64,000 nucleotides of DNA from Cryobacterium lactosi (GTDB lineage: Bacteria > Actinomycetota > Actinomycetes > Actinomycetales > Microbacteriaceae): assembly GCF_004403945.1 (NCBI RefSeq), contig NZ_SOHM01000031.1, positions 150,532 to 214,531 on the forward strand, written 5' to 3'. Shown piece after piece: positions 1-64,000 of this stretch. The stretch's first letter is position 1, and every line of letters starts with the position of its first letter. The position numbers and the translations under genes are program-made. The notes under the pieces are model-generated. The model was not told the DNA's origin. It saw nothing but the letters and a program-made list of their open reading frames with translations, and searched no databases.

Positions 1-351
1 CATTCTGGCGGCTCCATCTTTCGCCGGCCAGATTCTTCACTGTCCGGGATCCTTCTGGTGGGAGGCAATATCAACGCTCTCTGTGGGCGGGAGGGCGAGC
101 GCTGCGGGGTCGATTGGCTCTGTACGGTATGCGTTCACGGCTGTCCTTCTTGCTTCAGTGATGGTGTCTTGCAATCAACGTGTCAACTGAATGGACGCCC
201 CTGTTCCCGGCACAGGGTCAACTGGCTGCCGGCCTTGACCCTGTCCCTAGGACATGGCGTTGACTTGTCTATCGACAGATCGTTGACAGCGAAGGGTACA
301 AAGAAATGGAGAAACCGGTGGCGAAGCAACCGTTGCCTCGGCGGAGCCGTC
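1..351. other. Upstream non-coding region with an inverted repeat
   Basis: No convincing gene. The reading frame of the next gene stays open back to a GTG at 58, but its translation here is Cys-, Arg- and Trp-rich and unlike a protein N-terminus, so I treat it as non-coding. It holds a perfect 10-bp inverted repeat (212-221 and 235-244) and several TTGAC/GTCAA elements, which suggests regulatory DNA. An 18-codon ORF (306-362) overlaps the next start and is probably chance. Confidence 0.45.
212..244. repeat. Perfect 10-bp inverted repeat, 13-nt spacer
   Basis: ACAGGGTCAA at 212-221 is mirrored by TTGACCCTGT at 235-244. It lies about 110 nt before the membrane-protein start at 352. It may be an operator or an RNA hairpin; no poly-T follows, so it is not an obvious terminator. 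Confidence 0.5.
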
Positions 352-1443
352 ATGGTCGTTGACGTGCCCAAGCGATCACGGTGGGCCACCATCGTCGACG
401 GCGTCGATTCCTCAACTGAACGAGCGCGAGAGTCCCTGTCCCTCGGGGCCGGCGTGATCGCTCTGACGGTCGTATCCCTCGTCACACTTGCGGTCTTTCG
501 GTTGCAGTCGTTGCCGATCGCGGGGGAGGCATCGATCGGGCAGCACGGCGCCGTAGCCTCCGCCTTTGTTGCCATCGTCGCGTTCGCCGCCGGCCGCTGG
601 ATCATGCCGCGCCCACACGGCGCACGACAATTCCTGAACGTGCTCGATGGCGTGGCGCTGGCCGTGGCCCACTCGGTGATCGCGCTGCTGACCTGGACGC
701 TGGCGGTCGAGATCCTCGACCGCGCTCTGATCGGCGCGATGGTTTTCGGGATACCTGGAGTGATCTCGGCCGGGGCGATGGGTGGTATCACCGCCTACAT
801 CGTCTTCCAGTCCGCTACGCGTATGCGGCCGGCATCGATGGCTCGGGTGCTTGTCCTCTTTTTCGTCGAAGGGGTTGTGGCCAGCATGCTGGCGGCGAGC
901 GACCCGCAGTGGTGGAACGATGATTTCAGCGCGCTCGGCGTGACCGGCGACGCGTCCGCTCTGACGTTCAATCTGACGCTGATTGTGGCCGGGCTCATCA
1001 TCACCACGCTCGGGCGGTGTGCCCCACTCGGAATCCCGACCACTCACGAGCACGGTATCGCCCGCGTGCGGCTGAGCCTCGTCGTCATCGGGATCTTGCT
1101 CGCGCTCGTCGGGGCGTTGCCCGCCGATACGTTCTATTGGTTGCATACCGCTTTCGCGGTCGGCATCGCCGTCGTTTTCGGGGTGCTCGTCGTTCTGCTG
1201 CCGCGCTGGATCCCCACGATGCCGGCCGCTTTTGTCATGCTCGGACGGATGGGCATCGGCATCCTCGCCGTGCTCTTTGCACTGTTCGGCGTCGGCTACT
1301 ACACACTGACCGCCGTTGAACTGGTAGCGGGCTTCCTCATACTGGCGTGGATCAACCTGTTCATCCGCAGTGCGGCGGCAATCCGGCGGGACTTCGCGGA
1401 TGACTCGGCCGTGCAGAGACAACACCAGGGCTGCTCAGCATGA
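352..1443 (+). CDS. Polytopic membrane protein of unknown function
   Basis: A 363-residue protein made largely of hydrophobic segments, roughly ten predicted membrane spans (for example near residues 27-47, 61-78, 95-120 and 125-145), with a charged cytoplasmic-looking N-terminus and a polar tail after residue 340. ATG 352 is chosen because GGAG lies five bases upstream and because hydrophobic coding begins shortly after it; an in-frame GTG at 58 would add 98 unlikely residues. I recognise no transporter or enzyme motif. It is convergent with the pyridoxal kinase gene downstream, 32 nt away. Confidence 0.7.
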   Translation: MVVDVPKRSRWATIVDGVDSSTERARESLSLGAGVIALTVVSLVTLAVFRLQSLPIAGEASIGQHGAVASAFVAIVAFAAGRWIMPRPHGARQFLNVLDGVALAVAHSVIALLTWTLAVEILDRALIGAMVFGIPGVISAGAMGGITAYIVFQSATRMRPASMARVLVLFFVEGVVASMLAASDPQWWNDDFSALGVTGDASALTFNLTLIVAGLIITTLGRCAPLGIPTTHEHGIARVRLSLVVIGILLALVGALPADTFYWLHTAFAVGIAVVFGVLVVLLPRWIPTMPAAFVMLGRMGIGILAVLFALFGVGYYTLTAVELVAGFLILAWINLFIRSAAAIRRDFADDSAVQRQHQGCSA

Positions 1444-1475
1444 GTCGATTGGTGGCCGTTCTCGTGGCCACACCG

Positions 1476-2327
1476 TTAGCGCATGCGCTGGGCGGAGAAC
1501 TGCATGCGCGGATGAGCGTATGAGTTTTGAGCCTGCACGAGCTGCAGTTCTCGCTCACCCGACTGATACGTCAGCTCGATGAGATCGAATACGCTCGACG
1601 CGGTCCGTTCCAGCGCCAGGGCAGCGTCTCCGGTCGCGCGGTAGTGCGCCGAGAAGAGCGCCGCGGTGACGTCGCCCGATCCGTTCGCCTTGAACGGCAG
1701 ATGGGGAGTCTGCACGATCCACGCACCCTCAGCATCCACGGCGAGCATCTCGATGGTGCCGGGCTCGCGGTCGGGGCGTTCCACACTGGTCACGAGCACG
1801 GTGCCCGGCCCCATCATTCGGGCGAGGTCGACGGAGTCGAGGGTCGAGTCCAATGTGGAGGGCTCGGTTCCGGTGAGGAAGCCCAACTCGAACTGGTTTG
1901 GAGTGATGATGTCGGCCACGGGCACCACACGATCCCGAAGCAGGTGCGGGATCTCGGGCGCCACGAAGCAGCCGGACTTCGCGTTGCCCATCACGGGGTC
2001 ACACGCGTAGATGGCCGAGGGGTTCGCCGCCTTCACCCGCTGCACCGCATCCACGATGACGTCGCCGATGCCGGTGCCGCCCTGGTATCCCGAGAGCACG
2101 ACGTCGATCTGGGGGAGCACACCACGTTCCTCGATGCCGAGGATCACGTCGTGCACATCCTCGGGGGTGATGAGGGATCCGCGCCACGCTCCATAGCCCG
2201 TGTGGTTGGAGAAGTTCACCGTGTTGACCGGTAGCACCTCGACCCCGATGCGCTGGAGGGGGAACACTGCCGCCGAGTTGCCAACGTGGCCGTGAGCGAC
2301 GGCCGACTGAATCGAGAGAATCTTCAC
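1476..2327 (-). CDS. pdxY: Pyridoxal kinase PdxY
   Basis: Phosphorylates pyridoxal with ATP in vitamin B6 salvage. The 283-residue length is normal for PdxY. The N-terminus matches the family (ILSIQSAVAHGHVGNSAA, residues 3-20), followed by the NFSNHTGYG substrate loop, the GYQG segment, the DPVMGN motif near residue 111, and the C-terminal anion-hole motif NGSGD with the catalytic Asp. Start is GTG 2327 with a GGGAGGAAG ribosome site about twelve bases upstream; the family N-terminus rules out a longer protein. It is transcribed alone, towards the membrane-protein gene. Confidence 0.93.
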   Translation of the reverse strand: MKILSIQSAVAHGHVGNSAAVFPLQRIGVEVLPVNTVNFSNHTGYGAWRGSLITPEDVHDVILGIEERGVLPQIDVVLSGYQGGTGIGDVIVDAVQRVKAANPSAIYACDPVMGNAKSGCFVAPEIPHLLRDRVVPVADIITPNQFELGFLTGTEPSTLDSTLDSVDLARMMGPGTVLVTSVERPDREPGTIEMLAVDAEGAWIVQTPHLPFKANGSGDVTAALFSAHYRATGDAALALERTASSVFDLIELTYQSGERELQLVQAQNSYAHPRMQFSAQRMR

Positions 2328-2429
2328 GGGATCAATCTTCCTCCCTTCTTCGCCACGAGTTTCCCCACAAGCATGATCGTCGACCGGGCGCGCTATCCGC
2401 CTTTCGTCCTTCAGGTACGGCCCGCCGGC

Positions 2430-2708
2430 TTAGTCGTGGTCGCGATCCTCGGCCAGGGGGCGAGCTGGAGCCGGGACTTGATAGAACCCCCGCCCGTTCC
2501 GGCGATCACGTAGAGCGACCACGCCCTGGAGCGCTCCAAGCGCGAGCCAAATTGCCCCGAGGGACACCCTCGCGACGTTGGGTCCTTCCACCACCGCAAC
2601 GAGGACCCATGCCAGTCCGACGCAGAACCAGACAACCCCTACCCCGAGTCGGGGTTCACCGACTATTCGACGTGCCAGTCCTGGTTTCGCAATCCCCGCC
2701 TGTGCCAT
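2430..2708 (-). CDS. Small two-span membrane protein
   Basis: A 92-residue protein with two hydrophobic spans (about residues 23-41 and 48-67) separated by a short polar loop, a basic N-terminus and a charged tail. No recognised family. The ATG at 2708 has no strong ribosome site. It lies between pdxY and the citrate transporter gene on the same strand, separated from the latter by a strong terminator, so it probably has its own promoter. Confidence 0.6.
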   Translation of the reverse strand: MAQAGIAKPGLARRIVGEPRLGVGVVWFCVGLAWVLVAVVEGPNVARVSLGAIWLALGALQGVVALRDRRNGRGFYQVPAPARPLAEDRDHD

Positions 2709-2776
2709 GGGGCCACGCTACCCGCCTGCCGCTCACCTCTCGGGATTCAGCGGCCGCGCGGCGGCACGGGCACGGC

Positions 2777-2815
2777 AAAGAGTCCCGGAAGCCGGTTGGC
2801 TTCCGGGACTTTCTG
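2777..2815 (-). terminator. Rho-independent terminator of the citrate transporter gene
   Basis: A perfect 13-bp stem (AGTCCCGGAAGCC at 2781-2793, its complement at 2798-2810) with a 4-nt loop, flanked by AAAG on the left that gives a short U-run on the minus-strand transcript. It starts about 18 nt after the transporter stop codon, where a terminator is expected. Confidence 0.85.
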
Positions 2816-2828
2816 AGATGCCGCGCGC

Positions 2829-4331
2829 TCAGCCGAACGGCACGGCGCCGACGAGCACGCCCACGAGGAGCATCACCAGCGAGACCACGCAGGCGCGCCA
2901 GAGCACCTTCTTGTGGTGGTCGCCGAGGTTGACGCCGGCGAGGGAGACGAGCAGCAGAATCGCCGGCACCAGCGGGCTCTGCAGGTGCACGGGCTGGCCG
3001 ATGATTGAGGCGCGGGCCATCTCCACCGGGTCGATGCCGTAGGTCGCCGCGCTCTCGGCGAGCACGGGCAGGATGCCGAAATAGAACGCGTCGTTGGACA
3101 TGAAGAAGGTCATCGGAATGGAGAGCACCCCGGTGATGACCGCCAGGTACTCGCCCATCGAGGCCGGAACGACCTGCACGACCCAGTCCGCCATAGCCGT
3201 GACCATGCCGGTGCCGTTCAGCACGCCGACAAGGACGCCGGCGGCGAGCACCATCGAGACGACGCCGACGATGCTGGGCGCGTGTGCGACGATCTCGTCG
3301 GCCTGGCTGCGGAGCTTCGGGAAGTTGATCACGAGCGCCAGCGCGGTGCCGACCATGAAGATGTAGGCCAGCGGCATGACATCCAGCACCAGCAGCACCA
3401 TCACGGCGATGGTCAAGACGAGGTTCACCCAGATCAGCTTGGGCCGCAGTGTCGGCCGGTCCGCGCTCAGCATGGTGTCGGCCATCGCGGTGTCGCGCTC
3501 GTCCTCCAACACCAGCTGCTCGGCCAGGGTTGTCGGCCCGGCCGGCATCCGCTGGCCCGGGCGTACCGTGAGGATTCCGGTGGTGGAGAGGGTGGCGGCG
3601 GCTCCCGGCCGCACATCCGTGCCGCGCACGATGCGGTTGCCGCCGAAGAGCTTGCGCCCGAAGCTCTGCGTGGCCGACGGTGCGGCATCCGCCTGGGCGG
3701 CGGGGGAGTACTCGAGGGAGCCGATGCGCTTGCGCTCGCTCAGCCCGAGGAACCAAGCGAAGGCCAGCGCAATGATGATGCCCGTCGCCAGGGAGGGGAG
3801 CATCGGCACAAAGATGTCGGTCGGCGAAACCCCGAGCGCCGACGCGGCCCGCACGGTGGGCCCGCCCCACGGCACGATGTTGAGAGTGCCGTTCATGAGA
3901 CCGGCCACGCAGGTGAGCACCACCGGGCTCATGCCCATGCGCAGGTAGATCGGCAGCATCGCCGACGTGGTGATGATGAAGGTCGTGGACCCGTCGCCGT
4001 CGAGCGACACCGCACCGGCCAGGATCGCCGTGCCCAGAACCACCTTGGCCGGGTCGTTGCCGAGGAAGCGGGTGATGAACCGGATGAGGGGATCGAACAG
4101 CCCGACATCGATCATGATGCCGAAGAACATGATGGCGAACATGAGCAGCGCCGCCGTCGGGGCGAGATCGCCGATCGACTCGATGATCATGTCGCCGAGA
4201 CCCAGCCCGGCGCCGGCGAAGAGGCCGAAGATCGTGGGAACGAGGATGAGGGCGACCATCGGCGTGAGCCGCCTGGTCATGATGAGCACCATGAAGGTGA
4301 GGATCATGGTGAATCCGAGTATGACGAGCAC
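2829..4331 (-). CDS. CitMHS-family citrate:cation symporter
   Basis: A 500-residue inner-membrane carrier of the CitMHS family, which imports citrate complexed with a divalent metal together with protons. The protein begins directly with a membrane segment (VILGFTMILTFMVLIMTRRL), has family-like loops such as LDGDGSTTFIIT and NIVPWGGPT, a long polar central loop (about residues 195-300), and SNDAFYFGILPV near residue 400. GTG 4331 is chosen because AAAGGAG sits five bases upstream; the frame stays open for 52 more codons but that extension is not membrane-like. It is divergent from a DpiBA-type two-component system, which in this family normally controls it. Substrate citrate is inferred from family and neighbours. 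Confidence 0.88.
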   Translation of the reverse strand: MLVILGFTMILTFMVLIMTRRLTPMVALILVPTIFGLFAGAGLGLGDMIIESIGDLAPTAALLMFAIMFFGIMIDVGLFDPLIRFITRFLGNDPAKVVLGTAILAGAVSLDGDGSTTFIITTSAMLPIYLRMGMSPVVLTCVAGLMNGTLNIVPWGGPTVRAASALGVSPTDIFVPMLPSLATGIIIALAFAWFLGLSERKRIGSLEYSPAAQADAAPSATQSFGRKLFGGNRIVRGTDVRPGAAATLSTTGILTVRPGQRMPAGPTTLAEQLVLEDERDTAMADTMLSADRPTLRPKLIWVNLVLTIAVMVLLVLDVMPLAYIFMVGTALALVINFPKLRSQADEIVAHAPSIVGVVSMVLAAGVLVGVLNGTGMVTAMADWVVQVVPASMGEYLAVITGVLSIPMTFFMSNDAFYFGILPVLAESAATYGIDPVEMARASIIGQPVHLQSPLVPAILLLVSLAGVNLGDHHKKVLWRACVVSLVMLLVGVLVGAVPFG

Positions 4332-4349
4332 ATCGACTCCTTTGTCTAT

Positions 4350-4380
4350 GTCTGGATGGTGCGTGTGTCTGGATGGTGCG
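4350..4380. promoter_or_regulatory. Tandem 14-bp direct repeat upstream of citrate transporter
   Basis: GTCTGGATGGTGCG occurs at 4350-4363 and again at 4367-4380, a period of 17 bp, just upstream of the transporter start at 4331. The position suggests binding of the response regulator encoded next door; that role is inferred. Confidence 0.5.
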
Positions 4381-4491
4381 GCCGAGCCAGGAGATCCCGC
4401 TCGGCGGTGTCCGCCGAAGCGGATGACGATGAGTGTGAAGCCTAGACAGGCCGCACCCGCCGCCTCCGGTATCTCGCTTTGACGCACGTAT

Positions 4492-4530
4492 TGCGCATAT
4501 CGTTACTTGTGCGCATTTTGCTCGATGCGC
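4492..4530. promoter_or_regulatory. Repeated TGCGCAT half-sites before the sensor kinase
   Basis: TGCGCAT occurs at 4492-4498 and 4510-4516 (18 bp apart), with an inverted ATGCGC at 4525-4530, immediately upstream of the kinase start at 4547. These are candidate autoregulatory half-sites. They differ in sequence from the 14-bp repeat on the transporter side. Confidence 0.35.
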
Positions 4531-4546
4531 CGCAAGGAGGCGGACG

Positions 4547-6220
4547 ATGCGGTTCTCAACGCAGATGCTGCTGCTCCAACTCGCCTGCGTGACCGTCGTC
4601 GTCGCGATCTGCACCGGCGTGTTCGTGGGGATAGGCGTGCAGCAGCTGCGCGCCGAGGCCGAGACCTCTGCGCTGTCGATTGCGCGCACTGTGGCCGCCG
4701 ACTCCGATGTGCGCGCCGGTGTCGCCCAAGCGTCGGCCGACGCCGGTACGCCGACGAACGCGAGCCTCCTTGACGGTCCGCTCTCCGTTCTCGCGGCCGC
4801 GGCGGAGGCGAACACCGGCGCGCTGTTCATCGTTATCACCGACGACCACGGCATCCGGCTCGCGCACCCGGAACCGCAACTGCTCGGCGCGGTGGTGAGC
4901 ACCGAGTTCGCCGAGGCTCTGGCCGGACGCGAGACGGTGTCGTGGGAATCGGGCACCCTGGGCGCCTCGGCGCGCGCCAAGGTTCCGGTGCGCGACCCCG
5001 ACACCTCGGTGCCGGTGGGGGAGGTGAGTGTCGGGTTCGCCCCGAGCAGCGTGTTCCAGGAGCTTCCCCTGCTGCTGGGCGGCGTCGCGCTCGCTGCCGG
5101 CGCGGCCCTGGCCCTGGGCGCCGTCGTGTCGTTAATCATCCGTCGCCGCCTCGAGCGCCTCACCCTCGGCCTGCAGCCCGAGGAGCTCTCGGCGCTGGTG
5201 GCGAACCAGGCGGCGGTGCTCGACGGCGTGGGGGACGGGGTGCTCGCCTACGGTCCGGACGATGTGGTGACCGTGGCCAACACCACGGCCGCCCGGCTGC
5301 TCGGCATCTCCGACCTGGTCGGACGCCGCATCCACGACCTCGTACTGCCCGGCCCGGTGATCGCTGCCCTGACCGGTGAACCGACCGAACCGTCGGCCGG
5401 GCGACGGAGCGCGGATGCGGCCGATCCGGTCGTACTCGCCGACCACATCGTCTACATCGACACCCACCCGGTGTCGCGCGCAAATCGGGACCTGGGCGTG
5501 ATCGCGGTGATCCGCGACCGCACCGACATCGTCACCATCACGGATCGCCTGGAAACAGTGGCGTCGATGACCGAGGCGCTGAGGGTGCAGCGGCACGAGT
5601 TCGCGAACCGTCTACACGTGACGGCCGGTCTGATGGACGCGGGGCGTGTGCCCGACGCCCGGGACTACCTCGACGACGTGCTGGACGCGGCCCGCACCCC
5701 CGGCGGCCCGTTCGCCGGCGAGCATCTGACCGAGCCGTTCCTGCTGTCGCTGGTGCAAGCCAAGGCTGAGCAGGCCGGTGAGCGCGGGGTGGTACTGACG
5801 GTGGGCCCCGATTCCCTGGTGCGCGGCGTCGTTTCGGCGCCCGCGGACGTGGCCACGGTGCTCGCCAACCTCGTCGACAACGCCGTGAGCGCGGCCGTGT
5901 ATGGCGCAGAGCCCCGGTGGGTGATCGTGGAGCTGCTCGACGACGGCGACACGCTCGTCATGACCGTGTCCGACTCCGGGCGGGGCGTGGCGAACGAAGC
6001 ACAGGTATTCAGCGACGTACACCGATCGGACGTGGACCCGGATGCTGTGCACGGGCGGGGGATCGGCCTGCCGCTCGTGCGCGACGTTGCGGCGCGTCTG
6101 GGCGGAGACGTGTGGCTGGCCGATGCCGGCGGCCCAGGCGGAAGCGGAGCAGTGTTCTGCGCGCGTCTGCCCGGCGTTATGCGGGCACCGGCCCATCCAG
6201 CACAAGGAGAAGAACGATGA
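4547..6220 (+). CDS. CitA/DpiB/DcuS-type sensor histidine kinase
   Basis: A 557-residue membrane sensor kinase. Order: membrane span (7-31), extracytoplasmic sensor domain (32-172, with a PAS-like core around FIVITDDHGIRLAHP), second span (173-197), cytoplasmic PAS (about 218-325), dimerisation box with the phospho-acceptor His350 in RVQRHEFANRLHV, and an ATPase domain with N-box NLVDNAVSAA and glycine box HGRGIGL. This architecture and the QRHEFANRLH box are typical of citrate/C4-dicarboxylate sensors. GGAGG stands seven bases before ATG 4547. The stop overlaps the start of the response regulator (ATGA), so the two are co-translated. Confidence 0.93.
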   Translation: MRFSTQMLLLQLACVTVVVAICTGVFVGIGVQQLRAEAETSALSIARTVAADSDVRAGVAQASADAGTPTNASLLDGPLSVLAAAAEANTGALFIVITDDHGIRLAHPEPQLLGAVVSTEFAEALAGRETVSWESGTLGASARAKVPVRDPDTSVPVGEVSVGFAPSSVFQELPLLLGGVALAAGAALALGAVVSLIIRRRLERLTLGLQPEELSALVANQAAVLDGVGDGVLAYGPDDVVTVANTTAARLLGISDLVGRRIHDLVLPGPVIAALTGEPTEPSAGRRSADAADPVVLADHIVYIDTHPVSRANRDLGVIAVIRDRTDIVTITDRLETVASMTEALRVQRHEFANRLHVTAGLMDAGRVPDARDYLDDVLDAARTPGGPFAGEHLTEPFLLSLVQAKAEQAGERGVVLTVGPDSLVRGVVSAPADVATVLANLVDNAVSAAVYGAEPRWVIVELLDDGDTLVMTVSDSGRGVANEAQVFSDVHRSDVDPDAVHGRGIGLPLVRDVAARLGGDVWLADAGGPGGSGAVFCARLPGVMRAPAHPAQGEER

Positions 6221-6873
6221 CCGACACCATTACCGTGCTCGTGGTCGACGACGACTTCCGCGTCGGCGGTCTGCATCGCGACATCGTCGACGGGTGCCCC
6301 GGCTACACCTCCCTCGAGCCGGTGCGCGGAGTGCGGGCCGCACGCGCGGCGGTGCGCGACCTACGGCCAGACCTGGTGATCTGCGATGTCTACCTGCCCG
6401 ACGGCGACGGGATCGCCTTCGTCGCCGAAATCGACGTCGACGCGTTCATGATCAGTGCGGCCGCTGACGGCGCCACCGTGCGCAGGGCGCTCCGCGCCGG
6501 CGCCCTGGACTACCTCATCAAACCGTTCGAACCCGCCCGGCTCAGCGACCGGCTGGATGCCTATCGCCGGTTCCGCGCCCTGGCCGCTGAGGACCGTCAA
6601 CTCGACCAGGACGCCATCGAAAAGGCCCAGCGGGTGCTGCACGGCCGGGACAGTTCAGTCGCCTCCGGGTCGCGGTCCACGACCGAGAAGCTACTCATCG
6701 AGCTACTCCAGGACGGTGAAACCTCGGCGAGCCTGATCGCCGACCGCGCCGGGCTGTCTCGCGCGACGGCGCAGCGGCACCTCGCCACCCTCGCCACCCG
6801 CGGTGACGTGGACGTGACTCTGCGATATGGATCGATGGGTCGCCCTGAGCACCGTTACAGCGTCCGACGCTGA
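6217..6873 (+). CDS. CitB/DpiA/DcuR-type response regulator
   Basis: A 218-residue regulator with an N-terminal receiver (VVDDDFRVGGLHRDIV; phospho-acceptor Asp57 in ICDVYLPDGDG; conserved Lys102 in IKPF) and a C-terminal winged-helix-type DNA-binding region (LIADRAGLSRATAQRHL, about residues 175-191). The partner kinase overlaps it by four bases. Predicted to activate the divergent citrate transporter gene when citrate or a related acid is sensed. A longer in-frame ORF starts within the kinase gene, but the receiver fold begins at ATG 6217. Confidence 0.93.
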   Translation: MTDTITVLVVDDDFRVGGLHRDIVDGCPGYTSLEPVRGVRAARAAVRDLRPDLVICDVYLPDGDGIAFVAEIDVDAFMISAAADGATVRRALRAGALDYLIKPFEPARLSDRLDAYRRFRALAAEDRQLDQDAIEKAQRVLHGRDSSVASGSRSTTEKLLIELLQDGETSASLIADRAGLSRATAQRHLATLATRGDVDVTLRYGSMGRPEHRYSVRR

Positions 6874-6878
6874 TTCGC

Positions 6879-6902
6879 CTCGCCGTCTTGCGGTGTGGCG
6901 AG
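6879..6902. terminator. Weak hairpin between convergent genes
   Basis: CTCGCC (6879-6884) pairs with GGCGAG (6897-6902) across a 12-nt loop, in the 41-bp gap between the convergent response-regulator and GH27 genes. No U-tract follows, so termination is only suggested by position. Confidence 0.3.
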
Positions 6903-6914
6903 ACCTTCGACCGG

Positions 6915-8183
6915 TCAGGCCTCGAACCGAAGCAGTCGAACTCCATGGGCCTGAACCGCGAGTGTGAGGAATCCGTCGTCGACGCTCAGCAGGGCGCCGT
7001 CCCACACATCGCGCGTCTCGCGCCATTCAGGGCACCCCAGGTCGGTCAGGGAGGCTCTGTATGTGGTCGGCTCCGCCCCGAGCCAGAACACCGCGCGCCA
7101 CTGGATACCATCGCGTTCCGCCTCCCAGACGACCAGGTTGCCGTCACGCACGATCTCCCGGCTCGAGTCGCTCTGGAGGAGGGCAAGCACCTCGTCGTTC
7201 GAGAGCAGCGCCAGTGTTTCCGGTGTTGTGTCGGGTAGGTGCCCGCCGAACATCAGCGGAGAACGCAGGAGGCACCACAGTGTCATCAGCGTGCGCTGCT
7301 CCGCCGGTGTGAACCGGCTCTGGCGGTCATCGCCGACATGCGCACGGATCCCGATGCGGCCGAGGGGAAGCATGTCGGCGTCGGCCCAGGCGCCAGGGCG
7401 CTGGTGTGGAGCCCAACGAGCGGCCCGCTGGAATTGCTCGAGGAGGAGCGCCCAATCGTCCCAGAAATCGTCGGAGATCCGCCACAGCTGGGCGGTGTCG
7501 CGCAGGAGGTCGAGGTTCTTGAGCGAGAGCTGTTTGCCGGGAGAAAGGCTCAGGGTCATCGGGCGACCTGTCGCATCGATCGCGCGGGAAATAGCGGCGA
7601 TCTCGTCGGCCTGGATCGGCGGGTACAGCACGTCGTCGAGCTTGACGAAGTCAACGCCCCATGAGGCCAGTTGCGCCATAACCGAGTCGTAGTACGCCTG
7701 CGCGCCAATCGCGGACATGTTGATGCCGAAATTGTCCGGGTTCCACGAGCACGTGTTCGTTCGATCGGCGATGTCCGCGCAGGTAGCGGTCGAGCCGAGG
7801 ACCGGCAGGCCCTGGTCCGCGGCGCGGCGCGGAACCCCGCGCATGAGGTGCACGCCGAAGCGGAGGCCGAGGGCATGCACCCGCTGTGCCAGCTGGGTAA
7901 AGCCGTCGTGTTCTGCCGAGGGGAACCTTGTGAGTGCAGGCTGAGGCCGACCCCAGCGGTCCAGGATGGGCGCCGACTCGGTGCGGTAGTCGCTCGTGCC
8001 GGGGTTCGGTTCGTACCACTGGATGTCGACGACGACCGTATCCCACCCGTGTTCAAGCAGGTGCTCCGCCAGGTACTGCGCGTTCGCGAGCACCTCCGCC
8101 TCTGTGACGGAGCCGCCGAAACAGTCCCAACTGTTCCAGCCCATCGGCGGCGTCAGCGCACTCTGTCCTCGTTCGGGCCTCAC
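6915..8183 (-). CDS. GH27 family glycosidase (alpha-galactosidase type)
   Basis: A 422-residue clan GH-D enzyme. The N-terminus has the family hallmark TPPMGWNSWDCFG (11-23); VVVDIQWYEP follows (51-59); the nucleophile is probably Asp183 in FVKLDDV and the acid/base Asp near 238 in WRISDDFWDDW. A beta-sandwich-like C-terminal domain follows residue 320. No signal peptide, so it acts inside the cell. GTG 8183 overlaps the stop of the GH51 gene (GTGA), which fixes the start. GH27 includes alpha-galactosidases and beta-L-arabinopyranosidases; with GH51 and GH127 next door, either is possible. Confidence 0.85.
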   Translation of the reverse strand: MRPERGQSALTPPMGWNSWDCFGGSVTEAEVLANAQYLAEHLLEHGWDTVVVDIQWYEPNPGTSDYRTESAPILDRWGRPQPALTRFPSAEHDGFTQLAQRVHALGLRFGVHLMRGVPRRAADQGLPVLGSTATCADIADRTNTCSWNPDNFGINMSAIGAQAYYDSVMAQLASWGVDFVKLDDVLYPPIQADEIAAISRAIDATGRPMTLSLSPGKQLSLKNLDLLRDTAQLWRISDDFWDDWALLLEQFQRAARWAPHQRPGAWADADMLPLGRIGIRAHVGDDRQSRFTPAEQRTLMTLWCLLRSPLMFGGHLPDTTPETLALLSNDEVLALLQSDSSREIVRDGNLVVWEAERDGIQWRAVFWLGAEPTTYRASLTDLGCPEWRETRDVWDGALLSVDDGFLTLAVQAHGVRLLRFEA

Positions 8184-9700
8184 GCGGCGTCGAGACGGAG
8201 AGTCAGCGTGGCGAAGGAGTGCGGGGGCAGTGTGAGCCGCAGGCCCGTGGGGGTGACCTCGAAGTCGTCGAAGGTGATGGGGCTGACCACGTCGGCCGCT
8301 CCGGGACGGTTGTGTGCGTCGGGGCGGTCGGCGGAGAGCAGACGCCCGGTCGCGTCGGTGGCCGTACCGCCGCGGAACTCGACGGTGATCTCGAGGGGGG
8401 TGTCGAGGTCCACGTTCGTGAGCGAAACCAGAACCTGGCCGTCTTTTGTGCTTGCGGATGCGGAGGCGACGGGGATTTCCCGGCCGTCGGCGGTGTGGGC
8501 GGGTCCGACAACGGTTGTGGGGAGCACTGTCGCGTCCTGGTGGCCTTTGTTCATCTCGAACACGTGATACGTGGGCGTCCGCACCATCTCGCCCCCGTCG
8601 GGGTCGGTCAGCAGCATCGCCTGCAGCACATTCACCGTCTGCGCGATGTTCGCCATCGTCAGCCTGTCGGCGAAGCCGTGGAAGACGTCGAAATGCCAGG
8701 CGGCGACCATGGCATCGCGGATCGTGTTCTGTTGGAAGAGGAAGCCGGGGTGGGTTCCCGGCTCGACTTCCCACCAGGTGCCCCATTCGTCCAGGACCAT
8801 CCCGTACTTCTTCTCGGGGTCGTAGACGTCCATGACGTCCGCGTGCGAGCGAAGCAGCCCTTCGATGCCTTGGGCTGCGACGATGGTGCTCCAGTAGGAC
8901 GCGTCGTCGAACTCGGTCGCGCTGCCCTTAGCGTGCCAGCTGCCGCCGATGGTGTAGTAATGCACCGAGACCGATTCCCACGGCACGGTGGAGAAGGGGT
9001 GCGCCCCGATCTCGGGGATGACCTCCATCAGGGTCTTCGTCCAGGCGGTATCGGCACCGTCTGCGCCGGCGGCGACGCGGTGGAGCGGGGTGTCGTTGCC
9101 GCTCTGGCAGAAGGTGCCGAATTGGCGGGCGAGGTCGGCGTAGGCACCGGCGCGCATGTTGCCGCCGCAGCCCCACGTCTCGTTGCCGAGGCCCCAGAAC
9201 GCCACGGTCCACGGCTGTTCCCGACCGTGTGAGCGGCGCAGGTCGGCCATTGGGGACTTGCCGGTACCCGTGAGGTACTCGACCCAGTCGGCCATCTCCT
9301 GCACCGTGCCTGACCCGATGTTGCCCGAGATGTAGGCGTCGGCGCCGAGCAACTCGCACAGGGCCATGAACTCCGGCGTGCCGAAGGAGTTGTCCTCGGC
9401 CACCCCACCCCATTGCGTGTTGATGAGGCCAGGGCGCTCGGCGCGGGGGCCGATGCCGTTGGTCCAGTGGTATCGATCGGCGAAACAGCCGCCTGGCCAA
9501 CGCAGGTTCGGGATGTTCAGGGCGCGCAGGGCCTCGACGACGTCGAGGCGGATACCGCCGATATTGGGCACAGGCGAGTCCTCGCCGACCCAGAAGCCGT
9601 CGTAGATACACCGCCCGAGGTGCTCGGCGAAGTGGCCGTAGAGGTGCTTGCTGATGGTGGCGCCGGGCCGGTCAAGGTCGACGGTGACGATGGTGTTCAC
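8180..9700 (-). CDS. GH51 alpha-L-arabinofuranosidase
   Basis: A 506-residue intracellular enzyme that removes terminal arabinofuranose from arabino-oligosaccharides. Family signatures: YGHFAEHLGRCIYDG (21-35), LRWPGGCFADRYHW (66-79), acid/base Glu174 in WGLGNETWGCGG, nucleophile Glu305 in LDEWGTWW, and a C-terminal beta-sandwich domain from about residue 390. The start is GTG 9700 with GGAG seven bases upstream; upstream codons would encode low-complexity His- and Pro-rich sequence. It is followed by GH27 with a 4-nt overlap and preceded by GH36, so the three form one operon. Confidence 0.93.
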   Translation of the reverse strand: MNTIVTVDLDRPGATISKHLYGHFAEHLGRCIYDGFWVGEDSPVPNIGGIRLDVVEALRALNIPNLRWPGGCFADRYHWTNGIGPRAERPGLINTQWGGVAEDNSFGTPEFMALCELLGADAYISGNIGSGTVQEMADWVEYLTGTGKSPMADLRRSHGREQPWTVAFWGLGNETWGCGGNMRAGAYADLARQFGTFCQSGNDTPLHRVAAGADGADTAWTKTLMEVIPEIGAHPFSTVPWESVSVHYYTIGGSWHAKGSATEFDDASYWSTIVAAQGIEGLLRSHADVMDVYDPEKKYGMVLDEWGTWWEVEPGTHPGFLFQQNTIRDAMVAAWHFDVFHGFADRLTMANIAQTVNVLQAMLLTDPDGGEMVRTPTYHVFEMNKGHQDATVLPTTVVGPAHTADGREIPVASASASTKDGQVLVSLTNVDLDTPLEITVEFRGGTATDATGRLLSADRPDAHNRPGAADVVSPITFDDFEVTPTGLRLTLPPHSFATLTLRLDAA

Positions 9701-9710
9701 GAGGGCTCCA

Positions 9711-9735
9711 GGGTGGTGGTGGTGGTGGTGGGTGG
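9711..9735. repeat. Short GGT-repeat tract
   Basis: A run of GGT triplets ending in GGGTGG fills much of the 62-bp gap between the GH36 stop and the GH51 start. On the coding strand it reads CCA repeats, upstream of the GH51 ribosome site. The G-rich strand could form a quadruplex, but nothing shows that it does. Confidence 0.6.
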
Positions 9736-9762
9736 CGTATGGGCGCGGCGGACCGCGTGAGG

Positions 9763-11955
9763 TCAGGCGTCGATGCGAACCAGTCGCAGGACGAGTACCC
9801 GGTCGGGGTGGAAGGTGAGCAGGTCGAGTCCAGCTTCCACAAGGAGGCTCCCCGAGTAGGACGGCGCCTCGGCGGGGGAGTCGAGGGCTGCGGACGCGTC
9901 CAACCACGACGGGCTCAACCACCAGGGGCCGAGTGACCCGGGCCGGGCGGACTCGACGCGATACCTGGCCTCGGCCAGGAGCCCGGGCAGGCGGACCCTG
10001 CATCGCGAATCCGCGGATAGTTCCGGTGTAACGATCGTGTAGATGGCCTCCGAACCGTCGGGGGCGACGACACCGCGCAGGGCCGGCGCATCCGGGTCGA
10101 AGTCGCCGTCGGCGACGACCCGGCCGGTGCTGATGAGCTCTCGATGCAGCTGGTAGGCGGAGATCCAGCGGGCCAGGACGACCGCGTCCTCGTCGCTCAG
10201 CTCCCGGATGTCCCATTCGATGCCGAAATGACCAAGGAACGCGATTGCGCAGCGGGTGTGCAGATCGCTCGTGCGCCCGGTGACGGAGGACACCGGTGAG
10301 GCGACGTGCGAGCCGAGCATCTCGGGCGGCACCAGGAGCCCGGTCCAGCGGAGCATTCGGGAGCGATCGAGGGGGTCGTGATTGTCGGAGGTATGCACCC
10401 GGTCGGTGCGCTCGAGGATCCCGAGGTCGACACGTCCTCCTCCCGACGCGCAACTTTCGATCTCGAGCTCGGGGTGTCGCAGGCGCAGCTGATCGATGAG
10501 CTCATAGACCGCGAGAGTTTGTTCGTGCACGGCCGGTGCTCCCGTCGCAGGATGGCCCGCGTCGATCAGGTCGCGGTTGTGGTCCCACTTGAGGTAGGCC
10601 ACGTCGAGGTCGGTGACCAGCCCGTCGAGAACGGCGAGAATGTGCGCAAAGGCCTCGGGGTCGGCCAGGTTGAGCACCTGCTGGTTGCGGAACCGCGGCG
10701 GTAGCCCCGCACGCGCTCGGAGGATCCACTCGGGGTGCGCGCGGGCGAGGTCGGAGTCCTCATTGATCATCTCCGGCTCGACCCAGAGGCCGAATTCCAT
10801 CCCGAGGCCGCGGACGTGCTCGGCGAGGGGGGCGAGACCGTGTGGCCAGGCCGTCGGGTCGGGGATCCAATCGCCCAGACCGGCGGTGTCGTCGGTGCGG
10901 CCCAGGAACCAGCCGTCGTCAAGGACGTAACGCTCGACTCCGAGGGCGGCGGCGCGCGTGGCCAGCTCTGCCAGGGTGGTGAAGTCCTGGTCGAAGTACA
11001 CGGCCTCCCACACATTGAGGGTGACGGGGCGCGGACGACGCGATGACCGTGAGCGCTCCCTCACGAAGCCGTGGTACCGGGCCGAAGCGGCATCCAGGCC
11101 GATCCCGAAGCTGCCGTACACCCAGGGGGATCGATACCTTTCCCCGCCCGCCAGGCGCACCTCGCCGGGTAGGAGAAGTTCGCCGCCGCGGAAGGCCAGA
11201 TATCCGTCGCTCCGCTCGACAGCGTGCTCGTGGTTGCCGCCGATACCGACATGGCAGAGCCACACCCGGCCGGAGCCCGCGTCGAAGCCCGGCGACCCGA
11301 TCGCGATGAGCGTCGTGGCATCCAGCCCGGTGCGCCCGCGGCGCGACTCGCGCGCATGCGTCCCGACGACCACAGGGTGCCGCTGCGGGATTTTCTCGGT
11401 GCCCCACCGGCCGGAGAAATCCAGGATCTCGCGTGCGTCAGTCGGCATCCGCAGGGCCGGGTCCACGCCGATGACGTCGAGGTGTTCGGGCCCCTCGCCG
11501 TCATTGCGCACGCTGACGCGGGTGCGGAGCAGCCCAGAATAGGAGAGATCGATCTCTATACTGGCCCCGATAGCGGCCGATTCGTCGTGCGCATCAATGC
11601 TCACCAGACCGCTCTCCCGCTGCGCCACCGCGCCCTCCGCGAGCGTTTCGCCGTTCACGGTGACCGACGTCACGGTGAGGCGAGGGGACCATGCGGCGCC
11701 GGCACGGTGGGCCCGGATGCCGGGCAATCCACCCCATCCGTACGAGTGCTCCGGCAGGATACCGGGCTCGTACGGCAGGTCCGATAGCCCGTCAATTCCT
11801 GTGCGGACGCTGGTACCCGCGTATTCGGAAAGGTCACGATCACTCGCTTGGATCCGTGGGCCCCAGTGCACAATCACGGGCGGAGCGGCGTTGATTTGAG
11901 TGAGCAGGACGGACACTTCTTCAGTGAAGAGGTGAATCACCCGAGGGAATTCCAT
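9763..11955 (-). CDS. GH36 alpha-galactosidase
   Basis: A 730-residue enzyme, the usual length for bacterial GH36, hydrolysing alpha-galactosides such as raffinose-type sugars or galactosylated hemicellulose fragments. N-terminal beta-supersandwich (1-310), catalytic barrel with RYVLDDGWF (342-350), LWVEPEMIN (390-398), nucleophile Asp458 in YLKWDHNRD, SCASGGGRVD (501-510) and acid/base Asp524 in HTSDNHD. No signal peptide. ATG 11955 is preferred because AGGA lies eight bases upstream; ATG 11982 would add nine residues but has no ribosome site. First gene of the GH36-GH51-GH27 operon, divergent from GH127, with an operator-like palindrome between them and another inside the gene. Confidence 0.92.
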   Translation of the reverse strand: MEFPRVIHLFTEEVSVLLTQINAAPPVIVHWGPRIQASDRDLSEYAGTSVRTGIDGLSDLPYEPGILPEHSYGWGGLPGIRAHRAGAAWSPRLTVTSVTVNGETLAEGAVAQRESGLVSIDAHDESAAIGASIEIDLSYSGLLRTRVSVRNDGEGPEHLDVIGVDPALRMPTDAREILDFSGRWGTEKIPQRHPVVVGTHARESRRGRTGLDATTLIAIGSPGFDAGSGRVWLCHVGIGGNHEHAVERSDGYLAFRGGELLLPGEVRLAGGERYRSPWVYGSFGIGLDAASARYHGFVRERSRSSRRPRPVTLNVWEAVYFDQDFTTLAELATRAAALGVERYVLDDGWFLGRTDDTAGLGDWIPDPTAWPHGLAPLAEHVRGLGMEFGLWVEPEMINEDSDLARAHPEWILRARAGLPPRFRNQQVLNLADPEAFAHILAVLDGLVTDLDVAYLKWDHNRDLIDAGHPATGAPAVHEQTLAVYELIDQLRLRHPELEIESCASGGGRVDLGILERTDRVHTSDNHDPLDRSRMLRWTGLLVPPEMLGSHVASPVSSVTGRTSDLHTRCAIAFLGHFGIEWDIRELSDEDAVVLARWISAYQLHRELISTGRVVADGDFDPDAPALRGVVAPDGSEAIYTIVTPELSADSRCRVRLPGLLAEARYRVESARPGSLGPWWLSPSWLDASAALDSPAEAPSYSGSLLVEAGLDLLTFHPDRVLVLRLVRIDA
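11544..11557. promoter_or_regulatory. Perfect 14-bp palindrome inside the GH36 gene
   Basis: AGAGATCGATCTCT, the perfect form of the motif found between GH36 and GH127 and around the ABC-transporter promoter. It lies about 400 bp inside the GH36 coding region, 451 bp centre-to-centre from the intergenic copy. It could be an auxiliary LacI-type operator for DNA looping; the role is inferred. Confidence 0.5.
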
Positions 11956-11994
11956 AAAGACATTCCTATCGTCAATCCTCATGTGAGTAAAGTA

Positions 11995-12008
11995 AGAGAT
12001 CGATCTCA
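11995..12008. promoter_or_regulatory. Operator-like palindrome between GH36 and GH127
   Basis: AGAGATCGATCTCA contains a perfect 12-bp palindrome (11996-12007) in the 69-bp divergent gap, with a central CG typical of LacI-family operators. It matches 13 of 14 positions of the sites at 25746 and 25827. It would control both divergent hydrolase units. Confidence 0.65.
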
Positions 12009-12024
12009 ACGACGAGGAGTCCTC

Positions 12025-13857
12025 ATGACGATGTTCCAGCTCGCGCCGAACGACACCCGTCTCGAGGGCGGCGTTTTCGATGATCGCCGCCGGCTCAACC
12101 GGGCCTATCTCCTGTCGTTGACCGACGAAGCGCTCCTGCAGAATTTCTTCCTCGAAGCAGGCATCGGCGACCAGAACTGGCACCTCCAGCCGTCCCGGGA
12201 CTCGGCCGTGTCACGCGGCCTCGAACGCCACTGGGGCTGGGAAACACCCGGTGCGCTCTTGCGAGGCCACTTTCTCGGCCATTGGCTCTCGGCCGCAGCG
12301 CGCGAGGTTGCGGTCACGGGAGATCGGCTGCTCCGGGCGCGGATCGACTCGGTACTGGACGGACTCGAGCGCTGCCAGCAGGAGAACGGCGGAGGATGGA
12401 TCTGGGCCATCCCACCTGCTTTTCTCCGCCGCCTCGCGGAGGGCCGAGCGGTGTGGGCGCCGCAGTACGCGATGCACAAGACGCTGATGGGTCTCGTCGA
12501 CGTGCACCGTGATCTCGGTGACGATCGAGCCTTGCAGCTGGCCCGGAACGCGTCTATCCCGATCCTCGAGTGGGTGCGGGGCATCGACGACGACGCGTTC
12601 CAAACAATTCTCGAGGTCGAGACCGGCGGGATGCTCGAAGTGTGGGCTGATCTCCTGGCGGCGACCGGCGACGATATCTACCGGGAACTGCTCAAGCGTT
12701 ACTACCACCGTTCCCTGTTCGAGGGGTTGCTGGCGGGTCGGGACATGCTGACCAATATGCACGCGAACACCACCATCCCCGAGGTGCTCGGTGCCGCGCG
12801 TGCCTACGAAGTGACCGGCGATGAGCGCTGGCGCGGCATCGTCGAGGAGTACTGGACCCAGGCCGTCACCCGCCGCGGCACCTTCTGCACGGGCGGTCAG
12901 ACCTCGGGTGAGATCTGGACGCCTCCCTTCGAATTCGCCTCTCGTCGTGGCGAAAAGACGCAGGAGCATTGCGTCGTGTACAACATGATCCGGCTCGCCG
13001 ACGCTCTGATGCGGTGGACAGGCGATCTCTCCTATGCCGACTACATCGAGCGGAACCTCTACAACGGGATCCTCGCCCAACAGAATCCCCGCACGGGAAT
13101 GGTCGCCTATTTCCTGCCGCTCGAGGGCCGGGCCCGCAAGAATTGGGGGACCGCCACAGAGGACTTCTGGTGCTGTCACGGCACACTGGTGCAGGCTCAC
13201 ACCCGGCACTCCGGGCTGGTCTTCTTCCTGGGGGAGGACGGCGAACTCACGATTGCGCAACACATCGGCGCTCGGACCAGGGTCGCGACGGCCGCGGGCG
13301 ACGTGGCGGTGCGGGTCACTGTTCTCGGCAACGCCGGCTACGTCGGTCCGGACTCCAATGCGGGCGAGGCCGGTGACGCGCACAGGCCCTCGGCAACCCG
13401 GGTGCGCGTCGAGGTCACCTCGGCCGAGGGCGTCCCGCTGAGGGTTCGTGTGAGAGTGCCCGACTGGGTCGTCGGGGAGCCCGCGCTCGCGGGGGACGAG
13501 CACGTGGAGCGCGCAGCCGGCGCCCTCGTCATCGCCCACCCCGGTGTTCGGACCAGTGTGGACATCGCGTTCCCCTTCGCTCTCCGGGCTGTACCGATTC
13601 CCGACGAGCCCACCACAGTCGCGTTCGTCGAGGGGCCGGTGGTCCTTGCCGGTCTCGTCGACAGGGAGGTGAGCCTGAACGGTGACCCATCGTCGGCCGC
13701 CTCGCTTCTGACGCCAGACAACGAGCGCCAGTGGACGGAGTGGCTTCGCGGCTACCGCTCCGTCGGCCAGCCCTCCACCATCCGCTTCCGCCCGGTCCAC
13801 GAGATCGTCGACGAGCCGTACTCGCTCTATTTCCCGATCAACGCGGCCGGAAACTGA
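12025..13857 (+). CDS. GH127 beta-L-arabinofuranosidase
   Basis: A 610-residue enzyme of GH127, which removes beta-linked L-arabinofuranose as in plant extensin or arabinan side chains. The zinc-thiolate active site of the family is visible: the EHC pair (Glu314, Cys316) and the Cys-Cys pair at 383-384 in DFWCCHGTLVQ, with Glu296 in GQTSGEIW as probable acid/base. No signal peptide, hence cytoplasmic. ATG 12025 follows GAGGAG by five bases. It is divergent from the GH36 operon, shares an operator-like palindrome with it, and is followed 43 nt later by an MFS gene. Confidence 0.92.
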   Translation: MTMFQLAPNDTRLEGGVFDDRRRLNRAYLLSLTDEALLQNFFLEAGIGDQNWHLQPSRDSAVSRGLERHWGWETPGALLRGHFLGHWLSAAAREVAVTGDRLLRARIDSVLDGLERCQQENGGGWIWAIPPAFLRRLAEGRAVWAPQYAMHKTLMGLVDVHRDLGDDRALQLARNASIPILEWVRGIDDDAFQTILEVETGGMLEVWADLLAATGDDIYRELLKRYYHRSLFEGLLAGRDMLTNMHANTTIPEVLGAARAYEVTGDERWRGIVEEYWTQAVTRRGTFCTGGQTSGEIWTPPFEFASRRGEKTQEHCVVYNMIRLADALMRWTGDLSYADYIERNLYNGILAQQNPRTGMVAYFLPLEGRARKNWGTATEDFWCCHGTLVQAHTRHSGLVFFLGEDGELTIAQHIGARTRVATAAGDVAVRVTVLGNAGYVGPDSNAGEAGDAHRPSATRVRVEVTSAEGVPLRVRVRVPDWVVGEPALAGDEHVERAAGALVIAHPGVRTSVDIAFPFALRAVPIPDEPTTVAFVEGPVVLAGLVDREVSLNGDPSSAASLLTPDNERQWTEWLRGYRSVGQPSTIRFRPVHEIVDEPYSLYFPINAAGN

Positions 13858-13877
13858 CAGACAGGACCTTTTACCCC

Positions 13878-13904
13878 ATGCCCTCCCGACCGGTACGTCC
13901 ATGA
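13878..13904 (+). other. Eight-codon leader ORF before the MFS gene
   Basis: ATG 13878 opens an ORF encoding MPSRPVRP whose TGA overlaps the MFS start codon (ATGA, 13901-13904). AGGA stands eleven bases before it, whereas the MFS ATG itself has no visible ribosome site, so translation of the two may be coupled. Chance cannot be excluded. Confidence 0.3.
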
Positions 13905-15121
13905 CCGCTGCCGGCGCCGGACCATCGTCCGCCCGGCTCCTTCTGCCGGTATTCGCAATGCTCATCGGGTTCGGGCCGCTGACGATCGACCTTGTCCTGC
14001 CCTTCCTCCCCACGCTGACAACCGATCTCGGCATCACTGCCTCGACCGCTCAACTCGTGGTGACCGGGGCAACCTTCGGCTTTGCTGCCGGTCAGCTCCT
14101 CGCCGGCCCGCTCAGCGATGCGATCGGACGGCGGTGGCCGCTTGGCGTCGCCGCCGTGCTGCACATCGTGGCCAGCGTGGTCGCGGCGACGACCTTGGAC
14201 ACAGCGGTCCTCCTCGCCGCCCGTTTTGTGCAGGGCGCCGCCTGCACCGCCGCAGGGGTCGTGGTCATCGCGATCGTGCGCGACCTGTACAGCGGGAAGA
14301 GGCTCGTGACGATGCTCGCGAACCTCGCGGTCATCATCAGTGTCTTCCCCCTTCTCGTCCCGTCACTGGGAGCACAGCTGACGAAAATCATCGACTGGCG
14401 TGCGTCCTTCCTCATCGTGGCCGTCTGGGGCGCGCTGGCGACGGCCGCCGCGCTGATCGTGCTGCCCGAGACCCTACCGCCGGAGCGACGGCACACAGGC
14501 GGGCTGCTACCCTCGCTGCGGAACTCCTTCGGGCTACTCCGCCGACCGAGGATCCTCGCCCTCGCTGCCGCATCCGCCGCGGGGTGGTCGGTCGGATTCG
14601 GTTACCTCGCGACCGCACCGTTCCTCTACACCCGGGTCTACGAGGTGAACGCGGATGGCTATGGACTCCTCTTCCTCGGTACGTCCGTCGTGACGATCTG
14701 TGTGGGTCAGATGACCGGTCGGGTGCTGATTCCGCGACGTGGCGCCCAGTTCGCGCTGATGGCGTCGGCTGTCGTGACGGCTTTCGGTGCCGTCGTCGTC
14801 GTGGTCCTCGCGCTCCTCCAGGCCCAACCGCTACTCGTCGCGGCGGGCACCCTCACCTTCGCGCTCGCCGGGCGGTCGATCGGCGCGCCGGCGGTGCAAT
14901 ACCTCTCGCTCCAGGGCCCGGCCAGCGAGGCCGGAAGTGTCACAGCCATCCTGGGTACCGTCAGCTTCACCGCGGCCGGGCTCGTCATGCCGGTCATGGG
15001 CGGCTACGCCGAAGTGTCGCTCGTTCCGTTCGGGATCCTGGTGTTCGTGGCGGCCGTCATCCAGGGTGTCGTCGCCCTCCTGTTCTGGCTGCGCTCGCGC
15101 CGCAACACCGTCGGGTGGTGA
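13901..15121 (+). CDS. MFS transporter, Bcr/CflA drug-exporter family
   Basis: A 406-residue, twelve-span major facilitator. LPFLPTLTTDLGITASTAQLVVTGATFGFAAGQLLAGPLSDAIGRRWPL is characteristic of the Bcr/CflA group, with the loop 2-3 motif GPLSDAIGRR (68-77) and an antiporter-like RFVQGAACTAAGVVVIAIVRDL segment. It could export drugs or, given its position 43 nt after GH127, sugars released inside the cell. The ATG has no good ribosome site of its own and is overlapped by an 8-codon ORF. Its stop is 4 bp from that of the convergent GH95 gene. Confidence 0.85.
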   Translation: MTAAGAGPSSARLLLPVFAMLIGFGPLTIDLVLPFLPTLTTDLGITASTAQLVVTGATFGFAAGQLLAGPLSDAIGRRWPLGVAAVLHIVASVVAATTLDTAVLLAARFVQGAACTAAGVVVIAIVRDLYSGKRLVTMLANLAVIISVFPLLVPSLGAQLTKIIDWRASFLIVAVWGALATAAALIVLPETLPPERRHTGGLLPSLRNSFGLLRRPRILALAAASAAGWSVGFGYLATAPFLYTRVYEVNADGYGLLFLGTSVVTICVGQMTGRVLIPRRGAQFALMASAVVTAFGAVVVVVLALLQAQPLLVAAGTLTFALAGRSIGAPAVQYLSLQGPASEAGSVTAILGTVSFTAAGLVMPVMGGYAEVSLVPFGILVFVAAVIQGVVALLFWLRSRRNTVGW

Positions 15122-15125
15122 CCGC

Positions 15126-17483
15126 CTAGACGGGCAGCCAGGTCGCGTCGACGTGGAGAGGCCGCTCGCGGATGTCGAGCCGGTGATTGCCCGTTGGAAC
15201 ACCGTCCACGAGGAGCGTCGCGGCGCGGGGAAGTCGAATCAACGTGCCCTCCGGGGGCGCGAGCCACCCCGCCCCGGGAAGGCGACGAATCGTGCACGAG
15301 GCACCGTGCGGACTCCACTCCAACCGGTCGACCACGAGGCCGCCGCGAGCGCGCAGTCCGGTCACGGCGCCACGCGGCCAGGCGGTGGGCACGGCGGGAA
15401 GCACCGACAGCGAGTCGGTGCCGGACCCCAGCAGCATCGAGGCAACGAGGCCGGGAAGCCCCCCGCTCGCATCCAGGTTGAAGATTCTTCCCGCATCGTG
15501 CGTCGTCGCCAGGGTGGGGCTCCAGTGCTCGACAGCAAGCCAGTTGACGCACGTTTCGGCCGCCGCCGCATCGCCGAGCGCTGCGGCCGCCAGGCCGATC
15601 TGCACGAGGCCGAAGGCCATCTCCATCCGGCCGGGCGGTGCCGACGGCGCAGCCGCACGCCACGCGATCTTGTCACGCACGGTCGCAACGGCGGCTGCGC
15701 GCAAACGCGTCGCCGCCTCACCGTCACCGGCGAAGGCCGGATCGATCTCGTACCACAGCGGGTAGAGCTGGGAGGCGTGACGGTGCGCGATGTTCTCACT
15801 CCAGGGCCCGGTGACCCACTCCGCGAGGGTTCCGTCGTCAGCGACGCGATAGGGCGGCAGATCGTCGAGTACACGTGCCCAGCGTTCGTCCAGGGAGTCA
15901 TCACCGCGGGCCCGGCCGAGCAGCGCCGTTGCTCTCGCGGCATCGCGGAGGATGGCGACGTCGATCGTTGCATCCGTGGCGAGGGGCACCCGAGCGCCTC
16001 CCGGCGTGTTCTCGGGCGAGTACGAGGGAACGATCCGGCGCACGCCGTCGACATCGATCCAAGCGGTCTCGGCAAAGCGGAGCACGCCTTCGGTCAGTTC
16101 CCACACCCTGTCATCGACGATCGATCTGTCGCCCGTCGTGGAGACGGCGTCGGCCACGACCCGCAGAACCCAGCCGCCGCATCCGGTCCAGAACAGGTGG
16201 GGGTAGTCCTCGGAGAAGTGGTTGGCCCGACCGTGATTCGACATACGGGACGGTAACAGCATCCCTTCGGCTCCGAAGATGAGACGTGCGTTGTCGCGGT
16301 AGTCGTCGAGGTGCGGGAGCACGAGGTTCAGGAGGGAGAGGGTCAGCTCTGGCGTACCCGTGGCAGTCATACCGGCCATCGCGCCGTTTTGCACGTTGCC
16401 GTTCAGGGTGTAATCGGCAGACCAGGCGGGGCGCCAGGTACCCTGCCAGACGCCCTGCAGAGTGGGCGGGAATGCGCCCGTCGAGGCGATGATGTTCGCC
16501 CGGCCGCTCAGATAAGCGGTCTCGACCACGCGGCGGCGAGCGCCGTCGTCGCCGGCGCGGGCGGAGGTCCAGAGGTCTTCTGTGCGCGTCGTAGACGAAG
16601 CGCCAGCCAGGTCCAGCAGGGAAGCGCCGGTCAGAGGTAGCCTGGTGCGCCGCTCGGCGTGGCGGGCATCGTCCCATGAAGCCGGTAGGCCGCGGGACAC
16701 GCCAACGCTGAGAGCATCAGAGCGCATCGAGACGTCGACCCGGAACAGCAGTGCCGCCTCGGGCCCGGTCGCCACGTTCGATCGTGTGACGCCGGCATCA
16801 ACCTGCCACGGCGTGCCGGTGAAGACCGTCACGGCAGCGCGGACGGCGGTGGGAGCGTGACCCGCGGTGGCCTCGAGAATGCCACGATCTCCGCCCGCCA
16901 CACTGGCCGTGACCGCCGCGGAGCCGTCGGGACCACCGGTGTCCAAGGACGTGGTGCCGCCGGCGCCCAGACCGAGCTCGATGCTGCTCGTACTCGGGGA
17001 GTCCGCCTCGACCGATACCAGCACTGACTCACTTCCGTACGGAGCGAGGAGGCGAAGCACGTGTCGTCTGCGTTCGAGATCGGTCCATTCCACCGCGACC
17101 TCGCCGCGGAGCGGGTCGATGATCCGCCGCGATTCCACGACGCCGCCAGGGGTCCTGATGGTCAGAGTCGCGCAGAGACCGAGCGGATCGGTCCAGATCA
17201 GAGAATCGTCGTACCCGGTTGCCCGGGCTCCCCGGGACAGCGTCCGGCTCGCGGCGTCGGCGTCACCGCGGAGGAGCGCTTCACGCAAGCTCTCCCGCAC
17301 CGGAGCGAGGTCGGGCGCATCGGGGCGAGGATTGACGGGGAGGAAGTAGCGCTCGTGGGAGAGGGAAACGCTGATCGCGTCGGCCGGACCATGAACGACG
17401 GCGCCGACCCGACCGCTGCCGACGATCAGCCCGTCTTCCCACGAGTGAGCGACGGTGGATGTCACAAAGACCGGGTCAGTCAT
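15126..17483 (-). CDS. GH95 family glycosidase (alpha-L-fucosidase/galactosidase type)
   Basis: A 785-residue GH95 enzyme. Family landmarks: SWEDGLIVGSGRVGAVVHG (14-32), the (alpha/alpha)6-barrel motif DYTLNGNVQNG with the two Asn that help activate water (361, 363), acid Glu491 in YSPENTPGG, HRHASQLYPLWY, and NLDASGGLPGLVASMLLGS carrying the Asp partner near residue 680. GH95 releases alpha-1,2-L-fucose or L-galactose. No signal peptide is visible, so the substrate is likely imported. Last gene of a six-gene operon, 20 nt after an oxidoreductase gene. Confidence 0.88.
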   Translation of the reverse strand: MTDPVFVTSTVAHSWEDGLIVGSGRVGAVVHGPADAISVSLSHERYFLPVNPRPDAPDLAPVRESLREALLRGDADAASRTLSRGARATGYDDSLIWTDPLGLCATLTIRTPGGVVESRRIIDPLRGEVAVEWTDLERRRHVLRLLAPYGSESVLVSVEADSPSTSSIELGLGAGGTTSLDTGGPDGSAAVTASVAGGDRGILEATAGHAPTAVRAAVTVFTGTPWQVDAGVTRSNVATGPEAALLFRVDVSMRSDALSVGVSRGLPASWDDARHAERRTRLPLTGASLLDLAGASSTTRTEDLWTSARAGDDGARRRVVETAYLSGRANIIASTGAFPPTLQGVWQGTWRPAWSADYTLNGNVQNGAMAGMTATGTPELTLSLLNLVLPHLDDYRDNARLIFGAEGMLLPSRMSNHGRANHFSEDYPHLFWTGCGGWVLRVVADAVSTTGDRSIVDDRVWELTEGVLRFAETAWIDVDGVRRIVPSYSPENTPGGARVPLATDATIDVAILRDAARATALLGRARGDDSLDERWARVLDDLPPYRVADDGTLAEWVTGPWSENIAHRHASQLYPLWYEIDPAFAGDGEAATRLRAAAVATVRDKIAWRAAAPSAPPGRMEMAFGLVQIGLAAAALGDAAAAETCVNWLAVEHWSPTLATTHDAGRIFNLDASGGLPGLVASMLLGSGTDSLSVLPAVPTAWPRGAVTGLRARGGLVVDRLEWSPHGASCTIRRLPGAGWLAPPEGTLIRLPRAATLLVDGVPTGNHRLDIRERPLHVDATWLPV

Positions 17484-17503
17484 CGGCGTGGGCCCGTCGC
17501 ACG

Positions 17504-18598
17504 TCAGCGGGAGAGGCCCGCGTGGACCGTGCCCCAGGACACGAGTGCCTGACGAACCCTGTCGTCGCGTGCCGCACCCAACGCCTCCTTATATGCATCC
17601 TCCAGCACATCATCGATTCGCACCCGCGCGCCCTGTGCGGAGGAGCGCACTGCCGCCTCCACCATCGCCAGGCTGAGCACATTGCCGTGCACCTCGCCTG
17701 ACGGCACCCGGCCGGTGCGAAGGGCGTCGATGAACTCGGTGAGTGAGCCCGCGATTTCCTGCGGGACCGGCTCCAGCTGGGCGCGCAGAACCTCGCTGGA
17801 TTCCCTGGCTTGCCATTCCGGGGCGCTGTCGCCGTCCCATCGGGCGGTTCCGCCGGCACCATTGACACGCCAGGAACCGTTCCACGAGGTTTCCAGTCCG
17901 TCCGCGCACCAGCTCCCCGTGTAGGTGAAGCGCACGCCATCGGCGAATTCAAAGACCGCCACCGCCGCGGCATCGCTCGTGTACCAGCTCCAGCCCGGGT
18001 TGTATTCCTCGCAGTAGACGGCGACGGGGTCGCGGTCGAGGACGTAGCGTGCGGCGTCGAACGCGTGCACCGCCATGTCGAGGAGAAGCACATGCGCCAT
18101 CTCGTCGCGGAAACCACCGAACCGGGGTGCCTTGGCGAATTCGACGGAGGCGGTGCCCACCTGCCCGAGGCCGGCGACCTGTTCACGGAACGCCGCGATC
18201 GATGCGTAGTAACGGCGCGACTGGCTGGTCATGAGAAGGCGCCCGGCGACCTCCGCCGTCGCCGCCAGGACGAGCGCCTCCGCGACCGTCGGGGCGATCG
18301 GCTTCTCGGACAGCACGGGCAGTCCCGCGAACAGGGCCTCGGAACTGACCGGCAGGTGTGCGCGAGGAACGGTGACATTGACAACAGCCTCGGCGCCGGC
18401 CCGTGCGGCCACCTCGGCGACCGATGTTCCGACGGCGAGCGGCAGAACACCCTCCTCCTCGGCGGCGTGCTGAGCGAGTGCCACATCCAGGTCGACAAGA
18501 CCGACCAGCTCGACCTCGGGGGAGTCGCGGAGGGTGCGGATCCAGGCCCGTCCCATCGCACCAGCACCCACCTGCACGATGCGCACGGGGGCGGTCAT
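17504..18598 (-). CDS. Gfo/Idh/MocA family oxidoreductase (third of operon)
   Basis: A 364-residue NAD(P)-dependent sugar or inositol dehydrogenase relative. Rossmann motif [12 protein letters not shown] (8-19), the catalytic-region EKP in [10 protein letters not shown] (about 95-104), and the C-terminal [12 protein letters not shown] with its conserved Asp and His. ATG 18598 overlaps the preceding ThuA-like stop (ATGA). The three oxidoreductases of this operon are divergent from one another, which suggests different steps or positions of oxidation rather than recent duplication. Substrate unknown. Confidence 0.87.
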
Positions 18599-19374
18599 CG
18601 GACGAGCGCTCCTTCGTAGTCCTGGCCGCTGTAGAAATCTTCAGTCTCGTAGCGCTGCAAGACGGGAAGCCGGCGCGTTGGCAGCGACGTGCGAGCCCAC
18701 TGCACGCCGTTCGCAATGACCCGGCGCACATGCTCGTGGTGGTAGACGGGATAGTCCTGATCGCCGGGGGAGAAGAAGAAGATGCGGCCGTGGCCGCGTT
18801 TGTAGGTCATGCCGGACCGGAAGACCTCGCCGCCCGAGAATGTCGAGAGGAAAATGAGCTCGTCGGGCGCTGGCACGTCGAAGAATTCGCCGTACATCTC
18901 CTGCTGCGGAATCACGAACGGCTGCGGCACTCCTTGGGCGATGGGGTGCGTCGGGTCGACGGTCCACACCAGCTCCCGGTCCTCCTCCGAGCGCCACCGC
19001 AGCGTGCAGGTGGTGCCCATCAGCTTGCCGAAGATCTTCGACCAGTGGCCGGAGTGCAGCACGAGCAGCCCCATGCCGGCGAGAACGTGACGGTGCACGC
19101 GCTCAACGACCTCGTCGGCGACCTCGCCGTGGGCGGCGTGACCCCACCAGACAAGCACGTCGGTGGCGTCCAGAACCTCCTCGGTGAGCCCGTGCTCGGG
19201 CTCATCCAGGGTCGTGGTGGTGACCTGGGCGCGTTCACCCAGGTTCTCGACGATGCCCTTGGCGATCGTGGTGTGCATGCCGTCGGGATAGATCGCGCGC
19301 ACCTTCTCCTCGATCTGCTCGTGGCGGTTCTCACCCCAGACGAGAACGCGGACGGGGGAGTTGGCAGTAGTCAT
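18595..19374 (-). CDS. ThuA-like protein (second of operon)
   Basis: A 259-residue protein of the ThuA group, a class I glutamine amidotransferase-like fold linked to the processing of 3-keto sugars and disaccharides such as trehalose. Visible: [13 protein letters not shown] (8-20), [32 protein letters not shown] and [28 protein letters not shown]. Both ends overlap neighbours by four bases (ATGA), so it is made with two oxidoreductases. It differs clearly from the other ThuA-like protein of the operon. Biochemical activity is not established by the sequence. Confidence 0.83.
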
Positions 19375-20645
19375 GAGGGGTCCTTCTTCGTTGAGGGGGT
19401 CTGGAAAGTTGGCGAGCCATCGGTGGCCGGCCCGGTCGTTGCGGTCAGCCGGCTCTCGTCGGCAGCGCTGCGCTCGACGGCGTCCAGCACCTGCTGCACC
19501 TGCACGGCCTCGGCGAACGTCGGCGACGGCTGCGTTCCCGCGGCGATCGCGGTGACGAGGTCGACGACCTGGTGGGTGAACACGTGCTCGTAGCCGAGAC
19601 CGTGTCCGGTCGGCCACCAGGCGCCGGTGTACGGGTGCGACGGCTCGGTGACCTGGATGCGTCGGAAGCCCTGAGCATCGTCGGGGTCGGTGCCGCCGTA
19701 GAACTCCAACTCGTTCATGCGCTCGAAGTCGAAGGCCACGGACCCGCGCTCGCCGTTGATCTCGATCCGGTTGGCGTTGCGGCGGCCGAGCGCCATCCGG
19801 GTGGACTCGAAGACGCCCATCGCCCCGCCGCTGAACGATGCGGTGAACGCGGCGGCGTCGTCGACCGTGACCGGGCCGCGTTCCGCTCCCTCTTCGGCGT
19901 GACCGCCCAGCCCGGACTGATGCGCCAGAACCGGACGATCGGTGACAAAGGTGCGGAGCATCGCCGAGACTTTGTCGATGCTCTGCCCGGTCAACCACTG
20001 GGCGGTGTCGATGCTGTGCGCTCCGATGTCGCCCAGGGCACCCGAGCCGGCCCGCTCCTTGTCAAGCCGCCAGGTGAGCGGCGCTTCGGACGAGCTGAGC
20101 CAGTCCTGGAGGTATTGAGCGCGCACGTGCCGGATCTGCCCGAGCCGGCCTTCCTCGATGAACCGTTTGGCCAGCGCAAGGGCCGGGGTGCGGCGGTAGC
20201 TGAAGCCGCACATCGCGAAGACGCCCGAGTGGGCGGCGGCGGCTGCGTCCGCCATCAGGCGGGCCTCGGGCACCGAGCGCGCCAGCGGCTTCTCGCAGAG
20301 AACGTGTTTTCCGGCCTGCAGAGCAGCGATGGCGATCTCGGCATGCTGGTCACCCGGCGTGCAGATGTCGACCAGGTCGATGTCGTCGCGGGCGATCACC
20401 TCCCGCCAGTTCATCGACCACTCCTCGGCCCCGAAGTTCTCGGCGGCCGCCCTGGCGCGACCTTCGTCGCGACCGACGACCACCGCGAGTACCGGCTGGA
20501 GCGGGAGAGGAAAAAAGTGCGGGGCGGTTCGCCACGCCTGGGCGTGGGCACGGCCCATGAAGGCGTGACCGATCAATGCCACGCGCAGGCGGGGAGTTCC
20601 GGGCGTGCCGGCCTGCTGCTGCAGGGGAGCGGAGTCGTGGGCCAT
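19371..20645 (-). CDS. Gfo/Idh/MocA family oxidoreductase (second of operon)
   Basis: A 424-residue dehydrogenase relative. Rossmann segment [17 protein letters not shown] (about 22-38; the second Gly of the fingerprint is replaced by His-Ala), EKP motif in [12 protein letters not shown], and [15 protein letters not shown] with Asp and His of the active site. ATG 20645 lies 4 nt after the previous stop; a GTG three bases earlier is possible. The long C-terminal tail after VERSAADES is polar and probably disordered. Closest in general style to glucose/inositol dehydrogenases that act at C3 or C1 of a sugar. Confidence 0.86.
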
Positions 20646-20649
20646 CACG

Positions 20650-21774
20650 TCAGGCCCGGCTTCCAGCGGTTGTACCCGTCGGACTGGCCTCGGTTGTGGT
20701 CCGCAACGGCACGATCTCGGGCCGATCCGCGACGCTATCGATCGTGATGACGGCCTTCTCCTGGCTGGAGCGCAGGATGGCGTCCATGATCTCGAGAACG
20801 TGCAGCGCGAGGCGGCCGGATGCGCGGTGTGGGCGGTTCTCGGTGATCGCCTCGGCCAGGTCGGCGAGGCCGACTCCGCGGCCGGTGTCGATGTAGCCGG
20901 CGGAGTCGGGGATGCGCTTCCAATCCTGATCGCGAACGGCGGCCTCGACCACATCCGAGAACATGTTCGGGTCAGGCACGGTGATGGTGCCCTCCGTGCC
21001 GTACACCTCGAACTTGGACGCGCGGCTCTTCCACACCTCGAAGCTCACGGTGACCGTGGACGTGACACCGTTGGCGTGTTCGAGCAAGGCGCTGACATGG
21101 GTATCCACCGACACCGGCACTGGTGTGCCGGCTCGGGGGCCTGACCCGATTGTGCGCACACGGGAGGAGCGGGTGGCGATGCCGGTCACCCGGGTGACGG
21201 ATCCGAAGAAGTGCACAAGCGCGCTGAGGTAATAGGGGCCCATGTCCAGCAGCGGGCCGCCACCGGGCTGGTAGTAGAACTCTGGCGCGGGATGCCAACG
21301 CTCGTGGCCGGGAGCGGTCCACTGAACCTGCGCGGCGATCGGTTCGCCGATCAGGCCCGAATCGAGTGTCTGCCTGGCCGTCTGGATGCCGGTGCCGAGA
21401 ACCGTGTCCGGCGCGCTGCCCAAGCGGAGGCCGAGCTCTTCGGCGAGCTCGACCATGGGTCGAGCCTCTGCGGGCGTGAGACCGAGCGGCTTCTCCGTGA
21501 AGACGTGTTTGCCGGCGCGCAGGGCCCGGGTGCTGATGTCGACGTGGGCTGCGGGGATGGTCAGGTTGAGCACCGCGTCGACCTCGGGGTCGGTGAGTAA
21601 CTCGTCGACGGTGAGGACTCGGACGCCGTACTCCTCGGCGACCTGCCGGGCGCGCTCCTGATTGAGGTCAGCCACCGCGACGAGGCGCAGCCCAGGAAAT
21701 GTCGGGAAGTTCGCGAGGTACTGCTCGCTGATCTTGCCGACTCCGACGATTCCGACGTTCAGCGGGATGCCCAC
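20650..21774 (-). CDS. Gfo/Idh/MocA family oxidoreductase (first of operon)
   Basis: A 374-residue dehydrogenase relative with Rossmann motif VGIVGVGKISEQYL (near the N-terminus), EKP in HVFTEKPLGLTP, and DMGPYYLSALVHFFG where a Tyr-Tyr replaces the usual active-site His, as in one Gfo/Idh subgroup. GTG 21774 is chosen because AAAGGGG lies seven bases upstream; it overlaps the end of the ThuA gene by 16 nt. NAD-linked oxidation of a sugar or glycoside is the likely role; the altered histidine suggests a different chemistry from its two companions. Confidence 0.86.
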   Translation of the reverse strand: MGIPLNVGIVGVGKISEQYLANFPTFPGLRLVAVADLNQERARQVAEEYGVRVLTVDELLTDPEVDAVLNLTIPAAHVDISTRALRAGKHVFTEKPLGLTPAEARPMVELAEELGLRLGSAPDTVLGTGIQTARQTLDSGLIGEPIAAQVQWTAPGHERWHPAPEFYYQPGGGPLLDMGPYYLSALVHFFGSVTRVTGIATRSSRVRTIGSGPRAGTPVPVSVDTHVSALLEHANGVTSTVTVSFEVWKSRASKFEVYGTEGTITVPDPNMFSDVVEAAVRDQDWKRIPDSAGYIDTGRGVGLADLAEAITENRPHRASGRLALHVLEIMDAILRSSQEKAVITIDSVADRPEIVPLRTTTEASPTGTTAGSRA

Positions 21775-22475
21775 AGCAGTCCCCTTTCGATGATGGTCTT
21801 CACGTTGGTGTCCTGGAGAATCTCGACGCGGTGGCCCGGGGTCGAAACAAAAATGCGTCCTGCTCCCCACTGACGAGTCCAGATCGCCGGGGACGTGACG
21901 GGGCGGGTCCAGGGATCCCAGGGGCGGACCGCCTGAGTGGTGGTGGCGAGCACATCGTTGTAGTCGTCGTGCAGCACCCAGTACTGCTCGGTGACCAGTT
22001 CGAAATCTGTGATGCCCTGCGTGATGGGGTGCTCCGCCGCGGCTGCGGTCATCTGGATGACGTGAGGGACATAATTGTCCGACTGCTCGCCAGAACGCTC
22101 GTCCGGATGTCTGCCCGGGTGCGCGGCGAATTGGCCACCGATGAGCTGCAGGTAGTCGGAGTTGTTCCGGTAGGAGTCGGCGATACCCCCGTGCCACCCG
22201 GCGAGGCCGGTGCCGTTCTCAACGGCGGCGCGCAGGCCCAGGAATTCAGGCCCCTCGATGGAGGTCATGGTGTTCGCTTGGACGATCAGGTCGACAGTTC
22301 GCAGATAGTCCGCGTCGGCGTAGACGGCGGTGGACCCCTCGACACGCACCTCGAAGCCGTTCTCCGTAAGGAACGGGATGAACAGCTCGGTCGCTTCGAC
22401 CGGCTGGTGCCCATCCCACCCTCCTCTGACGACGAGCGCTTTTTTTGCGGGGGCAGCTGGGGGCATTTTGGTCAT
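21759..22475 (-). CDS. ThuA-domain protein (first of operon)
   Basis: A 238-residue classic ThuA-domain protein: ALVVRGGWDGHQPVEATELF near the N-terminus, DLIVQANTMTSIEGPEFLGLRAAVENGTGLAGWHGG, then YLQLIGGQFAAHPG. ThuA proteins accompany Gfo/Idh/MocA dehydrogenases (ThuB-like) in trehalose and related 3-keto-sugar pathways. ATG 22475 is five bases after AAGGA; ATG 22478 is too close to it. It is the promoter-proximal gene, and the preceding region holds a TCGATGT/ACATCGA inverted repeat and two identical operator-like sites. Confidence 0.85.
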   Translation of the reverse strand: MTKMPPAAPAKKALVVRGGWDGHQPVEATELFIPFLTENGFEVRVEGSTAVYADADYLRTVDLIVQANTMTSIEGPEFLGLRAAVENGTGLAGWHGGIADSYRNNSDYLQLIGGQFAAHPGRHPDERSGEQSDNYVPHVIQMTAAAAEHPITQGITDFELVTEQYWVLHDDYNDVLATTTQAVRPWDPWTRPVTSPAIWTRQWGAGRIFVSTPGHRVEILQDTNVKTIIERGLLWASR

Positions 22476-22513
22476 CATTGTCCTTGGTGTGCTGAGCGGA
22501 TCTGGCATTCGTA

Positions 22514-22529
22514 TCGATGTTCACATCGA
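22514..22529. repeat. 7-bp inverted repeat in the ThuA leader
   Basis: TCGATGT (22514-22520) and ACATCGA (22523-22529) form a perfect inverted repeat with a 2-nt spacer, 39 bp before the ThuA start. It may be a second operator or part of the leader. Confidence 0.45.
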
Positions 22530-22532
22530 CGG

Positions 22533-22545
22533 AAGTTGCGCAAGT
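22533..22545. promoter_or_regulatory. LacI-type operator, copy 1
   Basis: AAGTTGCGCAAGT with palindromic core TTGCGCAA. An identical 13-mer lies at 22630-22642. The two copies flank the divergent promoters of the ThuA operon and the LacI gene, the classic layout for an autoregulated local repressor. Confidence 0.7.
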
Positions 22546-22629
22546 TTTACTATCACAAAAGAATTCCCAGCCAGCCTATATCGGCCAAACTCGGTAAATC
22601 AAGACTGACTAGTGATTGCATTGGCCCAT

Positions 22630-22642
22630 AAGTTGCGCAAGT
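22630..22642. promoter_or_regulatory. LacI-type operator, copy 2
   Basis: Second exact copy of AAGTTGCGCAAGT, 97 bp from the first and 22 bp before the LacI start codon. Occupancy here should repress the regulator's own gene; looping between the copies is possible. Confidence 0.7.
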
Positions 22643-22663
22643 CGATGGCGCTAGGATGGCCAC

Positions 22664-23740
22664 ATGGTCCCCACCGACGCGTCAGCGAAGCCCACGATGG
22701 CCCGGATCGCCGAGCGCGCCGGAACAAGCGTCCCGACTGTTTCCAAGGTGCTCAACGGGGGTACCGACGTCTCGGAAGCCACGCGGGCGAGGGTGATGCA
22801 GGCCGCTCACGAGCTGGGCTACCGCCGTCGCCCCCGGCTCGGTCCGGTCGCCGAGGATCCACGCGGTGCCCGCATTGTGGATGTCGTGGTGGGGCACATC
22901 GGTGGGAGCTGGATCGGCCCGGTACTCGGGGGGATCGAGGACGAGGCCGAGAGGGCGGGAATCGACCTGGTTCTGACGCGGGCACGACCGGATGGCGGTT
23001 GGGTGGGCCGTCTGCTGCGGCGCCCGTCTCTCGGGGTCATCCTGGTTCTCGTTGAGGCCTCGGCGCCGCAGCTGCACCTGCTGACCACCGCCGGGGTGCC
23101 CGTGGTGGTGGTCGATCCCAGCAGTCGTCCGCCGGCCGACGTGGCCAGTGTCGGTGCCACCAATTGGGACGGCGGGCGAATAGCCGCTGAGCACCTGCTC
23201 GGCCTCGGCCACACGCGACTCGGGATCGTGGCCGGCACCCGGTCGCATCTGTACAACGGCGCCAGAATCGACGGCTTCACGACGGCCCTCCGCTCCGCCG
23301 GTCTGGATGTGCCTCCGGGACATCTGGTGTACTGCGATTGGGATAGGGAGGGCGCGCGGGCGGCGGCCCGCGTCATGCTGGCCGAAGAGGCCCAGCGGCC
23401 GACGGCGGTCTTCGCCTGCTCGGACATGATGGCTCTGGGCGTCTACGATGCGGCCGGTGACGCGGGCCTGCGCATTCCGGATGACCTCAGCGTCGTCGGC
23501 TTCGACGACGTCCAGGAGTCCGCCTGGGCGACCCCGCCGATGACGACGGTCCAACAGCCCATCGCCGAGATGGGTGCTGCTGCGTTCAGGATGCTGCAGC
23601 AAGCTTCCCCTGCGACGACCCTGCCGTCGTCGGAACGGACGGCGTCGAGGATCGAGCTGGAGACCCGCCTGATCCGGCGCCGATCGGTCGCCCCCGTCCC
23701 TGGCGGATCCGGTCAGTCGGCGACCGGCGCCCTGAGGTAA
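22664..23740 (+). CDS. LacI-family repressor of the ThuA/oxidoreductase operon
   Basis: A 358-residue regulator. The N-terminal helix-turn-helix reads MARIAERAGTSVPTVSKVLNGG (12-33), followed by the usual hinge and a periplasmic-binding-protein-like sugar domain ending in SVVGFDDVQESAWATPPMTTVQQP. AGGA lies eight bases before ATG 22664. It is divergent from the six-gene ThuA/Gfo-Idh-MocA/GH95 operon, with two identical palindromic 13-mers between them, so it very probably controls that operon and itself. The inducer is unknown, probably the imported sugar or a keto-sugar intermediate. The stop is 1 bp from that of the convergent gene. Confidence 0.92.
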   Translation: MVPTDASAKPTMARIAERAGTSVPTVSKVLNGGTDVSEATRARVMQAAHELGYRRRPRLGPVAEDPRGARIVDVVVGHIGGSWIGPVLGGIEDEAERAGIDLVLTRARPDGGWVGRLLRRPSLGVILVLVEASAPQLHLLTTAGVPVVVVDPSSRPPADVASVGATNWDGGRIAAEHLLGLGHTRLGIVAGTRSHLYNGARIDGFTTALRSAGLDVPPGHLVYCDWDREGARAAARVMLAEEAQRPTAVFACSDMMALGVYDAAGDAGLRIPDDLSVVGFDDVQESAWATPPMTTVQQPIAEMGAAAFRMLQQASPATTLPSSERTASRIELETRLIRRRSVAPVPGGSGQSATGALR

Positions 23741-23741
23741 T

Positions 23742-24611
23742 TCACGCCCCGAACTCGCGCAGTTTGGCGAACATGTCCTCGATCAGCCAGCGGGTGTCGA
23801 CGCCGTCACAGACCCGGATCTTGCGATCCACCCGACCCGGTTCGAGATCGCCGGCCGCCGAGAACCGCGGGGCCTGGCGTGCTCGCCACCGGGCGCCGGC
23901 CGGATTGATGACGGCGCCGATCGCGGGGCTGTCGCCGAGAGACCGAAAATCCAGTGGGCCGTACTCGATGGTGGTGTTGAAGACGATGAGCTGATCAACT
24001 AGGTAATCGCCGAGTGGGCTGGTTCCGCCCAATCGCGTGCGCAGTTCGGCATGGCCGACGCCGACCATGGAGTAGACCGGCATGGGGATCTGCCACACTG
24101 CGATGCCGGATTCCATCACGACGTTCGCCGCGGCGACGTCGTTGATGAGGTTGAACTCGGGATGGTATGCCGCGATCTCTTCGTAGGGAGGGCCGCCGAC
24201 CCAGACGACGACGACATCGCGGGACGCGATCTGGGGAGCCTCAAGAAGCGCGGAGGCGACATCGGTGAGGGGGCCGAGGACGGCGACCCACAGCCTCCCG
24301 GCATCGCGCAGGGCTTCCGCCACGATCAGCGACGAGCCCGGCGACGGCGACGGCGTGGACTCGCCGGCCAACGCATCGGGTGACCCGTCGAGAATGCGCA
24401 CGGCAGAACCGGCGAGGGCCACGACCCTCTCGAGCTCGAGCCGAGAGTCAGCCATGCTGCCGGCCCGACCGAAGTGGGCGGCCACCAGACCACGGATGTC
24501 GAGAGTGGGGCTGAGGAGGGCCTGGGCGATCGCGAACTGGTCGTCGGCCTCGTTCGCCGCATCCGTGCTGACGATCAGCCGATGCGGAGGTGGCGGGGTC
24601 TTCGCGGTCAT
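23742..24611 (-). CDS. Nucleoside-hydrolase-like protein
   Basis: A 289-residue protein resembling inosine/uridine-preferring nucleoside hydrolases: STDAANEADDQFAIAQALLS (15-34) corresponds to the calcium-binding DxxxDxDDxxAL motif, LWVAVLGPLTDVASALLEAP to the central strand-helix, and VVWVGGPP and EFNLINDVAAANVVMESG to the active-site region. The first Asp cluster is degenerate, so the substrate may not be a nucleoside; such relatives occur in sugar loci and may cleave N- or O-ribosides. ATG 24611 overlaps the LacI stop (ATGA), so it is co-translated with the regulator. Confidence 0.78.
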   Translation of the reverse strand: MTAKTPPPPHRLIVSTDAANEADDQFAIAQALLSPTLDIRGLVAAHFGRAGSMADSRLELERVVALAGSAVRILDGSPDALAGESTPSPSPGSSLIVAEALRDAGRLWVAVLGPLTDVASALLEAPQIASRDVVVVWVGGPPYEEIAAYHPEFNLINDVAAANVVMESGIAVWQIPMPVYSMVGVGHAELRTRLGGTSPLGDYLVDQLIVFNTTIEYGPLDFRSLGDSPAIGAVINPAGARWRARQAPRFSAAGDLEPGRVDRKIRVCDGVDTRWLIEDMFAKLREFGA

Positions 24612-25609
24612 GCCGACTCTCGTTGGACGAGGGTGGTTGTCAGGATGGGTCGGCGGTCGACTGCGCGTCCCTTCAGAACCGCGAGGAGAGTCTCCGCGGC
24701 AACCCTTCCCATGTCCTCCAGCGGTTGGCGCACTGTCGTGAGCGTCGGATTCATGGTTCCCGCGATGACGACGTCATCGAAGCCGATCACGGCAACGTCG
24801 GTCGGAACCTGTCGACCTGCGGCCTGGAGGACTCGGATCGCCCCGCTGGCCATGAGGTCAGAGGAGGCGAAGACGCCATCGAGGTCCGGATGCCGTTGGA
24901 GCAGGCGGGCCATAGCCGCAGAACCGCTGACCAGGGTGAACTCACCGTGCACAATCGGGCTCTGGTCGAGACCGAGCTCGGTGAGCTCGTCTCGCCACCC
25001 CCTGACCCGGTCACGAGCGGGCTCCATGTCCTGCGGACCGGCGATGATGCCGAGCCGGCGGCGCCCGGCTTCGACCAGCGCGCGCGCCGCAAGCCGGCCG
25101 CCGCCATAGTTGTCCGAGTCGACGACGATGGCATCGGGGGCGAGTTCCACGCGCGGCCGGCCGACCCAGGCGATCGGCACGGGGGAGTCGGCAAGCGCCT
25201 GCGCGAGGTGCGTGATCTCGTGCTGCAGGATGATGATCGCACCGTCCACCGCGCCCGATCGCAGGAACTTGGGGATGCGATTTCCGTCGTCGTTGTCGGC
25301 CGGCAGCAGCACGGGCTGGATCTCGTCGGCGTAGAGGCCCTTCGCGGCGCCCTTGAGCACTGAGGTGAAGAAGGTTCCCGTCAGGCTGTCCAGCTCGTTG
25401 AAGGCGACGATGAGCGCGATCGCACCCGCCCGTCCGCCGCGTAGCACCCGAGCCGCGCTGTTTGCTTCGTAGCCCAGCTGCGTGGCGGCCTGCAGAACCG
25501 CCGCCGTCATTCTGCTGTCCACCTTCGTCTCGCCCGCTAGTACTCGCGCTGCCGTGGCGCGGGACACACTCGCAAGCCGGGCAACATCCACCAAAGTGGG
25601 TCGTGTCAT
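24608..25609 (-). CDS. LacI-family repressor of the ABC transporter/hydrolase regulon
   Basis: A 333-residue LacI regulator with helix-turn-helix TLVDVARLASVSRATAARVLAGE (5-27), hinge NSAARVLRGGRAG, and a sugar-binding domain with VIGFDDVVIAGTMNPTLTTVRQP. It is divergent from a CUT1 transporter; three AGAGATCGATCTCT-like sites lie in the 288-bp gap, one placed at the predicted transporter transcription start and one near this gene. The same site separates GH36 from GH127 13 kb away, so the repressor probably also controls those hydrolases. It is followed by the nucleoside-hydrolase-like gene with a 4-nt overlap. Confidence 0.91.
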   Translation of the reverse strand: MTRPTLVDVARLASVSRATAARVLAGETKVDSRMTAAVLQAATQLGYEANSAARVLRGGRAGAIALIVAFNELDSLTGTFFTSVLKGAAKGLYADEIQPVLLPADNDDGNRIPKFLRSGAVDGAIIILQHEITHLAQALADSPVPIAWVGRPRVELAPDAIVVDSDNYGGGRLAARALVEAGRRRLGIIAGPQDMEPARDRVRGWRDELTELGLDQSPIVHGEFTLVSGSAAMARLLQRHPDLDGVFASSDLMASGAIRVLQAAGRQVPTDVAVIGFDDVVIAGTMNPTLTTVRQPLEDMGRVAAETLLAVLKGRAVDRRPILTTTLVQRESA

Positions 25610-25660
25610 TGTGAATCTCCCTGAGGATTGGGATGGCGATCGGCTGGTCCGGGTGCATTA

Positions 25661-25674
25661 AGACTTCGATCTCT
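25661..25674. promoter_or_regulatory. Operator-like site A near the LacI start
   Basis: AGACTTCGATCTCT matches the palindrome AGAGATCGATCTCT at 12 of 14 positions and lies 52 bp upstream of the LacI start codon. Likely autoregulatory site. Confidence 0.5.
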
Positions 25675-25745
25675 AGGCTCCCACGATTCTCTGAACCGGG
25701 GGATGGATAACGGGATATTTGCGAAACTTTTCAGGGACATATGGG

Positions 25746-25759
25746 AGAGATCGATATCT
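25746..25759. promoter_or_regulatory. Operator-like site B, central
   Basis: AGAGATCGATATCT, 13 of 14 matches to the palindrome, lies in the middle of the divergent LacI/ABC intergenic region, about 32 bp upstream of the predicted -35 box of the ABC promoter. Confidence 0.6.
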
Positions 25760-25790
25760 GGCGTTGGCGGCGACGATTGTTAATCCGCTC

Positions 25791-25840
25791 TTGCACCGCA
25801 TCAAACCGCAAGCTACGTTTATGCCCAGAGATCGTTCTCT
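25791..25840 (+). promoter_or_regulatory. ABC operon promoter with operator C at +1
   Basis: TTGCAC (25791-25796) and TACGTT (25814-25819) are spaced 17 bp as -35 and -10 boxes. AGAGATCGTTCTCT (25827-25840, 13 of 14 matches to the palindrome) begins where transcription would start. A 7-bp hairpin (25845-25861) follows in the leader. This is a textbook repressor-controlled promoter; box assignment is by eye. Confidence 0.6.
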
Positions 25841-25897
25841 AGGCCGGAGTGTGACACTCCGAGGTCCCATGCAAGTCCCCAACGAAGAGGAATTGTC

Positions 25898-27172
25898 GTG
25901 AAAAAGAGCTTGACGGCGATAGTCGCCACAGCAGCAGCGCTCACCGTCGCCCTGGCCGGATGTTCGTCCGGCGGCGGGGGCGGAACATCGGATGACCCGA
26001 ACGCGGAGGTCTCCTTCTGGTCCTTCACCGGGATCAATGCGAAAGACAACGTCGCGGATTACCTCGAAAAGATGCCTGACGCAAAGATCAAGCTGACCGA
26101 GGTCGGCAGCACGACCGAGACCGCTACCGCGCTCACGGCCGCATTGGCAGGCGGCAAGGTGCCCGACCTCATCATGATCCAGAACGACGATCTGCCGAAG
26201 TTCGTCGAGAGCAGTTCCAACTTCCTGGACCTGCGCACACTGGGCGGCGACGACATCGCCGACGACTACCTCGACTGGGCGGCCAGTGCAGCCACCGCAG
26301 AGGATGGTTCCGTTATCGGTATCCCGACCGACGTCGGAGGATTGGGCTTTGCGTACCGCGCTGACCTCTTCGCTGAGGCGGGCCTGCCGACAGAGCCCGA
26401 CGAGGTCGCCGCCATGTGGAAAGACTGGCCCTCTTTCATCGCGATGGGCGAGAAGTACACGGCTGCCACCGGCATGCCGTTCGTGGACAACATCGAGACC
26501 AGCGTCTTTTTCTCGACCGTCAATCAGGTCAGTGAGAAGTACTACTCGCCAGAGGGGGAGCTCGTCTACGACACGAACCCACAGGTGAAGGATGCCTTCG
26601 ACGTCGCTGTGGATACCTACGACGCGGGCATCAGCGCGGGCATCGCGGCGTGGTCGTCTGGCTGGGCTCCTGGGCGGGCGAACGGGGCCTTCGCGGTGAC
26701 CGTGGCCCCGTCCTGGATCCTCTCGGGAATCAAGACCGATGCTCCCGACACCGCGGGCGACTGGCGCATCGCCAGCGTGCCGGGTGTCGGCGGCAACTGG
26801 GGCGGGAGCGTCATCGCCATCCCGGCGCGCGCCGAGCACCCCGAGGCGGCGTGGCAGTACATCAAGACGATGTTGTCGGCCGAGGGCCAGGAGGAGCACT
26901 TCGCGCAGTCCGGTACCTTCCCGGCCGCGACATCGGCCGTGGCAAGCCAGGCGGTCCTCGACTACACCGACCCCTTCTTCGGAGACTCGAAGATCGGCGA
27001 GGTCATGGCGACCTCCGTTCAGCAGTTCCCGTCGTTCTACAACGGCCCTGACACCACCCCGATCAATGGTGCCCTCCTCAACACTCTCGTCGAGGTGGAG
27101 TCCGGCAACGTCACCGCGGGCGAAGCGTGGAAGACCGCCCTCACAACGGCCAAGCAGGCCATCGGCGGCTGA
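25898..27172 (+). CDS. CUT1 ABC sugar-binding lipoprotein
   Basis: A 424-residue extracellular substrate-binding protein. The lipoprotein signal peptide (residues 1-20) ends in LAGC with the lipidated Cys21, followed by a Gly/Ser linker. The mature part is a family 1 extracellular solute-binding domain (VSFWSFTGIN; AALAGGKVPDLIMIQ; YAGISAG-like region; AEHPEAAWQYIKTMLS). GTG 25898 follows GAAGAGG. It feeds two permeases downstream; a strong hairpin after its stop probably allows more binding protein than permease to be made. Predicted ligand: an arabino- or galacto-oligosaccharide, from the regulon shared with GH36/GH127. Confidence 0.93.
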   Translation: MKKSLTAIVATAAALTVALAGCSSGGGGGTSDDPNAEVSFWSFTGINAKDNVADYLEKMPDAKIKLTEVGSTTETATALTAALAGGKVPDLIMIQNDDLPKFVESSSNFLDLRTLGGDDIADDYLDWAASAATAEDGSVIGIPTDVGGLGFAYRADLFAEAGLPTEPDEVAAMWKDWPSFIAMGEKYTAATGMPFVDNIETSVFFSTVNQVSEKYYSPEGELVYDTNPQVKDAFDVAVDTYDAGISAGIAAWSSGWAPGRANGAFAVTVAPSWILSGIKTDAPDTAGDWRIASVPGVGGNWGGSVIAIPARAEHPEAAWQYIKTMLSAEGQEEHFAQSGTFPAATSAVASQAVLDYTDPFFGDSKIGEVMATSVQQFPSFYNGPDTTPINGALLNTLVEVESGNVTAGEAWKTALTTAKQAIGG

Positions 27173-27191
27173 TCGTCCCACCAACCCGAGT

Positions 27192-27218
27192 GGCCCGGCG
27201 CGTGAATCGCGCCGGGCC
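27192..27218 (+). terminator. Intercistronic stem-loop after the binding-protein gene
   Basis: GGCCCGGCGCG (27192-27202) and its perfect complement (27208-27218) close a 5-nt loop, with CCCTTT following. It lies between binding-protein and permease genes, where such hairpins stabilise the upstream mRNA or partly terminate transcription. Confidence 0.75.
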
Positions 27219-27241
27219 GCCCTTTCGACGGAGGTATCCCT

Positions 27242-28201
27242 GTGTCATCGGCGACAGCCACACTCTCGCGCATGAAGCGCAAAGCTCCAGTGCAGAAAAC
27301 CATCCGAATCCGCAACTCGGTCGCCGAGCGGATCGCCCCCTACGCCTACATCGCCCCCTTCTTCATCATCTTCCTCATCTTCGGACTCTTTCCCCTTCTC
27401 TTCACTTTCTATGTCTCGCTGTTCGACTGGAATCCCATCGGGGAACAGACTTTCATCGGCTTCGGGAACTTCGAGCGTTTGTTCGACGACGGACGGTTCT
27501 GGAATGCGCTGCTCAACACATTCGGGATCTTCCTGATCTCGACGATCCCGCAGTTGCTCTTGGCGCTCTTTCTCGCGCACCTGCTCAACCACGCGCGCCT
27601 GCGCTGGGCGAACTTCTTCCGGATGGCACTTCTGGTGCCCTACATCACCTCGGTTGCGGCGACCGCGATAGTCTTCGCGCAGATCTTCGACAAGAACTTC
27701 GGCTTTGTCAACTGGGTTCTCGGGTTGGTCGGGCTCCCGTCGGTGAACTTCCTGGCCACCAACTACGGGTCCTGGATACTCATCTCGGCGATGGTCATGT
27801 GGCGCTGGTTCGGCTACAACACCCTGCTCTATCTGGCGGGGTTGCAGTCGCTGCCCCGCGAGATGTTCGAGGCAGCCTCCGTCGACGGCGCGTCGAGCTG
27901 GCAGCAATTCCGGCATCTGACGATCCCGGCACTGCGCCCCGTCATCGTCTTCACGGTCATCATGTCCACCATCGGCGGGCTGCAGATCTTCACTGAACCG
28001 CTGCTCGTGTCGCCAGAGTCTGGCCTCACCTGCGGCGCGGGTCGACAATGTCAGACGCTGGCGCTCTTCCTCTATGAGCAGGGCTTCGGCCAGTTCCAGT
28101 TCGGCTACGGCTCGGCGATCGGTGTCGTTCTGTTCGTGATCGTCGTTCTCGTGTCGCTGCTCAATTTCTACCTGTCCACACGTACGAGAAAGGCCAACTG
28201 A
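27242..28201 (+). CDS. ABC sugar permease, MalF type
   Basis: A 319-residue inner-membrane permease with six spans. The N-terminal basic stretch is followed by APYAYIAPFFIIFLIFGLFPLLFTFYVSLFDW; the cytoplasmic ATPase-contact (EAA) loop is EAASVDGASSWQQFRHLTIPALRP (about residues 208-231). GTG 27242 follows GGAGG. Its stop shares one base with the start of the next permease (TGATG), so both are made together. No ATPase gene is nearby; a shared MsiK-like ATPase elsewhere is expected. Confidence 0.93.
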   Translation: MSSATATLSRMKRKAPVQKTIRIRNSVAERIAPYAYIAPFFIIFLIFGLFPLLFTFYVSLFDWNPIGEQTFIGFGNFERLFDDGRFWNALLNTFGIFLISTIPQLLLALFLAHLLNHARLRWANFFRMALLVPYITSVAATAIVFAQIFDKNFGFVNWVLGLVGLPSVNFLATNYGSWILISAMVMWRWFGYNTLLYLAGLQSLPREMFEAASVDGASSWQQFRHLTIPALRPVIVFTVIMSTIGGLQIFTEPLLVSPESGLTCGAGRQCQTLALFLYEQGFGQFQFGYGSAIGVVLFVIVVLVSLLNFYLSTRTRKAN

Positions 28202-29106
28202 TGTCAGAAGTGATCGATCAGGCCATCCCGCAGGTGCCGGTCGCACCAGAGGTGAAGCCGGCCCGGGTGCCGAAGCGGCGAGGCTCCGGCGGCAGGGTCA
28301 GCCGGTCCGCGTACGTGTTCCTCGGCATCGCTGTCGTCATATCGGTGTTCCCGCTGTACTACATGTTCGTCATCGCGTCCGCCGGTGCCACGGCCGTGAC
28401 CTCGATCCCGCCACGGCTGTATCCGGGCACGCAATTCTTCGAAGTCGCCGCCAAGGTGTTCGACACCGTCCCGTTCTTCGCCGCCCTGATGAACAGCGTG
28501 TTCGTCTCGCTCACGGTCGCGGTGGTGTCCGCGATCATGTGCGCGATGGCAGGCTTCGCCTTCGCGAAGCTGCACTTCCCCGGCCGGAATCTGTTGTTCC
28601 TCATCGTCATCATGACCATGACGGTTCCGGCTCAGCTCAGCGTGATCCCGCAGTACTTGATCATTTCCCAACTCGGCTGGGTCGACACGCTGCAGGCCAT
28701 CATCGTGCCGGGGCTGGCGAGCGCATTCGGAATCTTCTGGATGCGGCAACACATGTCGACCACGGTCAGTGACGAGCTCATCCAGGCTGCCGTGCTCGAC
28801 GGCGCCAATTCCTGGCAGATGTTCTGGGGGATTGCCTTCCCAGTGGTGCGCCCGGCCGCGTTCGTGCTCGGCCTGATCACCTTCACGGGAGTCTGGAACG
28901 ACTTCATGTGGCCGTTCATCGTGCTGAAATCACCGGAGTTGTTCACCGTGCAGATCGCGCTGAAGCAACTCCAGGCCAACCGCACGATCGATGTGGCACT
29001 GGCCATGGGCGGATCGTTCCTGGCGACCCTGCCGCTTCTGATCGTGTTCTTCTTCGTTGGACGTCGCATGGTCTCGGGGATCATGGACGGGGCATTCAAA
29101 GGCTGA
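28201..29106 (+). CDS. ABC sugar permease, MalG type
   Basis: A 301-residue six-span permease, partner of the preceding one. Hydrophobic start SAYVFLGIAVVISVFPLYYMFV, EAA loop IQAAVLDGANSWQMFWGIAFPVVRP (about residues 196-220), and the typical C-terminus RRMVSGIMDGAFKG. The first 35 residues are a Pro/Arg-rich cytoplasmic tail. Start ATG 28201 overlaps the previous stop. The last gene of the transporter unit; 156 bp then separate it from the GntR regulator. Confidence 0.93.
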   Translation: MSEVIDQAIPQVPVAPEVKPARVPKRRGSGGRVSRSAYVFLGIAVVISVFPLYYMFVIASAGATAVTSIPPRLYPGTQFFEVAAKVFDTVPFFAALMNSVFVSLTVAVVSAIMCAMAGFAFAKLHFPGRNLLFLIVIMTMTVPAQLSVIPQYLIISQLGWVDTLQAIIVPGLASAFGIFWMRQHMSTTVSDELIQAAVLDGANSWQMFWGIAFPVVRPAAFVLGLITFTGVWNDFMWPFIVLKSPELFTVQIALKQLQANRTIDVALAMGGSFLATLPLLIVFFFVGRRMVSGIMDGAFKG

Positions 29107-29246
29107 TACCGCTCGACTCATCGTCGGCCGACCGATCACCGTCGCCGGGACCGGTCGGGGCGGCCTCCGCGACCGGTGCCGGGCCGGGTGAGGCGGACCA
29201 GGTGGCCCGTGGTCGCAATGCCTCGGTCGATAGAGGAGGGGCACAC

Positions 29247-29306
29247 GTGACAGAATTCGCAAATGACCGATCAACATCCCGCTCCGGGGCGCGTGCTGCA
29301 ACGTAA
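29247..29306 (+). other. Leader ORF overlapping the GntR start
   Basis: GTG 29247 has a strong ribosome site (GAGGAGGGG) a few bases upstream and opens a 19-residue ORF (VTEFANDRSTSRSGARAAT) that runs over the start of the GntR gene in another frame. The GntR ATG at 29263 has no visible ribosome site. It may be a coupling leader or mark a frameshifted start; unresolved. Confidence 0.3.
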
Positions 29307-29955
29307 AGTCCTGGCCGACTACGTGTATGAAGAAATCCTCTCCTCTCTGATCGATGGGCGCCGGGAGCCCTCCGCGACGATCAGCATCGACGGCCTGGCG
29401 CGCGAGCTCAACGTTTCACAGACGCCGGTGCGCGAGGCCCTGGCCCGGTTGGAGCACACCGGAATGGTGCGGCGTATCGCACTCAAGGGGTACACCGTCG
29501 CCCCGCTGTCGACTCCGAAGGAGCTGGCCCAGCTGGTTGACGCCCGCATCGTGATCGAACCGACGAACGCCGAGTGGGCGTGCAAACGCGCTACGACCCA
29601 ACTCTGCGACGCGTTGCAGGAAACCATTGACCGTCTCGGGGCGTCGCACACCGGCGCCACCTTTGCGGAGTTCCGTGACTACTGGCAGGCAGATGAGGAT
29701 TTTCACCGCATCATTGCCGAGAACGCCGACAACCCTTTCGTGCTGGCCGCCTTCAAGACCCTCGGGGGCCAGATCCAGCGGTTCAGGTTCTTTGCCGGCA
29801 AGGGTGTGACGGATGCCGACAGCGCGATCCGCGAGCACACCGCCATTCTGCAGGCCTTCCTCGACCGTGATCCGGAGCGGGCGCGAGTGGCAATGGTGGA
29901 GCATTTGGTGGGTGTTCGCGAGCGGTCCGTGCGCGACAGCGGGGGAGTCGAGTAG
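29263..29955 (+). CDS. GntR-family regulator with FCD domain
   Basis: A 230-residue regulator of the FadR/FCD group, which usually senses organic or sugar acids. Winged helix at about 15-82 (LADYVYEEILSSLIDG; ISIDGLARELNVSQTPVREALARLEHTGMVRR), then an all-helical FCD ligand domain with metal-site residues around DEDFHRIIAENADN and IREHTAILQAFLDRD. The upstream in-frame stop limits the start to ATG 29263 or a later GTG. It precedes the sugar-acid operon, whose promoter carries a perfect inverted repeat that is its most likely binding site. Confidence 0.9.
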   Translation: MTDQHPAPGRVLQRKVLADYVYEEILSSLIDGRREPSATISIDGLARELNVSQTPVREALARLEHTGMVRRIALKGYTVAPLSTPKELAQLVDARIVIEPTNAEWACKRATTQLCDALQETIDRLGASHTGATFAEFRDYWQADEDFHRIIAENADNPFVLAAFKTLGGQIQRFRFFAGKGVTDADSAIREHTAILQAFLDRDPERARVAMVEHLVGVRERSVRDSGGVE

Positions 29956-29976
29956 GCCTGAGCCGCCGCCGTCGGC

Positions 29977-30023
29977 TTGACAAGCGCTCTTTGATCGTAG
30001 ATCGTATAGGAAATACGATCTAC
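29977..30023 (+). promoter_or_regulatory. Promoter and perfect 27-bp operator of the sugar-acid operon
   Basis: A TTGACA -35 box (29977-29982) precedes GTAGATCGTAT (29997-30007), mirrored perfectly by ATACGATCTAC (30013-30023) across AGGAA. The repeat covers the -10 area and lies 15 bp before the first gene of the operon. Binding by the adjacent GntR protein is inferred. Confidence 0.75.
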
Positions 30024-30038
30024 ACAACGGAGTGATGT

Positions 30039-31034
30039 ATGCGCTACACAGCCCAAACCTGGCCCATCACTGCAGCACTGCTGCAGTTTCCCGGAACCGA
30101 TGCCCACGGCACCTCGACGCAGGACGCCGATGCAGGCGTCTGGGCGGAGGTCTTCACCGAGGTGAAGGAGGCCGGCTTCGCCAACGTCGACCTCTTCGAC
30201 ACCTGGATTCGCCCCGGGGATCTTTCCAGCGATCGGCTGGATGAACTGGGGGCCACCGCCAGAAGCGTGGGCGTGGGCGCGCCGTCGATCTCCGCCATCC
30301 GTCGCAGCGTCATCGACGAGGCCGGCTGGCAAGACAACCTCGCCTACAGCCATCGCACCCTCGAGGCGGCCGCCCACCTCGGCTGCGAAGTCGTCTCGTT
30401 CGGCCTGCACCAGGCACTGACCCCGGAGCAGAAGAGGCAGCTGTGGTTCTGGACCGTCGAAGGCCACCAGGATCCCGTCGGCGACGCCGAGGTCTGGGGC
30501 AAAGCCGTCACGCGCCTGCAGGAACTCGGCCGCCACGCCGCCGAGCTGGGGCTGCTGATGTCGCTGGAACTCTACGAAGACACCTACCTCGGCACCGGAG
30601 ACTCCGCCGCACAGCTGGTGCAGGACATCGGGTTGACCAACGTGGGGTTGAACCCCGACATCGGCAACCTGGTGCGTCTGCACCGTCCGATCGAAGCCGT
30701 GCAGGAGATGATCGCGAAAACGGTTCCCTACGCCAACTACTGGCACGTGAAGAACTACAGCCGAGACGAGAACCTGGCCCGCAACCAGTTCACCGCCGTG
30801 CCGGCACCGCTGGAGAGCGGCGTGATCAGCTACCGGGAAGCCTTCCGCACGGCACTCTCCTTCGGCTTCCAGGGCATCATCTGCACGGAGCACTATGGCG
30901 GCGACGGCCTCAGCGTCTCGGCCACCAACCAGGCCTACCTGCGAGAGAAGATCCTGCCGAAGACCGAGAACTACGTTCTCGGCACCCCGCTCGTGGCCCA
31001 GGGACGGCAGACGCCGAACGTCGCTTCCGCCTAG
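30039..31034 (+). CDS. Xylose-isomerase-like TIM-barrel protein, candidate beta-keto sugar-acid decarboxylase
   Basis: A 331-residue sugar phosphate isomerase/epimerase-type barrel. Metal-ligand regions are visible: MSLELYEDTYLG (about residues 173-184), VGLNPDIGNLVRLH, YWHVKNYSRD and GIICTEHYGGDG. ATG 30039 follows GGAG by six bases. Family members are isomerases or epimerases, but in D-apionate catabolism a member of this fold is reported to decarboxylate 3-oxo-isoapionate to L-erythrulose. With an erythrulose kinase-like gene and two tetrose-phosphate isomerases next door, that role fits here. It is an inference from context. Confidence 0.75.
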   Translation: MRYTAQTWPITAALLQFPGTDAHGTSTQDADAGVWAEVFTEVKEAGFANVDLFDTWIRPGDLSSDRLDELGATARSVGVGAPSISAIRRSVIDEAGWQDNLAYSHRTLEAAAHLGCEVVSFGLHQALTPEQKRQLWFWTVEGHQDPVGDAEVWGKAVTRLQELGRHAAELGLLMSLELYEDTYLGTGDSAAQLVQDIGLTNVGLNPDIGNLVRLHRPIEAVQEMIAKTVPYANYWHVKNYSRDENLARNQFTAVPAPLESGVISYREAFRTALSFGFQGIICTEHYGGDGLSVSATNQAYLREKILPKTENYVLGTPLVAQGRQTPNVASA

Positions 31035-31148
31035 GCCGGGCACATCCGGCGCGCCTAATGACAACGGCCCCGCTCTACCTCACTGCGCCTTCGGCGCCGC
31101 TTACGCTCGAACGCGGCCGCCGGCGCCCAACCTGTTCAACGGAGAATA

Positions 31149-32921
31149 ATGACACGGATATTTGACGATCCCGCCGCATTCGCCGACGACGCCTTGACCG
31201 GATTCGTCGCAGCCCATCGGCGCTATGTCGCCCGCGTGGACGGTGGCGTTGTGCGGGCCACCGAAATGACCCCCGGGCAAGTCGCTGTCGTCATCGGCGG
31301 TGGTTCGGGACACTATCCCGCCTTCGCCGGCCTGGTCGGCCAGGGTCTGGCCGCCGGTTCGGCCTGCGGCAACATGTTCGCCTCGCCGGCGGCCGCCCAG
31401 ATCTACCGGGTCGCCAAGGCGGCCAACGCCGGAGGCGGAGTGCTGCTGAGCTACGGCAACTACGCCGGGGACGTGCTGCACTTCGGTCAGGCCCAAGACC
31501 GCCTGAACGCGGAGGGTATCCCCACCCGCACGGTTGTCGTCACCGATGACATCGCCAGCGCCCCCGTGGCCGACCTCGACAAACGGCGCGGAATCGCGGG
31601 TGACCTGACGGTCTTCAAAATCGCCGGCGCTGCAGCGGAGGCCGGGCACGATCTCGCCGACATCGAACGGCTGGCCCGCGCGGCCAACCTACGCACCCGT
31701 TCCCTCGGGGTGGCCTTCGACGGCTGCACCCTGCCGGGGGCCGACGAACCCCTCTTCAGCGTTCCCGCCGGCCGGATGTCGCTGGGGCTGGGCATCCACG
31801 GTGAGCCGGGGATCTCCGACCACGACCTGCCCAGCGCCAGCGAGCTGGCCGGACTCCTCGTCAGCCGGCTCCTCGCCGAGAGACCTGCCGGTGCCGGAAA
31901 CCGGGTCGTGCCCATCGTCAACGGTCTCGGCACGGTCAAGTACGACGAACTCTTCCTGCTCTTCGGCAAGATCGAGACCCTGTTGCAGAACGCCGGTCTC
32001 GAGGTCGTCGAACCCGAATGCGGGGAGCTGGTCACCAGCCTGAACATGTCGGGCCTCTCGCTCACCCTGTTCTGGGTCGATGACGAACTGCTCGAGCTCT
32101 GGACGGCGCCGGCCGACACTCCCGCGTTCCGCCGAGGCAACACCACCGCCCGGGCACAGCGCACCTTCGAGCACTCCGCGCCTGACGAAGAAACGGCGAC
32201 GCCACCGGCCACGGATGCCGCCACCAGGCTCGGCGCCGGCGCCCTCACCCTGCTGCGGGCCGCCCAGGCGGTCGTGCTCGAGCACGAGCAGGACTGGGGC
32301 CACCTGGATGCAATCGCCGGCGACGGCGACCACGGTATCGGCATGCGTCGAGGCGTCGACGCCGCTGCGCAGGCCGCGACCGTGGCCGTTCAGGCAGGCG
32401 CCGGTGTCGATCGGGTGCTCGGCCAGGCCGGCGAGGCCTGGGCCGAGAAGGCCGGCGGCACCTCTGGTGCGCTCTGGGGAGCGGCACTATGCGCCACGGG
32501 TCGCTCGCTCGGTGACCGGGAGGGTTACGCCACCGCCGACGCCGTCGACGCGGTCGAATCGTTCAGTTCCGCGATCATCGAGCTGGGCAAGGCCGAACTC
32601 GGCGACAAGACGATGGTGGACGCGTTGCTTCCCTACGTCGCGGCGTTCACGGCCGAAAGCCGTGCCGGCGCATCCATCGTCGACGCCCTCACGGCAGCGG
32701 CCGCGGCAGCGGAGACGGCGGCCGCCGACACGGCCGCGCTGAGCCCACGGCGCGGGCGGGCCCGTCCGCTCGCCGAGCGCAGCATCGGACATCCCGACCC
32801 CGGAGCCGTCTCGTTCGGGCTGATCGCCGCCGGCGTGGCCCGTGCGCACGCCGCTCTCGCGACCCCGGACACCAGCACAACCGACACAGAAGCACCGACA
32901 GCAGAGGACGTGAGCGCATGA
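31149..32921 (+). CDS. DhaK-DhaL fusion kinase, probable erythrulose kinase (LerK-like)
   Basis: A 590-residue ATP-dependent ketose kinase of the dihydroxyacetone-kinase family. DhaK domain (1-330): [19 protein letters not shown] and the substrate-binding His in GLGIHGEPG near residue 217. DhaL domain (355-560): [14 protein letters not shown] with the magnesium-binding Asps and [11 protein letters not shown] linker rich in Thr and Ala joins them. In actinobacterial erythritol and apionate pathways such fusions phosphorylate L-erythrulose; dihydroxyacetone remains possible. ATG 31149 follows GGAG. The stop overlaps the next start (ATGA). Confidence 0.88.
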
Positions 32922-33385
32922 GCACCAAGTGGCGCATTGTCATCGGCAACGATGAAGCCGGTGTCCAATTCAAGACCGCCTTGAAACAGCTGCTCGAAGC
33001 GGACGACCGCGTCGAGACCGTCACCGATGTGGGCGTGGGAGAGAAGGACACCACCGCCTACCCGCACATCGCCGTCACCGCGGCGCGCAGGGTCGCTGCG
33101 GGGGAGTTCGACCGGGCATTGCTGATTTGCGGCACCGGGCTGGGCGTGGCCATCTCGGCCAACAAGGTTCCGGGCATCCGCGCCGTCACCGCCCACGACA
33201 GCTACTCCATCGAGCGATCCGTGCTGAGCAACAACGCCCAGGTCCTCACGCTCGGCCAGCGGGTCATCGGCCTCGAACTGGCCAAGAAACTGGTCACCGA
33301 GTGGCTCGGTTACCGGTTCGACGAAAGTTCCGCCTCGGCCGACAAGGTCGCCGCGATCGCATCCTACGAAGTGAAAGAGAGCTAA
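32918..33385 (+). CDS. RpiB/LacAB-family isomerase, probable EryI (D-erythrose-4-phosphate isomerase)
   Basis: A 155-residue sugar-phosphate aldose-ketose isomerase. [15 protein letters not shown] (7-21) and the catalytic Cys in [22 protein letters not shown] are visible. RpiB interconverts ribose and ribulose phosphates, but with a DhaKL-type kinase and a TpiA paralogue beside it, it matches EryI, which turns D-erythrulose 4-phosphate into D-erythrose 4-phosphate. Overlaps the kinase gene by four bases and is followed 4 nt later by the dehydrogenase. Confidence 0.88.
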
Positions 33386-33389
33386 ACCC

Positions 33390-34340
33390 ATGACACACAC
33401 CATCGCAATCGTCGGATCCGGCTACATGGGCGGCGGCATCGCCCAGGTTCTGGCCCTCGCCGGCAACCAGGTCTACCTCGCCGACATCTCGCTCGAGGTG
33501 ACCGAGAAGAACTACCAGCGTCTCATCGCCGAATCGCGGGATTTCGTCGCGGCCGGCCTCTTCGCCGAGGGTTCCACCGCCCTCCTCGAGGCCAACCTGC
33601 ACGTGGCCGCGACTGTGGAAGACGCCGTCGCCGGCGCCGACTTCATCGAGGAGGCCGTGCCAGAGGTGCTCGCGATCAAGCACGACATCCTCGCCCGTAT
33701 CAGCGCCGCCGCGCGCCCCGAGGCCATCATCGGCTCCAACACCTCCACCATTTCGATCGGCGACATGGCGTCAGCGGTGATCCACCCCGAGCGTTTCCTC
33801 GGTGTGCACTTCTCCAACCCGTCTCCGTTCATCCCCGGCGTCGAGGTCATCCCGCACACCGGCACCGCCGCGGACGTCGTCGACCGGGCCCGCGAGATCG
33901 TGCATTCCACGGGCAAGCAGACCGCCGTGGTGAAAGACGTCACCGGATTCGTGCTCAACCGCCTGCAGTACGCGCTCTTCCACGAAGCCACTCAATTGGT
34001 CGAAGAAGGCGTTGCCACGCCCGACGACATCGACACCCTGGTGCGCACCACCTTCGGGTTCCGCCTGCCGATCTTCGGCCCCTTCGCCATCGCCGACATG
34101 GCCGGACTCGACGTTTACAACTTCTGCTACGCATCGCTGCAGACCGGGTTCCCTGAGCGGTTCGCGACACCGAAGATCCTCACCGATCTGGTGGATGCGG
34201 GAAAGCTCGGCACCAAGTCGGGCGGCGGCTTCCTCGACGTTCCCGCGGAGCGCACGGCGGACCTCATCGCCTACCGCAACAAGGCCTATGTGGCCATGCA
34301 GAAGCTCATCGACGACCTCGGCCCGGCCCCGCTGCACTAG
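33390..34340 (+). CDS. 3-hydroxyacyl-CoA-dehydrogenase-family oxidoreductase, candidate sugar-acid 3-dehydrogenase
   Basis: A 316-residue NAD-dependent dehydrogenase. Rossmann motif IAIVGSGYMGGGIAQVLALAG (5-25), ADFIEEAVPE, SNTSTISI and HFSNPSPFIPGVEVIPH with the catalytic His, then the helical dimerisation domain GFVLNRLQYALFHEATQLVEEGVA. The family includes L-gulonate 3-dehydrogenase (lambda-crystallin), which oxidises a sugar acid at C3. No other fatty-acid genes are near, so a sugar acid is the better substrate here. The product, a beta-keto acid, would be decarboxylated by the barrel protein encoded two genes upstream of the operon's isomerase. Confidence 0.85.
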   Translation: MTHTIAIVGSGYMGGGIAQVLALAGNQVYLADISLEVTEKNYQRLIAESRDFVAAGLFAEGSTALLEANLHVAATVEDAVAGADFIEEAVPEVLAIKHDILARISAAARPEAIIGSNTSTISIGDMASAVIHPERFLGVHFSNPSPFIPGVEVIPHTGTAADVVDRAREIVHSTGKQTAVVKDVTGFVLNRLQYALFHEATQLVEEGVATPDDIDTLVRTTFGFRLPIFGPFAIADMAGLDVYNFCYASLQTGFPERFATPKILTDLVDAGKLGTKSGGGFLDVPAERTADLIAYRNKAYVAMQKLIDDLGPAPLH

Positions 34341-34366
34341 ACCCCGGTCACCCGGAGGCCTCGACC

Positions 34367-35164
34367 TTGCCAGCACCGACCATGCCAGCATCAACCCCTG
34401 CCACGACGGGGCAACAGCACTGCGTTATCGGAGTCAGCACCAAAATGTACCTGGGCTACCAGGCCAGCCTGGACTGGCTCACGGCAGTGCGCGCCGTCGT
34501 GGCGGCTCGCGCGCCGCTGCCGGCCGCACTGACGGTCTTCGTCGCCCCCTCGTTCCCCGTGCTCGAGAGCGCGCACCGTATTCTGGCCGGCAGCGGGGTG
34601 GTGCTCGGCGCCCAAAACTGCAGCACGGCGGCAGGCGCCCTCACCGGTGAAGTCAGCCCCGCCCTGCTCGCGGAAATGGGTGTGGAGCTTGTCGAGATCG
34701 GCCACGCCGAACGCCGTCGGCTCTTCGGTGAGACGGATGCGGTCGTCGCAGCCAAGACGGCGGCGGCCGTCTTGGCCGGGCTCACGCCGTTGCTCTGTGT
34801 GGGGGAGACCGTGCGTGACACCCCCACCGCCACGGCACAGTTCTGCTACGAGCAGATCACCAACGCGCTCGGCCGGGGTGTGCACCTGGACAGCGTGATG
34901 GTCGCCTACGAACCCGTCTGGGCGATCGGCGCCGCCGAGCCGGCCGAGCCCGCCTATGTGAACGACGTCGTCGGTCGACTGCGCGAGTCACTTCGCCCGC
35001 TCTCTGCGGCCGGGGGCCCGCAGATCATCTACGGCGGAAGCGCCACGGTGGGTCTCCTGCCACGGCTGGTGGCCGTGGACGGGCTGTTCCTCGGTCGGTT
35101 CGCTCACGATCCAGCCGCGTTCGGCCGAATACTCGACGAGGCCATCCACCGCGTCAGCCGGTGA
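34367..35164 (+). CDS. Triose-phosphate-isomerase paralogue, probable EryH (L-erythrulose-1-phosphate isomerase)
   Basis: A 265-residue TIM homologue. Lys26 in GVSTKMY, His113 in EIGHAERR and Glu182 in YEPVWAIG match the TIM triad, and the phosphate loop IIYGGSAT is intact. Two usual residues differ: the Asn of the N-terminal NxK motif is Ser, and the Ser after the catalytic His is Ala114, which suggests a different substrate. EryH-type paralogues convert L-erythrulose 1-phosphate to D-erythrulose 4-phosphate. TTG 34367 is chosen because GGAGG lies eight bases upstream; ATG 34382 is too far from it. Confidence 0.85.
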   Translation: MPAPTMPASTPATTGQQHCVIGVSTKMYLGYQASLDWLTAVRAVVAARAPLPAALTVFVAPSFPVLESAHRILAGSGVVLGAQNCSTAAGALTGEVSPALLAEMGVELVEIGHAERRRLFGETDAVVAAKTAAAVLAGLTPLLCVGETVRDTPTATAQFCYEQITNALGRGVHLDSVMVAYEPVWAIGAAEPAEPAYVNDVVGRLRESLRPLSAAGGPQIIYGGSATVGLLPRLVAVDGLFLGRFAHDPAAFGRILDEAIHRVSR

Positions 35165-35224
35165 TCCCTGCGCTCGCTGCCCCTGTTTTCCTTGAATCAA
35201 TGACGTTTCGTAAGGACATTGCCC

Positions 35225-36622
35225 ATGCTCACCCTTCAGACGGCGACCGAGCTCGCCCTCCCCGTCCCCGCATTGCTCGGCATCGCCGTCGGCGCGGTCG
35301 TGGTGCTCTTGCTGTTGATCATCAAATTCCGCATGCACGCCTTCTTCGCGCTCATCATCGTGAGCATCGTCACCGCCGCCGTGGCTGGCGTCAACGCCGA
35401 TGAACTCATCGACACCCTCGTGGGCCCGTTCGGACGTACCCTGGGCAATGTCGCCCTGCTGGTCGGGTTCGGTGCCGTTCTCGGTCGCATCGTCGAGACC
35501 TCAGGCGGTGCCCAGGTTCTCGCCGACAGCCTGCTGCGAGTCTTCGGCGAGAAACGCGCCCCGCTCGCCCTGTCGGTCGCGTCACTCCTGTTCGGGTTCC
35601 CGATCTTCCTCGATGCCGGGTTCCTCGTGATGCTGCCCATCATCTACACCGTGGCCCGGCGCCTGGGTGGCGGACTGCTGCTCTACGCTCTCCCGGCAAC
35701 GGGCGCGTTCCTGATGATGCACGCCCTCGTGCCGCCGCACCCCGGCCCCGTCGCCGCCGCCGGAATCATCGGCGCCGATGTCGGTCTCGTGCTGATGGTC
35801 TCCCTGCTCGTCGGATTGCCGACCTGGTACGTCGCCGGCTATCGGCTCGCGCTCGTGCTGGCCAAGCGCCATCCGGCCCTCGCTGTTCCGGAACTGCTCG
35901 GCCTGCCGCCCAAGACGGTGGTCAACCCGCCCAAGTTCGGCGTCGTCCTGCTGGTGCTGCTTCTTCCGCTGGTGCTCATCTTCATGAACACCGGTCTCTC
36001 CACTCTGGTCGCCACCGGGACCATCGGCGACGACCAACTGTGGGCGCAGATTCTCATCTTCATCGGCAACACGCCCATCGCACTTCTCCTGTCGACACTG
36101 CTGGCCATGTACCTGCTGGTGATTCGGCGTACCCGCGGTCGGCTGGGCGGGGCTCTGGAAGACCTCGTCGACGATGCCCTCGCGCCCGTCGTGTCGATCA
36201 TCCTGATCACCGGGGCCGGCGGCATGTTCGGCGGCGTCCTGACCGCGACGGGTATCGGCGGTGCGATGGCCGAGAGCCTCGACGCCATCGGGTTGCCGCT
36301 CATTCTGGCGGGATTCCTCGTGGCCGTCATCATGCGCGTCGCTCAGGGCTCGGCCACCGTCGCGGGCACAACCGCAGCTGGTCTGATGGCGCCGGCAATC
36401 CTGGCCTCGGGGGAGACCAACCCCTTCGCGCTGGCCTGCATCACCGTCGCCATCGTCGCCGGTGCCATCACGTTCTCGCACGTGAACGACTCAGGCTTCT
36501 GGCTGGTGAGCCGATTCCTCGGTCTCAGCACGTCGCTCGCCCTGCGCACCTGGAGCGTGCTCGCCACCGCGATCGGGTTCATGGCTTTCGGTCTGGTCTG
36601 GATCCTGTACTCATTCGTGTGA
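35225..36622 (+). CDS. GntP-family sugar-acid:proton symporter
   Basis: A 465-residue inner-membrane carrier of the GntP group, which takes up gluconate and related sugar acids. Visible: FGRTLGNVALLVGFGAVLGRIVETSGGAQVLADSLL, FLDAGFLVMLPIIYTVARRLGG, HALVPPHPGPVAAAGIIGADVG and AQGSATVAGTTAAGLMAPAI, all family landmarks. ATG 35225 has AAGGA eight bases upstream; TTG 35219 is too close. As the last gene of the operon it defines the substrate class as a sugar acid, supporting a C5-acid pathway. Confidence 0.92.
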   Translation: MLTLQTATELALPVPALLGIAVGAVVVLLLLIIKFRMHAFFALIIVSIVTAAVAGVNADELIDTLVGPFGRTLGNVALLVGFGAVLGRIVETSGGAQVLADSLLRVFGEKRAPLALSVASLLFGFPIFLDAGFLVMLPIIYTVARRLGGGLLLYALPATGAFLMMHALVPPHPGPVAAAGIIGADVGLVLMVSLLVGLPTWYVAGYRLALVLAKRHPALAVPELLGLPPKTVVNPPKFGVVLLVLLLPLVLIFMNTGLSTLVATGTIGDDQLWAQILIFIGNTPIALLLSTLLAMYLLVIRRTRGRLGGALEDLVDDALAPVVSIILITGAGGMFGGVLTATGIGGAMAESLDAIGLPLILAGFLVAVIMRVAQGSATVAGTTAAGLMAPAILASGETNPFALACITVAIVAGAITFSHVNDSGFWLVSRFLGLSTSLALRTWSVLATAIGFMAFGLVWILYSFV

Positions 36623-36766
36623 ACAACCTCGGGGTGAGACCAAGGGGGACCGCAGGACACGGGGGCTGGTTCAGTCTCCCTGATTCGGCTACCGTGCTGC
36701 CCAGGCGGGTCGGCAGGACACCCCGCACGATCTCGGCACGAGAACGCGTCGGAAAGGACGAGGAAC

Positions 36767-37138
36767 ATGAGCTTCACTCCCGAGGAGAGCGCCACCCCCG
36801 AGGAGATCGCGCAAGCGTTCTCCAGCCACCGCTTCGAGGTGGCCCTGCCGTATCTCGCCGACGACATCGTGTGGAGCGTCGTCGGTGACGAGCCGGTGCT
36901 CGGGCGCGACACCGTAGAGAAACTCTGCCGACGGAGCGCCGAGGACCTCGTGCAGGTGACCACCGAGTTCCAACGCTTTCGCACGGTCGTCGGCGGTGAC
37001 AGCGTCGTGGTCGACAGCCTCGCTCGGTACACCGAGGCCGGCGGCGACGTTTCGGTGGTGGCGTCCTGCGACATCTTCGATTTCGTCGACGGTCGCGTCA
37101 CCGAGATCGTCTCGTACACGATCGAGATCGACGGCTGA
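36767..37138 (+). CDS. NTF2-like (SnoaL-type) protein
   Basis: A 123-residue small alpha+beta protein of the NTF2-like superfamily: helix IAQAFSSHRFEVALPYLADDIVWSVVGDEPVLGRD followed by strands carrying VVDSLARYTEAGGDVSVVASCDIFDFVDGRVTEIVSYTIEI. Such proteins serve as isomerases, polyketide cyclases or ligand-binding modules; nothing here says which. ATG 36767 follows AAAGGACGAGG. It stands alone between the sugar-acid operon and an oxidoreductase gene. Confidence 0.8.
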   Translation: MSFTPEESATPEEIAQAFSSHRFEVALPYLADDIVWSVVGDEPVLGRDTVEKLCRRSAEDLVQVTTEFQRFRTVVGGDSVVVDSLARYTEAGGDVSVVASCDIFDFVDGRVTEIVSYTIEIDG

Positions 37139-37231
37139 CGGCCGCTCCAGCGTTCTCGAGCCCGGTCTGAGCACCATTGCAGTATTTGAGCGTGGTGGCG
37201 CGGGCGCCTGTGACCCTGACAGGCTGGAACG

Positions 37232-38284
37232 ATGACAAACGTGATGACGGCAGCCGTGTTGACCAAATTCGGTGGCCCCGAAGTCGTGGAACTGCACCAC
37301 GACTGGCCGTGTCCTCGCCCGCAGAACAACCAGGTCCTGGTGAAAGTGTCTGCGGCAGCGGTGAACAACACAGACATCTGGACCCGGCAGGGCGCCTACG
37401 GATTGCCCGAGGATCCCGCAGCTCAGGCCGGCTGGCTGGGCACCTTTGATTTTCCGCGAATCCAGGGTGGAGACATCGTGGGTGTCGTCGCCCTGGTGGG
37501 GGCCGGTGTGACCGAAGACATGATGGGTCGACGGGTGCTGGTGGACCCCGCCCTGTACGGCTCCGAGGACGACAACGCGTCACCGGTGGGGTACCTGGGA
37601 AGCGAGGCCGACGGCGGGTTCGCGCAGTACGTGGCCGTGGACGCCTCGCATGCCCACGACGTGCAGGACTCGCCACTGTCAGACGAGCAGCTGGCGTGTC
37701 TGCCCGTCGCCTTCGGCACAGCGATCGGGATGCTCGAACGTGCGCGGGTGCAGGGCGGCGAGACCGTGCTGGTGACAGGGGCATCCGGGGGAGTGGGCCT
37801 CGCCCTGGTGCAGCTGGCCGCGGCGCGCGGCGCGCGGGTGCTGGCGATCACGAGTGGCTCCAAAGAGGATGCCGTACTCGCGAACGGGGCAGCTCGAGTC
37901 TTCAACCGGGACTCAGCCGACATCCAGGCCGAGATTGCCGCCGCCTCGCCCGGCGGACTGGACGTTGTTGCGGACATCGCGGGCGGACCGGGAGTCTCGG
38001 CCCTGATGCCCCTGCTTCGGGACAACGGTCGATGGGTCATCGCCGGTGCCGTTGCGGGGCCGGTGATCGAATTCGACCTTCGACGTCTGTATCTGCACAA
38101 TGTGCAACTGATCGGATCCTCGATGCACACCCGTGTTCATTTCCGACGTCTTGTCGAGTTGGCCCGCCGTGGGGACGTGCGCCCCCAGGTCAGCGGCACG
38201 TTTGCTCTGACCGAGATTGCGGAGGCCCACAGGGAGTTCTCCGCACGACGACACATCGGCAAGATTGTCATCCTGCCGCGCTGA
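37232..38284 (+). CDS. Zinc-free MDR/quinone-type oxidoreductase
   Basis: A 350-residue medium-chain dehydrogenase/reductase related to quinone oxidoreductase. The GroES-like N-terminal domain carries NNTDIWTRQGAYG; the NADPH-binding fold carries VLVTGASGGVGLALVQLAAARGARVLAITSG. The structural and catalytic zinc cysteines are absent, as in NADPH-dependent quinone or enone reductases. Its C-terminus (RRLVELARRGDVRPQVSGTFALTEIAEAHREF) is family-typical. Probably a general reductase of alpha,beta-unsaturated carbonyls. No ribosome site is obvious before ATG 37232. Confidence 0.88.
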   Translation: MTNVMTAAVLTKFGGPEVVELHHDWPCPRPQNNQVLVKVSAAAVNNTDIWTRQGAYGLPEDPAAQAGWLGTFDFPRIQGGDIVGVVALVGAGVTEDMMGRRVLVDPALYGSEDDNASPVGYLGSEADGGFAQYVAVDASHAHDVQDSPLSDEQLACLPVAFGTAIGMLERARVQGGETVLVTGASGGVGLALVQLAAARGARVLAITSGSKEDAVLANGAARVFNRDSADIQAEIAAASPGGLDVVADIAGGPGVSALMPLLRDNGRWVIAGAVAGPVIEFDLRRLYLHNVQLIGSSMHTRVHFRRLVELARRGDVRPQVSGTFALTEIAEAHREFSARRHIGKIVILPR

Positions 38285-38343
38285 GCGCGCTCTGTACGCT
38301 CTCGGTACGGCACGCTCTCGAAGTATTTTCTCGGAACTGTTGC

Positions 38344-38395
38344 GCTAATACGTATAACCAGTTAGCTTTTCGAAAGCACGGTAATACGCATTAGC
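38344..38395. promoter_or_regulatory. Pair of inverted LacI-type operators
   Basis: GCTAATACGTATAACC (38344-38359) and GGTAATACGCATTAGC (38380-38395) are inverted copies of one another with two mismatches, 36 bp centre to centre, each with a central CG flanked by AT-rich arms. They lie 46-97 bp before the LacI gene, which suggests autoregulation of the whole five-gene unit. Confidence 0.65.
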
Positions 38396-38440
38396 AGTTG
38401 CCCGTGGCAACGTCTCACCGCCGAGAAAGAGAATCCTGCA

Positions 38441-39502
38441 ATGTCGCACACAAAGTCGCAACGAGTCACCCAGCGCACCATCGCTGAGCTGGCCGGCGTG
38501 AGTCAGGCCACGGTCTCGCTCGTTCTCAACGGCAAAGCAGATTCGACCTCGCGGATTCCGGAGGCAACACGCCGACGAGTGCTCGACGCGATCGCCGAAA
38601 CGACCTATGTGGCGGACCCCGCCGCACGAAGCCTCGCCGGCGTCGGCAACGACCTCGTTGGCATCTTCACCTACGAGCCGGCCTTCCCGCAGGAAACCTC
38701 GGACTTCTACGCGCCCTTGCTGATGGGCATCGAAACCACTGCAGAGTCGCTCGGTGTGGACCTGCTGATGTTCACCAGCGCGCCCATAGTCGATGGGCGC
38801 CGCCAGCTCTTCCACGAGAAGAACCGCCTGCGACTCGCCGACGGATGCCTGCTGCTCGGCCAGAAGATGGACACCGGAGAACTCAACCGCCTCGTCGACT
38901 CCGGCTATCCCTTCGTGGCTATCGGCCGACGGGACGATCCCGCTGGGCGCATCCCATACGTCGGTGTCGACTACGCGAATGCCACGTCGACCCTCGCGGA
39001 ACTCGCCCTTGCCCGAGGACACACTCGGTTCTATTCACTGCACGTGCCGACCGATGCCGAGTCCACCCGCGACCGCCAGTCCGGATTGGTGCGCGTGCTC
39101 GACGAGGCCCGAGTCGAGTTGACCAGCGCAACCACCGACGGCTCCGACCTCGAGGCCGCGTGGCGAGCCATCCGAAAAGCTCAGCCCACGGTGCTGATCG
39201 TCGAGGACGCCACCCATGCCCACCGCCTCGTCGATATCGCTGTCGCGGACGGCGTCGATGTCCCGAACGACCTATCGATTGTGGTGCTCGGCGAGCGCAC
39301 TCGTCCCAGCGAACGCGGCCTCGACTTCACCCGGCTCGCCGCTCCGCGGCCGCAGCTCGGCTCGAATGCGATCACCCTCCTGCACCAGATCATGAACGGC
39401 TCATCCGATGCCGTTGAACCACTACCGCACCGGCAACTGCTCGAGTGCGTCATCATCGAGGGCGCCACACTGGGCGCCCCGAGAATCGGGAGCAATCTGT
39501 GA
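38441..39502 (+). CDS. LacI-family regulator heading the FAD-oxidoreductase/ABC operon
   Basis: A 353-residue regulator with helix-turn-helix RTIAELAGVSQATVSLVLNGKAD (12-34), a hinge IPEATRRRVLDAI and a sugar-binding domain (DLVGIFTYEPAF; SIVVLGERTRP; PQLGSNAITLLHQ). It is the first gene of an operon of oxidoreductase, binding protein and two permeases, and its stop overlaps the next start. Two inverted operator-like sites lie just upstream, so it should repress its own operon until the imported ligand binds. Confidence 0.9.
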   Translation: MSHTKSQRVTQRTIAELAGVSQATVSLVLNGKADSTSRIPEATRRRVLDAIAETTYVADPAARSLAGVGNDLVGIFTYEPAFPQETSDFYAPLLMGIETTAESLGVDLLMFTSAPIVDGRRQLFHEKNRLRLADGCLLLGQKMDTGELNRLVDSGYPFVAIGRRDDPAGRIPYVGVDYANATSTLAELALARGHTRFYSLHVPTDAESTRDRQSGLVRVLDEARVELTSATTDGSDLEAAWRAIRKAQPTVLIVEDATHAHRLVDIAVADGVDVPNDLSIVVLGERTRPSERGLDFTRLAAPRPQLGSNAITLLHQIMNGSSDAVEPLPHRQLLECVIIEGATLGAPRIGSNL

Positions 39503-41118
39503 ACCGCACGTCTCTCAGCACCGAAGTTCTCGTGGTCGGCGGTGGCATGGGCGGCGTCTCCGCAGCCCTCGCTGCGCTACGCGGCGGCAAGCGCGTCATC
39601 CTCACCGAGGAATACCAGTGGCTCGGCGGGCAGCTCACCAGCCAGGCCGTGCCGATGGACGAGCACACCTGGGTGGAGCAGTTCGGGGTGACGGCGTCGT
39701 ACCGGGAGCTACGTGAAGGCATCCGCGACTACTACCGCGACAACTACCCTCTACTCCAGAAGGTGAAAGACCGCGCCGATCTCAACCCGGGTGCCGGCCT
39801 CGTCAGCCGACTGTGCGCCGAACCTCGGGTGGCCGTCGCCGTCATCGACGCCCTGTTCGCGCGGTACCTCGGATCACAGCAGCTCACCATCATCAAGTCC
39901 GTCGTGCCCCTTTCGGCCGAGGTCGACGGCACCCGGGTGACCTCGGTGACGCTCGCCTCCCTCACCGGTGACACCGAGACGACGATCACCGCCGACTACG
40001 TGCTCGACGCCACCGAACTCGGCGACCTGCTGCCCCTGACCGGTGCCGAGTACGTCACGGGCACCGAGGGCCGCGACGAGACAGGCGAGCCCAGCGCACC
40101 CGAGGTCGGCGACGCCGAGAACGTGCAGGCCCTGTCCTGGTGCTTCGTACTCGACCACGTCGACGGCGAAGACCACACCATCCAGAAGCCCGCGAGCTAT
40201 GACTACTGGCGCAACTACGCCCCCGAATTCTGGGGCGCGCCACTTCTGAGCCTGACGGCACCGCACCCGCGCACGCTCGAGATCGTCACCCGGTCGTTCA
40301 ACCCTCTCGTCAACGACGACCCGACGACGCAGCTCGCCGACCAGCGTGCCGGCGGTGGCGATGAGGAACTGTGGGTCTTCCGTCGCATCCTGGCCAAGGG
40401 CAACCTCACTGCCGGTCACCTGCAGGGTGACCTCGTACTCGTGAACTGGCCCATGATCGACTACCTCGACGGCAACATCATCGATGCGGATGCCGCCTCG
40501 CGGGCGCGCCACCTGGAAGCCTCCCGCCAGCTCAGCTACTCCTTCTTCTACTGGCTGCAAACTGAAGCGCCCCGCCCCGACGGCGGGACCGGCTGGCCGG
40601 GGTTGCGGTTGCGCGGCGACATCACCGGTACCGAGGACGGACTCGCCATGGCACCCTACATCCGTGAGTCGCGCCGCATCCGTGCCGAGTACACCGTCGT
40701 CGAAGGTGACCTGTCGATCGCTGCCCGCGGACATGGCCGCCCGGCCACGTATCCCGACACCGTCGGGGTCGGGATGTACCGCATCGACCTGCACCCGTCA
40801 ACGGGTGGGGACAACTACATCGACGTCGCTTCGGCGCCGTTTGAGATTCCGCTCGGAGCGATGATCCCGGTTCGCCTGGACAACCTCCTCCCCGCGGGTA
40901 AGAACGTCGGCACCACCCACATCACCAACGGGGCCTTCAGGCTCCACCCGGTGGAGTGGAACATCGGCGAGGCAGCGGGCTGGCTAGCGGCCTTCTGCCT
41001 GGACCACGCGGTGGATCCCCGCGTGGTCCGCAACACACCTCGGTTGCTCGAGGAATTCCAATCCCTTCTCACAACCCGGGGTGTCGAGCTGCACTGGCCC
41101 GACGTCACCGGCTACTAA
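39499..41118 (+). CDS. FAD-dependent oxidoreductase of unknown substrate
   Basis: A 539-residue flavoprotein of the FAD_oxidored group. The dinucleotide-binding motif VLVVGGGMGGVSAALAALRGGKRVILTEE is near residues 10-38, followed by YQWLGGQLTSQAVPMDEHT, a second flavin motif DYVLDATELGDLLPLTG, and a C-terminal IPLGAMIPVRLDNLLPAGKNVGTTHITNGAFRLHPVEWNIGEAAG. Relatives occur in polysaccharide and sugar-acid loci but their reactions are largely unassigned. GTG 39499 overlaps the LacI stop, with GGGAG six bases upstream, so it is co-translated with the regulator. No signal peptide: it acts on an imported substrate. Confidence 0.85.
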   Translation: MNRTSLSTEVLVVGGGMGGVSAALAALRGGKRVILTEEYQWLGGQLTSQAVPMDEHTWVEQFGVTASYRELREGIRDYYRDNYPLLQKVKDRADLNPGAGLVSRLCAEPRVAVAVIDALFARYLGSQQLTIIKSVVPLSAEVDGTRVTSVTLASLTGDTETTITADYVLDATELGDLLPLTGAEYVTGTEGRDETGEPSAPEVGDAENVQALSWCFVLDHVDGEDHTIQKPASYDYWRNYAPEFWGAPLLSLTAPHPRTLEIVTRSFNPLVNDDPTTQLADQRAGGGDEELWVFRRILAKGNLTAGHLQGDLVLVNWPMIDYLDGNIIDADAASRARHLEASRQLSYSFFYWLQTEAPRPDGGTGWPGLRLRGDITGTEDGLAMAPYIRESRRIRAEYTVVEGDLSIAARGHGRPATYPDTVGVGMYRIDLHPSTGGDNYIDVASAPFEIPLGAMIPVRLDNLLPAGKNVGTTHITNGAFRLHPVEWNIGEAAGWLAAFCLDHAVDPRVVRNTPRLLEEFQSLLTTRGVELHWPDVTGY

Positions 41119-41134
41119 CCAAGGAGAACCGCTC

Positions 41135-42418
41135 ATGAGATCAGCAAAGATGCTGACCGCCGTAGGTCTGCTAGCAGGGACATCACTTCTGCTCGCCGGG
41201 TGCGCGTCATCAACCCCGGCAGCAGAGCCTAAGAACGTCGAATTGCGCATGACCGTCTGGACAGCGAACGAAGACCAGCTCGCCCTGTTCGACGACATCG
41301 CGGACCAATACATCGCAGAACACCCGGAGGTGAAATCCATCACCTTCGAGCCGCTCCCGTTCGAGGACTACACCACAACACTCACAACGCAGGTGGCCGG
41401 CGGCAAAGCGCCCGACCTGGCCTGGATCCTCGAGAACGCAGCACTTGACTTCGTCGACAGTGGAGCTCTCGCACCGATCCAGGACACCCTGGAAAAGACC
41501 GACGGCTACGAGTTCGATGACCTCAGCGACGCGGCGACGGCGCTCTGGCAGAAGGACGGCGAGCTCATCGCCTATCCATTCTCCACGTCGCCGTTCGTGA
41601 TGTTCGCCAACGATGACCTCCTCCGCGCGGCAGGCCAGCCGACGGCTGCGGAACTGCAGGCCGCCGGCAAATGGAACTGGGAGGGCATCTCCGAAGTCGG
41701 AGCGGCCGTCAACGCGGCGACCGGCAAGGCAGGTTTTGTCGTGCGGGACTTCGACTACACCTCCTGGGACAACCTCGCGTCGGTGTGGATGGGGTGGGGA
41801 GCCGAACCGTGGGGTGATGACGGAGCCTCCTGCGAATTCGACTCACCGGAGATGGTGGACGCGTTCACTTTCCTCCACGAGGCCGCGTTCGACAAGAAGT
41901 CGATGCCCGGCCCGGGCACGACGGCCGATTTCTTCGCCGGGGAATCGGCATTCACCGTCACGCAGATTTCGCGGGCATCCGTTCTGCCTGACTCCGGATT
42001 CGCCTGGGACCTCCTGCCCCTGCCTGAGGGCCCAGAAGGCGAGTACTCGATGGTCGGCCAGGCTGGGATCGGCGTGATGGCGACAGGCAAGAACGCTCCC
42101 GTCGCCGCCGACTTCCTCGCGTTCTTCAGCAACCCGGAGAATTCGAAGAAGCTCGCCCAGTGGTTCCCGCCGGCTCGAACATCACAACTCTCGACCGAGA
42201 CCCTCGCCGCAGCAAACCCGGTCCTCAGCGCCGATCAGATCGAAAACGTCGTCATCCCGGGCATCGAGACCGGAGTGGTCCGCCCCGGCCACACCGACTC
42301 CGCCAAGGTCGGCCAGACCGTGCGCGCCGCACTTGACGCGATCTGGACCCCTGATGCCGACATCGAAGAATCCCTCATCGGTGTGTGCGACGCCGTCGAG
42401 CCGCTTCTGGGGAAGTAA
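41135..42418 (+). CDS. CUT1 ABC sugar-binding lipoprotein (second transporter)
   Basis: A 427-residue substrate-binding lipoprotein. Signal peptide 1-21 with lipobox LLAGC (Cys22), then a family 1 solute-binding domain: ELRMTVWTANEDQLALFDDIADQYIAEHPEV, TTQVAGGKAPDLAWILEN, and FLAFFSNPENSKKLAQWFPPARTS. ATG 41135 is nine bases after AAGGAG. It sits 16 nt after the FAD-oxidoreductase gene and 7 nt before the permease, and differs clearly from the binding protein at 25.9 kb, so the ligand is another sugar or glycoside. Confidence 0.93.
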   Translation: MRSAKMLTAVGLLAGTSLLLAGCASSTPAAEPKNVELRMTVWTANEDQLALFDDIADQYIAEHPEVKSITFEPLPFEDYTTTLTTQVAGGKAPDLAWILENAALDFVDSGALAPIQDTLEKTDGYEFDDLSDAATALWQKDGELIAYPFSTSPFVMFANDDLLRAAGQPTAAELQAAGKWNWEGISEVGAAVNAATGKAGFVVRDFDYTSWDNLASVWMGWGAEPWGDDGASCEFDSPEMVDAFTFLHEAAFDKKSMPGPGTTADFFAGESAFTVTQISRASVLPDSGFAWDLLPLPEGPEGEYSMVGQAGIGVMATGKNAPVAADFLAFFSNPENSKKLAQWFPPARTSQLSTETLAAANPVLSADQIENVVIPGIETGVVRPGHTDSAKVGQTVRAALDAIWTPDADIEESLIGVCDAVEPLLGK

Positions 42419-42425
42419 GCACGTC

Positions 42426-43367
42426 GTGACCACTCTCATCAAGTCACCGGTGGGGCGGGCTTCGGCTCGCCCCGGCGGTCGCCGCCCCCTCACTCACCTG
42501 CAGCGTGATGCGCTGGCCGGCTACCTGTTCGTCGCACCACAGGTGCTCGGCATCGCAGCCTTCGTGCTCGTGCCTCTCGCGCTGGTCATCTACTTCAGCT
42601 TTCACGAATGGAACGTGCTCGCGAACACCTTCACCTTCGTGGGTGTGGCGAACTTCGAGCGGTTCCTCGCCGACCCGCAGGTCGCTCCCGTCATGCGGAC
42701 AACCGGGATCTTCTCTGTCGCCCTGGTCTTCTTCAACATCTCCCTGGCCCTGCTGCTGGCGGTGATGCTCAACCGTTCTCTCGCCGGAATCACCTTTTTC
42801 CGCACCCTCTTCTTCTCTCCGGTTGTCGTCTCCCTCGTGGCCTGGACGATCGTGTGGGGATTCCTGTTCCAGGACAACGGCGGCGTCAACGGCGCGCTCG
42901 AACTGGTCGGTGTGGACGGCCCGAACTGGCTTCGTGAAGGGCCAACGGCCATGGTCGCCGTGGTCATCGTGCAGGTCTTCAAGAACGTCGGACTCAACAT
43001 GGTGTTGTTTCTGGCCGCGCTCCAGGGGGTGCCGCAGGAACTCCAGGAAGCGGCACGTATGGACGGCGCCGGCCCGCGCACGATCTTCACCCGAATCGTC
43101 ATGCCACTGATCTCGCCCACCATCCTGCTCACCTTCATCATCACCATCGTCGGTTCGCTGCAGGTGTTCGCGCAGATCGCCGTGCTCACGCAGGGCGGCC
43201 CAGGCATCTCGACCACTGTGCTCGTGTATTACCTGTTCCAGCAGGCCTTCCTGTTCGGAGAATTCGGCTACGGCTCCGTGCTCTCCCTCGTCCTATTCCT
43301 CATCGTGCTCGTGCTGACGGTTGTGCAGTGGCAGCTCCGCAAGAAGTGGGTGTTTTATGAGAACTGA
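42426..43367 (+). CDS. ABC sugar permease, MalF type (second transporter)
   Basis: A 313-residue six-span permease. DALAGYLFVAPQVLGIAAFVLVPLALVIYFSFHEWN is a typical start; the ATPase-contact loop reads EAARMDGAGPRTIFTRIVMPLISP (about residues 208-231). The start is GTG 42426, only 7 nt after the binding-protein stop. The following permease gene overlaps its end by 11 nt. Again no ATPase gene accompanies it. Confidence 0.92.
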   Translation: MTTLIKSPVGRASARPGGRRPLTHLQRDALAGYLFVAPQVLGIAAFVLVPLALVIYFSFHEWNVLANTFTFVGVANFERFLADPQVAPVMRTTGIFSVALVFFNISLALLLAVMLNRSLAGITFFRTLFFSPVVVSLVAWTIVWGFLFQDNGGVNGALELVGVDGPNWLREGPTAMVAVVIVQVFKNVGLNMVLFLAALQGVPQELQEAARMDGAGPRTIFTRIVMPLISPTILLTFIITIVGSLQVFAQIAVLTQGGPGISTTVLVYYLFQQAFLFGEFGYGSVLSLVLFLIVLVLTVVQWQLRKKWVFYEN

Positions 43368-44307
43368 CTCGGCAATCGAAACCCGCCCGGCAGAGACGCT
43401 GGGCCAAGGGGCCTCGGCGCCCGACCCCCACACGGTGGCAGGGCGCGCGGCCATCCTGAAGAAGAACAGTGACCGGTCCCGGACCGGGCGACGCGTGCTC
43501 TTCTACCTGGCGCTCGCGGTGATGTCCATTCCATTCGTGATGCCCACCTGGTGGATGATCATCTCGTCGCTCAAACCGATCAGCGAGATCTTCGCCTCGC
43601 CGCCCACGCTGTGGCCGGCGAACCCCACCTTCGACGGCTACGTCAAAGCCTTCGAGATGCAGCCATTCGCTCAGCAGTACTTCAATTCGCTCTACATCTC
43701 CGTGCTCGTCACCGCCGGAACCATGCTGATCGCCTCGCTCGCCGGATACGCCTTCGCCCGCATCCGTTTCCCCGGACAGAACGCGCTGTTCATGGTCGTG
43801 CTGGTCGGGCTTCTCATCCCCAGTGAGGTCACGATCGTGCCGTTGTTCCAGATTTTCAACACCATGGGCCTGATCAACACGCACTGGCCGATCCTGCTCG
43901 TGTCGACCTTCGGGGCGCCCAGCGTGCTGGCGACATTCATCATGCGACAGTTCTTCCTGTCGCTGCCGATCGAACTCGAGGAGGCAGCCCGGCTCGACGG
44001 GCTTGGCCGGTTGCAGATCTGGTGGCGCATCGCGATGCCGCTTGCCGGCAGTGCCCTTGCGGCCGTGGCGATCTTCACCTTTCTCCACATCTGGAACCTC
44101 TACCTCGAACCGACCGTGTACCTGCAATCGCCCGAACTCTTCACCCTGCCGCAGGCGCTGACGCGCTACACGGATGCGTACGGCGGGCAACTCTGGAACG
44201 TTCAGCTGGCAGCGGCCACGATGACCGCGCTTCCAGTGCTGGTCGTCTTCGTCCTGGCGCAGAAGCAGTTCGTCGAGGGACTCGCCCAGAGCGGCCTCAA
44301 GGGCTGA
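43357..44307 (+). CDS. ABC sugar permease, MalG type (second transporter)
   Basis: A 316-residue six-span permease with a 45-residue polar N-terminal tail, first span VLFYLALAVMSIPFVMPTWWMIISSLKP, EAA loop EEAARLDGLGRLQIWWRIAMPLAGS (about 207-231) and the family C-terminus QKQFVEGLAQSGLKG. ATG 43357 lies inside the previous gene's last codons. It ends the LacI-flavoprotein-transporter operon; the next gene is an unrelated ArsR regulator after 100 bp. Confidence 0.93.
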   Translation: MRTDSAIETRPAETLGQGASAPDPHTVAGRAAILKKNSDRSRTGRRVLFYLALAVMSIPFVMPTWWMIISSLKPISEIFASPPTLWPANPTFDGYVKAFEMQPFAQQYFNSLYISVLVTAGTMLIASLAGYAFARIRFPGQNALFMVVLVGLLIPSEVTIVPLFQIFNTMGLINTHWPILLVSTFGAPSVLATFIMRQFFLSLPIELEEAARLDGLGRLQIWWRIAMPLAGSALAAVAIFTFLHIWNLYLEPTVYLQSPELFTLPQALTRYTDAYGGQLWNVQLAAATMTALPVLVVFVLAQKQFVEGLAQSGLKG

Positions 44308-44360
44308 CCCGGGCAAGCCTCTCCGAGCGGGCACGTGGTCCCTCAGTCAGGGAGTGGCGG

Positions 44361-44386
44361 CTTGTATAAGGCTTGACTTATAGAAG
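44361..44386. promoter_or_regulatory. ArsR-type operator upstream of the ArsR/SRPBCC pair
   Basis: CTTGTATAAG (44361-44370) and CTTATAGAAG (44377-44386) form an inverted repeat with nine of ten bases paired and a 6-nt spacer, 22 bp before the ArsR start. Position and symmetry suit a dimeric winged-helix repressor acting on its own promoter. Confidence 0.65.
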
Positions 44387-44407
44387 CGACGGCGCGACCA
44401 TGGGGTC

Positions 44408-44788
44408 ATGCACGCATTCGATGTTCTCGGCGATCCGATCCGCCGGCGCATCCTCGAGGTGCTCGCGGATGGCGAAGGATCCGCCGGCGAACTCGGTCGC
44501 GTCATCCAGAGCGAATTCGGCATCTCGCAGCCCGCCGTGTCCCAGCACCTGCGCGTGCTCCGGGAGACCGGGTTTGCGACCGTGCGATCAGAAGGCGTGC
44601 GCCGGCTCTACGCGGTCAATCCGGCGCCACTGGCCCAGGCTGACGCGTGGTTCGACGCCTTCCGCCGATTCTGGGAGCCGAAGCTCGACGCGCTCGGCAC
44701 CGAGCTGGCGCGCGGACGACTCACGCAAAAGAAGGACGCCGCGAAGGCATCCGCTCACGACGAAGAGACCCCGGAAACCCACGAATGA
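44408..44788 (+). CDS. ArsR-family repressor (paired with SRPBCC protein)
   Basis: A 126-residue winged-helix regulator: FDVLGDPIRRRILEVLADGEGSAGELGRVIQSEFGISQPAVSQHLRVLRETGFATVRSEGVRRLYAVNP covers the whole domain (4-73). No metal-binding cysteine motif is present, so it is not an arsenic or zinc sensor. The C-terminus FDAFRRFWEPKLDALGTEL is typical of the ArsR members paired with AHSA1/SRPBCC proteins. It is 11 nt from the SRPBCC gene. Confidence 0.9.
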   Translation: MHAFDVLGDPIRRRILEVLADGEGSAGELGRVIQSEFGISQPAVSQHLRVLRETGFATVRSEGVRRLYAVNPAPLAQADAWFDAFRRFWEPKLDALGTELARGRLTQKKDAAKASAHDEETPETHE

Positions 44789-44799
44789 GGAGACGACTG

Positions 44800-45453
44800 A
44801 TGGATGTGAACGCCCAGCTCAAGGCTGTAGCGCGCGGTATCGAGACGAAGGAGGTTGATGGTGTGCGCTCCTTCGTGCAAACTCTCGCTCAGACCTACCC
44901 GTCGTCGATCGACGATGTCTGGGACGCGGTGACGAGCGCTGAGCGCATCCCGCGCTGGTTCCTGCCGGTGAGCGGTGACCTGCGCCTCGGCGGGCACTAC
45001 CAATTCGAGGGCAACGCCGGCGGGGAGATTCGCAGCTGCGCTCCGCCGAGCGCGGGCTCCGCCGGCTACTCGGTGACCTGGGGCAACGGCATGGGGGAGC
45101 CGGCGATCGTGAACGTGCGGCTCACCGCGGTGGATGCGTCCTCCACCCGCTTTGAGCTGGAGAACGTTGCCGCGGTCGACGCCATCCCCGAAGGCTTCTG
45201 GGAACAGTTCGGACCGTCCGCCACTGGTCTGGGCTGGGATTCGGGCTTGCTTGGCCTTGCGTCGTACTTCGGCGGAGGCGAAGGCGGTATCTCGCCCGAG
45301 GAGGGCCAAGCGTGGCTGGCCACCGACGAGGGCAAGTCATTTCTGCGCGGCTCGGCCGACGCGTGGGCGGCGGCACACATCCAGGATGGCGCAGCTCCCG
45401 AGGTGGCGAACGCCGGCGCAACGACGACCTACAACATGTACATCGGAATGTAA
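44800..45453 (+). CDS. SRPBCC (AHSA1-like) protein
   Basis: A 217-residue protein of the START/SRPBCC fold: FVQTLAQTYPSSIDDVWDAVTSAERIPRWFLPVSGDLRLGGHYQFEG (24-70) and EEGQAWLATDEGKSFLRGSADAWAAAHI at the C-terminus. These proteins bind hydrophobic ligands; partner ArsR proteins regulate them. ATG 44800 is preferred over ATG 44785 because GAGGAG lies seven bases before it. The ligand and role are unknown. Confidence 0.86.
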   Translation: MDVNAQLKAVARGIETKEVDGVRSFVQTLAQTYPSSIDDVWDAVTSAERIPRWFLPVSGDLRLGGHYQFEGNAGGEIRSCAPPSAGSAGYSVTWGNGMGEPAIVNVRLTAVDASSTRFELENVAAVDAIPEGFWEQFGPSATGLGWDSGLLGLASYFGGGEGGISPEEGQAWLATDEGKSFLRGSADAWAAAHIQDGAAPEVANAGATTTYNMYIGM

Positions 45454-45480
45454 CCTATTGACACGATGGGGCATGGGTGC

Positions 45481-45489
45481 GAAACTTTC
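45481..45489. promoter_or_regulatory. Candidate RpiR-type operator
   Basis: GAAACTTTC is a perfect 9-bp inverted repeat (GAAA-C-TTTC) 43 bp before the RpiR start. TTGACA at 45458-45463 could be a -35 box. GAAA/TTTC half-sites are reported for several RpiR-type regulators, but the site is short and may be chance. Confidence 0.3.
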
Positions 45490-45532
45490 TTACATGCGGC
45501 ACCGCCGCAGTCGCACTGCATAGGAGGCTCCA

Positions 45533-46477
45533 TTGGTATCCCAGGACGCTCAACCGCCGGGCCCTGGCGATGAGGCGATGGCCGGCCCCCAGCGCGAGCT
45601 TGCGGGACCGAATACGCCCAATGTGGTTGCCCGGCTCAGTGCGATGCTGCCTGGACTGACGCCGGCCGAGGCCCGGATCGGGCGGGTTCTGCTGTCTGAC
45701 ACGACGGGCGCATCCGCTCTGACGGTCAACGAACTCGCTGAGCGTGCCTCGACAAGCACCGCGAGTGTAATTCGCACCGCACGTCGCCTCGGATTCGACG
45801 GATACCCCCAACTCCGGCTCGCTCTAGCTGCACAGGGCGGCGCGAACCATGACAACGCCGTTCCGGTGGGAGCCGACATCGCGGACGGAGACGGCATCGG
45901 CGTGGTCCTGACCAAACTGGCGGCATTCGAGGCCGAGCAGCTCCGTGCCACTGCCGAACTGGTCGATCTCGTCGCCCTGGCGACGGTGATCGATCTTATC
46001 CGGAGTGCGCGCCGGATCGACGTCTACGGTATCGGCGCATCCGGGCTGGTCGCAGAGGACCTCACCGCGAAGCTGAACCGGGTGGGATTGTTCGCCAGGG
46101 CGTACACCGAGCACGACGCGGCGATGGTCAGCGCCTCTCTGCTGGGGCCCGACGACGTGGCCATCGGCGTGTCCCACGCCGGGGAGAACCCGGGCACTGT
46201 CGCGCCACTGCAGTCGGCCCGGTCGACCGGTGCGGGGACCGTGGCCATCACGGCCGCGACCCGGTCCCGATTGGCAGCGCAGGCACAACACGTTCTCGTG
46301 ACTGCGGGTCGCGAATTCGGATTCCGTTCCGCAGCGATGGCCAGCCGCACCGGGCAACTCCTGCTCGTCGACGCCATCTTCGTCGGAGTTGCGCAATCGC
46401 TGCCTGCGGCCCGCGCCGCCCTCGAACGCACCTATGCCGCCGTCAGTTCCCATCCAGGACGAATACGGCAACCATGA
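45533..46477 (+). CDS. RpiR/MurR-family regulator of MurNAc use
   Basis: A 314-residue regulator: helix-turn-helix ALTVNELAERASTSTASVIRTARRLGFDGYPQLRLAL (about 62-98) and a C-terminal SIS sugar-phosphate-binding domain (IDVYGIGASGLVAEDLTAKLNRVG; AIGVSHAGENPGTVAPLQSARSTGAGTVAITAATRS). TTG 45533 is chosen because AGGAGG lies five bases upstream. It is followed immediately by murQ and the MurNAc PTS genes, so the ligand is probably MurNAc 6-phosphate. Confidence 0.9.
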   Translation: MVSQDAQPPGPGDEAMAGPQRELAGPNTPNVVARLSAMLPGLTPAEARIGRVLLSDTTGASALTVNELAERASTSTASVIRTARRLGFDGYPQLRLALAAQGGANHDNAVPVGADIADGDGIGVVLTKLAAFEAEQLRATAELVDLVALATVIDLIRSARRIDVYGIGASGLVAEDLTAKLNRVGLFARAYTEHDAAMVSASLLGPDDVAIGVSHAGENPGTVAPLQSARSTGAGTVAITAATRSRLAAQAQHVLVTAGREFGFRSAAMASRTGQLLLVDAIFVGVAQSLPAARAALERTYAAVSSHPGRIRQP

Positions 46478-46506
46478 ACAGCTTCAACGACACCAGGGAG
46501 AGTGAC

Positions 46507-47403
46507 GTGGGACTAGCCACACTGGGAACCGAGACCGCGAACGACCGCACCACAGACCTGGACACGATGTCGGTCGCCGACCTGCTCACCGTGATGAACC
46601 AGGAAGACCGAACCGTTCCGCTCGCGGTGGCGGCGGCCCTGCCGGCCATCGAGAACGCGGTGTATGCCATTGTGGCCGCGCGCCGCCGTGGCGGCAGGCT
46701 CATCTATTTGGGTGCCGGCACCAGCGGCCGACTCGGTGTGCTGGATGCCGTGGAGTGTCCACCAACGTTCGGCACCGACCCTGGAGAAGTCCTTGGTCTT
46801 ATCGCGGGAGGTGAGCGGGCGTTCCTCCGTGCTGTGGAAGGCGCCGAAGACAATCCGGACTTCGCCGTGGCCGACCTGATCGCAGTCGGGCTCACCGTCG
46901 ATGACGTGGTCGTCGGCATCGCCGCCAGCGGTCGCACCCCGTACGTCATCGGCGGTCTCGACCATGCCCGAAGCATTGGTGCGTCCACCGTCTCGGTCTC
47001 CTGCAACCTCGGTGCCGCGATCAGCCAGCACGCCGACGTCGCCATCGAGGTCGACACCGGACCGGAAGTGCTGACCGGTTCGACCCGTCTCAAAGCGGGC
47101 ACGGCGCAGAAGCTGGTCTGCAACATGCTCTCCACCGCCAGCATGATCCGCACCGGCAAGGTCTTCCACAACCTGATGGTCGACGTGCAGCCCACCAACG
47201 CCAAATTGGTCGACCGGGCCCGGCGCATCGTCAGTGCGGCCACCGGGGTGGACGAGGACACGGCCGCCGCCGCAATCGATCAGGCCGGCGGACGCGCCAA
47301 GACCGCCGTGGTCATGCTGATTACCGACACCGATTTCGCCACCGCCAGCGCTCGCCTCGAAAACGCAGACGGCGACGTTCGCACCGCCATCACACTGAGC
47401 TGA
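46507..47403 (+). CDS. murQ: N-acetylmuramic acid 6-phosphate etherase MurQ
   Basis: Cleaves the lactyl ether of MurNAc 6-phosphate to give GlcNAc 6-phosphate and D-lactate during cell-wall sugar recycling. The SIS domain is clear: RLIYLGAGTSGRLGVLDAVECPPTFG contains the phosphate site and the catalytic Glu, and GGERAFLRAVEGAED the second Glu. GTG 46507 gives 298 residues, the E. coli length, with AGGGAG six bases upstream and a family-like N-terminus (LATLGTETAND). ATG 46474, which overlaps the regulator stop, would add eleven residues. Confidence 0.93.
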   Translation: MGLATLGTETANDRTTDLDTMSVADLLTVMNQEDRTVPLAVAAALPAIENAVYAIVAARRRGGRLIYLGAGTSGRLGVLDAVECPPTFGTDPGEVLGLIAGGERAFLRAVEGAEDNPDFAVADLIAVGLTVDDVVVGIAASGRTPYVIGGLDHARSIGASTVSVSCNLGAAISQHADVAIEVDTGPEVLTGSTRLKAGTAQKLVCNMLSTASMIRTGKVFHNLMVDVQPTNAKLVDRARRIVSAATGVDEDTAAAAIDQAGGRAKTAVVMLITDTDFATASARLENADGDVRTAITLS

Positions 47404-47466
47404 GCCCCCGCGGCCGGCCACGATCGGTCAACAGTCACCCCGACCCCACTCCTAGGAGAATCTGCC

Positions 47467-47928
47467 ATGCCCGAAAACATCCTCAGCCCCGTGCGCGGAA
47501 CCGTGGTGCCGCTCGGCGACGTGCCCGACCCTGTTTTCGCCCAAGAAATCGTCGGCGGGGGACTGGCGCTTCAACCGTCGCGTCGTGCCGGCTCGGTGAC
47601 CGCCGGCGCGCCGGTGAGCGGCACCATCGTTCAGATCCAACCGCATGCCTTCGTCATCCAGTCAACGGAAGGAACCGGGGTTCTGGTGCACCTCGGTATA
47701 GACACCGTCCGCCTGAACGGCGAGGGCTTCGAGGTGCTGGTGACCAAGGGTTCCACGGTGCAGGCCGGCGACCCCGTAGTCCGGTTCGACCAAGCGGTCA
47801 TTGCCGCGCACGGCTACTCCGACATCTGCCTGGTCATCGTTCTCCAGAGTCCGCCTGGCTCGGTGCCCGCACCGACGGACACCCGGACCATCGACGCCGC
47901 CGAGGTGCTGTTCTCCTGGCCCAGTTGA
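47467..47928 (+). CDS. PTS glucose-type EIIA domain protein (MurNAc PTS)
   Basis: A 153-residue phosphocarrier. The fold starts with ILSPVRGTVVPLGDVPDPVFA; the phosphorylated His75 lies in VLVHLGIDTV and the helper His60 in QPHAFVIQS. It passes phosphate from HPr to the EIIB domain of the next gene. AGGAG stands before ATG 47467. A separate EIIA next to EIIBC is the usual Gram-positive arrangement for MurP. Confidence 0.92.
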   Translation: MPENILSPVRGTVVPLGDVPDPVFAQEIVGGGLALQPSRRAGSVTAGAPVSGTIVQIQPHAFVIQSTEGTGVLVHLGIDTVRLNGEGFEVLVTKGSTVQAGDPVVRFDQAVIAAHGYSDICLVIVLQSPPGSVPAPTDTRTIDAAEVLFSWPS

Positions 47929-48002
47929 CGGACTCGTCCACTGCATGAATGAAACTATCTCTCCCGCGCAACGTGCGCATCTTGCTCGAAAGGAAAGCAG
48001 TC

Positions 48003-49532
48003 ATGGCCGACTCCCGACTCATCGCAGACCAGTTGCTCGTTGGTTTGGGTGGCGCCGATAACATCATCGACGTCGAGAACTGTATGACCCGGCTGCGTGT
48101 CGGTGTCCGAGACCAGGACCTGGCTGATGTCGTAGCGCTGCGCGCGATCGACAACGTCATCGCCGCGTTGCCCGGTGAGAACTTCCAGATCGTACTGGGC
48201 CCTGGTCTGGTCGACCGAGTGGCCATCGATCTGGAGGCAGCTCGCGGCGCGGCACTGTCGGCGGACTCCGGTCCCTCGACTGCTGATCAGCTGGCCGACA
48301 AGGGCTCCGCCATCCGGCAGCAGAACAAGCAGCGCAACAACACCCCAGTCAAGAATGTGCTGAGACGCGTCTCCAATATCTTCGTGCCGCTGATCCCCGC
48401 ACTGATCGCCTGCGGTCTCATCGCCGGGATCAACGGCATCCTGAGCAACCTGGCCACCAGCGGCTCAGTGCCGTGGCTTGCCAGCCTGTCGCCGATCTTC
48501 GGCGTCATGTCGAGCGGGTTCTTCGCGCTGCTCGCCGTGTTCGTCGCAATGAACGCGGCCAGAGAATTCGGCGGCACGCCCATCATCGGCGGTGTCATCG
48601 GCGGAATCATCGTCGCCCCCGGCGTCGTGAACATCGTCGTCTGGGGTCAGCAGCTGGCCCCCGGCCAGGGTGGCGTACTCGGTGCCATGGCGGCGGCCAT
48701 CCTCGGCGCGTACATCGAACGGTGGGCCCGCAGGTGGTCGCCCGACGTACTCGCGTTGTTCATCGTGCCCACGCTGACGGTGGTGCTCACCGGCCTCGCC
48801 ACTCTGTTCCTCCTGATGCCGGCCGCCGGCTGGGTGTCCGTACAGATCGGCATCGGCGCCACCGGGCTGCTGACCACGGCGGGCGCCTTCGCGGGCTTCG
48901 TTCTCGGCGGTCTGTTCCTGCCGCTGGTGATGACCGGCCTGCATCAGACTCTCACTCCCATTCACACCACGCTGATCGAACAGGTCGGCTACACGACCCT
49001 GCTGCCGGTCCTGGCCATGGGCGGAGCCGGTCAGATCGGTGCAGCGATCGCGGTGTTCTTCAGGCTCCGCCGCAACACGAGCATCGGACGCACCATCAAG
49101 GGCGCACTTCCGGCCGGCTTTCTCGGAGTCGGCGAACCGCTCATCTACGGCGTCACCCTTCCGCTGGGCCGGCCGTTCATCACCGCCTGCATCGGCGGCG
49201 CCTTCGGCGGCGCGGTCGTGGGACTGTTCGACCAGCTCGGCTACACCGTCGGCGCCATCGCCATCGGCGCCAGCGACCTGTCGCTGTTCCCCCTGCTCCA
49301 GGGTAGCCATGGTTGGGGTGTTGCCGCCCTGGGGTACGCGTCGGGCTTGATCGTCGCCTACGTCGTGGGGTTCGTCACCACCTGGTTCTTCGGGTTCTCC
49401 CGCGACCAGTTGATCAGCCTGAACAGTGACGACACGATCGATGCGGGACTGGTGCCAGCCGCCGACGTTGCGGCGACGGGAGGACCCGACGTCCGGGCCC
49501 CTGCGCTGGCCGATTCACGCGACCGTTCCTGA
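48003..49532 (+). CDS. murP: PTS EIIBC, N-acetylmuramic acid specific (MurP)
   Basis: A 509-residue transporter-kinase that imports MurNAc as its 6-phosphate. EIIB domain at the N-terminus with Cys27 in IIDVENCMTRLRV; a linker (80-115); then the membrane EIIC domain beginning VKNVLRRVSNIFVPLIPALIACGLIAGINGI, with the substrate motif GVGEPLIYGVTLPLGRPF near residue 380. ATG 48003 follows AAGGA; ATG 47949 would add 18 unlikely residues. MurNAc specificity is inferred from MurQ and the RpiR regulator in the same operon. Confidence 0.9.
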   Translation: MADSRLIADQLLVGLGGADNIIDVENCMTRLRVGVRDQDLADVVALRAIDNVIAALPGENFQIVLGPGLVDRVAIDLEAARGAALSADSGPSTADQLADKGSAIRQQNKQRNNTPVKNVLRRVSNIFVPLIPALIACGLIAGINGILSNLATSGSVPWLASLSPIFGVMSSGFFALLAVFVAMNAAREFGGTPIIGGVIGGIIVAPGVVNIVVWGQQLAPGQGGVLGAMAAAILGAYIERWARRWSPDVLALFIVPTLTVVLTGLATLFLLMPAAGWVSVQIGIGATGLLTTAGAFAGFVLGGLFLPLVMTGLHQTLTPIHTTLIEQVGYTTLLPVLAMGGAGQIGAAIAVFFRLRRNTSIGRTIKGALPAGFLGVGEPLIYGVTLPLGRPFITACIGGAFGGAVVGLFDQLGYTVGAIAIGASDLSLFPLLQGSHGWGVAALGYASGLIVAYVVGFVTTWFFGFSRDQLISLNSDDTIDAGLVPAADVAATGGPDVRAPALADSRDRS

Positions 49533-49575
49533 GGGGGCGACCGCACACCCGTGTCATGCGGTAGAAATAGGTGCA

Positions 49576-51012
49576 ATGCCCATTCTCACCGCACTCCAGC
49601 ACGGGGCCGAGGCGCAGCCCCTGCAGCTCGCCGTTGAGGTCGGCGACGACCGGCTCAGCTACGCGCAGTTGCGTGAGGCGGTGCTCGAACGGCTCGGCGG
49701 AAACCCGACCGGAACGCCCCTCCGGACCGGACCCACCCTCATCAGCCAGCCCAACGGTCTCGAGTTCGTGCTGCAGGTGCTCGCCGGCGTCGCCGGCACC
49801 GGGAGCGTCGCCGTCCTCGACCCGGGCTGGCCCCAGGAGCAACAGCTCGAGGTGACGGGCCGCCTGGGCCAACTGGAGCTCACGCCGGACGCACCAGGCA
49901 CATCACCACCCCCTGGCGCTCTGGTTGATGGTCCGCCCGAGTCCACGTTCCTCTACGGCTTCACCTCGGGCACGACGGCGTTGCCGAAGGCGTTCAGTCG
50001 GACTCGACGCTCGTGGCAGCACTCGTTCCGACGCAGCGCCGAAATGTTCGGCCTCACCAGACACGACCGCACGCTCGCCCCTGGGCCGCTCAGCGCCAGC
50101 CTCAACCTCTACGCGCTGGCGGAATCCCTCCACGTCGGGGCGGCGTTTCACACACTGCCGGGCTTTGACGTTGCGGCGGCCCTGGCGAGCATCGAAAACC
50201 ACGACATCACCCGGCTGGTGGCCGTTCCGGCCGTGCTTCGGCTGCTGGCCCAGCGCGGGCTCACGGCGAACCAAAGCTGCCCAGGAATCTCCTGCATCGT
50301 CAGCGGTGGGGCCAAGCTCGACCTCGACACCACCCGCCTGCTGCAGCGCTGGGCGCCTTCGGCGACCCTGGTCGCCTACTACGGAGCAGCAGAGCTCGGG
50401 TTCGTCTCCGCAACGGTCCTGGCCCCTGGCCAGGCGCCGCAGGCTGACGAGACGGCTGTTGGCCTGCCCTTTCCCGGCGTGCGCATCCGCATCGTCGACC
50501 AAGACAACGCGCCCGTTGTGACCGGCGTGGCCGGGACCATCCAGGTGGCCAGCGACCTGGTCTGTGACGGCTATCTCTGGGGAGACGACGGCGCCGCTTT
50601 CCAGCAGCACGGCGACTGGTGCACAGTGGGGGACCAGGGCTTTCTGGACACCGCCGGGGTGTTGCACCACTTGGGCCGCGGCCACGACATGATCGTGAGC
50701 GCGGGCAGCAACGTCTACCCGCAGGAGGTGGAGGCGGCGCTGCAGGCGCTGCCCGGGGTGCGGGCCGCGGTGGTGACCGGCCTGTCTGACCCCGGTCGTG
50801 GCCTCCGGCTGGTCGCCGCCGTGCTCGCCGACACCGACCTGGATGTCGCCGACCTGCGTGCCGCGAGCAGCGCTGTCCTGGCATCCCCGAAGCGACCGCA
50901 CGACTATTACCGATTGCGCGAACTGCCCCTCACCGCTGCCGGCAAGGTCAGCCGCAGCGTCCTCCGCCGCTGGATCGACCAGGGAGACTCCCGTGCCATC
51001 CGACTTCACTGA
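49576..51012 (+). CDS. Acyl-adenylating (AMP-binding) ligase
   Basis: A 478-residue enzyme of the adenylate-forming family, which activates a carboxylic acid with ATP and usually transfers it to CoA. Motifs: P-loop FTSGTTALPK (129-138, Ala in place of the usual Gly), YYGAAELGF, hinge region GRGHDMIVSAGSNVYPQEVEAAL, and the catalytic Lys in LTAAGKVSRSVLRRW near the C-terminus. The acid is not deducible. It is 43 nt after murP and overlaps a thiolase-like gene by 20 nt; that pairing suggests one activates the acyl group that the other condenses or cleaves. Confidence 0.87.
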   Translation: MPILTALQHGAEAQPLQLAVEVGDDRLSYAQLREAVLERLGGNPTGTPLRTGPTLISQPNGLEFVLQVLAGVAGTGSVAVLDPGWPQEQQLEVTGRLGQLELTPDAPGTSPPPGALVDGPPESTFLYGFTSGTTALPKAFSRTRRSWQHSFRRSAEMFGLTRHDRTLAPGPLSASLNLYALAESLHVGAAFHTLPGFDVAAALASIENHDITRLVAVPAVLRLLAQRGLTANQSCPGISCIVSGGAKLDLDTTRLLQRWAPSATLVAYYGAAELGFVSATVLAPGQAPQADETAVGLPFPGVRIRIVDQDNAPVVTGVAGTIQVASDLVCDGYLWGDDGAAFQQHGDWCTVGDQGFLDTAGVLHHLGRGHDMIVSAGSNVYPQEVEAALQALPGVRAAVVTGLSDPGRGLRLVAAVLADTDLDVADLRAASSAVLASPKRPHDYYRLRELPLTAAGKVSRSVLRRWIDQGDSRAIRLH

Positions 51013-52207
51013 TCCCGCTGACAGGCCGACCACGGCTGACGATCGGCAGCCGGTGATCCTGCTCGGCCGGCGCACAGCGTTCGCCCGCCGCAACGGGGCA
51101 CTGCGAACCGTCACCCAGGACAAACTGCTGGCGCCGGTGCTGGCGGCGGTGCTGGCCGACGGGGGACTGCCGGCGGCTGCGGTGGATGACGTGATCATCG
51201 GCAACGCGGTCGGCGGAGGTGGCAACGTGGCCAGGCTGGCTCTGCTCACGGCGGGCCTACCGGTCTCGGTGCCAGGGCAGACCATCGATCGCCAGTGCGG
51301 ATCCGGACTCGAGGCCATCGTGCTGGCCTGCCGGCTGGTGCAGGCCGGCGCCGGCAGCCTCTATCTGGCCGGCGGGGTCGACAGCACAAGTACGGCGCCC
51401 CTTCGCGCCCATCGGCTCAGTTCCACGGCGGATGCGCCCGATTTCTATGACCGGGTGAGCTTTGCACCGCACGAGCTGGGCGACCCGGACATGGGCGTCG
51501 CCGCCGACACCGTCGCGGCGCGGTACGGCATCAGCCGCGATCGCCAGGATGCGTTCGCGCTGCGCAGCCATCACCTCGCGTCCGCTGCGATAGCGGCGGG
51601 CGCCTTCGACACCGAGATCGTGCCCGTGCAGACCCCGGCCGGGCCGGTCGCGGGCGACTCCGGTCCCCGGCCGGGACTGGCAGCGAGCTTGCTGGCGCGC
51701 TTTCCGGCCGCCTTCACGCCGGACGGCTCGGTGACCGCCGGGAACTCCTGCGCTGACGCCGATGGCGCGGTCGTGGTGGCGGTGACGAGCCGCGCCCGGG
51801 CCGACGCCTGGGGCGCCACCGGGTACCTGGCCTTTGTGGACGCGGTTCCGGCGGGCGTCGACCCCACCCTGCTCGGCATCGGGGGAGCAATGGCCGGCCG
51901 GGCGCTCTTCGCCCGCACCGGAATCACGGCCGGTGACCTCGGCCGGGTCGAGTTCACCGAAGCCTTCGCCGCCCAGGTGCTGGCCTCGCTCGACCTGATG
52001 GGCCTGCCGGCCGAGAACACCAATCGTCAGGGTGGGGCGCTGGCCCTCGGGCACCCCTATGGCGCCTCCGGGGCCTTGCTCGTGCTGCGGCTCCTGCAGC
52101 AGGCCCGCACCGCCGCGCCCGAGGGGGAATTGTCCTTGTCGGCGCTCAGTATCGCCGGCGGGCTCGGCCTGGCCGCGCTCTGGCGGTGGCAGACGCCGAC
52201 GCGGTGA
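50993..52207 (+). CDS. Thiolase-family protein with altered active site
   Basis: A 404-residue thiolase-fold protein. The nucleophile Cys102 (DRQCGSGLEA) and His354 (GHPYGASGA) are kept. Two residues usually needed are not: the Asn of the NEAF motif is Thr322 (EFTEAFAAQ), and the second catalytic Cys is Ser386 (ALSIAGGLG). A normal Claisen condensation or thiolysis would therefore be impaired, so an acyltransferase or specialised condensation is possible. GTG 50993 has GGGAG six bases upstream and overlaps the ligase gene, so the two act together. Confidence 0.87.
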   Translation: MPSDFTDPADRPTTADDRQPVILLGRRTAFARRNGALRTVTQDKLLAPVLAAVLADGGLPAAAVDDVIIGNAVGGGGNVARLALLTAGLPVSVPGQTIDRQCGSGLEAIVLACRLVQAGAGSLYLAGGVDSTSTAPLRAHRLSSTADAPDFYDRVSFAPHELGDPDMGVAADTVAARYGISRDRQDAFALRSHHLASAAIAAGAFDTEIVPVQTPAGPVAGDSGPRPGLAASLLARFPAAFTPDGSVTAGNSCADADGAVVVAVTSRARADAWGATGYLAFVDAVPAGVDPTLLGIGGAMAGRALFARTGITAGDLGRVEFTEAFAAQVLASLDLMGLPAENTNRQGGALALGHPYGASGALLVLRLLQQARTAAPEGELSLSALSIAGGLGLAALWRWQTPTR

Positions 52208-52211
52208 TGGA

Positions 52212-52229
52212 GGTTCGCCTCGACGAACC
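52212..52229. repeat. Small inverted repeat after the thiolase gene
   Basis: GGTTCG (52212-52217) pairs with CGAACC (52224-52229) over a 6-nt loop, 5 nt after the thiolase stop. It is a weak terminator candidate with no U-run. Confidence 0.3.
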
Positions 52230-52280
52230 GACGAAAACAATGTATGTTTCATAAACGCGATTAATTCGCCCCAGTCATCG

Positions 52281-52304
52281 GGATTGTAACTTACGGCAAA
52301 ACTC
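52281..52304 (+). promoter_or_regulatory. RAT-like antiterminator target in the nanE leader
   Basis: GGATTGTAACT followed by GGCAAAACTC resembles the two sides of ribonucleic antiterminator sequences bound by BglG/LicT proteins (GGATTGTTACTG and GCAGGCAAAACC), but the upper stem is shorter. It lies 67 bp before nanE, in an operon that encodes a BglG-type protein. A weak GCAC/GTGC hairpin with TTTT (about 52319-52345) follows as possible terminator. Confidence 0.45.
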
Positions 52305-52370
52305 GAGACGAAAGTCCACGCACTGCTCTGTGCCTGAACTTTTCCGTCTTCCAGTGACCGAGGTGCATCC

Positions 52371-53063
52371 ATGACAAGCTCCATCCTCCTGAACCGCCTA
52401 CGCGGCGGTCTCGTCGTCTCGTGTCAGGCGCTGCCTGGTGAACCGCTCTATGTCGAGCACGGTGGAGTGATGCCGCTACTGGCCGAGGCCGCGGCCCGAG
52501 CAGGTGCGGTGGCGATTCGCGCCAACTCCGCACGAGACGTCCGTGAGATCAAGGCAGCTGTCGGGCTTCCCGTGATCGCTCTGATCAAAAAGCAGTACCC
52601 CTCGTTCGAGCCCTACATCACGGCGACTATGGCCGAGGTGGACGAGCTCGTAGCTGCGGGCGCGGACATCGTGGCTCTGGATTGCACCGCCCGCGAGCGC
52701 GTCGACGGTCTGCGCCCCGCTACCTTCATTGCTCAAATTCGGGCCGAACACCCGGGTCTGGTCCTCATGGCGGACATCGCCACCTTCGATGAGGGCCTGG
52801 CGGCGGCAGACGCTGGAATCGATTTCGTGGGAACCACCCTCAGCGGCTACACGCCTCAGTCCCACGGGGCTGCCGCTCCGAATTTCGGTCTCGTCGAGCA
52901 GCTGGTGGCCGGGACTGCGGTGCCCGTCATCGCTGAGGGCCGAATCCGTACGCCGGCCCAAGCCCGCCAGATGATCCATCTCGGCGCCTTCTGCGTCGTG
53001 GTCGGCGGTGCCATCACCCGGCCGCTGGAAATCGCTTCGGAGTTCGTCGACGCTCTCGCCTGA
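52371..53063 (+). CDS. nanE: N-acylglucosamine-6-phosphate 2-epimerase NanE
   Basis: Converts ManNAc 6-phosphate to GlcNAc 6-phosphate. The 230-residue TIM barrel shows family motifs: GLVVSCQALPGEPLY (13-27), GAVAIRANSARDVREIKAAVGLPVIALIKKQY with the catalytic Lys, GADIVALDCTARERVDG, MADIATFDEGLAAADAGIDFVGTTLSGYT and VIAEGRIRTPAQA. ATG 52371 follows GAGGTG. It heads an operon of EIICB, EIIA and an antiterminator, so the PTS probably brings in ManNAc or a related amino sugar. Confidence 0.93.
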   Translation: MTSSILLNRLRGGLVVSCQALPGEPLYVEHGGVMPLLAEAAARAGAVAIRANSARDVREIKAAVGLPVIALIKKQYPSFEPYITATMAEVDELVAAGADIVALDCTARERVDGLRPATFIAQIRAEHPGLVLMADIATFDEGLAAADAGIDFVGTTLSGYTPQSHGAAAPNFGLVEQLVAGTAVPVIAEGRIRTPAQARQMIHLGAFCVVVGGAITRPLEIASEFVDALA

Positions 53064-53141
53064 ACCACATTCTTCCGCGCCACACCTCACCCCTTCTTCC
53101 TGCGCGACCACGTCGTCGTGCCTGAAATGAGAGCAGTCATC

Positions 53142-54683
53142 ATGTTCAAGCAATTCCAGAAAATCGGCAAGGCGTTCATGCTGCCGATCGCCATCCTGCC
53201 CGCCGCGGGGCTCCTGCTCGGCGTCGGCGGGGCGCTGTCCAATCCGAATACGGTCGTGGCCTTCCCTGCCCTGGACAATACGATTCTGCAGGGAATCTTC
53301 GGGGTCATGTCCGCCGCCGGAGCGACCATCTTCAACAACCTCGCCCTTCTGCTGTCGATCGGTCTCTGCATCGGCCTGGCTAAGCGGGACAAGGGCACCG
53401 CTGCTCTGGCCGGAATCGTCGGATACCTGGTCATGACCGCCACCATCACCGCCATGCTGGACATCTTCAAGCCCGGTGCCGAACCTGTCGACACCGGTGT
53501 CGTCGGCGCCCTCGTCATAGGTGCCACGGCCGTCTTCCTGCACAACCGCTACCGCAACATCGAATTGCCGGCCGTACTCGGATTCTTCGGTGGTTCCCGC
53601 TTCGTGCCGATCGTGACGGCGTTCGCCGCGATCTTCGTGGGCATCTTCTTCTTCCTCACCTGGCCGCCCATTCAGCAGGGAATGGTGTCCGCCGGCACGT
53701 GGATGGCCGGTCTCGGGCCCCTGGGCACGTTCTTCTACGGTTTCGGCATGCGCCTCAGCGGGGCCGTGGGCCTGCACCACATGATCTACCCCCTGTTCTG
53801 GTTCACCCCATTGGGCGGAACCGAACTGGTCAACGGAGTATCGGTGTCGGGCGCGCAGAAGATCTTCTTCGCCCAGCTGGCCGACCCGAACCACGTCGGC
53901 TTGTTCACTGAGGGCACCCGCTACTTCTCCGGCCGCTTCGCGACCATGATGTTCGGCCTTCCCGCAGCATGCCTCGCGATGTGGCACTGCATCCCCAAGG
54001 GTCGTCGCGCCAAGTACACGGGCCTGTTCCTCTCTGTTGCACTGACGTCGTTCATCACGGGCATCACCGAACCCATTGAGTTCATGTTCCTGTTCGTCGC
54101 ACCCCTGCTCTACGTCTTCCATGCGTTCCTGGACGGCGTCTCCTTCTTCCTCGCCGATATCCTGGACATCCGTCTCGGCAACACCTTCTCCGGCGGTGCG
54201 ATCGACTTCACGCTGTTCGGCATCCTGCAGGGCAACGACCAGACGAACTGGCTGCTCGTGCTGCCCATCGGCGCGGTCTGGTTCGCCCTGTACTACTTCT
54301 CTTTCCGCTTCGCTATCAAACGGTTCAAGATCGGCACTCCGGGCCACCTGGAGGACACCATCGGAGCCGTTGCGCCGGACGCCCAGGACGACCCCGCTCT
54401 CGTGCCGGCCACGATGGGCGGCGCGGGCCAGACCGTCATCCAGAAGGAAGCCGCCAAGGTTCTGGAAGCCCTCGGTGGTGCCGCCAACCTCGAAGAGGTG
54501 GATGCCTGCATCACCCGCCTGCGCGTGTCAGTGAAGGACCCGACGAAAGTCGACAAGCCGGCGCTGCGAAAGCTGGGTGCCACGGACGTGTTCGAGGTCC
54601 GCGGTGGGGTGCAGGCGGTCTACGGCGGCAAAGCCATTTTGTACAAGAGCGCAATCAATGAGAGCCTCGGCCTCGACGACTAA
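53142..54683 (+). CDS. PTS EIICB, glucose/N-acetylglucosamine type
   Basis: A 513-residue sugar-phosphorylating transporter. EIIC starts with FQKIGKAFMLPIAILPAAGLLLGVGGAL and includes the substrate-site motif TGITEPIEFMFLFVAPLLYVFHAFLDG; EIIB at the C-terminus has Cys456 in EEVDACITRLRV. Upstream in-frame GTG 53118 and ATG 53127 are possible, but the family N-terminus fits ATG 53142. Between nanE and EIIA, it most likely imports ManNAc or GlcNAc as the 6-phosphate; glucose cannot be excluded. Confidence 0.92.
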   Translation: MFKQFQKIGKAFMLPIAILPAAGLLLGVGGALSNPNTVVAFPALDNTILQGIFGVMSAAGATIFNNLALLLSIGLCIGLAKRDKGTAALAGIVGYLVMTATITAMLDIFKPGAEPVDTGVVGALVIGATAVFLHNRYRNIELPAVLGFFGGSRFVPIVTAFAAIFVGIFFFLTWPPIQQGMVSAGTWMAGLGPLGTFFYGFGMRLSGAVGLHHMIYPLFWFTPLGGTELVNGVSVSGAQKIFFAQLADPNHVGLFTEGTRYFSGRFATMMFGLPAACLAMWHCIPKGRRAKYTGLFLSVALTSFITGITEPIEFMFLFVAPLLYVFHAFLDGVSFFLADILDIRLGNTFSGGAIDFTLFGILQGNDQTNWLLVLPIGAVWFALYYFSFRFAIKRFKIGTPGHLEDTIGAVAPDAQDDPALVPATMGGAGQTVIQKEAAKVLEALGGAANLEEVDACITRLRVSVKDPTKVDKPALRKLGATDVFEVRGGVQAVYGGKAILYKSAINESLGLDD

Positions 54684-54698
54684 AGGAACACACACACC

Positions 54699-55169
54699 AT
54701 GCTCAACCCATTCAAGAAGAAGAGCGAGTCCGTCTACAGCCCAGTGTCCGGGCGGATCGTCTCACTCGACGGAGTTCCGGACCCGGTCTTCGCCCAGCGC
54801 TCCGTCGGTGATGGTTTTGCCGTCATGCCCACGGACGGCTCCTTCCGCAGTCCTGTCGACGGTGAACTCGTCCTGGTGGCAACGACAGGACATGCCTTCG
54901 CCGTCCGCACCCACGAAGGAGCGGAGATCCTGGTCCACATCGGAATCGACACCGTCACCCTCAAGGGCGAAGGATTCACGGTGCATCGGCAGGCCGGTGA
55001 GACGGTCTCTCGCGGTGACGTCATTGTCAGTTGCGACGTGGAAGCCATGAAGTCCAAGGTGCCGTCCATGGTCACTCCCGTGCTGCTGACGAACGGGGCC
55101 AAATTCACTATGACCGCGCCGGACCTTTACGGCAACGGTGCAGCAGTGATCACGGTCCGCAAGAAATGA
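54699..55169 (+). CDS. PTS glucose-type EIIA domain protein (amino-sugar PTS)
   Basis: A 156-residue phosphocarrier for the preceding EIICB. Phosphorylated His80 in ILVHIGIDTV and helper His65 in TTGHAFAVRT are present, in a fold that starts VYSPVSGRIVSLDGVPDPVFA. It shares the same length and motifs as the MurNAc EIIA at 47.5 kb but is a distinct paralogue. Fifteen bases separate it from the EIICB stop. Confidence 0.93.
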   Translation: MLNPFKKKSESVYSPVSGRIVSLDGVPDPVFAQRSVGDGFAVMPTDGSFRSPVDGELVLVATTGHAFAVRTHEGAEILVHIGIDTVTLKGEGFTVHRQAGETVSRGDVIVSCDVEAMKSKVPSMVTPVLLTNGAKFTMTAPDLYGNGAAVITVRKK

Positions 55170-55179
55170 GGCGCGACTC

Positions 55180-56052
55180 ATGGACCTGACGGGACCGGTG
55201 CCGGCCAGTATCAAACGGGTCTACAACAACAACGTCGTGCTCGCCGTCGAAGGGGACAGCACCGAGGTGGTGCTACTGGGCAAGGGAATCGGCTTTCAGC
55301 GCCGCCCCGGAGAATCCATTGACACGTCGTTGGCGGATCAGCGCTTCATGGCTGAGGGGCTCTACCGAGCCCCTCAGCTGGCCGGGCTGCTCAGCGACGC
55401 ACCCTCCGAGCACATAGCGATAGCCCGCACGATCACCGAGCTTGGTCATGCCACGCTGGGGCTGGAGCCGCGCCAATCTCTGATGATCCCCGTCCTCGAC
55501 CACCTCACGTTTGCCGTGCGTCGGGCGCACGAGGGCACTCACATTGACTTTCCGCTGCGGTGGGAGGTGGCCCAGCTCTATCCAGCAGAAGCCGCTTTGG
55601 GGCGACAGGTGGTGGCTTTGGTGAATGAGACGCTCAAGGTGGAGCTGCAGGATGACGAGTGGGTCGCGTTCGCGCTGCACTTTGTCAACCAACAGTGGAC
55701 GAAGGGCGACTTTTCGAAGACCGTCGCCATGACGGAGACCATCAGCAGGGTGTTCCTGCGACTGTCGGAGCGGTGGGGCCGAGCGGTCGATGAGAACGCG
55801 AGCAGTGCGGCGCGTTTCGTGACGCATCTCCGTTACGTGTTCGCCAGGGCCGCGTCAGACACGCAACTGCAGACGTCCCGTGTGGACGTGCTCGGTGCCG
55901 TGAAGCTGGCCTATCCCGAGGCCGCCGAGGCCGCCGTGGATATCGGCGACCTGATCGGCCGGGCGATCAAGCGCGTCATCACAAACGACGAGATCTCCTA
56001 TCTCGCCCTGCACACATCGCGGCTCTACGCCGAGATGAACGATCCACGCTGA
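55180..56052 (+). CDS. BglG/LicT-type transcriptional antiterminator
   Basis: A 290-residue antiterminator. N-terminal RNA-binding (CAT) domain about 7-63: IKRVYNNNVVLAVEGDSTEVVLLGKGIGFQRRPGESID. Two PTS regulation domains follow (about 70-170 and 175-285) with phosphorylatable His residues in ITELGHATLG, VRRAHEGTHI and LALHTSRLYAEM. Phosphorylation by the operon's own EIIB/HPr should switch it off when no sugar is present. Its probable target is the RAT-like sequence before nanE. Confidence 0.91.
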   Translation: MDLTGPVPASIKRVYNNNVVLAVEGDSTEVVLLGKGIGFQRRPGESIDTSLADQRFMAEGLYRAPQLAGLLSDAPSEHIAIARTITELGHATLGLEPRQSLMIPVLDHLTFAVRRAHEGTHIDFPLRWEVAQLYPAEAALGRQVVALVNETLKVELQDDEWVAFALHFVNQQWTKGDFSKTVAMTETISRVFLRLSERWGRAVDENASSAARFVTHLRYVFARAASDTQLQTSRVDVLGAVKLAYPEAAEAAVDIGDLIGRAIKRVITNDEISYLALHTSRLYAEMNDPR

Positions 56053-56111
56053 CCAGGAAACCATCGAGCCCATTCCAAGAGGGGTTGCGTGACGCGTCTC
56101 CGCCGAATATC

Positions 56112-56131
56112 ATACAATCAAATGGTTGTAT
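56112..56131. promoter_or_regulatory. ArsR-type operator overlapping the start codon
   Basis: ATACAATCAAATGGTTGTAT is an inverted repeat with eight of ten pairs intact; the ATG of the ArsR gene (56122-56124) lies inside it. An operator that contains the start codon implies a leaderless or very short-leader transcript with direct self-repression. Confidence 0.7.
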
Positions 56132-56478
56132 TAGAGCTTTCAGATCAGGACGTCAACCGCCTCTTCCGTGCCCTGGCGGATGCGACGCGGCGCGATATCG
56201 TGCGCCGCACGCTGGTCGCCGGTGTCACGGTGTCGCAGTTGGCGGAGTCCTACGCGATGTCGTTCGCGGCCGTGCAGAAACACGTTGCAGTTTTGGAGGA
56301 GGCGAGGCTCGTGACTAAAGAGCCACGTGGTCGTGAGCGGATGGTGCGGGGCAATCCCGATCGCATCCGCGAGGCGCAGCGCCTGCTCGACAGCTTCGAG
56401 GAGCTCTGGCGTTCGCGCATCGATCGTCTCGACGTTCTGCTTGCCGAAGACGACGAACCGGCTTCAACCGACACCTGA
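56122..56478 (+). CDS. ArsR-family repressor (paired with double SRPBCC protein)
   Basis: A 118-residue winged-helix regulator: LSDQDVNRLFRALADATRRDIVRRTLVAGVTVSQLAESYAMSFAAVQKHVAVLEEARLVTKEPRGRERMVRGNP. No metal-site cysteines. ATG 56122 is chosen because the domain begins there and an operator overlaps it; GTG 56089, four bases after GAGGGG, would add eleven residues and is a real alternative. It is 22 nt before the SRPBCC gene, its presumed target. Confidence 0.85.
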   Translation: MVVLELSDQDVNRLFRALADATRRDIVRRTLVAGVTVSQLAESYAMSFAAVQKHVAVLEEARLVTKEPRGRERMVRGNPDRIREAQRLLDSFEELWRSRIDRLDVLLAEDDEPASTDT

Positions 56479-56500
56479 CCGACTAACCGAAAGGAAGATC

Positions 56501-57481
56501 ATGCCTGTCTCCTCCGTCGAGAAAGACCTCGACCAGCTCACGATCACGATCGTCGCCGACTTCACGGCGCCTCTCCGCCGGCTCTGGGATGCCTACACCG
56601 ATCCGCGCCAGATCGAGCGGTTCTGGGGCCCGCCGACGTACCCGGCCAAGTTCTTCCGGCACGACGCCACCGCCGGCGGGCGCAGTGTGTACGCGATGAC
56701 CGGACCAGAGGGGGACACCCACTACGGCTGCTGGGACTGGACCGCAGCCGACGCCCCCCATTCCTTCGAAGTCATCGACCAGTTCGCCGACGAGGCGGGC
56801 GTGCCGAACACCGACCTCCCGGCCACCCGGATGGACTTCGCCTTCGAAGAGACAAGCAGCGGCAGCCGCTTGACGACCACCTCGCACTTCGACTCGGTCG
56901 AGCAGATGCAGCAGCTGCTCGAGATGGGCATGCTCGAGGGCGCCAGCGAGGCCATGGCCCAGATCGACCAGGTCCTGGCCGATCTCGCGACTTTCGCTGC
57001 CGATCGCGGGGCCCAGGCGGAGATCCTCACCGACACCCAGGTGCGCGTGGCCCGGGTCATCCGCGGCAGCGTCGACCAGGTCTGGCGGGCCCACAACGAC
57101 GCCGACCTGATGAAGCGGTGGCTGCTCGGACCGGACGGCTGGTCGATGCCGGTCTGCGAGATCGCGACCTCCGTCGGCGACTCGTACCGCTACGAGTGGC
57201 AGCGGGATGGCGGCGACGAGCGATTCGGCTTCACTGGGGAGCTGCTCGAGTCGGCGGCACCGCACCGCGCTGTCACGACCGAGGCGATGATCGGGATGGA
57301 CTTCCCGGCCACGCTCAACGAGATGACCCTCACGGAAGTCGAGGGTGGCACCCTGCTCTCCCTCGTCATCACCTACGCCAACGCCGAGCAGCGCGACGCG
57401 GTGCTGGCCACCGGCATGACCGACGGCATGGAGACGAGCTACCAGCGCCTCGAGGGGCTGTTGCAGCCGGCTCGGGCGTAG
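56501..57481 (+). CDS. Double SRPBCC-domain (AHSA1-like) protein
   Basis: A 326-residue protein of two tandem SRPBCC domains: the first begins TITIVADFTAPLRRLWDAYTDPRQIERFWGPPTYPAKF (about residues 14-51) and the second VRVARVIRGSVDQVWRAHNDADLMKRWLLGPDGWSMPVCEI (about 185-225). Each ends in a long helix (SEAMAQIDQVLADLATF; GMTDGMETSYQRLEGLL). Ligand unknown. ATG 56501 follows AAGGAAGATC. Co-transcribed with the ArsR gene and probably repressed by it. Confidence 0.88.
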   Translation: MPVSSVEKDLDQLTITIVADFTAPLRRLWDAYTDPRQIERFWGPPTYPAKFFRHDATAGGRSVYAMTGPEGDTHYGCWDWTAADAPHSFEVIDQFADEAGVPNTDLPATRMDFAFEETSSGSRLTTTSHFDSVEQMQQLLEMGMLEGASEAMAQIDQVLADLATFAADRGAQAEILTDTQVRVARVIRGSVDQVWRAHNDADLMKRWLLGPDGWSMPVCEIATSVGDSYRYEWQRDGGDERFGFTGELLESAAPHRAVTTEAMIGMDFPATLNEMTLTEVEGGTLLSLVITYANAEQRDAVLATGMTDGMETSYQRLEGLLQPARA

Positions 57482-57496
57482 TTCATCGGGCGTTGA

Positions 57497-57527
57497 CTCC
57501 GGCGGTGGTGGTCACCACACCGCCGGA
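57497..57527. terminator. Strong hairpin between convergent genes
   Basis: CTCCGGCGGTG (57497-57507) pairs perfectly with 57518-57527/8 (CACCGCCGGAG) around a 10-nt loop. It is 16 nt after the SRPBCC stop and 20 nt from the ABC ATPase stop. There is no U-tract; it may act in both directions or simply protect mRNA ends. Confidence 0.5.
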
Positions 57528-57547
57528 GGTATGCCCTACAAGCACGA

Positions 57548-58252
57548 CTACGAGCTGGATGGCGCCGCGTGACGACCCACGCGGGTGAGAGCACCATCGC
57601 TGATGTGAAGGATACGGTCGGCCGAGCCCTGCACGGCCTGGTCGTGGGTGGCGATGAGTGCCGTGGCCGACTCGGCGTGTACCACCGCCCGAATGAGGTC
57701 CATGATCGCGGCTCCGGTCTGCGCATCCAGTTGGCCGGTGGGTTCGTCGGCGATGAGCAGCCGCGGCGAATTGGCCAGTGCCCTGGCGATAGCCACGCGC
57801 TGCTGCTGCCCGCCGGAGAGCTCATCGGGCCGGGCGCGGCCCCTGTTGCCCAGTCCCACCAGGTCGAGCAGGTGGGCCACGCGCTCCTCACGACGATCGG
57901 GGTCTTCGCGCCGCAGCCGCAGCGGAAGGCCCACGTTCTCCGCGATCGACAGGTGTGGGAGCAGGCCGAAGGTTTGGAAGACGAACGCCATCGAGTCCCG
58001 GCGCATTGCGGTGCGCGCGACCTCGGTGAGACCGGTCACCGGTTGCCCGTCGAGGAGTACTGAACCTGAACTGGGCACGTCGAGGCCGCTCACGCAGTTC
58101 AACAGGGTGGTCTTGCCCGACCCGGACCGTCCCGACAGCGCGACGATCTGCCCGCGCGGGATGCTGAACGACACATCGCTGAGGGCGGTGACGTCGCCAG
58201 CGGATGTGCGGAAGGTGCGGGTGAGGTTCGCCACCTCGAGCACGTTGTTCAT
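57548..58252 (-). CDS. ABC ATPase, LolD/MacB type (second of operon)
   Basis: A 234-residue ATP-binding subunit: Walker A LSGRSGSGKTTLL (39-51), Q-loop FVFQTFGLLPHLS, signature LSGGQQQRVAIARAL, Walker B LLIADEPTGQLD and switch His in IATHDQ. LolD/MacB-type ATPases drive FtsX-like permeases in extraction or export of lipids, lipoproteins or peptides. ATG 58252 overlaps the stop of the preceding ATPase gene. The operon ends here at a strong hairpin. Confidence 0.92.
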   Translation of the reverse strand: MNNVLEVANLTRTFRTSAGDVTALSDVSFSIPRGQIVALSGRSGSGKTTLLNCVSGLDVPSSGSVLLDGQPVTGLTEVARTAMRRDSMAFVFQTFGLLPHLSIAENVGLPLRLRREDPDRREERVAHLLDLVGLGNRGRARPDELSGGQQQRVAIARALANSPRLLIADEPTGQLDAQTGAAIMDLIRAVVHAESATALIATHDQAVQGSADRILHISDGALTRVGRHAAPSSS

Positions 58253-59190
58253 CGGCCATCCTCCGCATCCACGGCGGCGCTGTGTTGCGGCCACACCCCG
58301 ACATGGTCGCTCTCCAGGGTGAGCCGCACCCGGTCGTTGAGGCTCAAGGCATGCCGGAACTCGTTGGGTATCTGCAACCGGCCGACACGATCGAGCACCG
58401 CGAATTCTTCCTCCGACGACGTCGAGACCCCCTCCGCATCAAGTTCGTCCCTGCGCAATGTCTCGGACGAGATCCTGCCGTCGCGGATGGCCACCGCCCG
58501 GCGCACCTGTCCGGCCACGGTGGCGTCGTGGGTGACAATCACCACCGTGCAGCCGAAAGTCTCGTTGACCGAGCGCAGGGCCGCGAAAACCTCGTCGCCG
58601 GTGCGGGCGTCAAGTTGGCCGGTGGGCTCGTCCGCGAGGAGCACCTGCGGCGAGCCGGCCAGCGCGACGGCGATCGACACGCGCTGCTGCTCGCCCCCGG
58701 ACAGCTGGGCCGGCCGGCGGTCGGCACGGTCCGCGAGGCCCATGGTGCCGAGTAGCTCGGCGGCTTTGCCCGTTCGCTCGCGCTTGCCCGCGCCGGCCAG
58801 CGCCAAGGGAAGGACCACATTCTCCCGGGCGGTGAGGTTCGGCAGCAGGTTGTGTGAGGACTGCTGCCGCACGAATCCCACGGTCGAGCGCCGGTAGCGC
58901 ACGAGTTCCTCACCTCGCATCGCGGTGAGGTCGTGTCCGGCCACCCTGGCACGCCCGGCGGTGGGCGCGTCGAGACCGGACAGGATGCCGAGCAACGTGG
59001 ACTTGCCCGATCCGGACGCCCCGACGATGGCGAGCATGTCACCCTCCTGCACCAGAAGGTCCAGGCCCTGCAAGGCCTGCACTTCGACCCCGCGGCCGCG
59101 GAAGACCCGCACCACGGAGTCGCAGGCGATGAGTGCTCCCGACCCGAACTCGGCTGCCGTGCCGTGAGAGAGTGCGCTGGTGAGCGTCAT
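58249..59190 (-). CDS. ABC ATPase with C-terminal AbrB-like extension
   Basis: A 313-residue ATP-binding subunit: Walker A VGASGSGKSTLL, Q-loop FVRQQSSHNLLPNLT, signature LSGGEQQRVSIAVAL, Walker B LLADEPTGQLDART, switch His in VTHDA. Beyond the ATPase (about residue 245) an unusual tail holds VLDRVGRLQIPNEFRHALSL (262-281) and NDRVRLTLESDHVGVWP, which resembles a SpoVT/AbrB swapped-hairpin domain. Such a tail could mediate dimerisation or regulation. GGGGAAG precedes ATG 59190, which overlaps the permease stop (ATGA). Confidence 0.88.
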   Translation of the reverse strand: MTLTSALSHGTAAEFGSGALIACDSVVRVFRGRGVEVQALQGLDLLVQEGDMLAIVGASGSGKSTLLGILSGLDAPTAGRARVAGHDLTAMRGEELVRYRRSTVGFVRQQSSHNLLPNLTARENVVLPLALAGAGKRERTGKAAELLGTMGLADRADRRPAQLSGGEQQRVSIAVALAGSPQVLLADEPTGQLDARTGDEVFAALRSVNETFGCTVVIVTHDATVAGQVRRAVAIRDGRISSETLRRDELDAEGVSTSSEEEFAVLDRVGRLQIPNEFRHALSLNDRVRLTLESDHVGVWPQHSAAVDAEDGR

Positions 59191-61925
59191 GATTCTTCCC
59201 CTGTTCGCAGGATGTCGGCCGTTCTGACCCGACGGGAGAGCGGTGTGTCTATGGCTATGGCCAGCGCGAGGGCTGCCGCGGCGGCGGCCAGAACGGAGAG
59301 CGGCAGCCATCCCGACACGGTCAGGGGAGCGGCGCCGCCGGCCAGGATCTCGGAGGCGAATGCGTCTCCGGCCAGGGTCAGCACCGCGGCGGAGGCGAGG
59401 CATCCGCCCACCACTCCGCTGACCACGAGCGGCGCGAGCTCGCCGACGGCGAGGGCCACGCCGGTGCGCTTGGGCACCCCGAGCGCGCCGAGCAGGGCGA
59501 GCACCCGGCCGCGCCGCTGCACGCCGATGACCGTGGTGGTGACGAGCGCGAGCACCGCCAGCAGTGCGGTGCCCAGGAGCGACAAAGCGGTGGCCGAGGC
59601 GACACCGGCGACGAGTGCGCCGTCGCGGAGCTGGGCGAGCACGTCGCTGCGCAGAACAATCTCGTCCGCCCCAGTCGCTGTCGCCGACGCTGCAACCCTG
59701 TTGGCGCCGCTGCCGACCGCCAGCACGGTCTCGGCGGGCGGCTGCGCGCCTGACCCGGCGGGGGCGGCTGGGGCGGTGTTGGTCTCGAGGTACGCGTCCA
59801 GACGCGCCCGGTCGACCACGGCCGTCGGCTCGGTCGCCGTGAACGACCCGACCACGGTGACCGGTACGAGCACGCCGCCGATGTCGAAGGTGACACTGTC
59901 GTCGCCCGCCTGGGCGGCCAGGCGCCGGTCGGCGAGAACCGGTAGCGGGTCCTGGCCCTGCACGTCGCCGACCGCGCTCTGCTGCAGCAGCTGCTCTACC
60001 GCGACGGCGTCCGTGCTCGGCTCGGCGCCGGGCAGCGCGGAGAGCAGGCGGGCGTAGTCGTCATCTACCTCCAGCAGGGTGGCCCGGGTCGTTGCGGTGC
60101 GGCCCTCCAGGGTGAGGCCCCGGCGCTCGACCACGGCCGCCGCTGTCGCGCCGGCGTCGGCGAACTCGCGCACGAGCGCGGTCGGGTCAGGTGCCCCCTC
60201 GACGCGAACGTCGGCGCCGACCGCCCGCCACGATGCCGCCTCCTGACCGGAGGCCACGGTGTGAAGGAGTACCAGCGACGTGACCCCGACGCTCACCGCG
60301 AGCGTGAGGGCGACGAGCGTCACCAGTGCACGGCCGTCCCGTGCGCTCGCGCCGGCGAGAAGCGTGGCCGGTCCGCGCGTGCGTGCAGTGAAAGCCGAGG
60401 TGAATCGCAGCACCACCGTGGGCAGCGGGGCCAGGGCCAGCGCCACCACTCCGGCGCACAGTATCGGAGCGGCGAGCGAGAGCGGATCGATGCTGCCATC
60501 GGCTTCACCGGCGCCCGACCGGAGCGCAACCACGGCGGTGACCGTCGTGGCCACCAGCGCCGAGACACCGGCCACGCGCAGGGCACCCGCGAATCGCCTC
60601 GACGGCGAGGCGAGGGCGTGGCTCAGAGTGCTCAGTACCGGCGTGAGGGCGAACACGCCCGCCGTGACAGCCAGCAGCAGCGGGGAGCCGGCGCGAAAAC
60701 CGAGCAGTGCGGCGACGGTGACTCCGACACCCGTGCCGAGCAGTGTCACCGCGATCGATTCCCCCGCCGAGTGGCTCACGATGAGCGGGAGGGACGCTCC
60801 GCGGGAGCGCAGGAGCTCAATCTCTGCGTGCCGACGCCGGGTCAGGGCCGTGCTGGCCAGAATCGTGACCAGAACCGCGACACCGAGCAGACCCGCCGCC
60901 AGCGTCGACAGTTGCGCCCGTGCCGCCGCGGCGGCGGCCGGAAATGCCTCCAGCACCCGCTCGTAGTCACTGGACACGGACACGCTGACCGGGGAGCTCT
61001 CCGTGAGACTGCCCGACGAGGTCTCGAGCGCGTCGATGCTCTCCCGAACGTCGATGAAACGCTGGAGATCGAATCGGGAGGGGTCGAACGACGTGCGCAA
61101 CGTGGCGGCGGCGGTCTCGGGGAAACGGGCCGACACGCTGTCGAACCCCGCGGCATCGGTCAGTACCGTGAACCGCTCGCCCGTTTGCATGCCCTGGGAG
61201 GTCAGCGCCTGCGGGTCCCAGAGCCCTGGCAGGTCGGTCCACGCCTGGTCCGTGGTGTCGACAGTGTCGACCACGGCGACGACAGTGAGCAGGATGTCTT
61301 CGTCTAACGATGCCTCGCCGACTGTGAAGCTGTCGCCGACGGCGAACGCGGTCGCGTCGGCCGCGGCCGCCGATATGACGACCGGTAACGTCGCCGTCGC
61401 CGGCACGGGCTCGGTGCCCACCGGTGGGAGGTCGCCGCTGACCACCTGCAGCGCAGACGTGGTTGCCGGATCGAGAACACCGATCCGCACACGGGCGGTT
61501 CCCACAGCGATGCGCCCGGCCACTTCGGGGCCGATGATGCCGACACTCAGCTGCGACGCCACCTCGGACAGCGTGGTCGGCCACAGGTCGGGCACTTCGG
61601 TTGAGAAGGTGAGAAGTCGCTCCGCGGTGTTCGGATTGCCACCCGCCGCGTCTCCGGTTGTGGCGAGCAGCCGCAGATCCGCGTCGGCTCCCGCCGCCGC
61701 GACAGCCTCCCGGGCGGCTTGGTCGAGTGTGGCGGTGATGTACGACGGCACCATCACCGCGAGCACCGCGGTGAGGGCGATGAGGGTGGCGATGCCCAGG
61801 ACGGCGACCAGGTCGGTGCGCACCCGTCGGAGCACGAGCAGGGCGGATGCGCCGATGGCGCCGATTTCGCGTCGGATCGGGCCACCGCGTGCGCCGGCGG
61901 GGGAGCGGAGCCGTGGCCGGGTCAT
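59187..61925 (-). CDS. FtsX-family permease (912 residues)
   Basis: A large export-type permease: one span near the N-terminus (about 25-50), a long extracytoplasmic domain, several central spans (about residues 345-370, 385-410 and 455-500), a second extracytoplasmic domain, and three C-terminal spans (about 790-905). The two halves look like an internal duplication of the FtsX/MacB unit. RRHAEIELLRSRGAS and RRGRVLALLGALGVPKRTG are the cytoplasmic ATPase-contact loops. It starts at ATG 61925, overlapping the preceding permease stop. Cargo unknown. Confidence 0.88.
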   Translation of the reverse strand: MTRPRLRSPAGARGGPIRREIGAIGASALLVLRRVRTDLVAVLGIATLIALTAVLAVMVPSYITATLDQAAREAVAAAGADADLRLLATTGDAAGGNPNTAERLLTFSTEVPDLWPTTLSEVASQLSVGIIGPEVAGRIAVGTARVRIGVLDPATTSALQVVSGDLPPVGTEPVPATATLPVVISAAAADATAFAVGDSFTVGEASLDEDILLTVVAVVDTVDTTDQAWTDLPGLWDPQALTSQGMQTGERFTVLTDAAGFDSVSARFPETAAATLRTSFDPSRFDLQRFIDVRESIDALETSSGSLTESSPVSVSVSSDYERVLEAFPAAAAAARAQLSTLAAGLLGVAVLVTILASTALTRRRHAEIELLRSRGASLPLIVSHSAGESIAVTLLGTGVGVTVAALLGFRAGSPLLLAVTAGVFALTPVLSTLSHALASPSRRFAGALRVAGVSALVATTVTAVVALRSGAGEADGSIDPLSLAAPILCAGVVALALAPLPTVVLRFTSAFTARTRGPATLLAGASARDGRALVTLVALTLAVSVGVTSLVLLHTVASGQEAASWRAVGADVRVEGAPDPTALVREFADAGATAAAVVERRGLTLEGRTATTRATLLEVDDDYARLLSALPGAEPSTDAVAVEQLLQQSAVGDVQGQDPLPVLADRRLAAQAGDDSVTFDIGGVLVPVTVVGSFTATEPTAVVDRARLDAYLETNTAPAAPAGSGAQPPAETVLAVGSGANRVAASATATGADEIVLRSDVLAQLRDGALVAGVASATALSLLGTALLAVLALVTTTVIGVQRRGRVLALLGALGVPKRTGVALAVGELAPLVVSGVVGGCLASAAVLTLAGDAFASEILAGGAAPLTVSGWLPLSVLAAAAAALALAIAIDTPLSRRVRTADILRTGEES

Positions 61926-64000
61926 CCGTCGGCTCCGGTGCGGAGTAGGTCGGCGAGCGGCAGTCTTCGTTGCCCCACGGCGATGCCGAGGGAGATGACA
62001 GCGAGAACGGCCAACAGCCCGAGTGGAAGCAGGGTGACCGCGTGCCAGGGCACGACCACGGCGCTGGCCGTCGCGCCGCCTCCGGAGGCGATGCGGGCCC
62101 CGACGATGACGAGAGTCGCCACGCCCCCGGCGAGACCGACGACGATGCCGGCCGCGGCGACCGTGAGATTGTCGATCGCGGAGATGCCGACCATCCCGCG
62201 GCGAGAGAGGCCGACCGCGCGCAGTTGGGCTGCCTCCAGGCGACGTGACCGGCTGACCGCCGCGGCCCGGGCACCGAATCCGGCGAGGGCGAGGAGGAGG
62301 CTCGCCACCGCCGCCACGAACGTTGCCGCGAGGATTTCGGCTCGTAAGGGGGCCTCGAGCATTCGCTGGGCAACATCGGCGGAGCCGATGACGACCGCGT
62401 CTGCGGGCGCCGAGGCGCCGGCTGGGGCGGCGGCCAGCCAGAGCTCATCAACCAGGGGACCGGTCGCGGAACCCTGCACAAGCTGGTGGGCGAGGCCGCG
62501 GCCGTCGACCACGATCGTCGTCGTACTGCGGGCGAGCGACGGCAGTCCGGCTTCGAGCGCCCGGAGGTCGTCGACGGTTGCGGCCCCCGGCACGGCAGTC
62601 GTGTCGCCGACCACTGTGAAGTTCACCGTGGCGCCGCTGAAGAAGCCGGCCAGCCGGGCGCCGGACAGCACGTCGAGGTCGTCGGCCAACGTCTCTGGGA
62701 TCACGGCACCCACGGATGCCCGCGGGTTCCACCCGACGGCCCCGACTGTGGTGGGCGACGTGCCCAATTGGGCCTCGGCCGACAGCTGAATCGTGGACTC
62801 GGAAACCTCAACCAGCGGCGAGTCCGCGAGCTCGTCATCGATCGACCCGAGCCATTCGCCGGCGTCGGCCACCGACACCGGTTCGGCGGGCGTGCCGTTC
62901 TGCCGCACGGCGGTCACTCCGGTGACCGATAGTGTGACGGACACCGGATCGGGGAACTCCGCGGCGTCACTGAGCTGCATGGTGACGGCCACCAGCCGGG
63001 CGGCGTTGTCGTCGCCGACGGAGGGGAACCCGTCGGCTGAGGCCACAGCGGTAGTGCCGGGGCGCACGGTTGCCAGCGGCACCACGGTCAGCGCTCCCAC
63101 CCGGTCGGCCAGGACCATCGAGACCCGGGCCTCCACGCTCTCGGGTGCGGAAAGAGCGACCTGCGCCTGCACCCCGGTGGTGCCGGGCGGCAGCAAGGGG
63201 CCGGTGTCGTCGGGGTCGGTGCCGGCCAGCTCTGCGGTGATCGCCGACCCGCCGGCCGCCGCGACGGGCGCCCGATCGAGCAGGGAACGTGCCCGGGCAT
63301 CGGGGCCGAGTACCTGAACCGGTAGCGCCGGTGCGTCGCCCGGCGTATCGGCATACAGCTTGCGCAGAAGGGTGTCCCGCCGGATGACCGGCGCCGCGTC
63401 CCCGTCGGCTGTGGCGCCGGGGTCTGGCGTGATCCGGACAGGCGCGCCGACCGCCACCGCGCTGGTATCACGCACCGCCTGCTGCCAGGTCGCGGCCGTT
63501 CCCAGGACCACGACCGACGCGCCGACCGCGAGCGCGATCAGCGTGATACCAGCGGAACGACCGGGTGCGCGGGAAGCGAACCAGCCGACCAACGGTGCTA
63601 CGGCGCCGCGGCTGCGCCCAGCCAGGGCCGCGATCGGGTGCGCCGCCGTTGACGCCAGGCGACTCCCGATCAGCGCCGTGGCGATGAGCAGCACGGCTGG
63701 GGTCGCGGCGAGGAGGATATCGCCCGGTGGCGGTTCCGTCGCCGTCGCCCGCCAGACCAGCAGGCCGGACAGCACGACCACAGTGGAGCCCGCGGCGACC
63801 GCGATCGTTCCGGCAGGCATGCTGTCGCGCAGACGCCGAGGAATCGACGCCGGAAGGCAGAGCAGGCCAGCCACGGTGACGGCGACCACGGCGGCGACCA
63901 GCCACGTCGCCGCATCCGGGGCCACCCACGGCGCCAGACCCACGGCGGCCAGCGGTGGGAATCGCACCACGATCGCGTGCAGCAGTACACCGCCCCACGG
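61922..64000 (-). CDS. FtsX-family permease, 5' end beyond window
   Basis: At least 692 residues of a second FtsX-type permease; the frame is still open at the right edge, so the N-terminus is missing. The visible part holds spans at the start (central membrane bundle), then an extracytoplasmic domain, and three C-terminal spans with RRLEAAQLRAVGLSRRGMVGISAID as the contact loop. It overlaps the 912-residue permease by four bases, so the two probably form a heterodimer served by the two ATPases. A GTG at 63970 is in frame but falls inside a hydrophobic region and is unlikely to be the start. Confidence 0.85.
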   Translation of the reverse strand, partial: PWGGVLLHAIVVRFPPLAAVGLAPWVAPDAATWLVAAVVAVTVAGLLCLPASIPRRLRDSMPAGTIAVAAGSTVVVLSGLLVWRATATEPPPGDILLAATPAVLLIATALIGSRLASTAAHPIAALAGRSRGAVAPLVGWFASRAPGRSAGITLIALAVGASVVVLGTAATWQQAVRDTSAVAVGAPVRITPDPGATADGDAAPVIRRDTLLRKLYADTPGDAPALPVQVLGPDARARSLLDRAPVAAAGGSAITAELAGTDPDDTGPLLPPGTTGVQAQVALSAPESVEARVSMVLADRVGALTVVPLATVRPGTTAVASADGFPSVGDDNAARLVAVTMQLSDAAEFPDPVSVTLSVTGVTAVRQNGTPAEPVSVADAGEWLGSIDDELADSPLVEVSESTIQLSAEAQLGTSPTTVGAVGWNPRASVGAVIPETLADDLDVLSGARLAGFFSGATVNFTVVGDTTAVPGAATVDDLRALEAGLPSLARSTTTIVVDGRGLAHQLVQGSATGPLVDELWLAAAPAGASAPADAVVIGSADVAQRMLEAPLRAEILAATFVAAVASLLLALAGFGARAAAVSRSRRLEAAQLRAVGLSRRGMVGISAIDNLTVAAAGIVVGLAGGVATLVIVGARIASGGGATASAVVVPWHAVTLLPLGLLAVLAVISLGIAVGQRRLPLADLLRTGADG

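Follow-up and report, generated by a model that had tools for sequence, protein, structure and literature searches.

A seven-gene operon of Cryobacterium lactosi that may feed a sugar acid into L-erythrulose catabolism

Which compound is consumed by an operon that sets a sugar-acid importer beside a kinase and two isomerases of the erythrulose type? The question is raised by a locus in a 64,000-nucleotide stretch of the Cryobacterium lactosi genome (contig NZ_SOHM01000031.1, positions 150,532 to 214,531), hereafter the window. An earlier note on this DNA had read the locus as a route from a C5 sugar acid to erythrose 4-phosphate. The ORF check bore out its seven forward-strand genes, their order and their outer bounds (29263-36622), as well as the seven family assignments, with all domains above the Pfam gathering scores (Table 1). 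The kinase gene runs 4 bp into the RpiB gene. Seen in the sequence itself are the gene order, the families, the non-housekeeping clades of the kinase and the triose-phosphate isomerase (TIM) paralogue, a common input cassette and a conserved site that tracks the regulator. In the pathway that we propose, the GntP protein would import a C5 sugar acid, the operon being under its own GntR/FCD regulator. The 3HCDH-family enzyme would oxidise the 3-hydroxyl of the acid to give a 3-oxo acid, which the metal-dependent barrel would convert to L-erythrulose and CO2, and the kinase, the TIM paralogue and RpiB would take L-erythrulose on to erythrose 4-phosphate and into central metabolism.

Table 1. Genes of the operon and its predicted control site, in window coordinates
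Feature	Position	Strand	Basis
GntR/FCD regulator	29263..29955	+	PF00392 + PF07729
Probable operator, perfect 11-bp inverted repeat GTAGATCGTAT-aggaa-ATACGATCTAC	29997..30023		repeat search
Xylose-isomerase-like TIM barrel (AP_endonuc_2)	30039..31034	+	PF01261
DhaK-DhaL fusion kinase (Dak1+Dak2)	31149..32921	+	PF02733+PF02734
RpiB-type isomerase (LacAB_rpiB)	32918..33385	+	RPI_actino model above cut-off
Stand-alone 3HCDH-family dehydrogenase (3HCDH_N+3HCDH)	33390..34340	+	PF02737+PF00725
TpiA (TIM) paralogue	34367..35164	+	TIM domain; start TTG 34367 or ATG 34382
GntP-family sugar-acid importer (GntP_permease)	35219..36622	+	TIGR00791 (gluconate:H+ symporter model) above cut-off; start TTG 35219 or ATG 35225

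Related loci were fetched with the barrel as the sole query; 556 were confirmed, of which the best 80 were kept. Within these 80, blastp found the kinase in 79, RpiB and the dehydrogenase in 76 each (the latter about 9 kb further on in L012), the GntR match in 72 and the TIM paralogue in 71. Four loci (L013, L047, L050 and L062) are short stretches ending near the barrel, and the further loci without the TIM paralogue are L012, L041, L044, L045 and L076. The 80 loci are not independent, because 78 of them are from Micrococcaceae by record title. The gene set was also found in Halotalea (L089), in G074 of the same class (L010) and in G643 (L116, where no RpiB was seen). By its recurrence across barrel loci, the grouping exceeds chance. 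In genome samples of 296 and 398, the barrel was present in four and five, respectively, the C. lactosi and Halotalea genomes included. Plasmid records with the barrel numbered 93; five were opened and four of these used, and two that carry no annotation were read by tblastn.

The inverted repeat stands before the barrel gene, and its core TATAGGAA is kept in 77 of 81 barrel-upstream regions. All loci with a GntR match (72 of 80) have the core before the barrel, and in the four loci that lack the core the GntR match is missing too. A whole-genome scan gave no other match to the repeat with fewer than three mismatches. The repeat is probably the operator, and the GntR/FCD protein probably regulates the operon, as predicted from this co-occurrence. 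A sigma-70 promoter scan found none, and the terminator-like sites (5 against 3.7 expected by chance) were near chance level.

The kinase, the TIM paralogue and RpiB (the trio) very probably convert L-erythrulose to erythrose 4-phosphate, judging from their trees and neighbourhoods. Their best annotation models are dihydroxyacetone kinase, triose-phosphate isomerase and ribose-5-phosphate isomerase, which makes operons of this kind easy to misinterpret. None of the operon enzymes scored above the equivalog cut-off for a characterised enzyme of the proposed pathway. A genome-wide search for the kinase and TIM covered 11 barrel-bearing genomes (10 distinct, as G008 and G298 give identical places). 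The kinase was found in all 11 at 52-100% identity, with distant DhaK-like genes at 34-39% identity in nine, and the TIM paralogue in all 11 at 41-100%, plus a second TIM at 35-41%. The C. lactosi genome holds a second TIM elsewhere, 38% identical to that of the operon. In the trees, ten distant DhaK-like sequences, presumed dihydroxyacetone (DHA) kinases with several long branches, split from the trio kinases at 100/99, and the window kinase clusters with the kinases of apionate-type loci. Ten housekeeping TIMs form a clade at 100/99 that excludes the operon TIM. On the second TIM copy, the distant DhaK-like genes and the trees together, a housekeeping TIM and an ordinary DHA kinase were rejected. 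The window kinase is proposed to be an L-erythrulose 1-kinase of the LerK type, acting in a chain like that of LerK, LerI and DerI in the available text of PMC10733421.

The earlier claim of an erythrulose-type kinase and two isomerases ending at erythrose 4-phosphate was supported, but the match of the TIM paralogue to EryH needed adjusting. The protein falls outside the 11ef/EryH (L-erythrulose-1-phosphate isomerase) clade, in a sister paralogue clade with TIMs of gammaproteobacterial apionate-type loci, and keeps the motifs STKM, GHAERR, AYEPVW and YGGS. The TIM from the operon version of G074 clusters with EryH (96/95 and 98/94 in the trees). The RpiB tree had little resolution, and RpiB scored 161.6 bits against the DerI model NF051858 (cut-off 240).

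The trio also occurs in other surroundings. The fetched barrel locus consists of GntP, barrel and dehydrogenase in G344 and G652 and of PdxA, Tct and barrel in G606, without the trio; in all three genomes the kinase and TIM genes are adjacent elsewhere, with RpiB divergent and a transketolase next (L163 and L165 both exceed the cut-off of model TIGR00232). In three of the 18 PF16896 stretches examined, the trio accompanies a second barrel type and PF16896, and TIM and RpiB were also found downstream of an annotated oiaX. In G074 a kinase-RpiB pair adjoins a dehydrogenase that scores above cut-off for the GolD/DthD family; the TIM paralogue is missing there, which is what one would expect if only the L-erythrulose branch requires TIM.

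The kinase family is named for dihydroxyacetone, which would suit a C4 acid (threonate or erythronate) being 3-oxidised and decarboxylated to dihydroxyacetone, with the kinase as DHA kinase and the TIM paralogue as triose-phosphate isomerase. Pointing the same way are a gene for a DUF1537 (OtnK-like) kinase, found at a distance of up to 9 kb in 6 of the 80 barrel loci and accompanied in C. gelidum by an L-threonate-dehydrogenase-like gene, and a member of the D-erythronate dehydrogenase family in the Halotalea locus; the seven operon proteins include no DUF1537 kinase. However, a C4 acid would leave no role for the widely shared RpiB, and neither the kinase nor the TIM belongs to the distant-DhaK or the housekeeping-TIM clade; both are met again in apionate-type loci. 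We regard this route as unlikely.

That the input is an acid rather than a polyol, as had been claimed, was mostly borne out by the importer types across loci. Among the best 80 of 556 barrel loci, at least 64 have an ACS-type MFS importer and five have GntP, and rhizobial records have a TCT importer. The exceptions are a sugar ABC system beside the gene set in G643 and an Nramp-like gene in L012, and in some barrel loci no importer was found. As the labels of competing queries hide genes, the neighbourhood counts of MFS, SDR and TIM are lower bounds; the kinase and TIM of Halotalea were among the hidden genes, and the counts of operon genes were taken from blastp instead. A polyol (erythritol/threitol) operon was rejected, since polyol dehydrogenases and sugar ABC components are absent from the seven proteins and no second operator copy lies near the ABC genes upstream of the operon.

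The dehydrogenase had been assigned to the L-gulonate-3-dehydrogenase family. Its 3HCDH domains agree with this, but it is closer to FHMPC and 3-hydroxybutyryl-CoA dehydrogenases than to the lambda-crystallin/L-gulonate branch: the best PDB match was 4om8 (179 bits), and 3mog gave 175 bits, against 127 for 3f3s and 116 for 3ado on the lambda-crystallin side. Its sequence has HFSN at position 140 and DVTGFVLNR at position 183. Acyl-CoA metabolism was dismissed, as the seven proteins include neither a CoA ligase or transferase nor a thiolase or hydratase. Across loci, the dehydrogenase slot is filled by a 3HCDH, a PdxA-type or a 3-hydroxyisobutyrate-dehydrogenase-type protein.

The barrel matches PDB 5tnv with an E-value of 2.8e-86, and 5tnv also ranks first by fold (Foldseek). 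This member of the same family is a xylose isomerase-like barrel of Mycobacterium smegmatis with Mg, and its entry names no function. E177, D207, H236 and E284, which we take to be the metal ligands, are invariant in 20 aligned sequences. We infer that the barrel is a 3-oxo-acid decarboxylase yielding L-erythrulose; the dehydrogenase chemistry and the substrate are likewise deduced. The top structural neighbours after 5tnv are mostly ketose 3-epimerases, and identity in Foldseek rows 2-50 as listed is 11-18%. They would fit a scheme in which the dehydrogenase and spontaneous decarboxylation give D-erythrulose, and the barrel, as a ketose(-phosphate) 3-epimerase of the EryC/tagatose-3-epimerase type, leads to the L series. 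The part of the literature available gives EryC as a D-erythrulose 1-phosphate 3-epimerase, and a TIM-barrel protein occupies the EryC position in erythritol-type loci. The rhizobial loci, where the barrel is paired with a PdxA-type protein, also lean this way. Some members of the PdxA-type family oxidise and decarboxylate by themselves, and a self-sufficient partner of this kind would leave the barrel another job than decarboxylation. Against an epimerase, the barrel shows no significant similarity to the one encoded in an erythritol-type locus (L215:7172-8101; BLASTP E 0.29, a single comparison), and D-erythrulose could be phosphorylated at C4 and would then depend on RpiB alone, as in the TIM-less DthD-type locus. 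An epimerase role seems to us improbable.

D-apionate, named in the earlier note as a possible substrate, was not supported by the comparison and is unlikely. The D-apionate pathway, with ApnO and either OiaC or OiaK/OiaX, is reportedly due to Carter 2018. It resembles the window scheme in turning an acid into a 3-oxo acid, decarboxylating this to the C4 ketose level and then using TIM and RpiB, and in the trio found in three apionate-type loci; it differs in that the window genome lacks PF16896, has another dehydrogenase family and has a barrel of remote similarity. PF16896, which we take to be the apionate oxidoisomerase (ApnO) domain, had no match in this genome and was found in 4 of the 11 barrel-bearing genomes; a protein described as apionate oxidoisomerase adjoins the annotated oiaX. 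These four other genomes, having both modules, probably use them for different substrates (in G606 the barrel partner is PdxA-type). D-apionate or an epimer could still pass through 3-oxo-isoapionate if the 3HCDH enzyme replaced ApnO and the barrel were a divergent OiaC. Apionate-type loci do have, in the same slot, a dehydrogenase and an AP_endonuc_2 barrel feeding a like trio, and the window barrel and the barrel adjoining ApnO, presumably OiaC, have colinear motifs in common near their putative metal ligands. Yet the similarity of these two barrels is very low (BLASTP E 0.012 in a single comparison; hhalign probability 54%, 23% identity over 202 columns), and the OiaC-candidate profile had no PDB match. 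Nor are we aware of a 3HCDH enzyme able to carry out the hydroxymethyl migration, and we consider this variant rather improbable.

It is reasonably probable, on the other hand, that a C5 acid is oxidised and then decarboxylated to L-erythrulose, the carbon number being deduced from the product. The L configuration at C4, which gives L-erythrulose, and at C3, suited to the 3HCDH enzyme, would by our own derivation point to L-arabinonate or L-ribonate. A linear L-pentonate, with these two favoured, is thus our tentative choice, at somewhat under an even chance, and the main possible alternative would be a branched acid of the isoapionate type. Our literature search, which covered subscription journals thinly, gave among the matches listed and in the available text no description of the operon or of a pentonate-to-erythrulose route.

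The known part would be the L-erythrulose route, and the new part a variant with an acid-oxidising, decarboxylating input. In the 3-dehydro-L-gulonate route, L-gulonate 3-dehydrogenase is followed by a decarboxylase. It is alike, one carbon longer, in that a 3HCDH-family enzyme oxidises an aldonate at C3 and beta-decarboxylation gives a ketose; it differs in going from C6 to C5 with a decarboxylase of another family, and the window enzyme is nearer to other 3HCDH members. The erythritol/L-threitol route of M. smegmatis (EltD, LerK, LerI, DerI) is said to be the work of Huang 2015. According to the available text of PMC10733421, that route has the same kinase and the L-erythrulose-1-phosphate and D-erythrulose-4-phosphate isomerases, with erythrose 4-phosphate as common product; the window input would instead be an imported acid handled by the 3HCDH enzyme and the barrel. 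The Brucella-type EryA-B-C-H-I route, as far as the accessible text of PMC5992420 describes it, shares the TIM paralogue (EryH) and RpiB (EryI) steps. Compared with it, the operon lacks an FGGY kinase and a glycerol-3-phosphate-dehydrogenase-type or EryC-like gene, phosphorylation would follow ketose formation, and the TIM belongs to the other paralogue clade.

If the proposed pathway is true, a conserved barrel family that has a solved structure (5tnv) and no assigned role would gain a function, as would a branch of stand-alone 3HCDH proteins, and L-erythrulose would be a metabolic hub that several exchangeable acid-oxidising modules supply. It would also leave a short substrate list with a ready selection in erythrose-4-phosphate auxotrophs.

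The dehydrogenase, barrel and GntP protein are 73-75% identical to those of Halotalea, where GntP (74%) stands beside the barrel and dehydrogenase, in contrast to 51-66% for the trio, as if an input cassette plugs into a resident trio. The combined reading, that a linear L-pentonate is C3-oxidised by the 3HCDH enzyme and beta-decarboxylated by the barrel to L-erythrulose, and that this cassette moves between phyla into a resident trio also serving apionate, is one that we put forward tentatively, at less than an even chance. An ORF of the Halotalea locus encodes a sugar-binding regulator.

The operon is a probable new upper branch of the known L-erythrulose pathway; its parts are ordinary and their combination is unusual. 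The seven ORFs proposed in the earlier note were borne out by ORF reading, all of them on the plus strand, and family and domain searches bore out the family named for each. The window lies on contig C48 of a 4.66 Mb genome, and the closest named relative by barrel identity, among the matches listed, is Cryobacterium gelidum (87%). The best 80 of 556 barrel-bearing loci, 78 of them from Micrococcaceae by record title, served for comparison. No homologues of the upstream ABC genes were seen in the stretches of these 80 relatives, apart from weak permease matches of 26-29% in four; the downstream genes for SnoaL, zinc-ADH, LacI (named by eye) and an FAD oxidoreductase had none in view there either. 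The downstream genes are probably a set separate from the operon.

Coordinates of the operon, its surroundings and features of related loci
Location	Position	Feature
Window	25898-29106	Sugar ABC transporter-like genes (binding protein and two permeases, by eye), ending 156 bases before the GntR gene
Window	29263-36622 (+)	Operon: GntR/FCD regulator, barrel, DhaK-DhaL kinase, RpiB, 3HCDH-family dehydrogenase, TIM paralogue, GntP
Window	29997-30023	Perfect 11-bp inverted repeat, 5-bp spacer, between GntR gene and barrel gene
Window	36767-41118	SnoaL-like, zinc-ADH-like and FAD-dependent oxidoreductase genes, LacI-like gene (by eye)
L011 (C. gelidum)	14997-17449	L-threonate-dehydrogenase-like gene (below cut-off) and DUF1537 kinase, adjoining the operon
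L089 (Halotalea)	6956-7933	D-erythronate-dehydrogenase family member (above cut-off), between MFS gene and kinase-RpiB-TIM-transketolase genes
L091 (one Sinorhizobium meliloti plasmid)	12947-14648	Kinase beside barrel as several tblastn pieces with no listed gene; gene table of the record incomplete
L111 (C. gelidum)	2681-5823	Second-tier dehydrogenase paralogue (L111 and L112, 54-55% identical) with SDR and histidinol-dehydrogenase-family protein
L112 (Arthrobacter ipis)	8826-12090	As L111
L166 (genome of the window's family)	5335-12340	Actinobacterial apionate-type locus without a TIM of its own: sugar-lactonase-type gene, MFS, kinase, RpiB, OiaC-candidate barrel and PF16896 gene clustered

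In 77 of 81 sequences (the window and the best 80 loci), the 80 bases preceding the barrel contain the core of the inverted repeat, TATAGGAA, which in most loci is embedded in the wider ATCCTATAGGAAA..GAT. From the 8-mer density across all loci, about 0.003 chance occurrences of this 8-mer are expected per region. Among the best 80, all 72 loci having a GntR match carry the core, and none of the four loci lacking it (L041, L044, L076 and L089) has such a match, counts that are inflated by the kinship of the loci. The GntR match of the C. gelidum locus is just 39% and on the opposite strand, L020 has the core and no GntR match, and the stretches of L033, L038 and L054 start too near the barrel to reveal any GntR gene. 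No second copy of the site with fewer than three mismatches was found in the window's own genome, nor was an operator copy found near the upstream ABC genes. At the sequence level, the repeat site, the conservation of its core and the lack of another close genomic copy argue for the barrel gene as the start of one regulated unit, and against the flanking ABC genes being under the same control.

According to excerpts of published work, LerK, LerI and DerI convert L-erythrulose via L-erythrulose 1-phosphate and D-erythrulose 4-phosphate to erythrose 4-phosphate (PMC10733421; PMC5992420, PMC12780249). The kinase and TIM were searched for in 11 barrel-bearing genomes (10 distinct). All 11 contain the kinase at 52-100% identity, as well as a TIM paralogue at 41-100% and a second TIM at 35-41%; the second, separate TIM of the window genome is 38% identical to that of the operon. 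Distant DhaK-like genes (34-39%) occur in nine genomes, while G257 and G074 have instead a second close kinase copy (56% and 54%). Since its barrel is by eye close to 5tnv, G074 is presumably mycobacterial. The trio of kinase, TIM and RpiB is absent from the fetched barrel stretch in G344, G652 and G606; elsewhere in these genomes, the kinase gene adjoins the TIM gene, RpiB is next to them and divergent, and a transketolase follows, whose model was matched above cut-off for L163 and L165. In the kinase tree, ten distant DhaK-like rows form one side of a 100/99 branch, as do ten housekeeping TIMs in the TIM tree. The window TIM clusters (100/99) with TIMs from apionate-type loci and separate trios, and the other group (98/94) holds TIMs of erythritol-type loci (by annotated neighbours), the TIM beside oiaX and that of the G074 operon, which is a long branch. 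The TIM slot thus seems to be filled from either of two clades, which argues for a single predicted function, L-erythrulose 1-phosphate isomerase.

PF16896, which we take to be the apionate oxidoisomerase (ApnO-type) domain, was above cut-off in 18 of 398 proteobacterial genomes, and the stretches around it were fetched from those 18. In three of these (L196, L200 and L202), RpiB, kinase, TIM, a barrel of ~270 aa (AP_endonuc_2 in L202) and the PF16896 protein occur together, with transketolase in all three and transaldolase in two; identity to the window is 53-62% for the kinase and 43-48% for TIM. TIM and RpiB adjoin PF16896 without the ~270-aa barrel in L190 and L194, and no trio of this kind was seen in the remaining 13 stretches. 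A Rhizobium plasmid carries oiaX (annotated as 3-oxo-isoapionate-4-phosphate decarboxylase), a four-carbon acid sugar kinase, TIM, RpiB and then a 'phosphogluconate dehydrogenase C-terminal domain' protein, a neighbourhood that supports both the identity of PF16896 and the use of TIM and RpiB downstream of L-erythrulose phosphate. Among the 11 barrel-bearing genomes, PF16896 was matched in G257, G296, G606 and G652, and neither in the window genome nor in the six others. No trio lies beside the ApnO-type module in G296, G606 and G652, each of which has one kinase above 50% and one TIM paralogue. In G257, the ApnO-type module has kinase and RpiB alongside, with TIM absent. It therefore seems that two acid modules feed into a single trio, and the acid handled by the window module is probably not that of the ApnO-type module. 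Apiose enzymes are listed with EC numbers in an excerpt of PMC11747546.

The structure model of the operon's barrel is a TIM barrel (mean pLDDT 72.5, pTM 0.80). By fold it is closest to 5tnv, a magnesium-containing M. smegmatis protein whose entry names no function, and the next-ranked matches are mostly ketose 3-epimerases. E177, D207, H236 and E284, presumably metal ligands, are invariant in all 20 aligned sequences (the window and 19 of the best 80 loci). By BLASTP, similarity to the EryC-place barrel was not significant; similarity to the OiaC-candidate barrel, the one beside PF16896, was marginal, with identical motif order. Halotalea (Halomonadaceae) shares 73%, 75% and 74% identity with the window in the barrel, dehydrogenase and GntP, but only 57%, 51% and 66% in the kinase, TIM and RpiB. 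In the dehydrogenase tree, Halotalea, G344 and G652 are placed amid actinobacterial rows, in a 13-member clade (100/99) whose internal branching is partly settled. A PdxA-type protein, accompanied by a TCT importer, takes the dehydrogenase slot in the three rhizobial records read (Sinorhizobium, Pararhizobium and Ensifer) and in G606, where the partner of the barrel is thus PdxA-type, not 3HCDH. The set on a Streptomyces plasmid contains a 3-hydroxyisobutyrate-dehydrogenase-type protein, and most Micrococcaceae loci among the best 80 have in addition an SDR resembling FabG and an MFS importer of the ACS type. Several of these families act on hydroxy acids, which would fit an oxo acid as the input of the barrel. 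The PdxA-type partner is also the strongest argument against the barrel as a decarboxylase, and the sugar ABC genes beside the set in G643 are the strongest against uniform acid import.

To yield L-erythrulose, a linear 3-oxo-pentonate would need the L configuration at C4. The 3HCDH family is L-3-hydroxy specific, and its member here would require L at C3 of the substrate. L-Arabinonate and L-ribonate fit both demands and are favoured on this ground, by derivation and not by evidence; the product would be accounted for just as well by a branched acid that is decarboxylated via a 3-oxo-isoapionate-like intermediate. Six of the best 80 loci have a DUF1537 kinase gene in the vicinity, a hint that further short sugar acids occur in the habitat. 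The clusters around the second-tier dehydrogenase paralogue look like another hydroxy-acid route.
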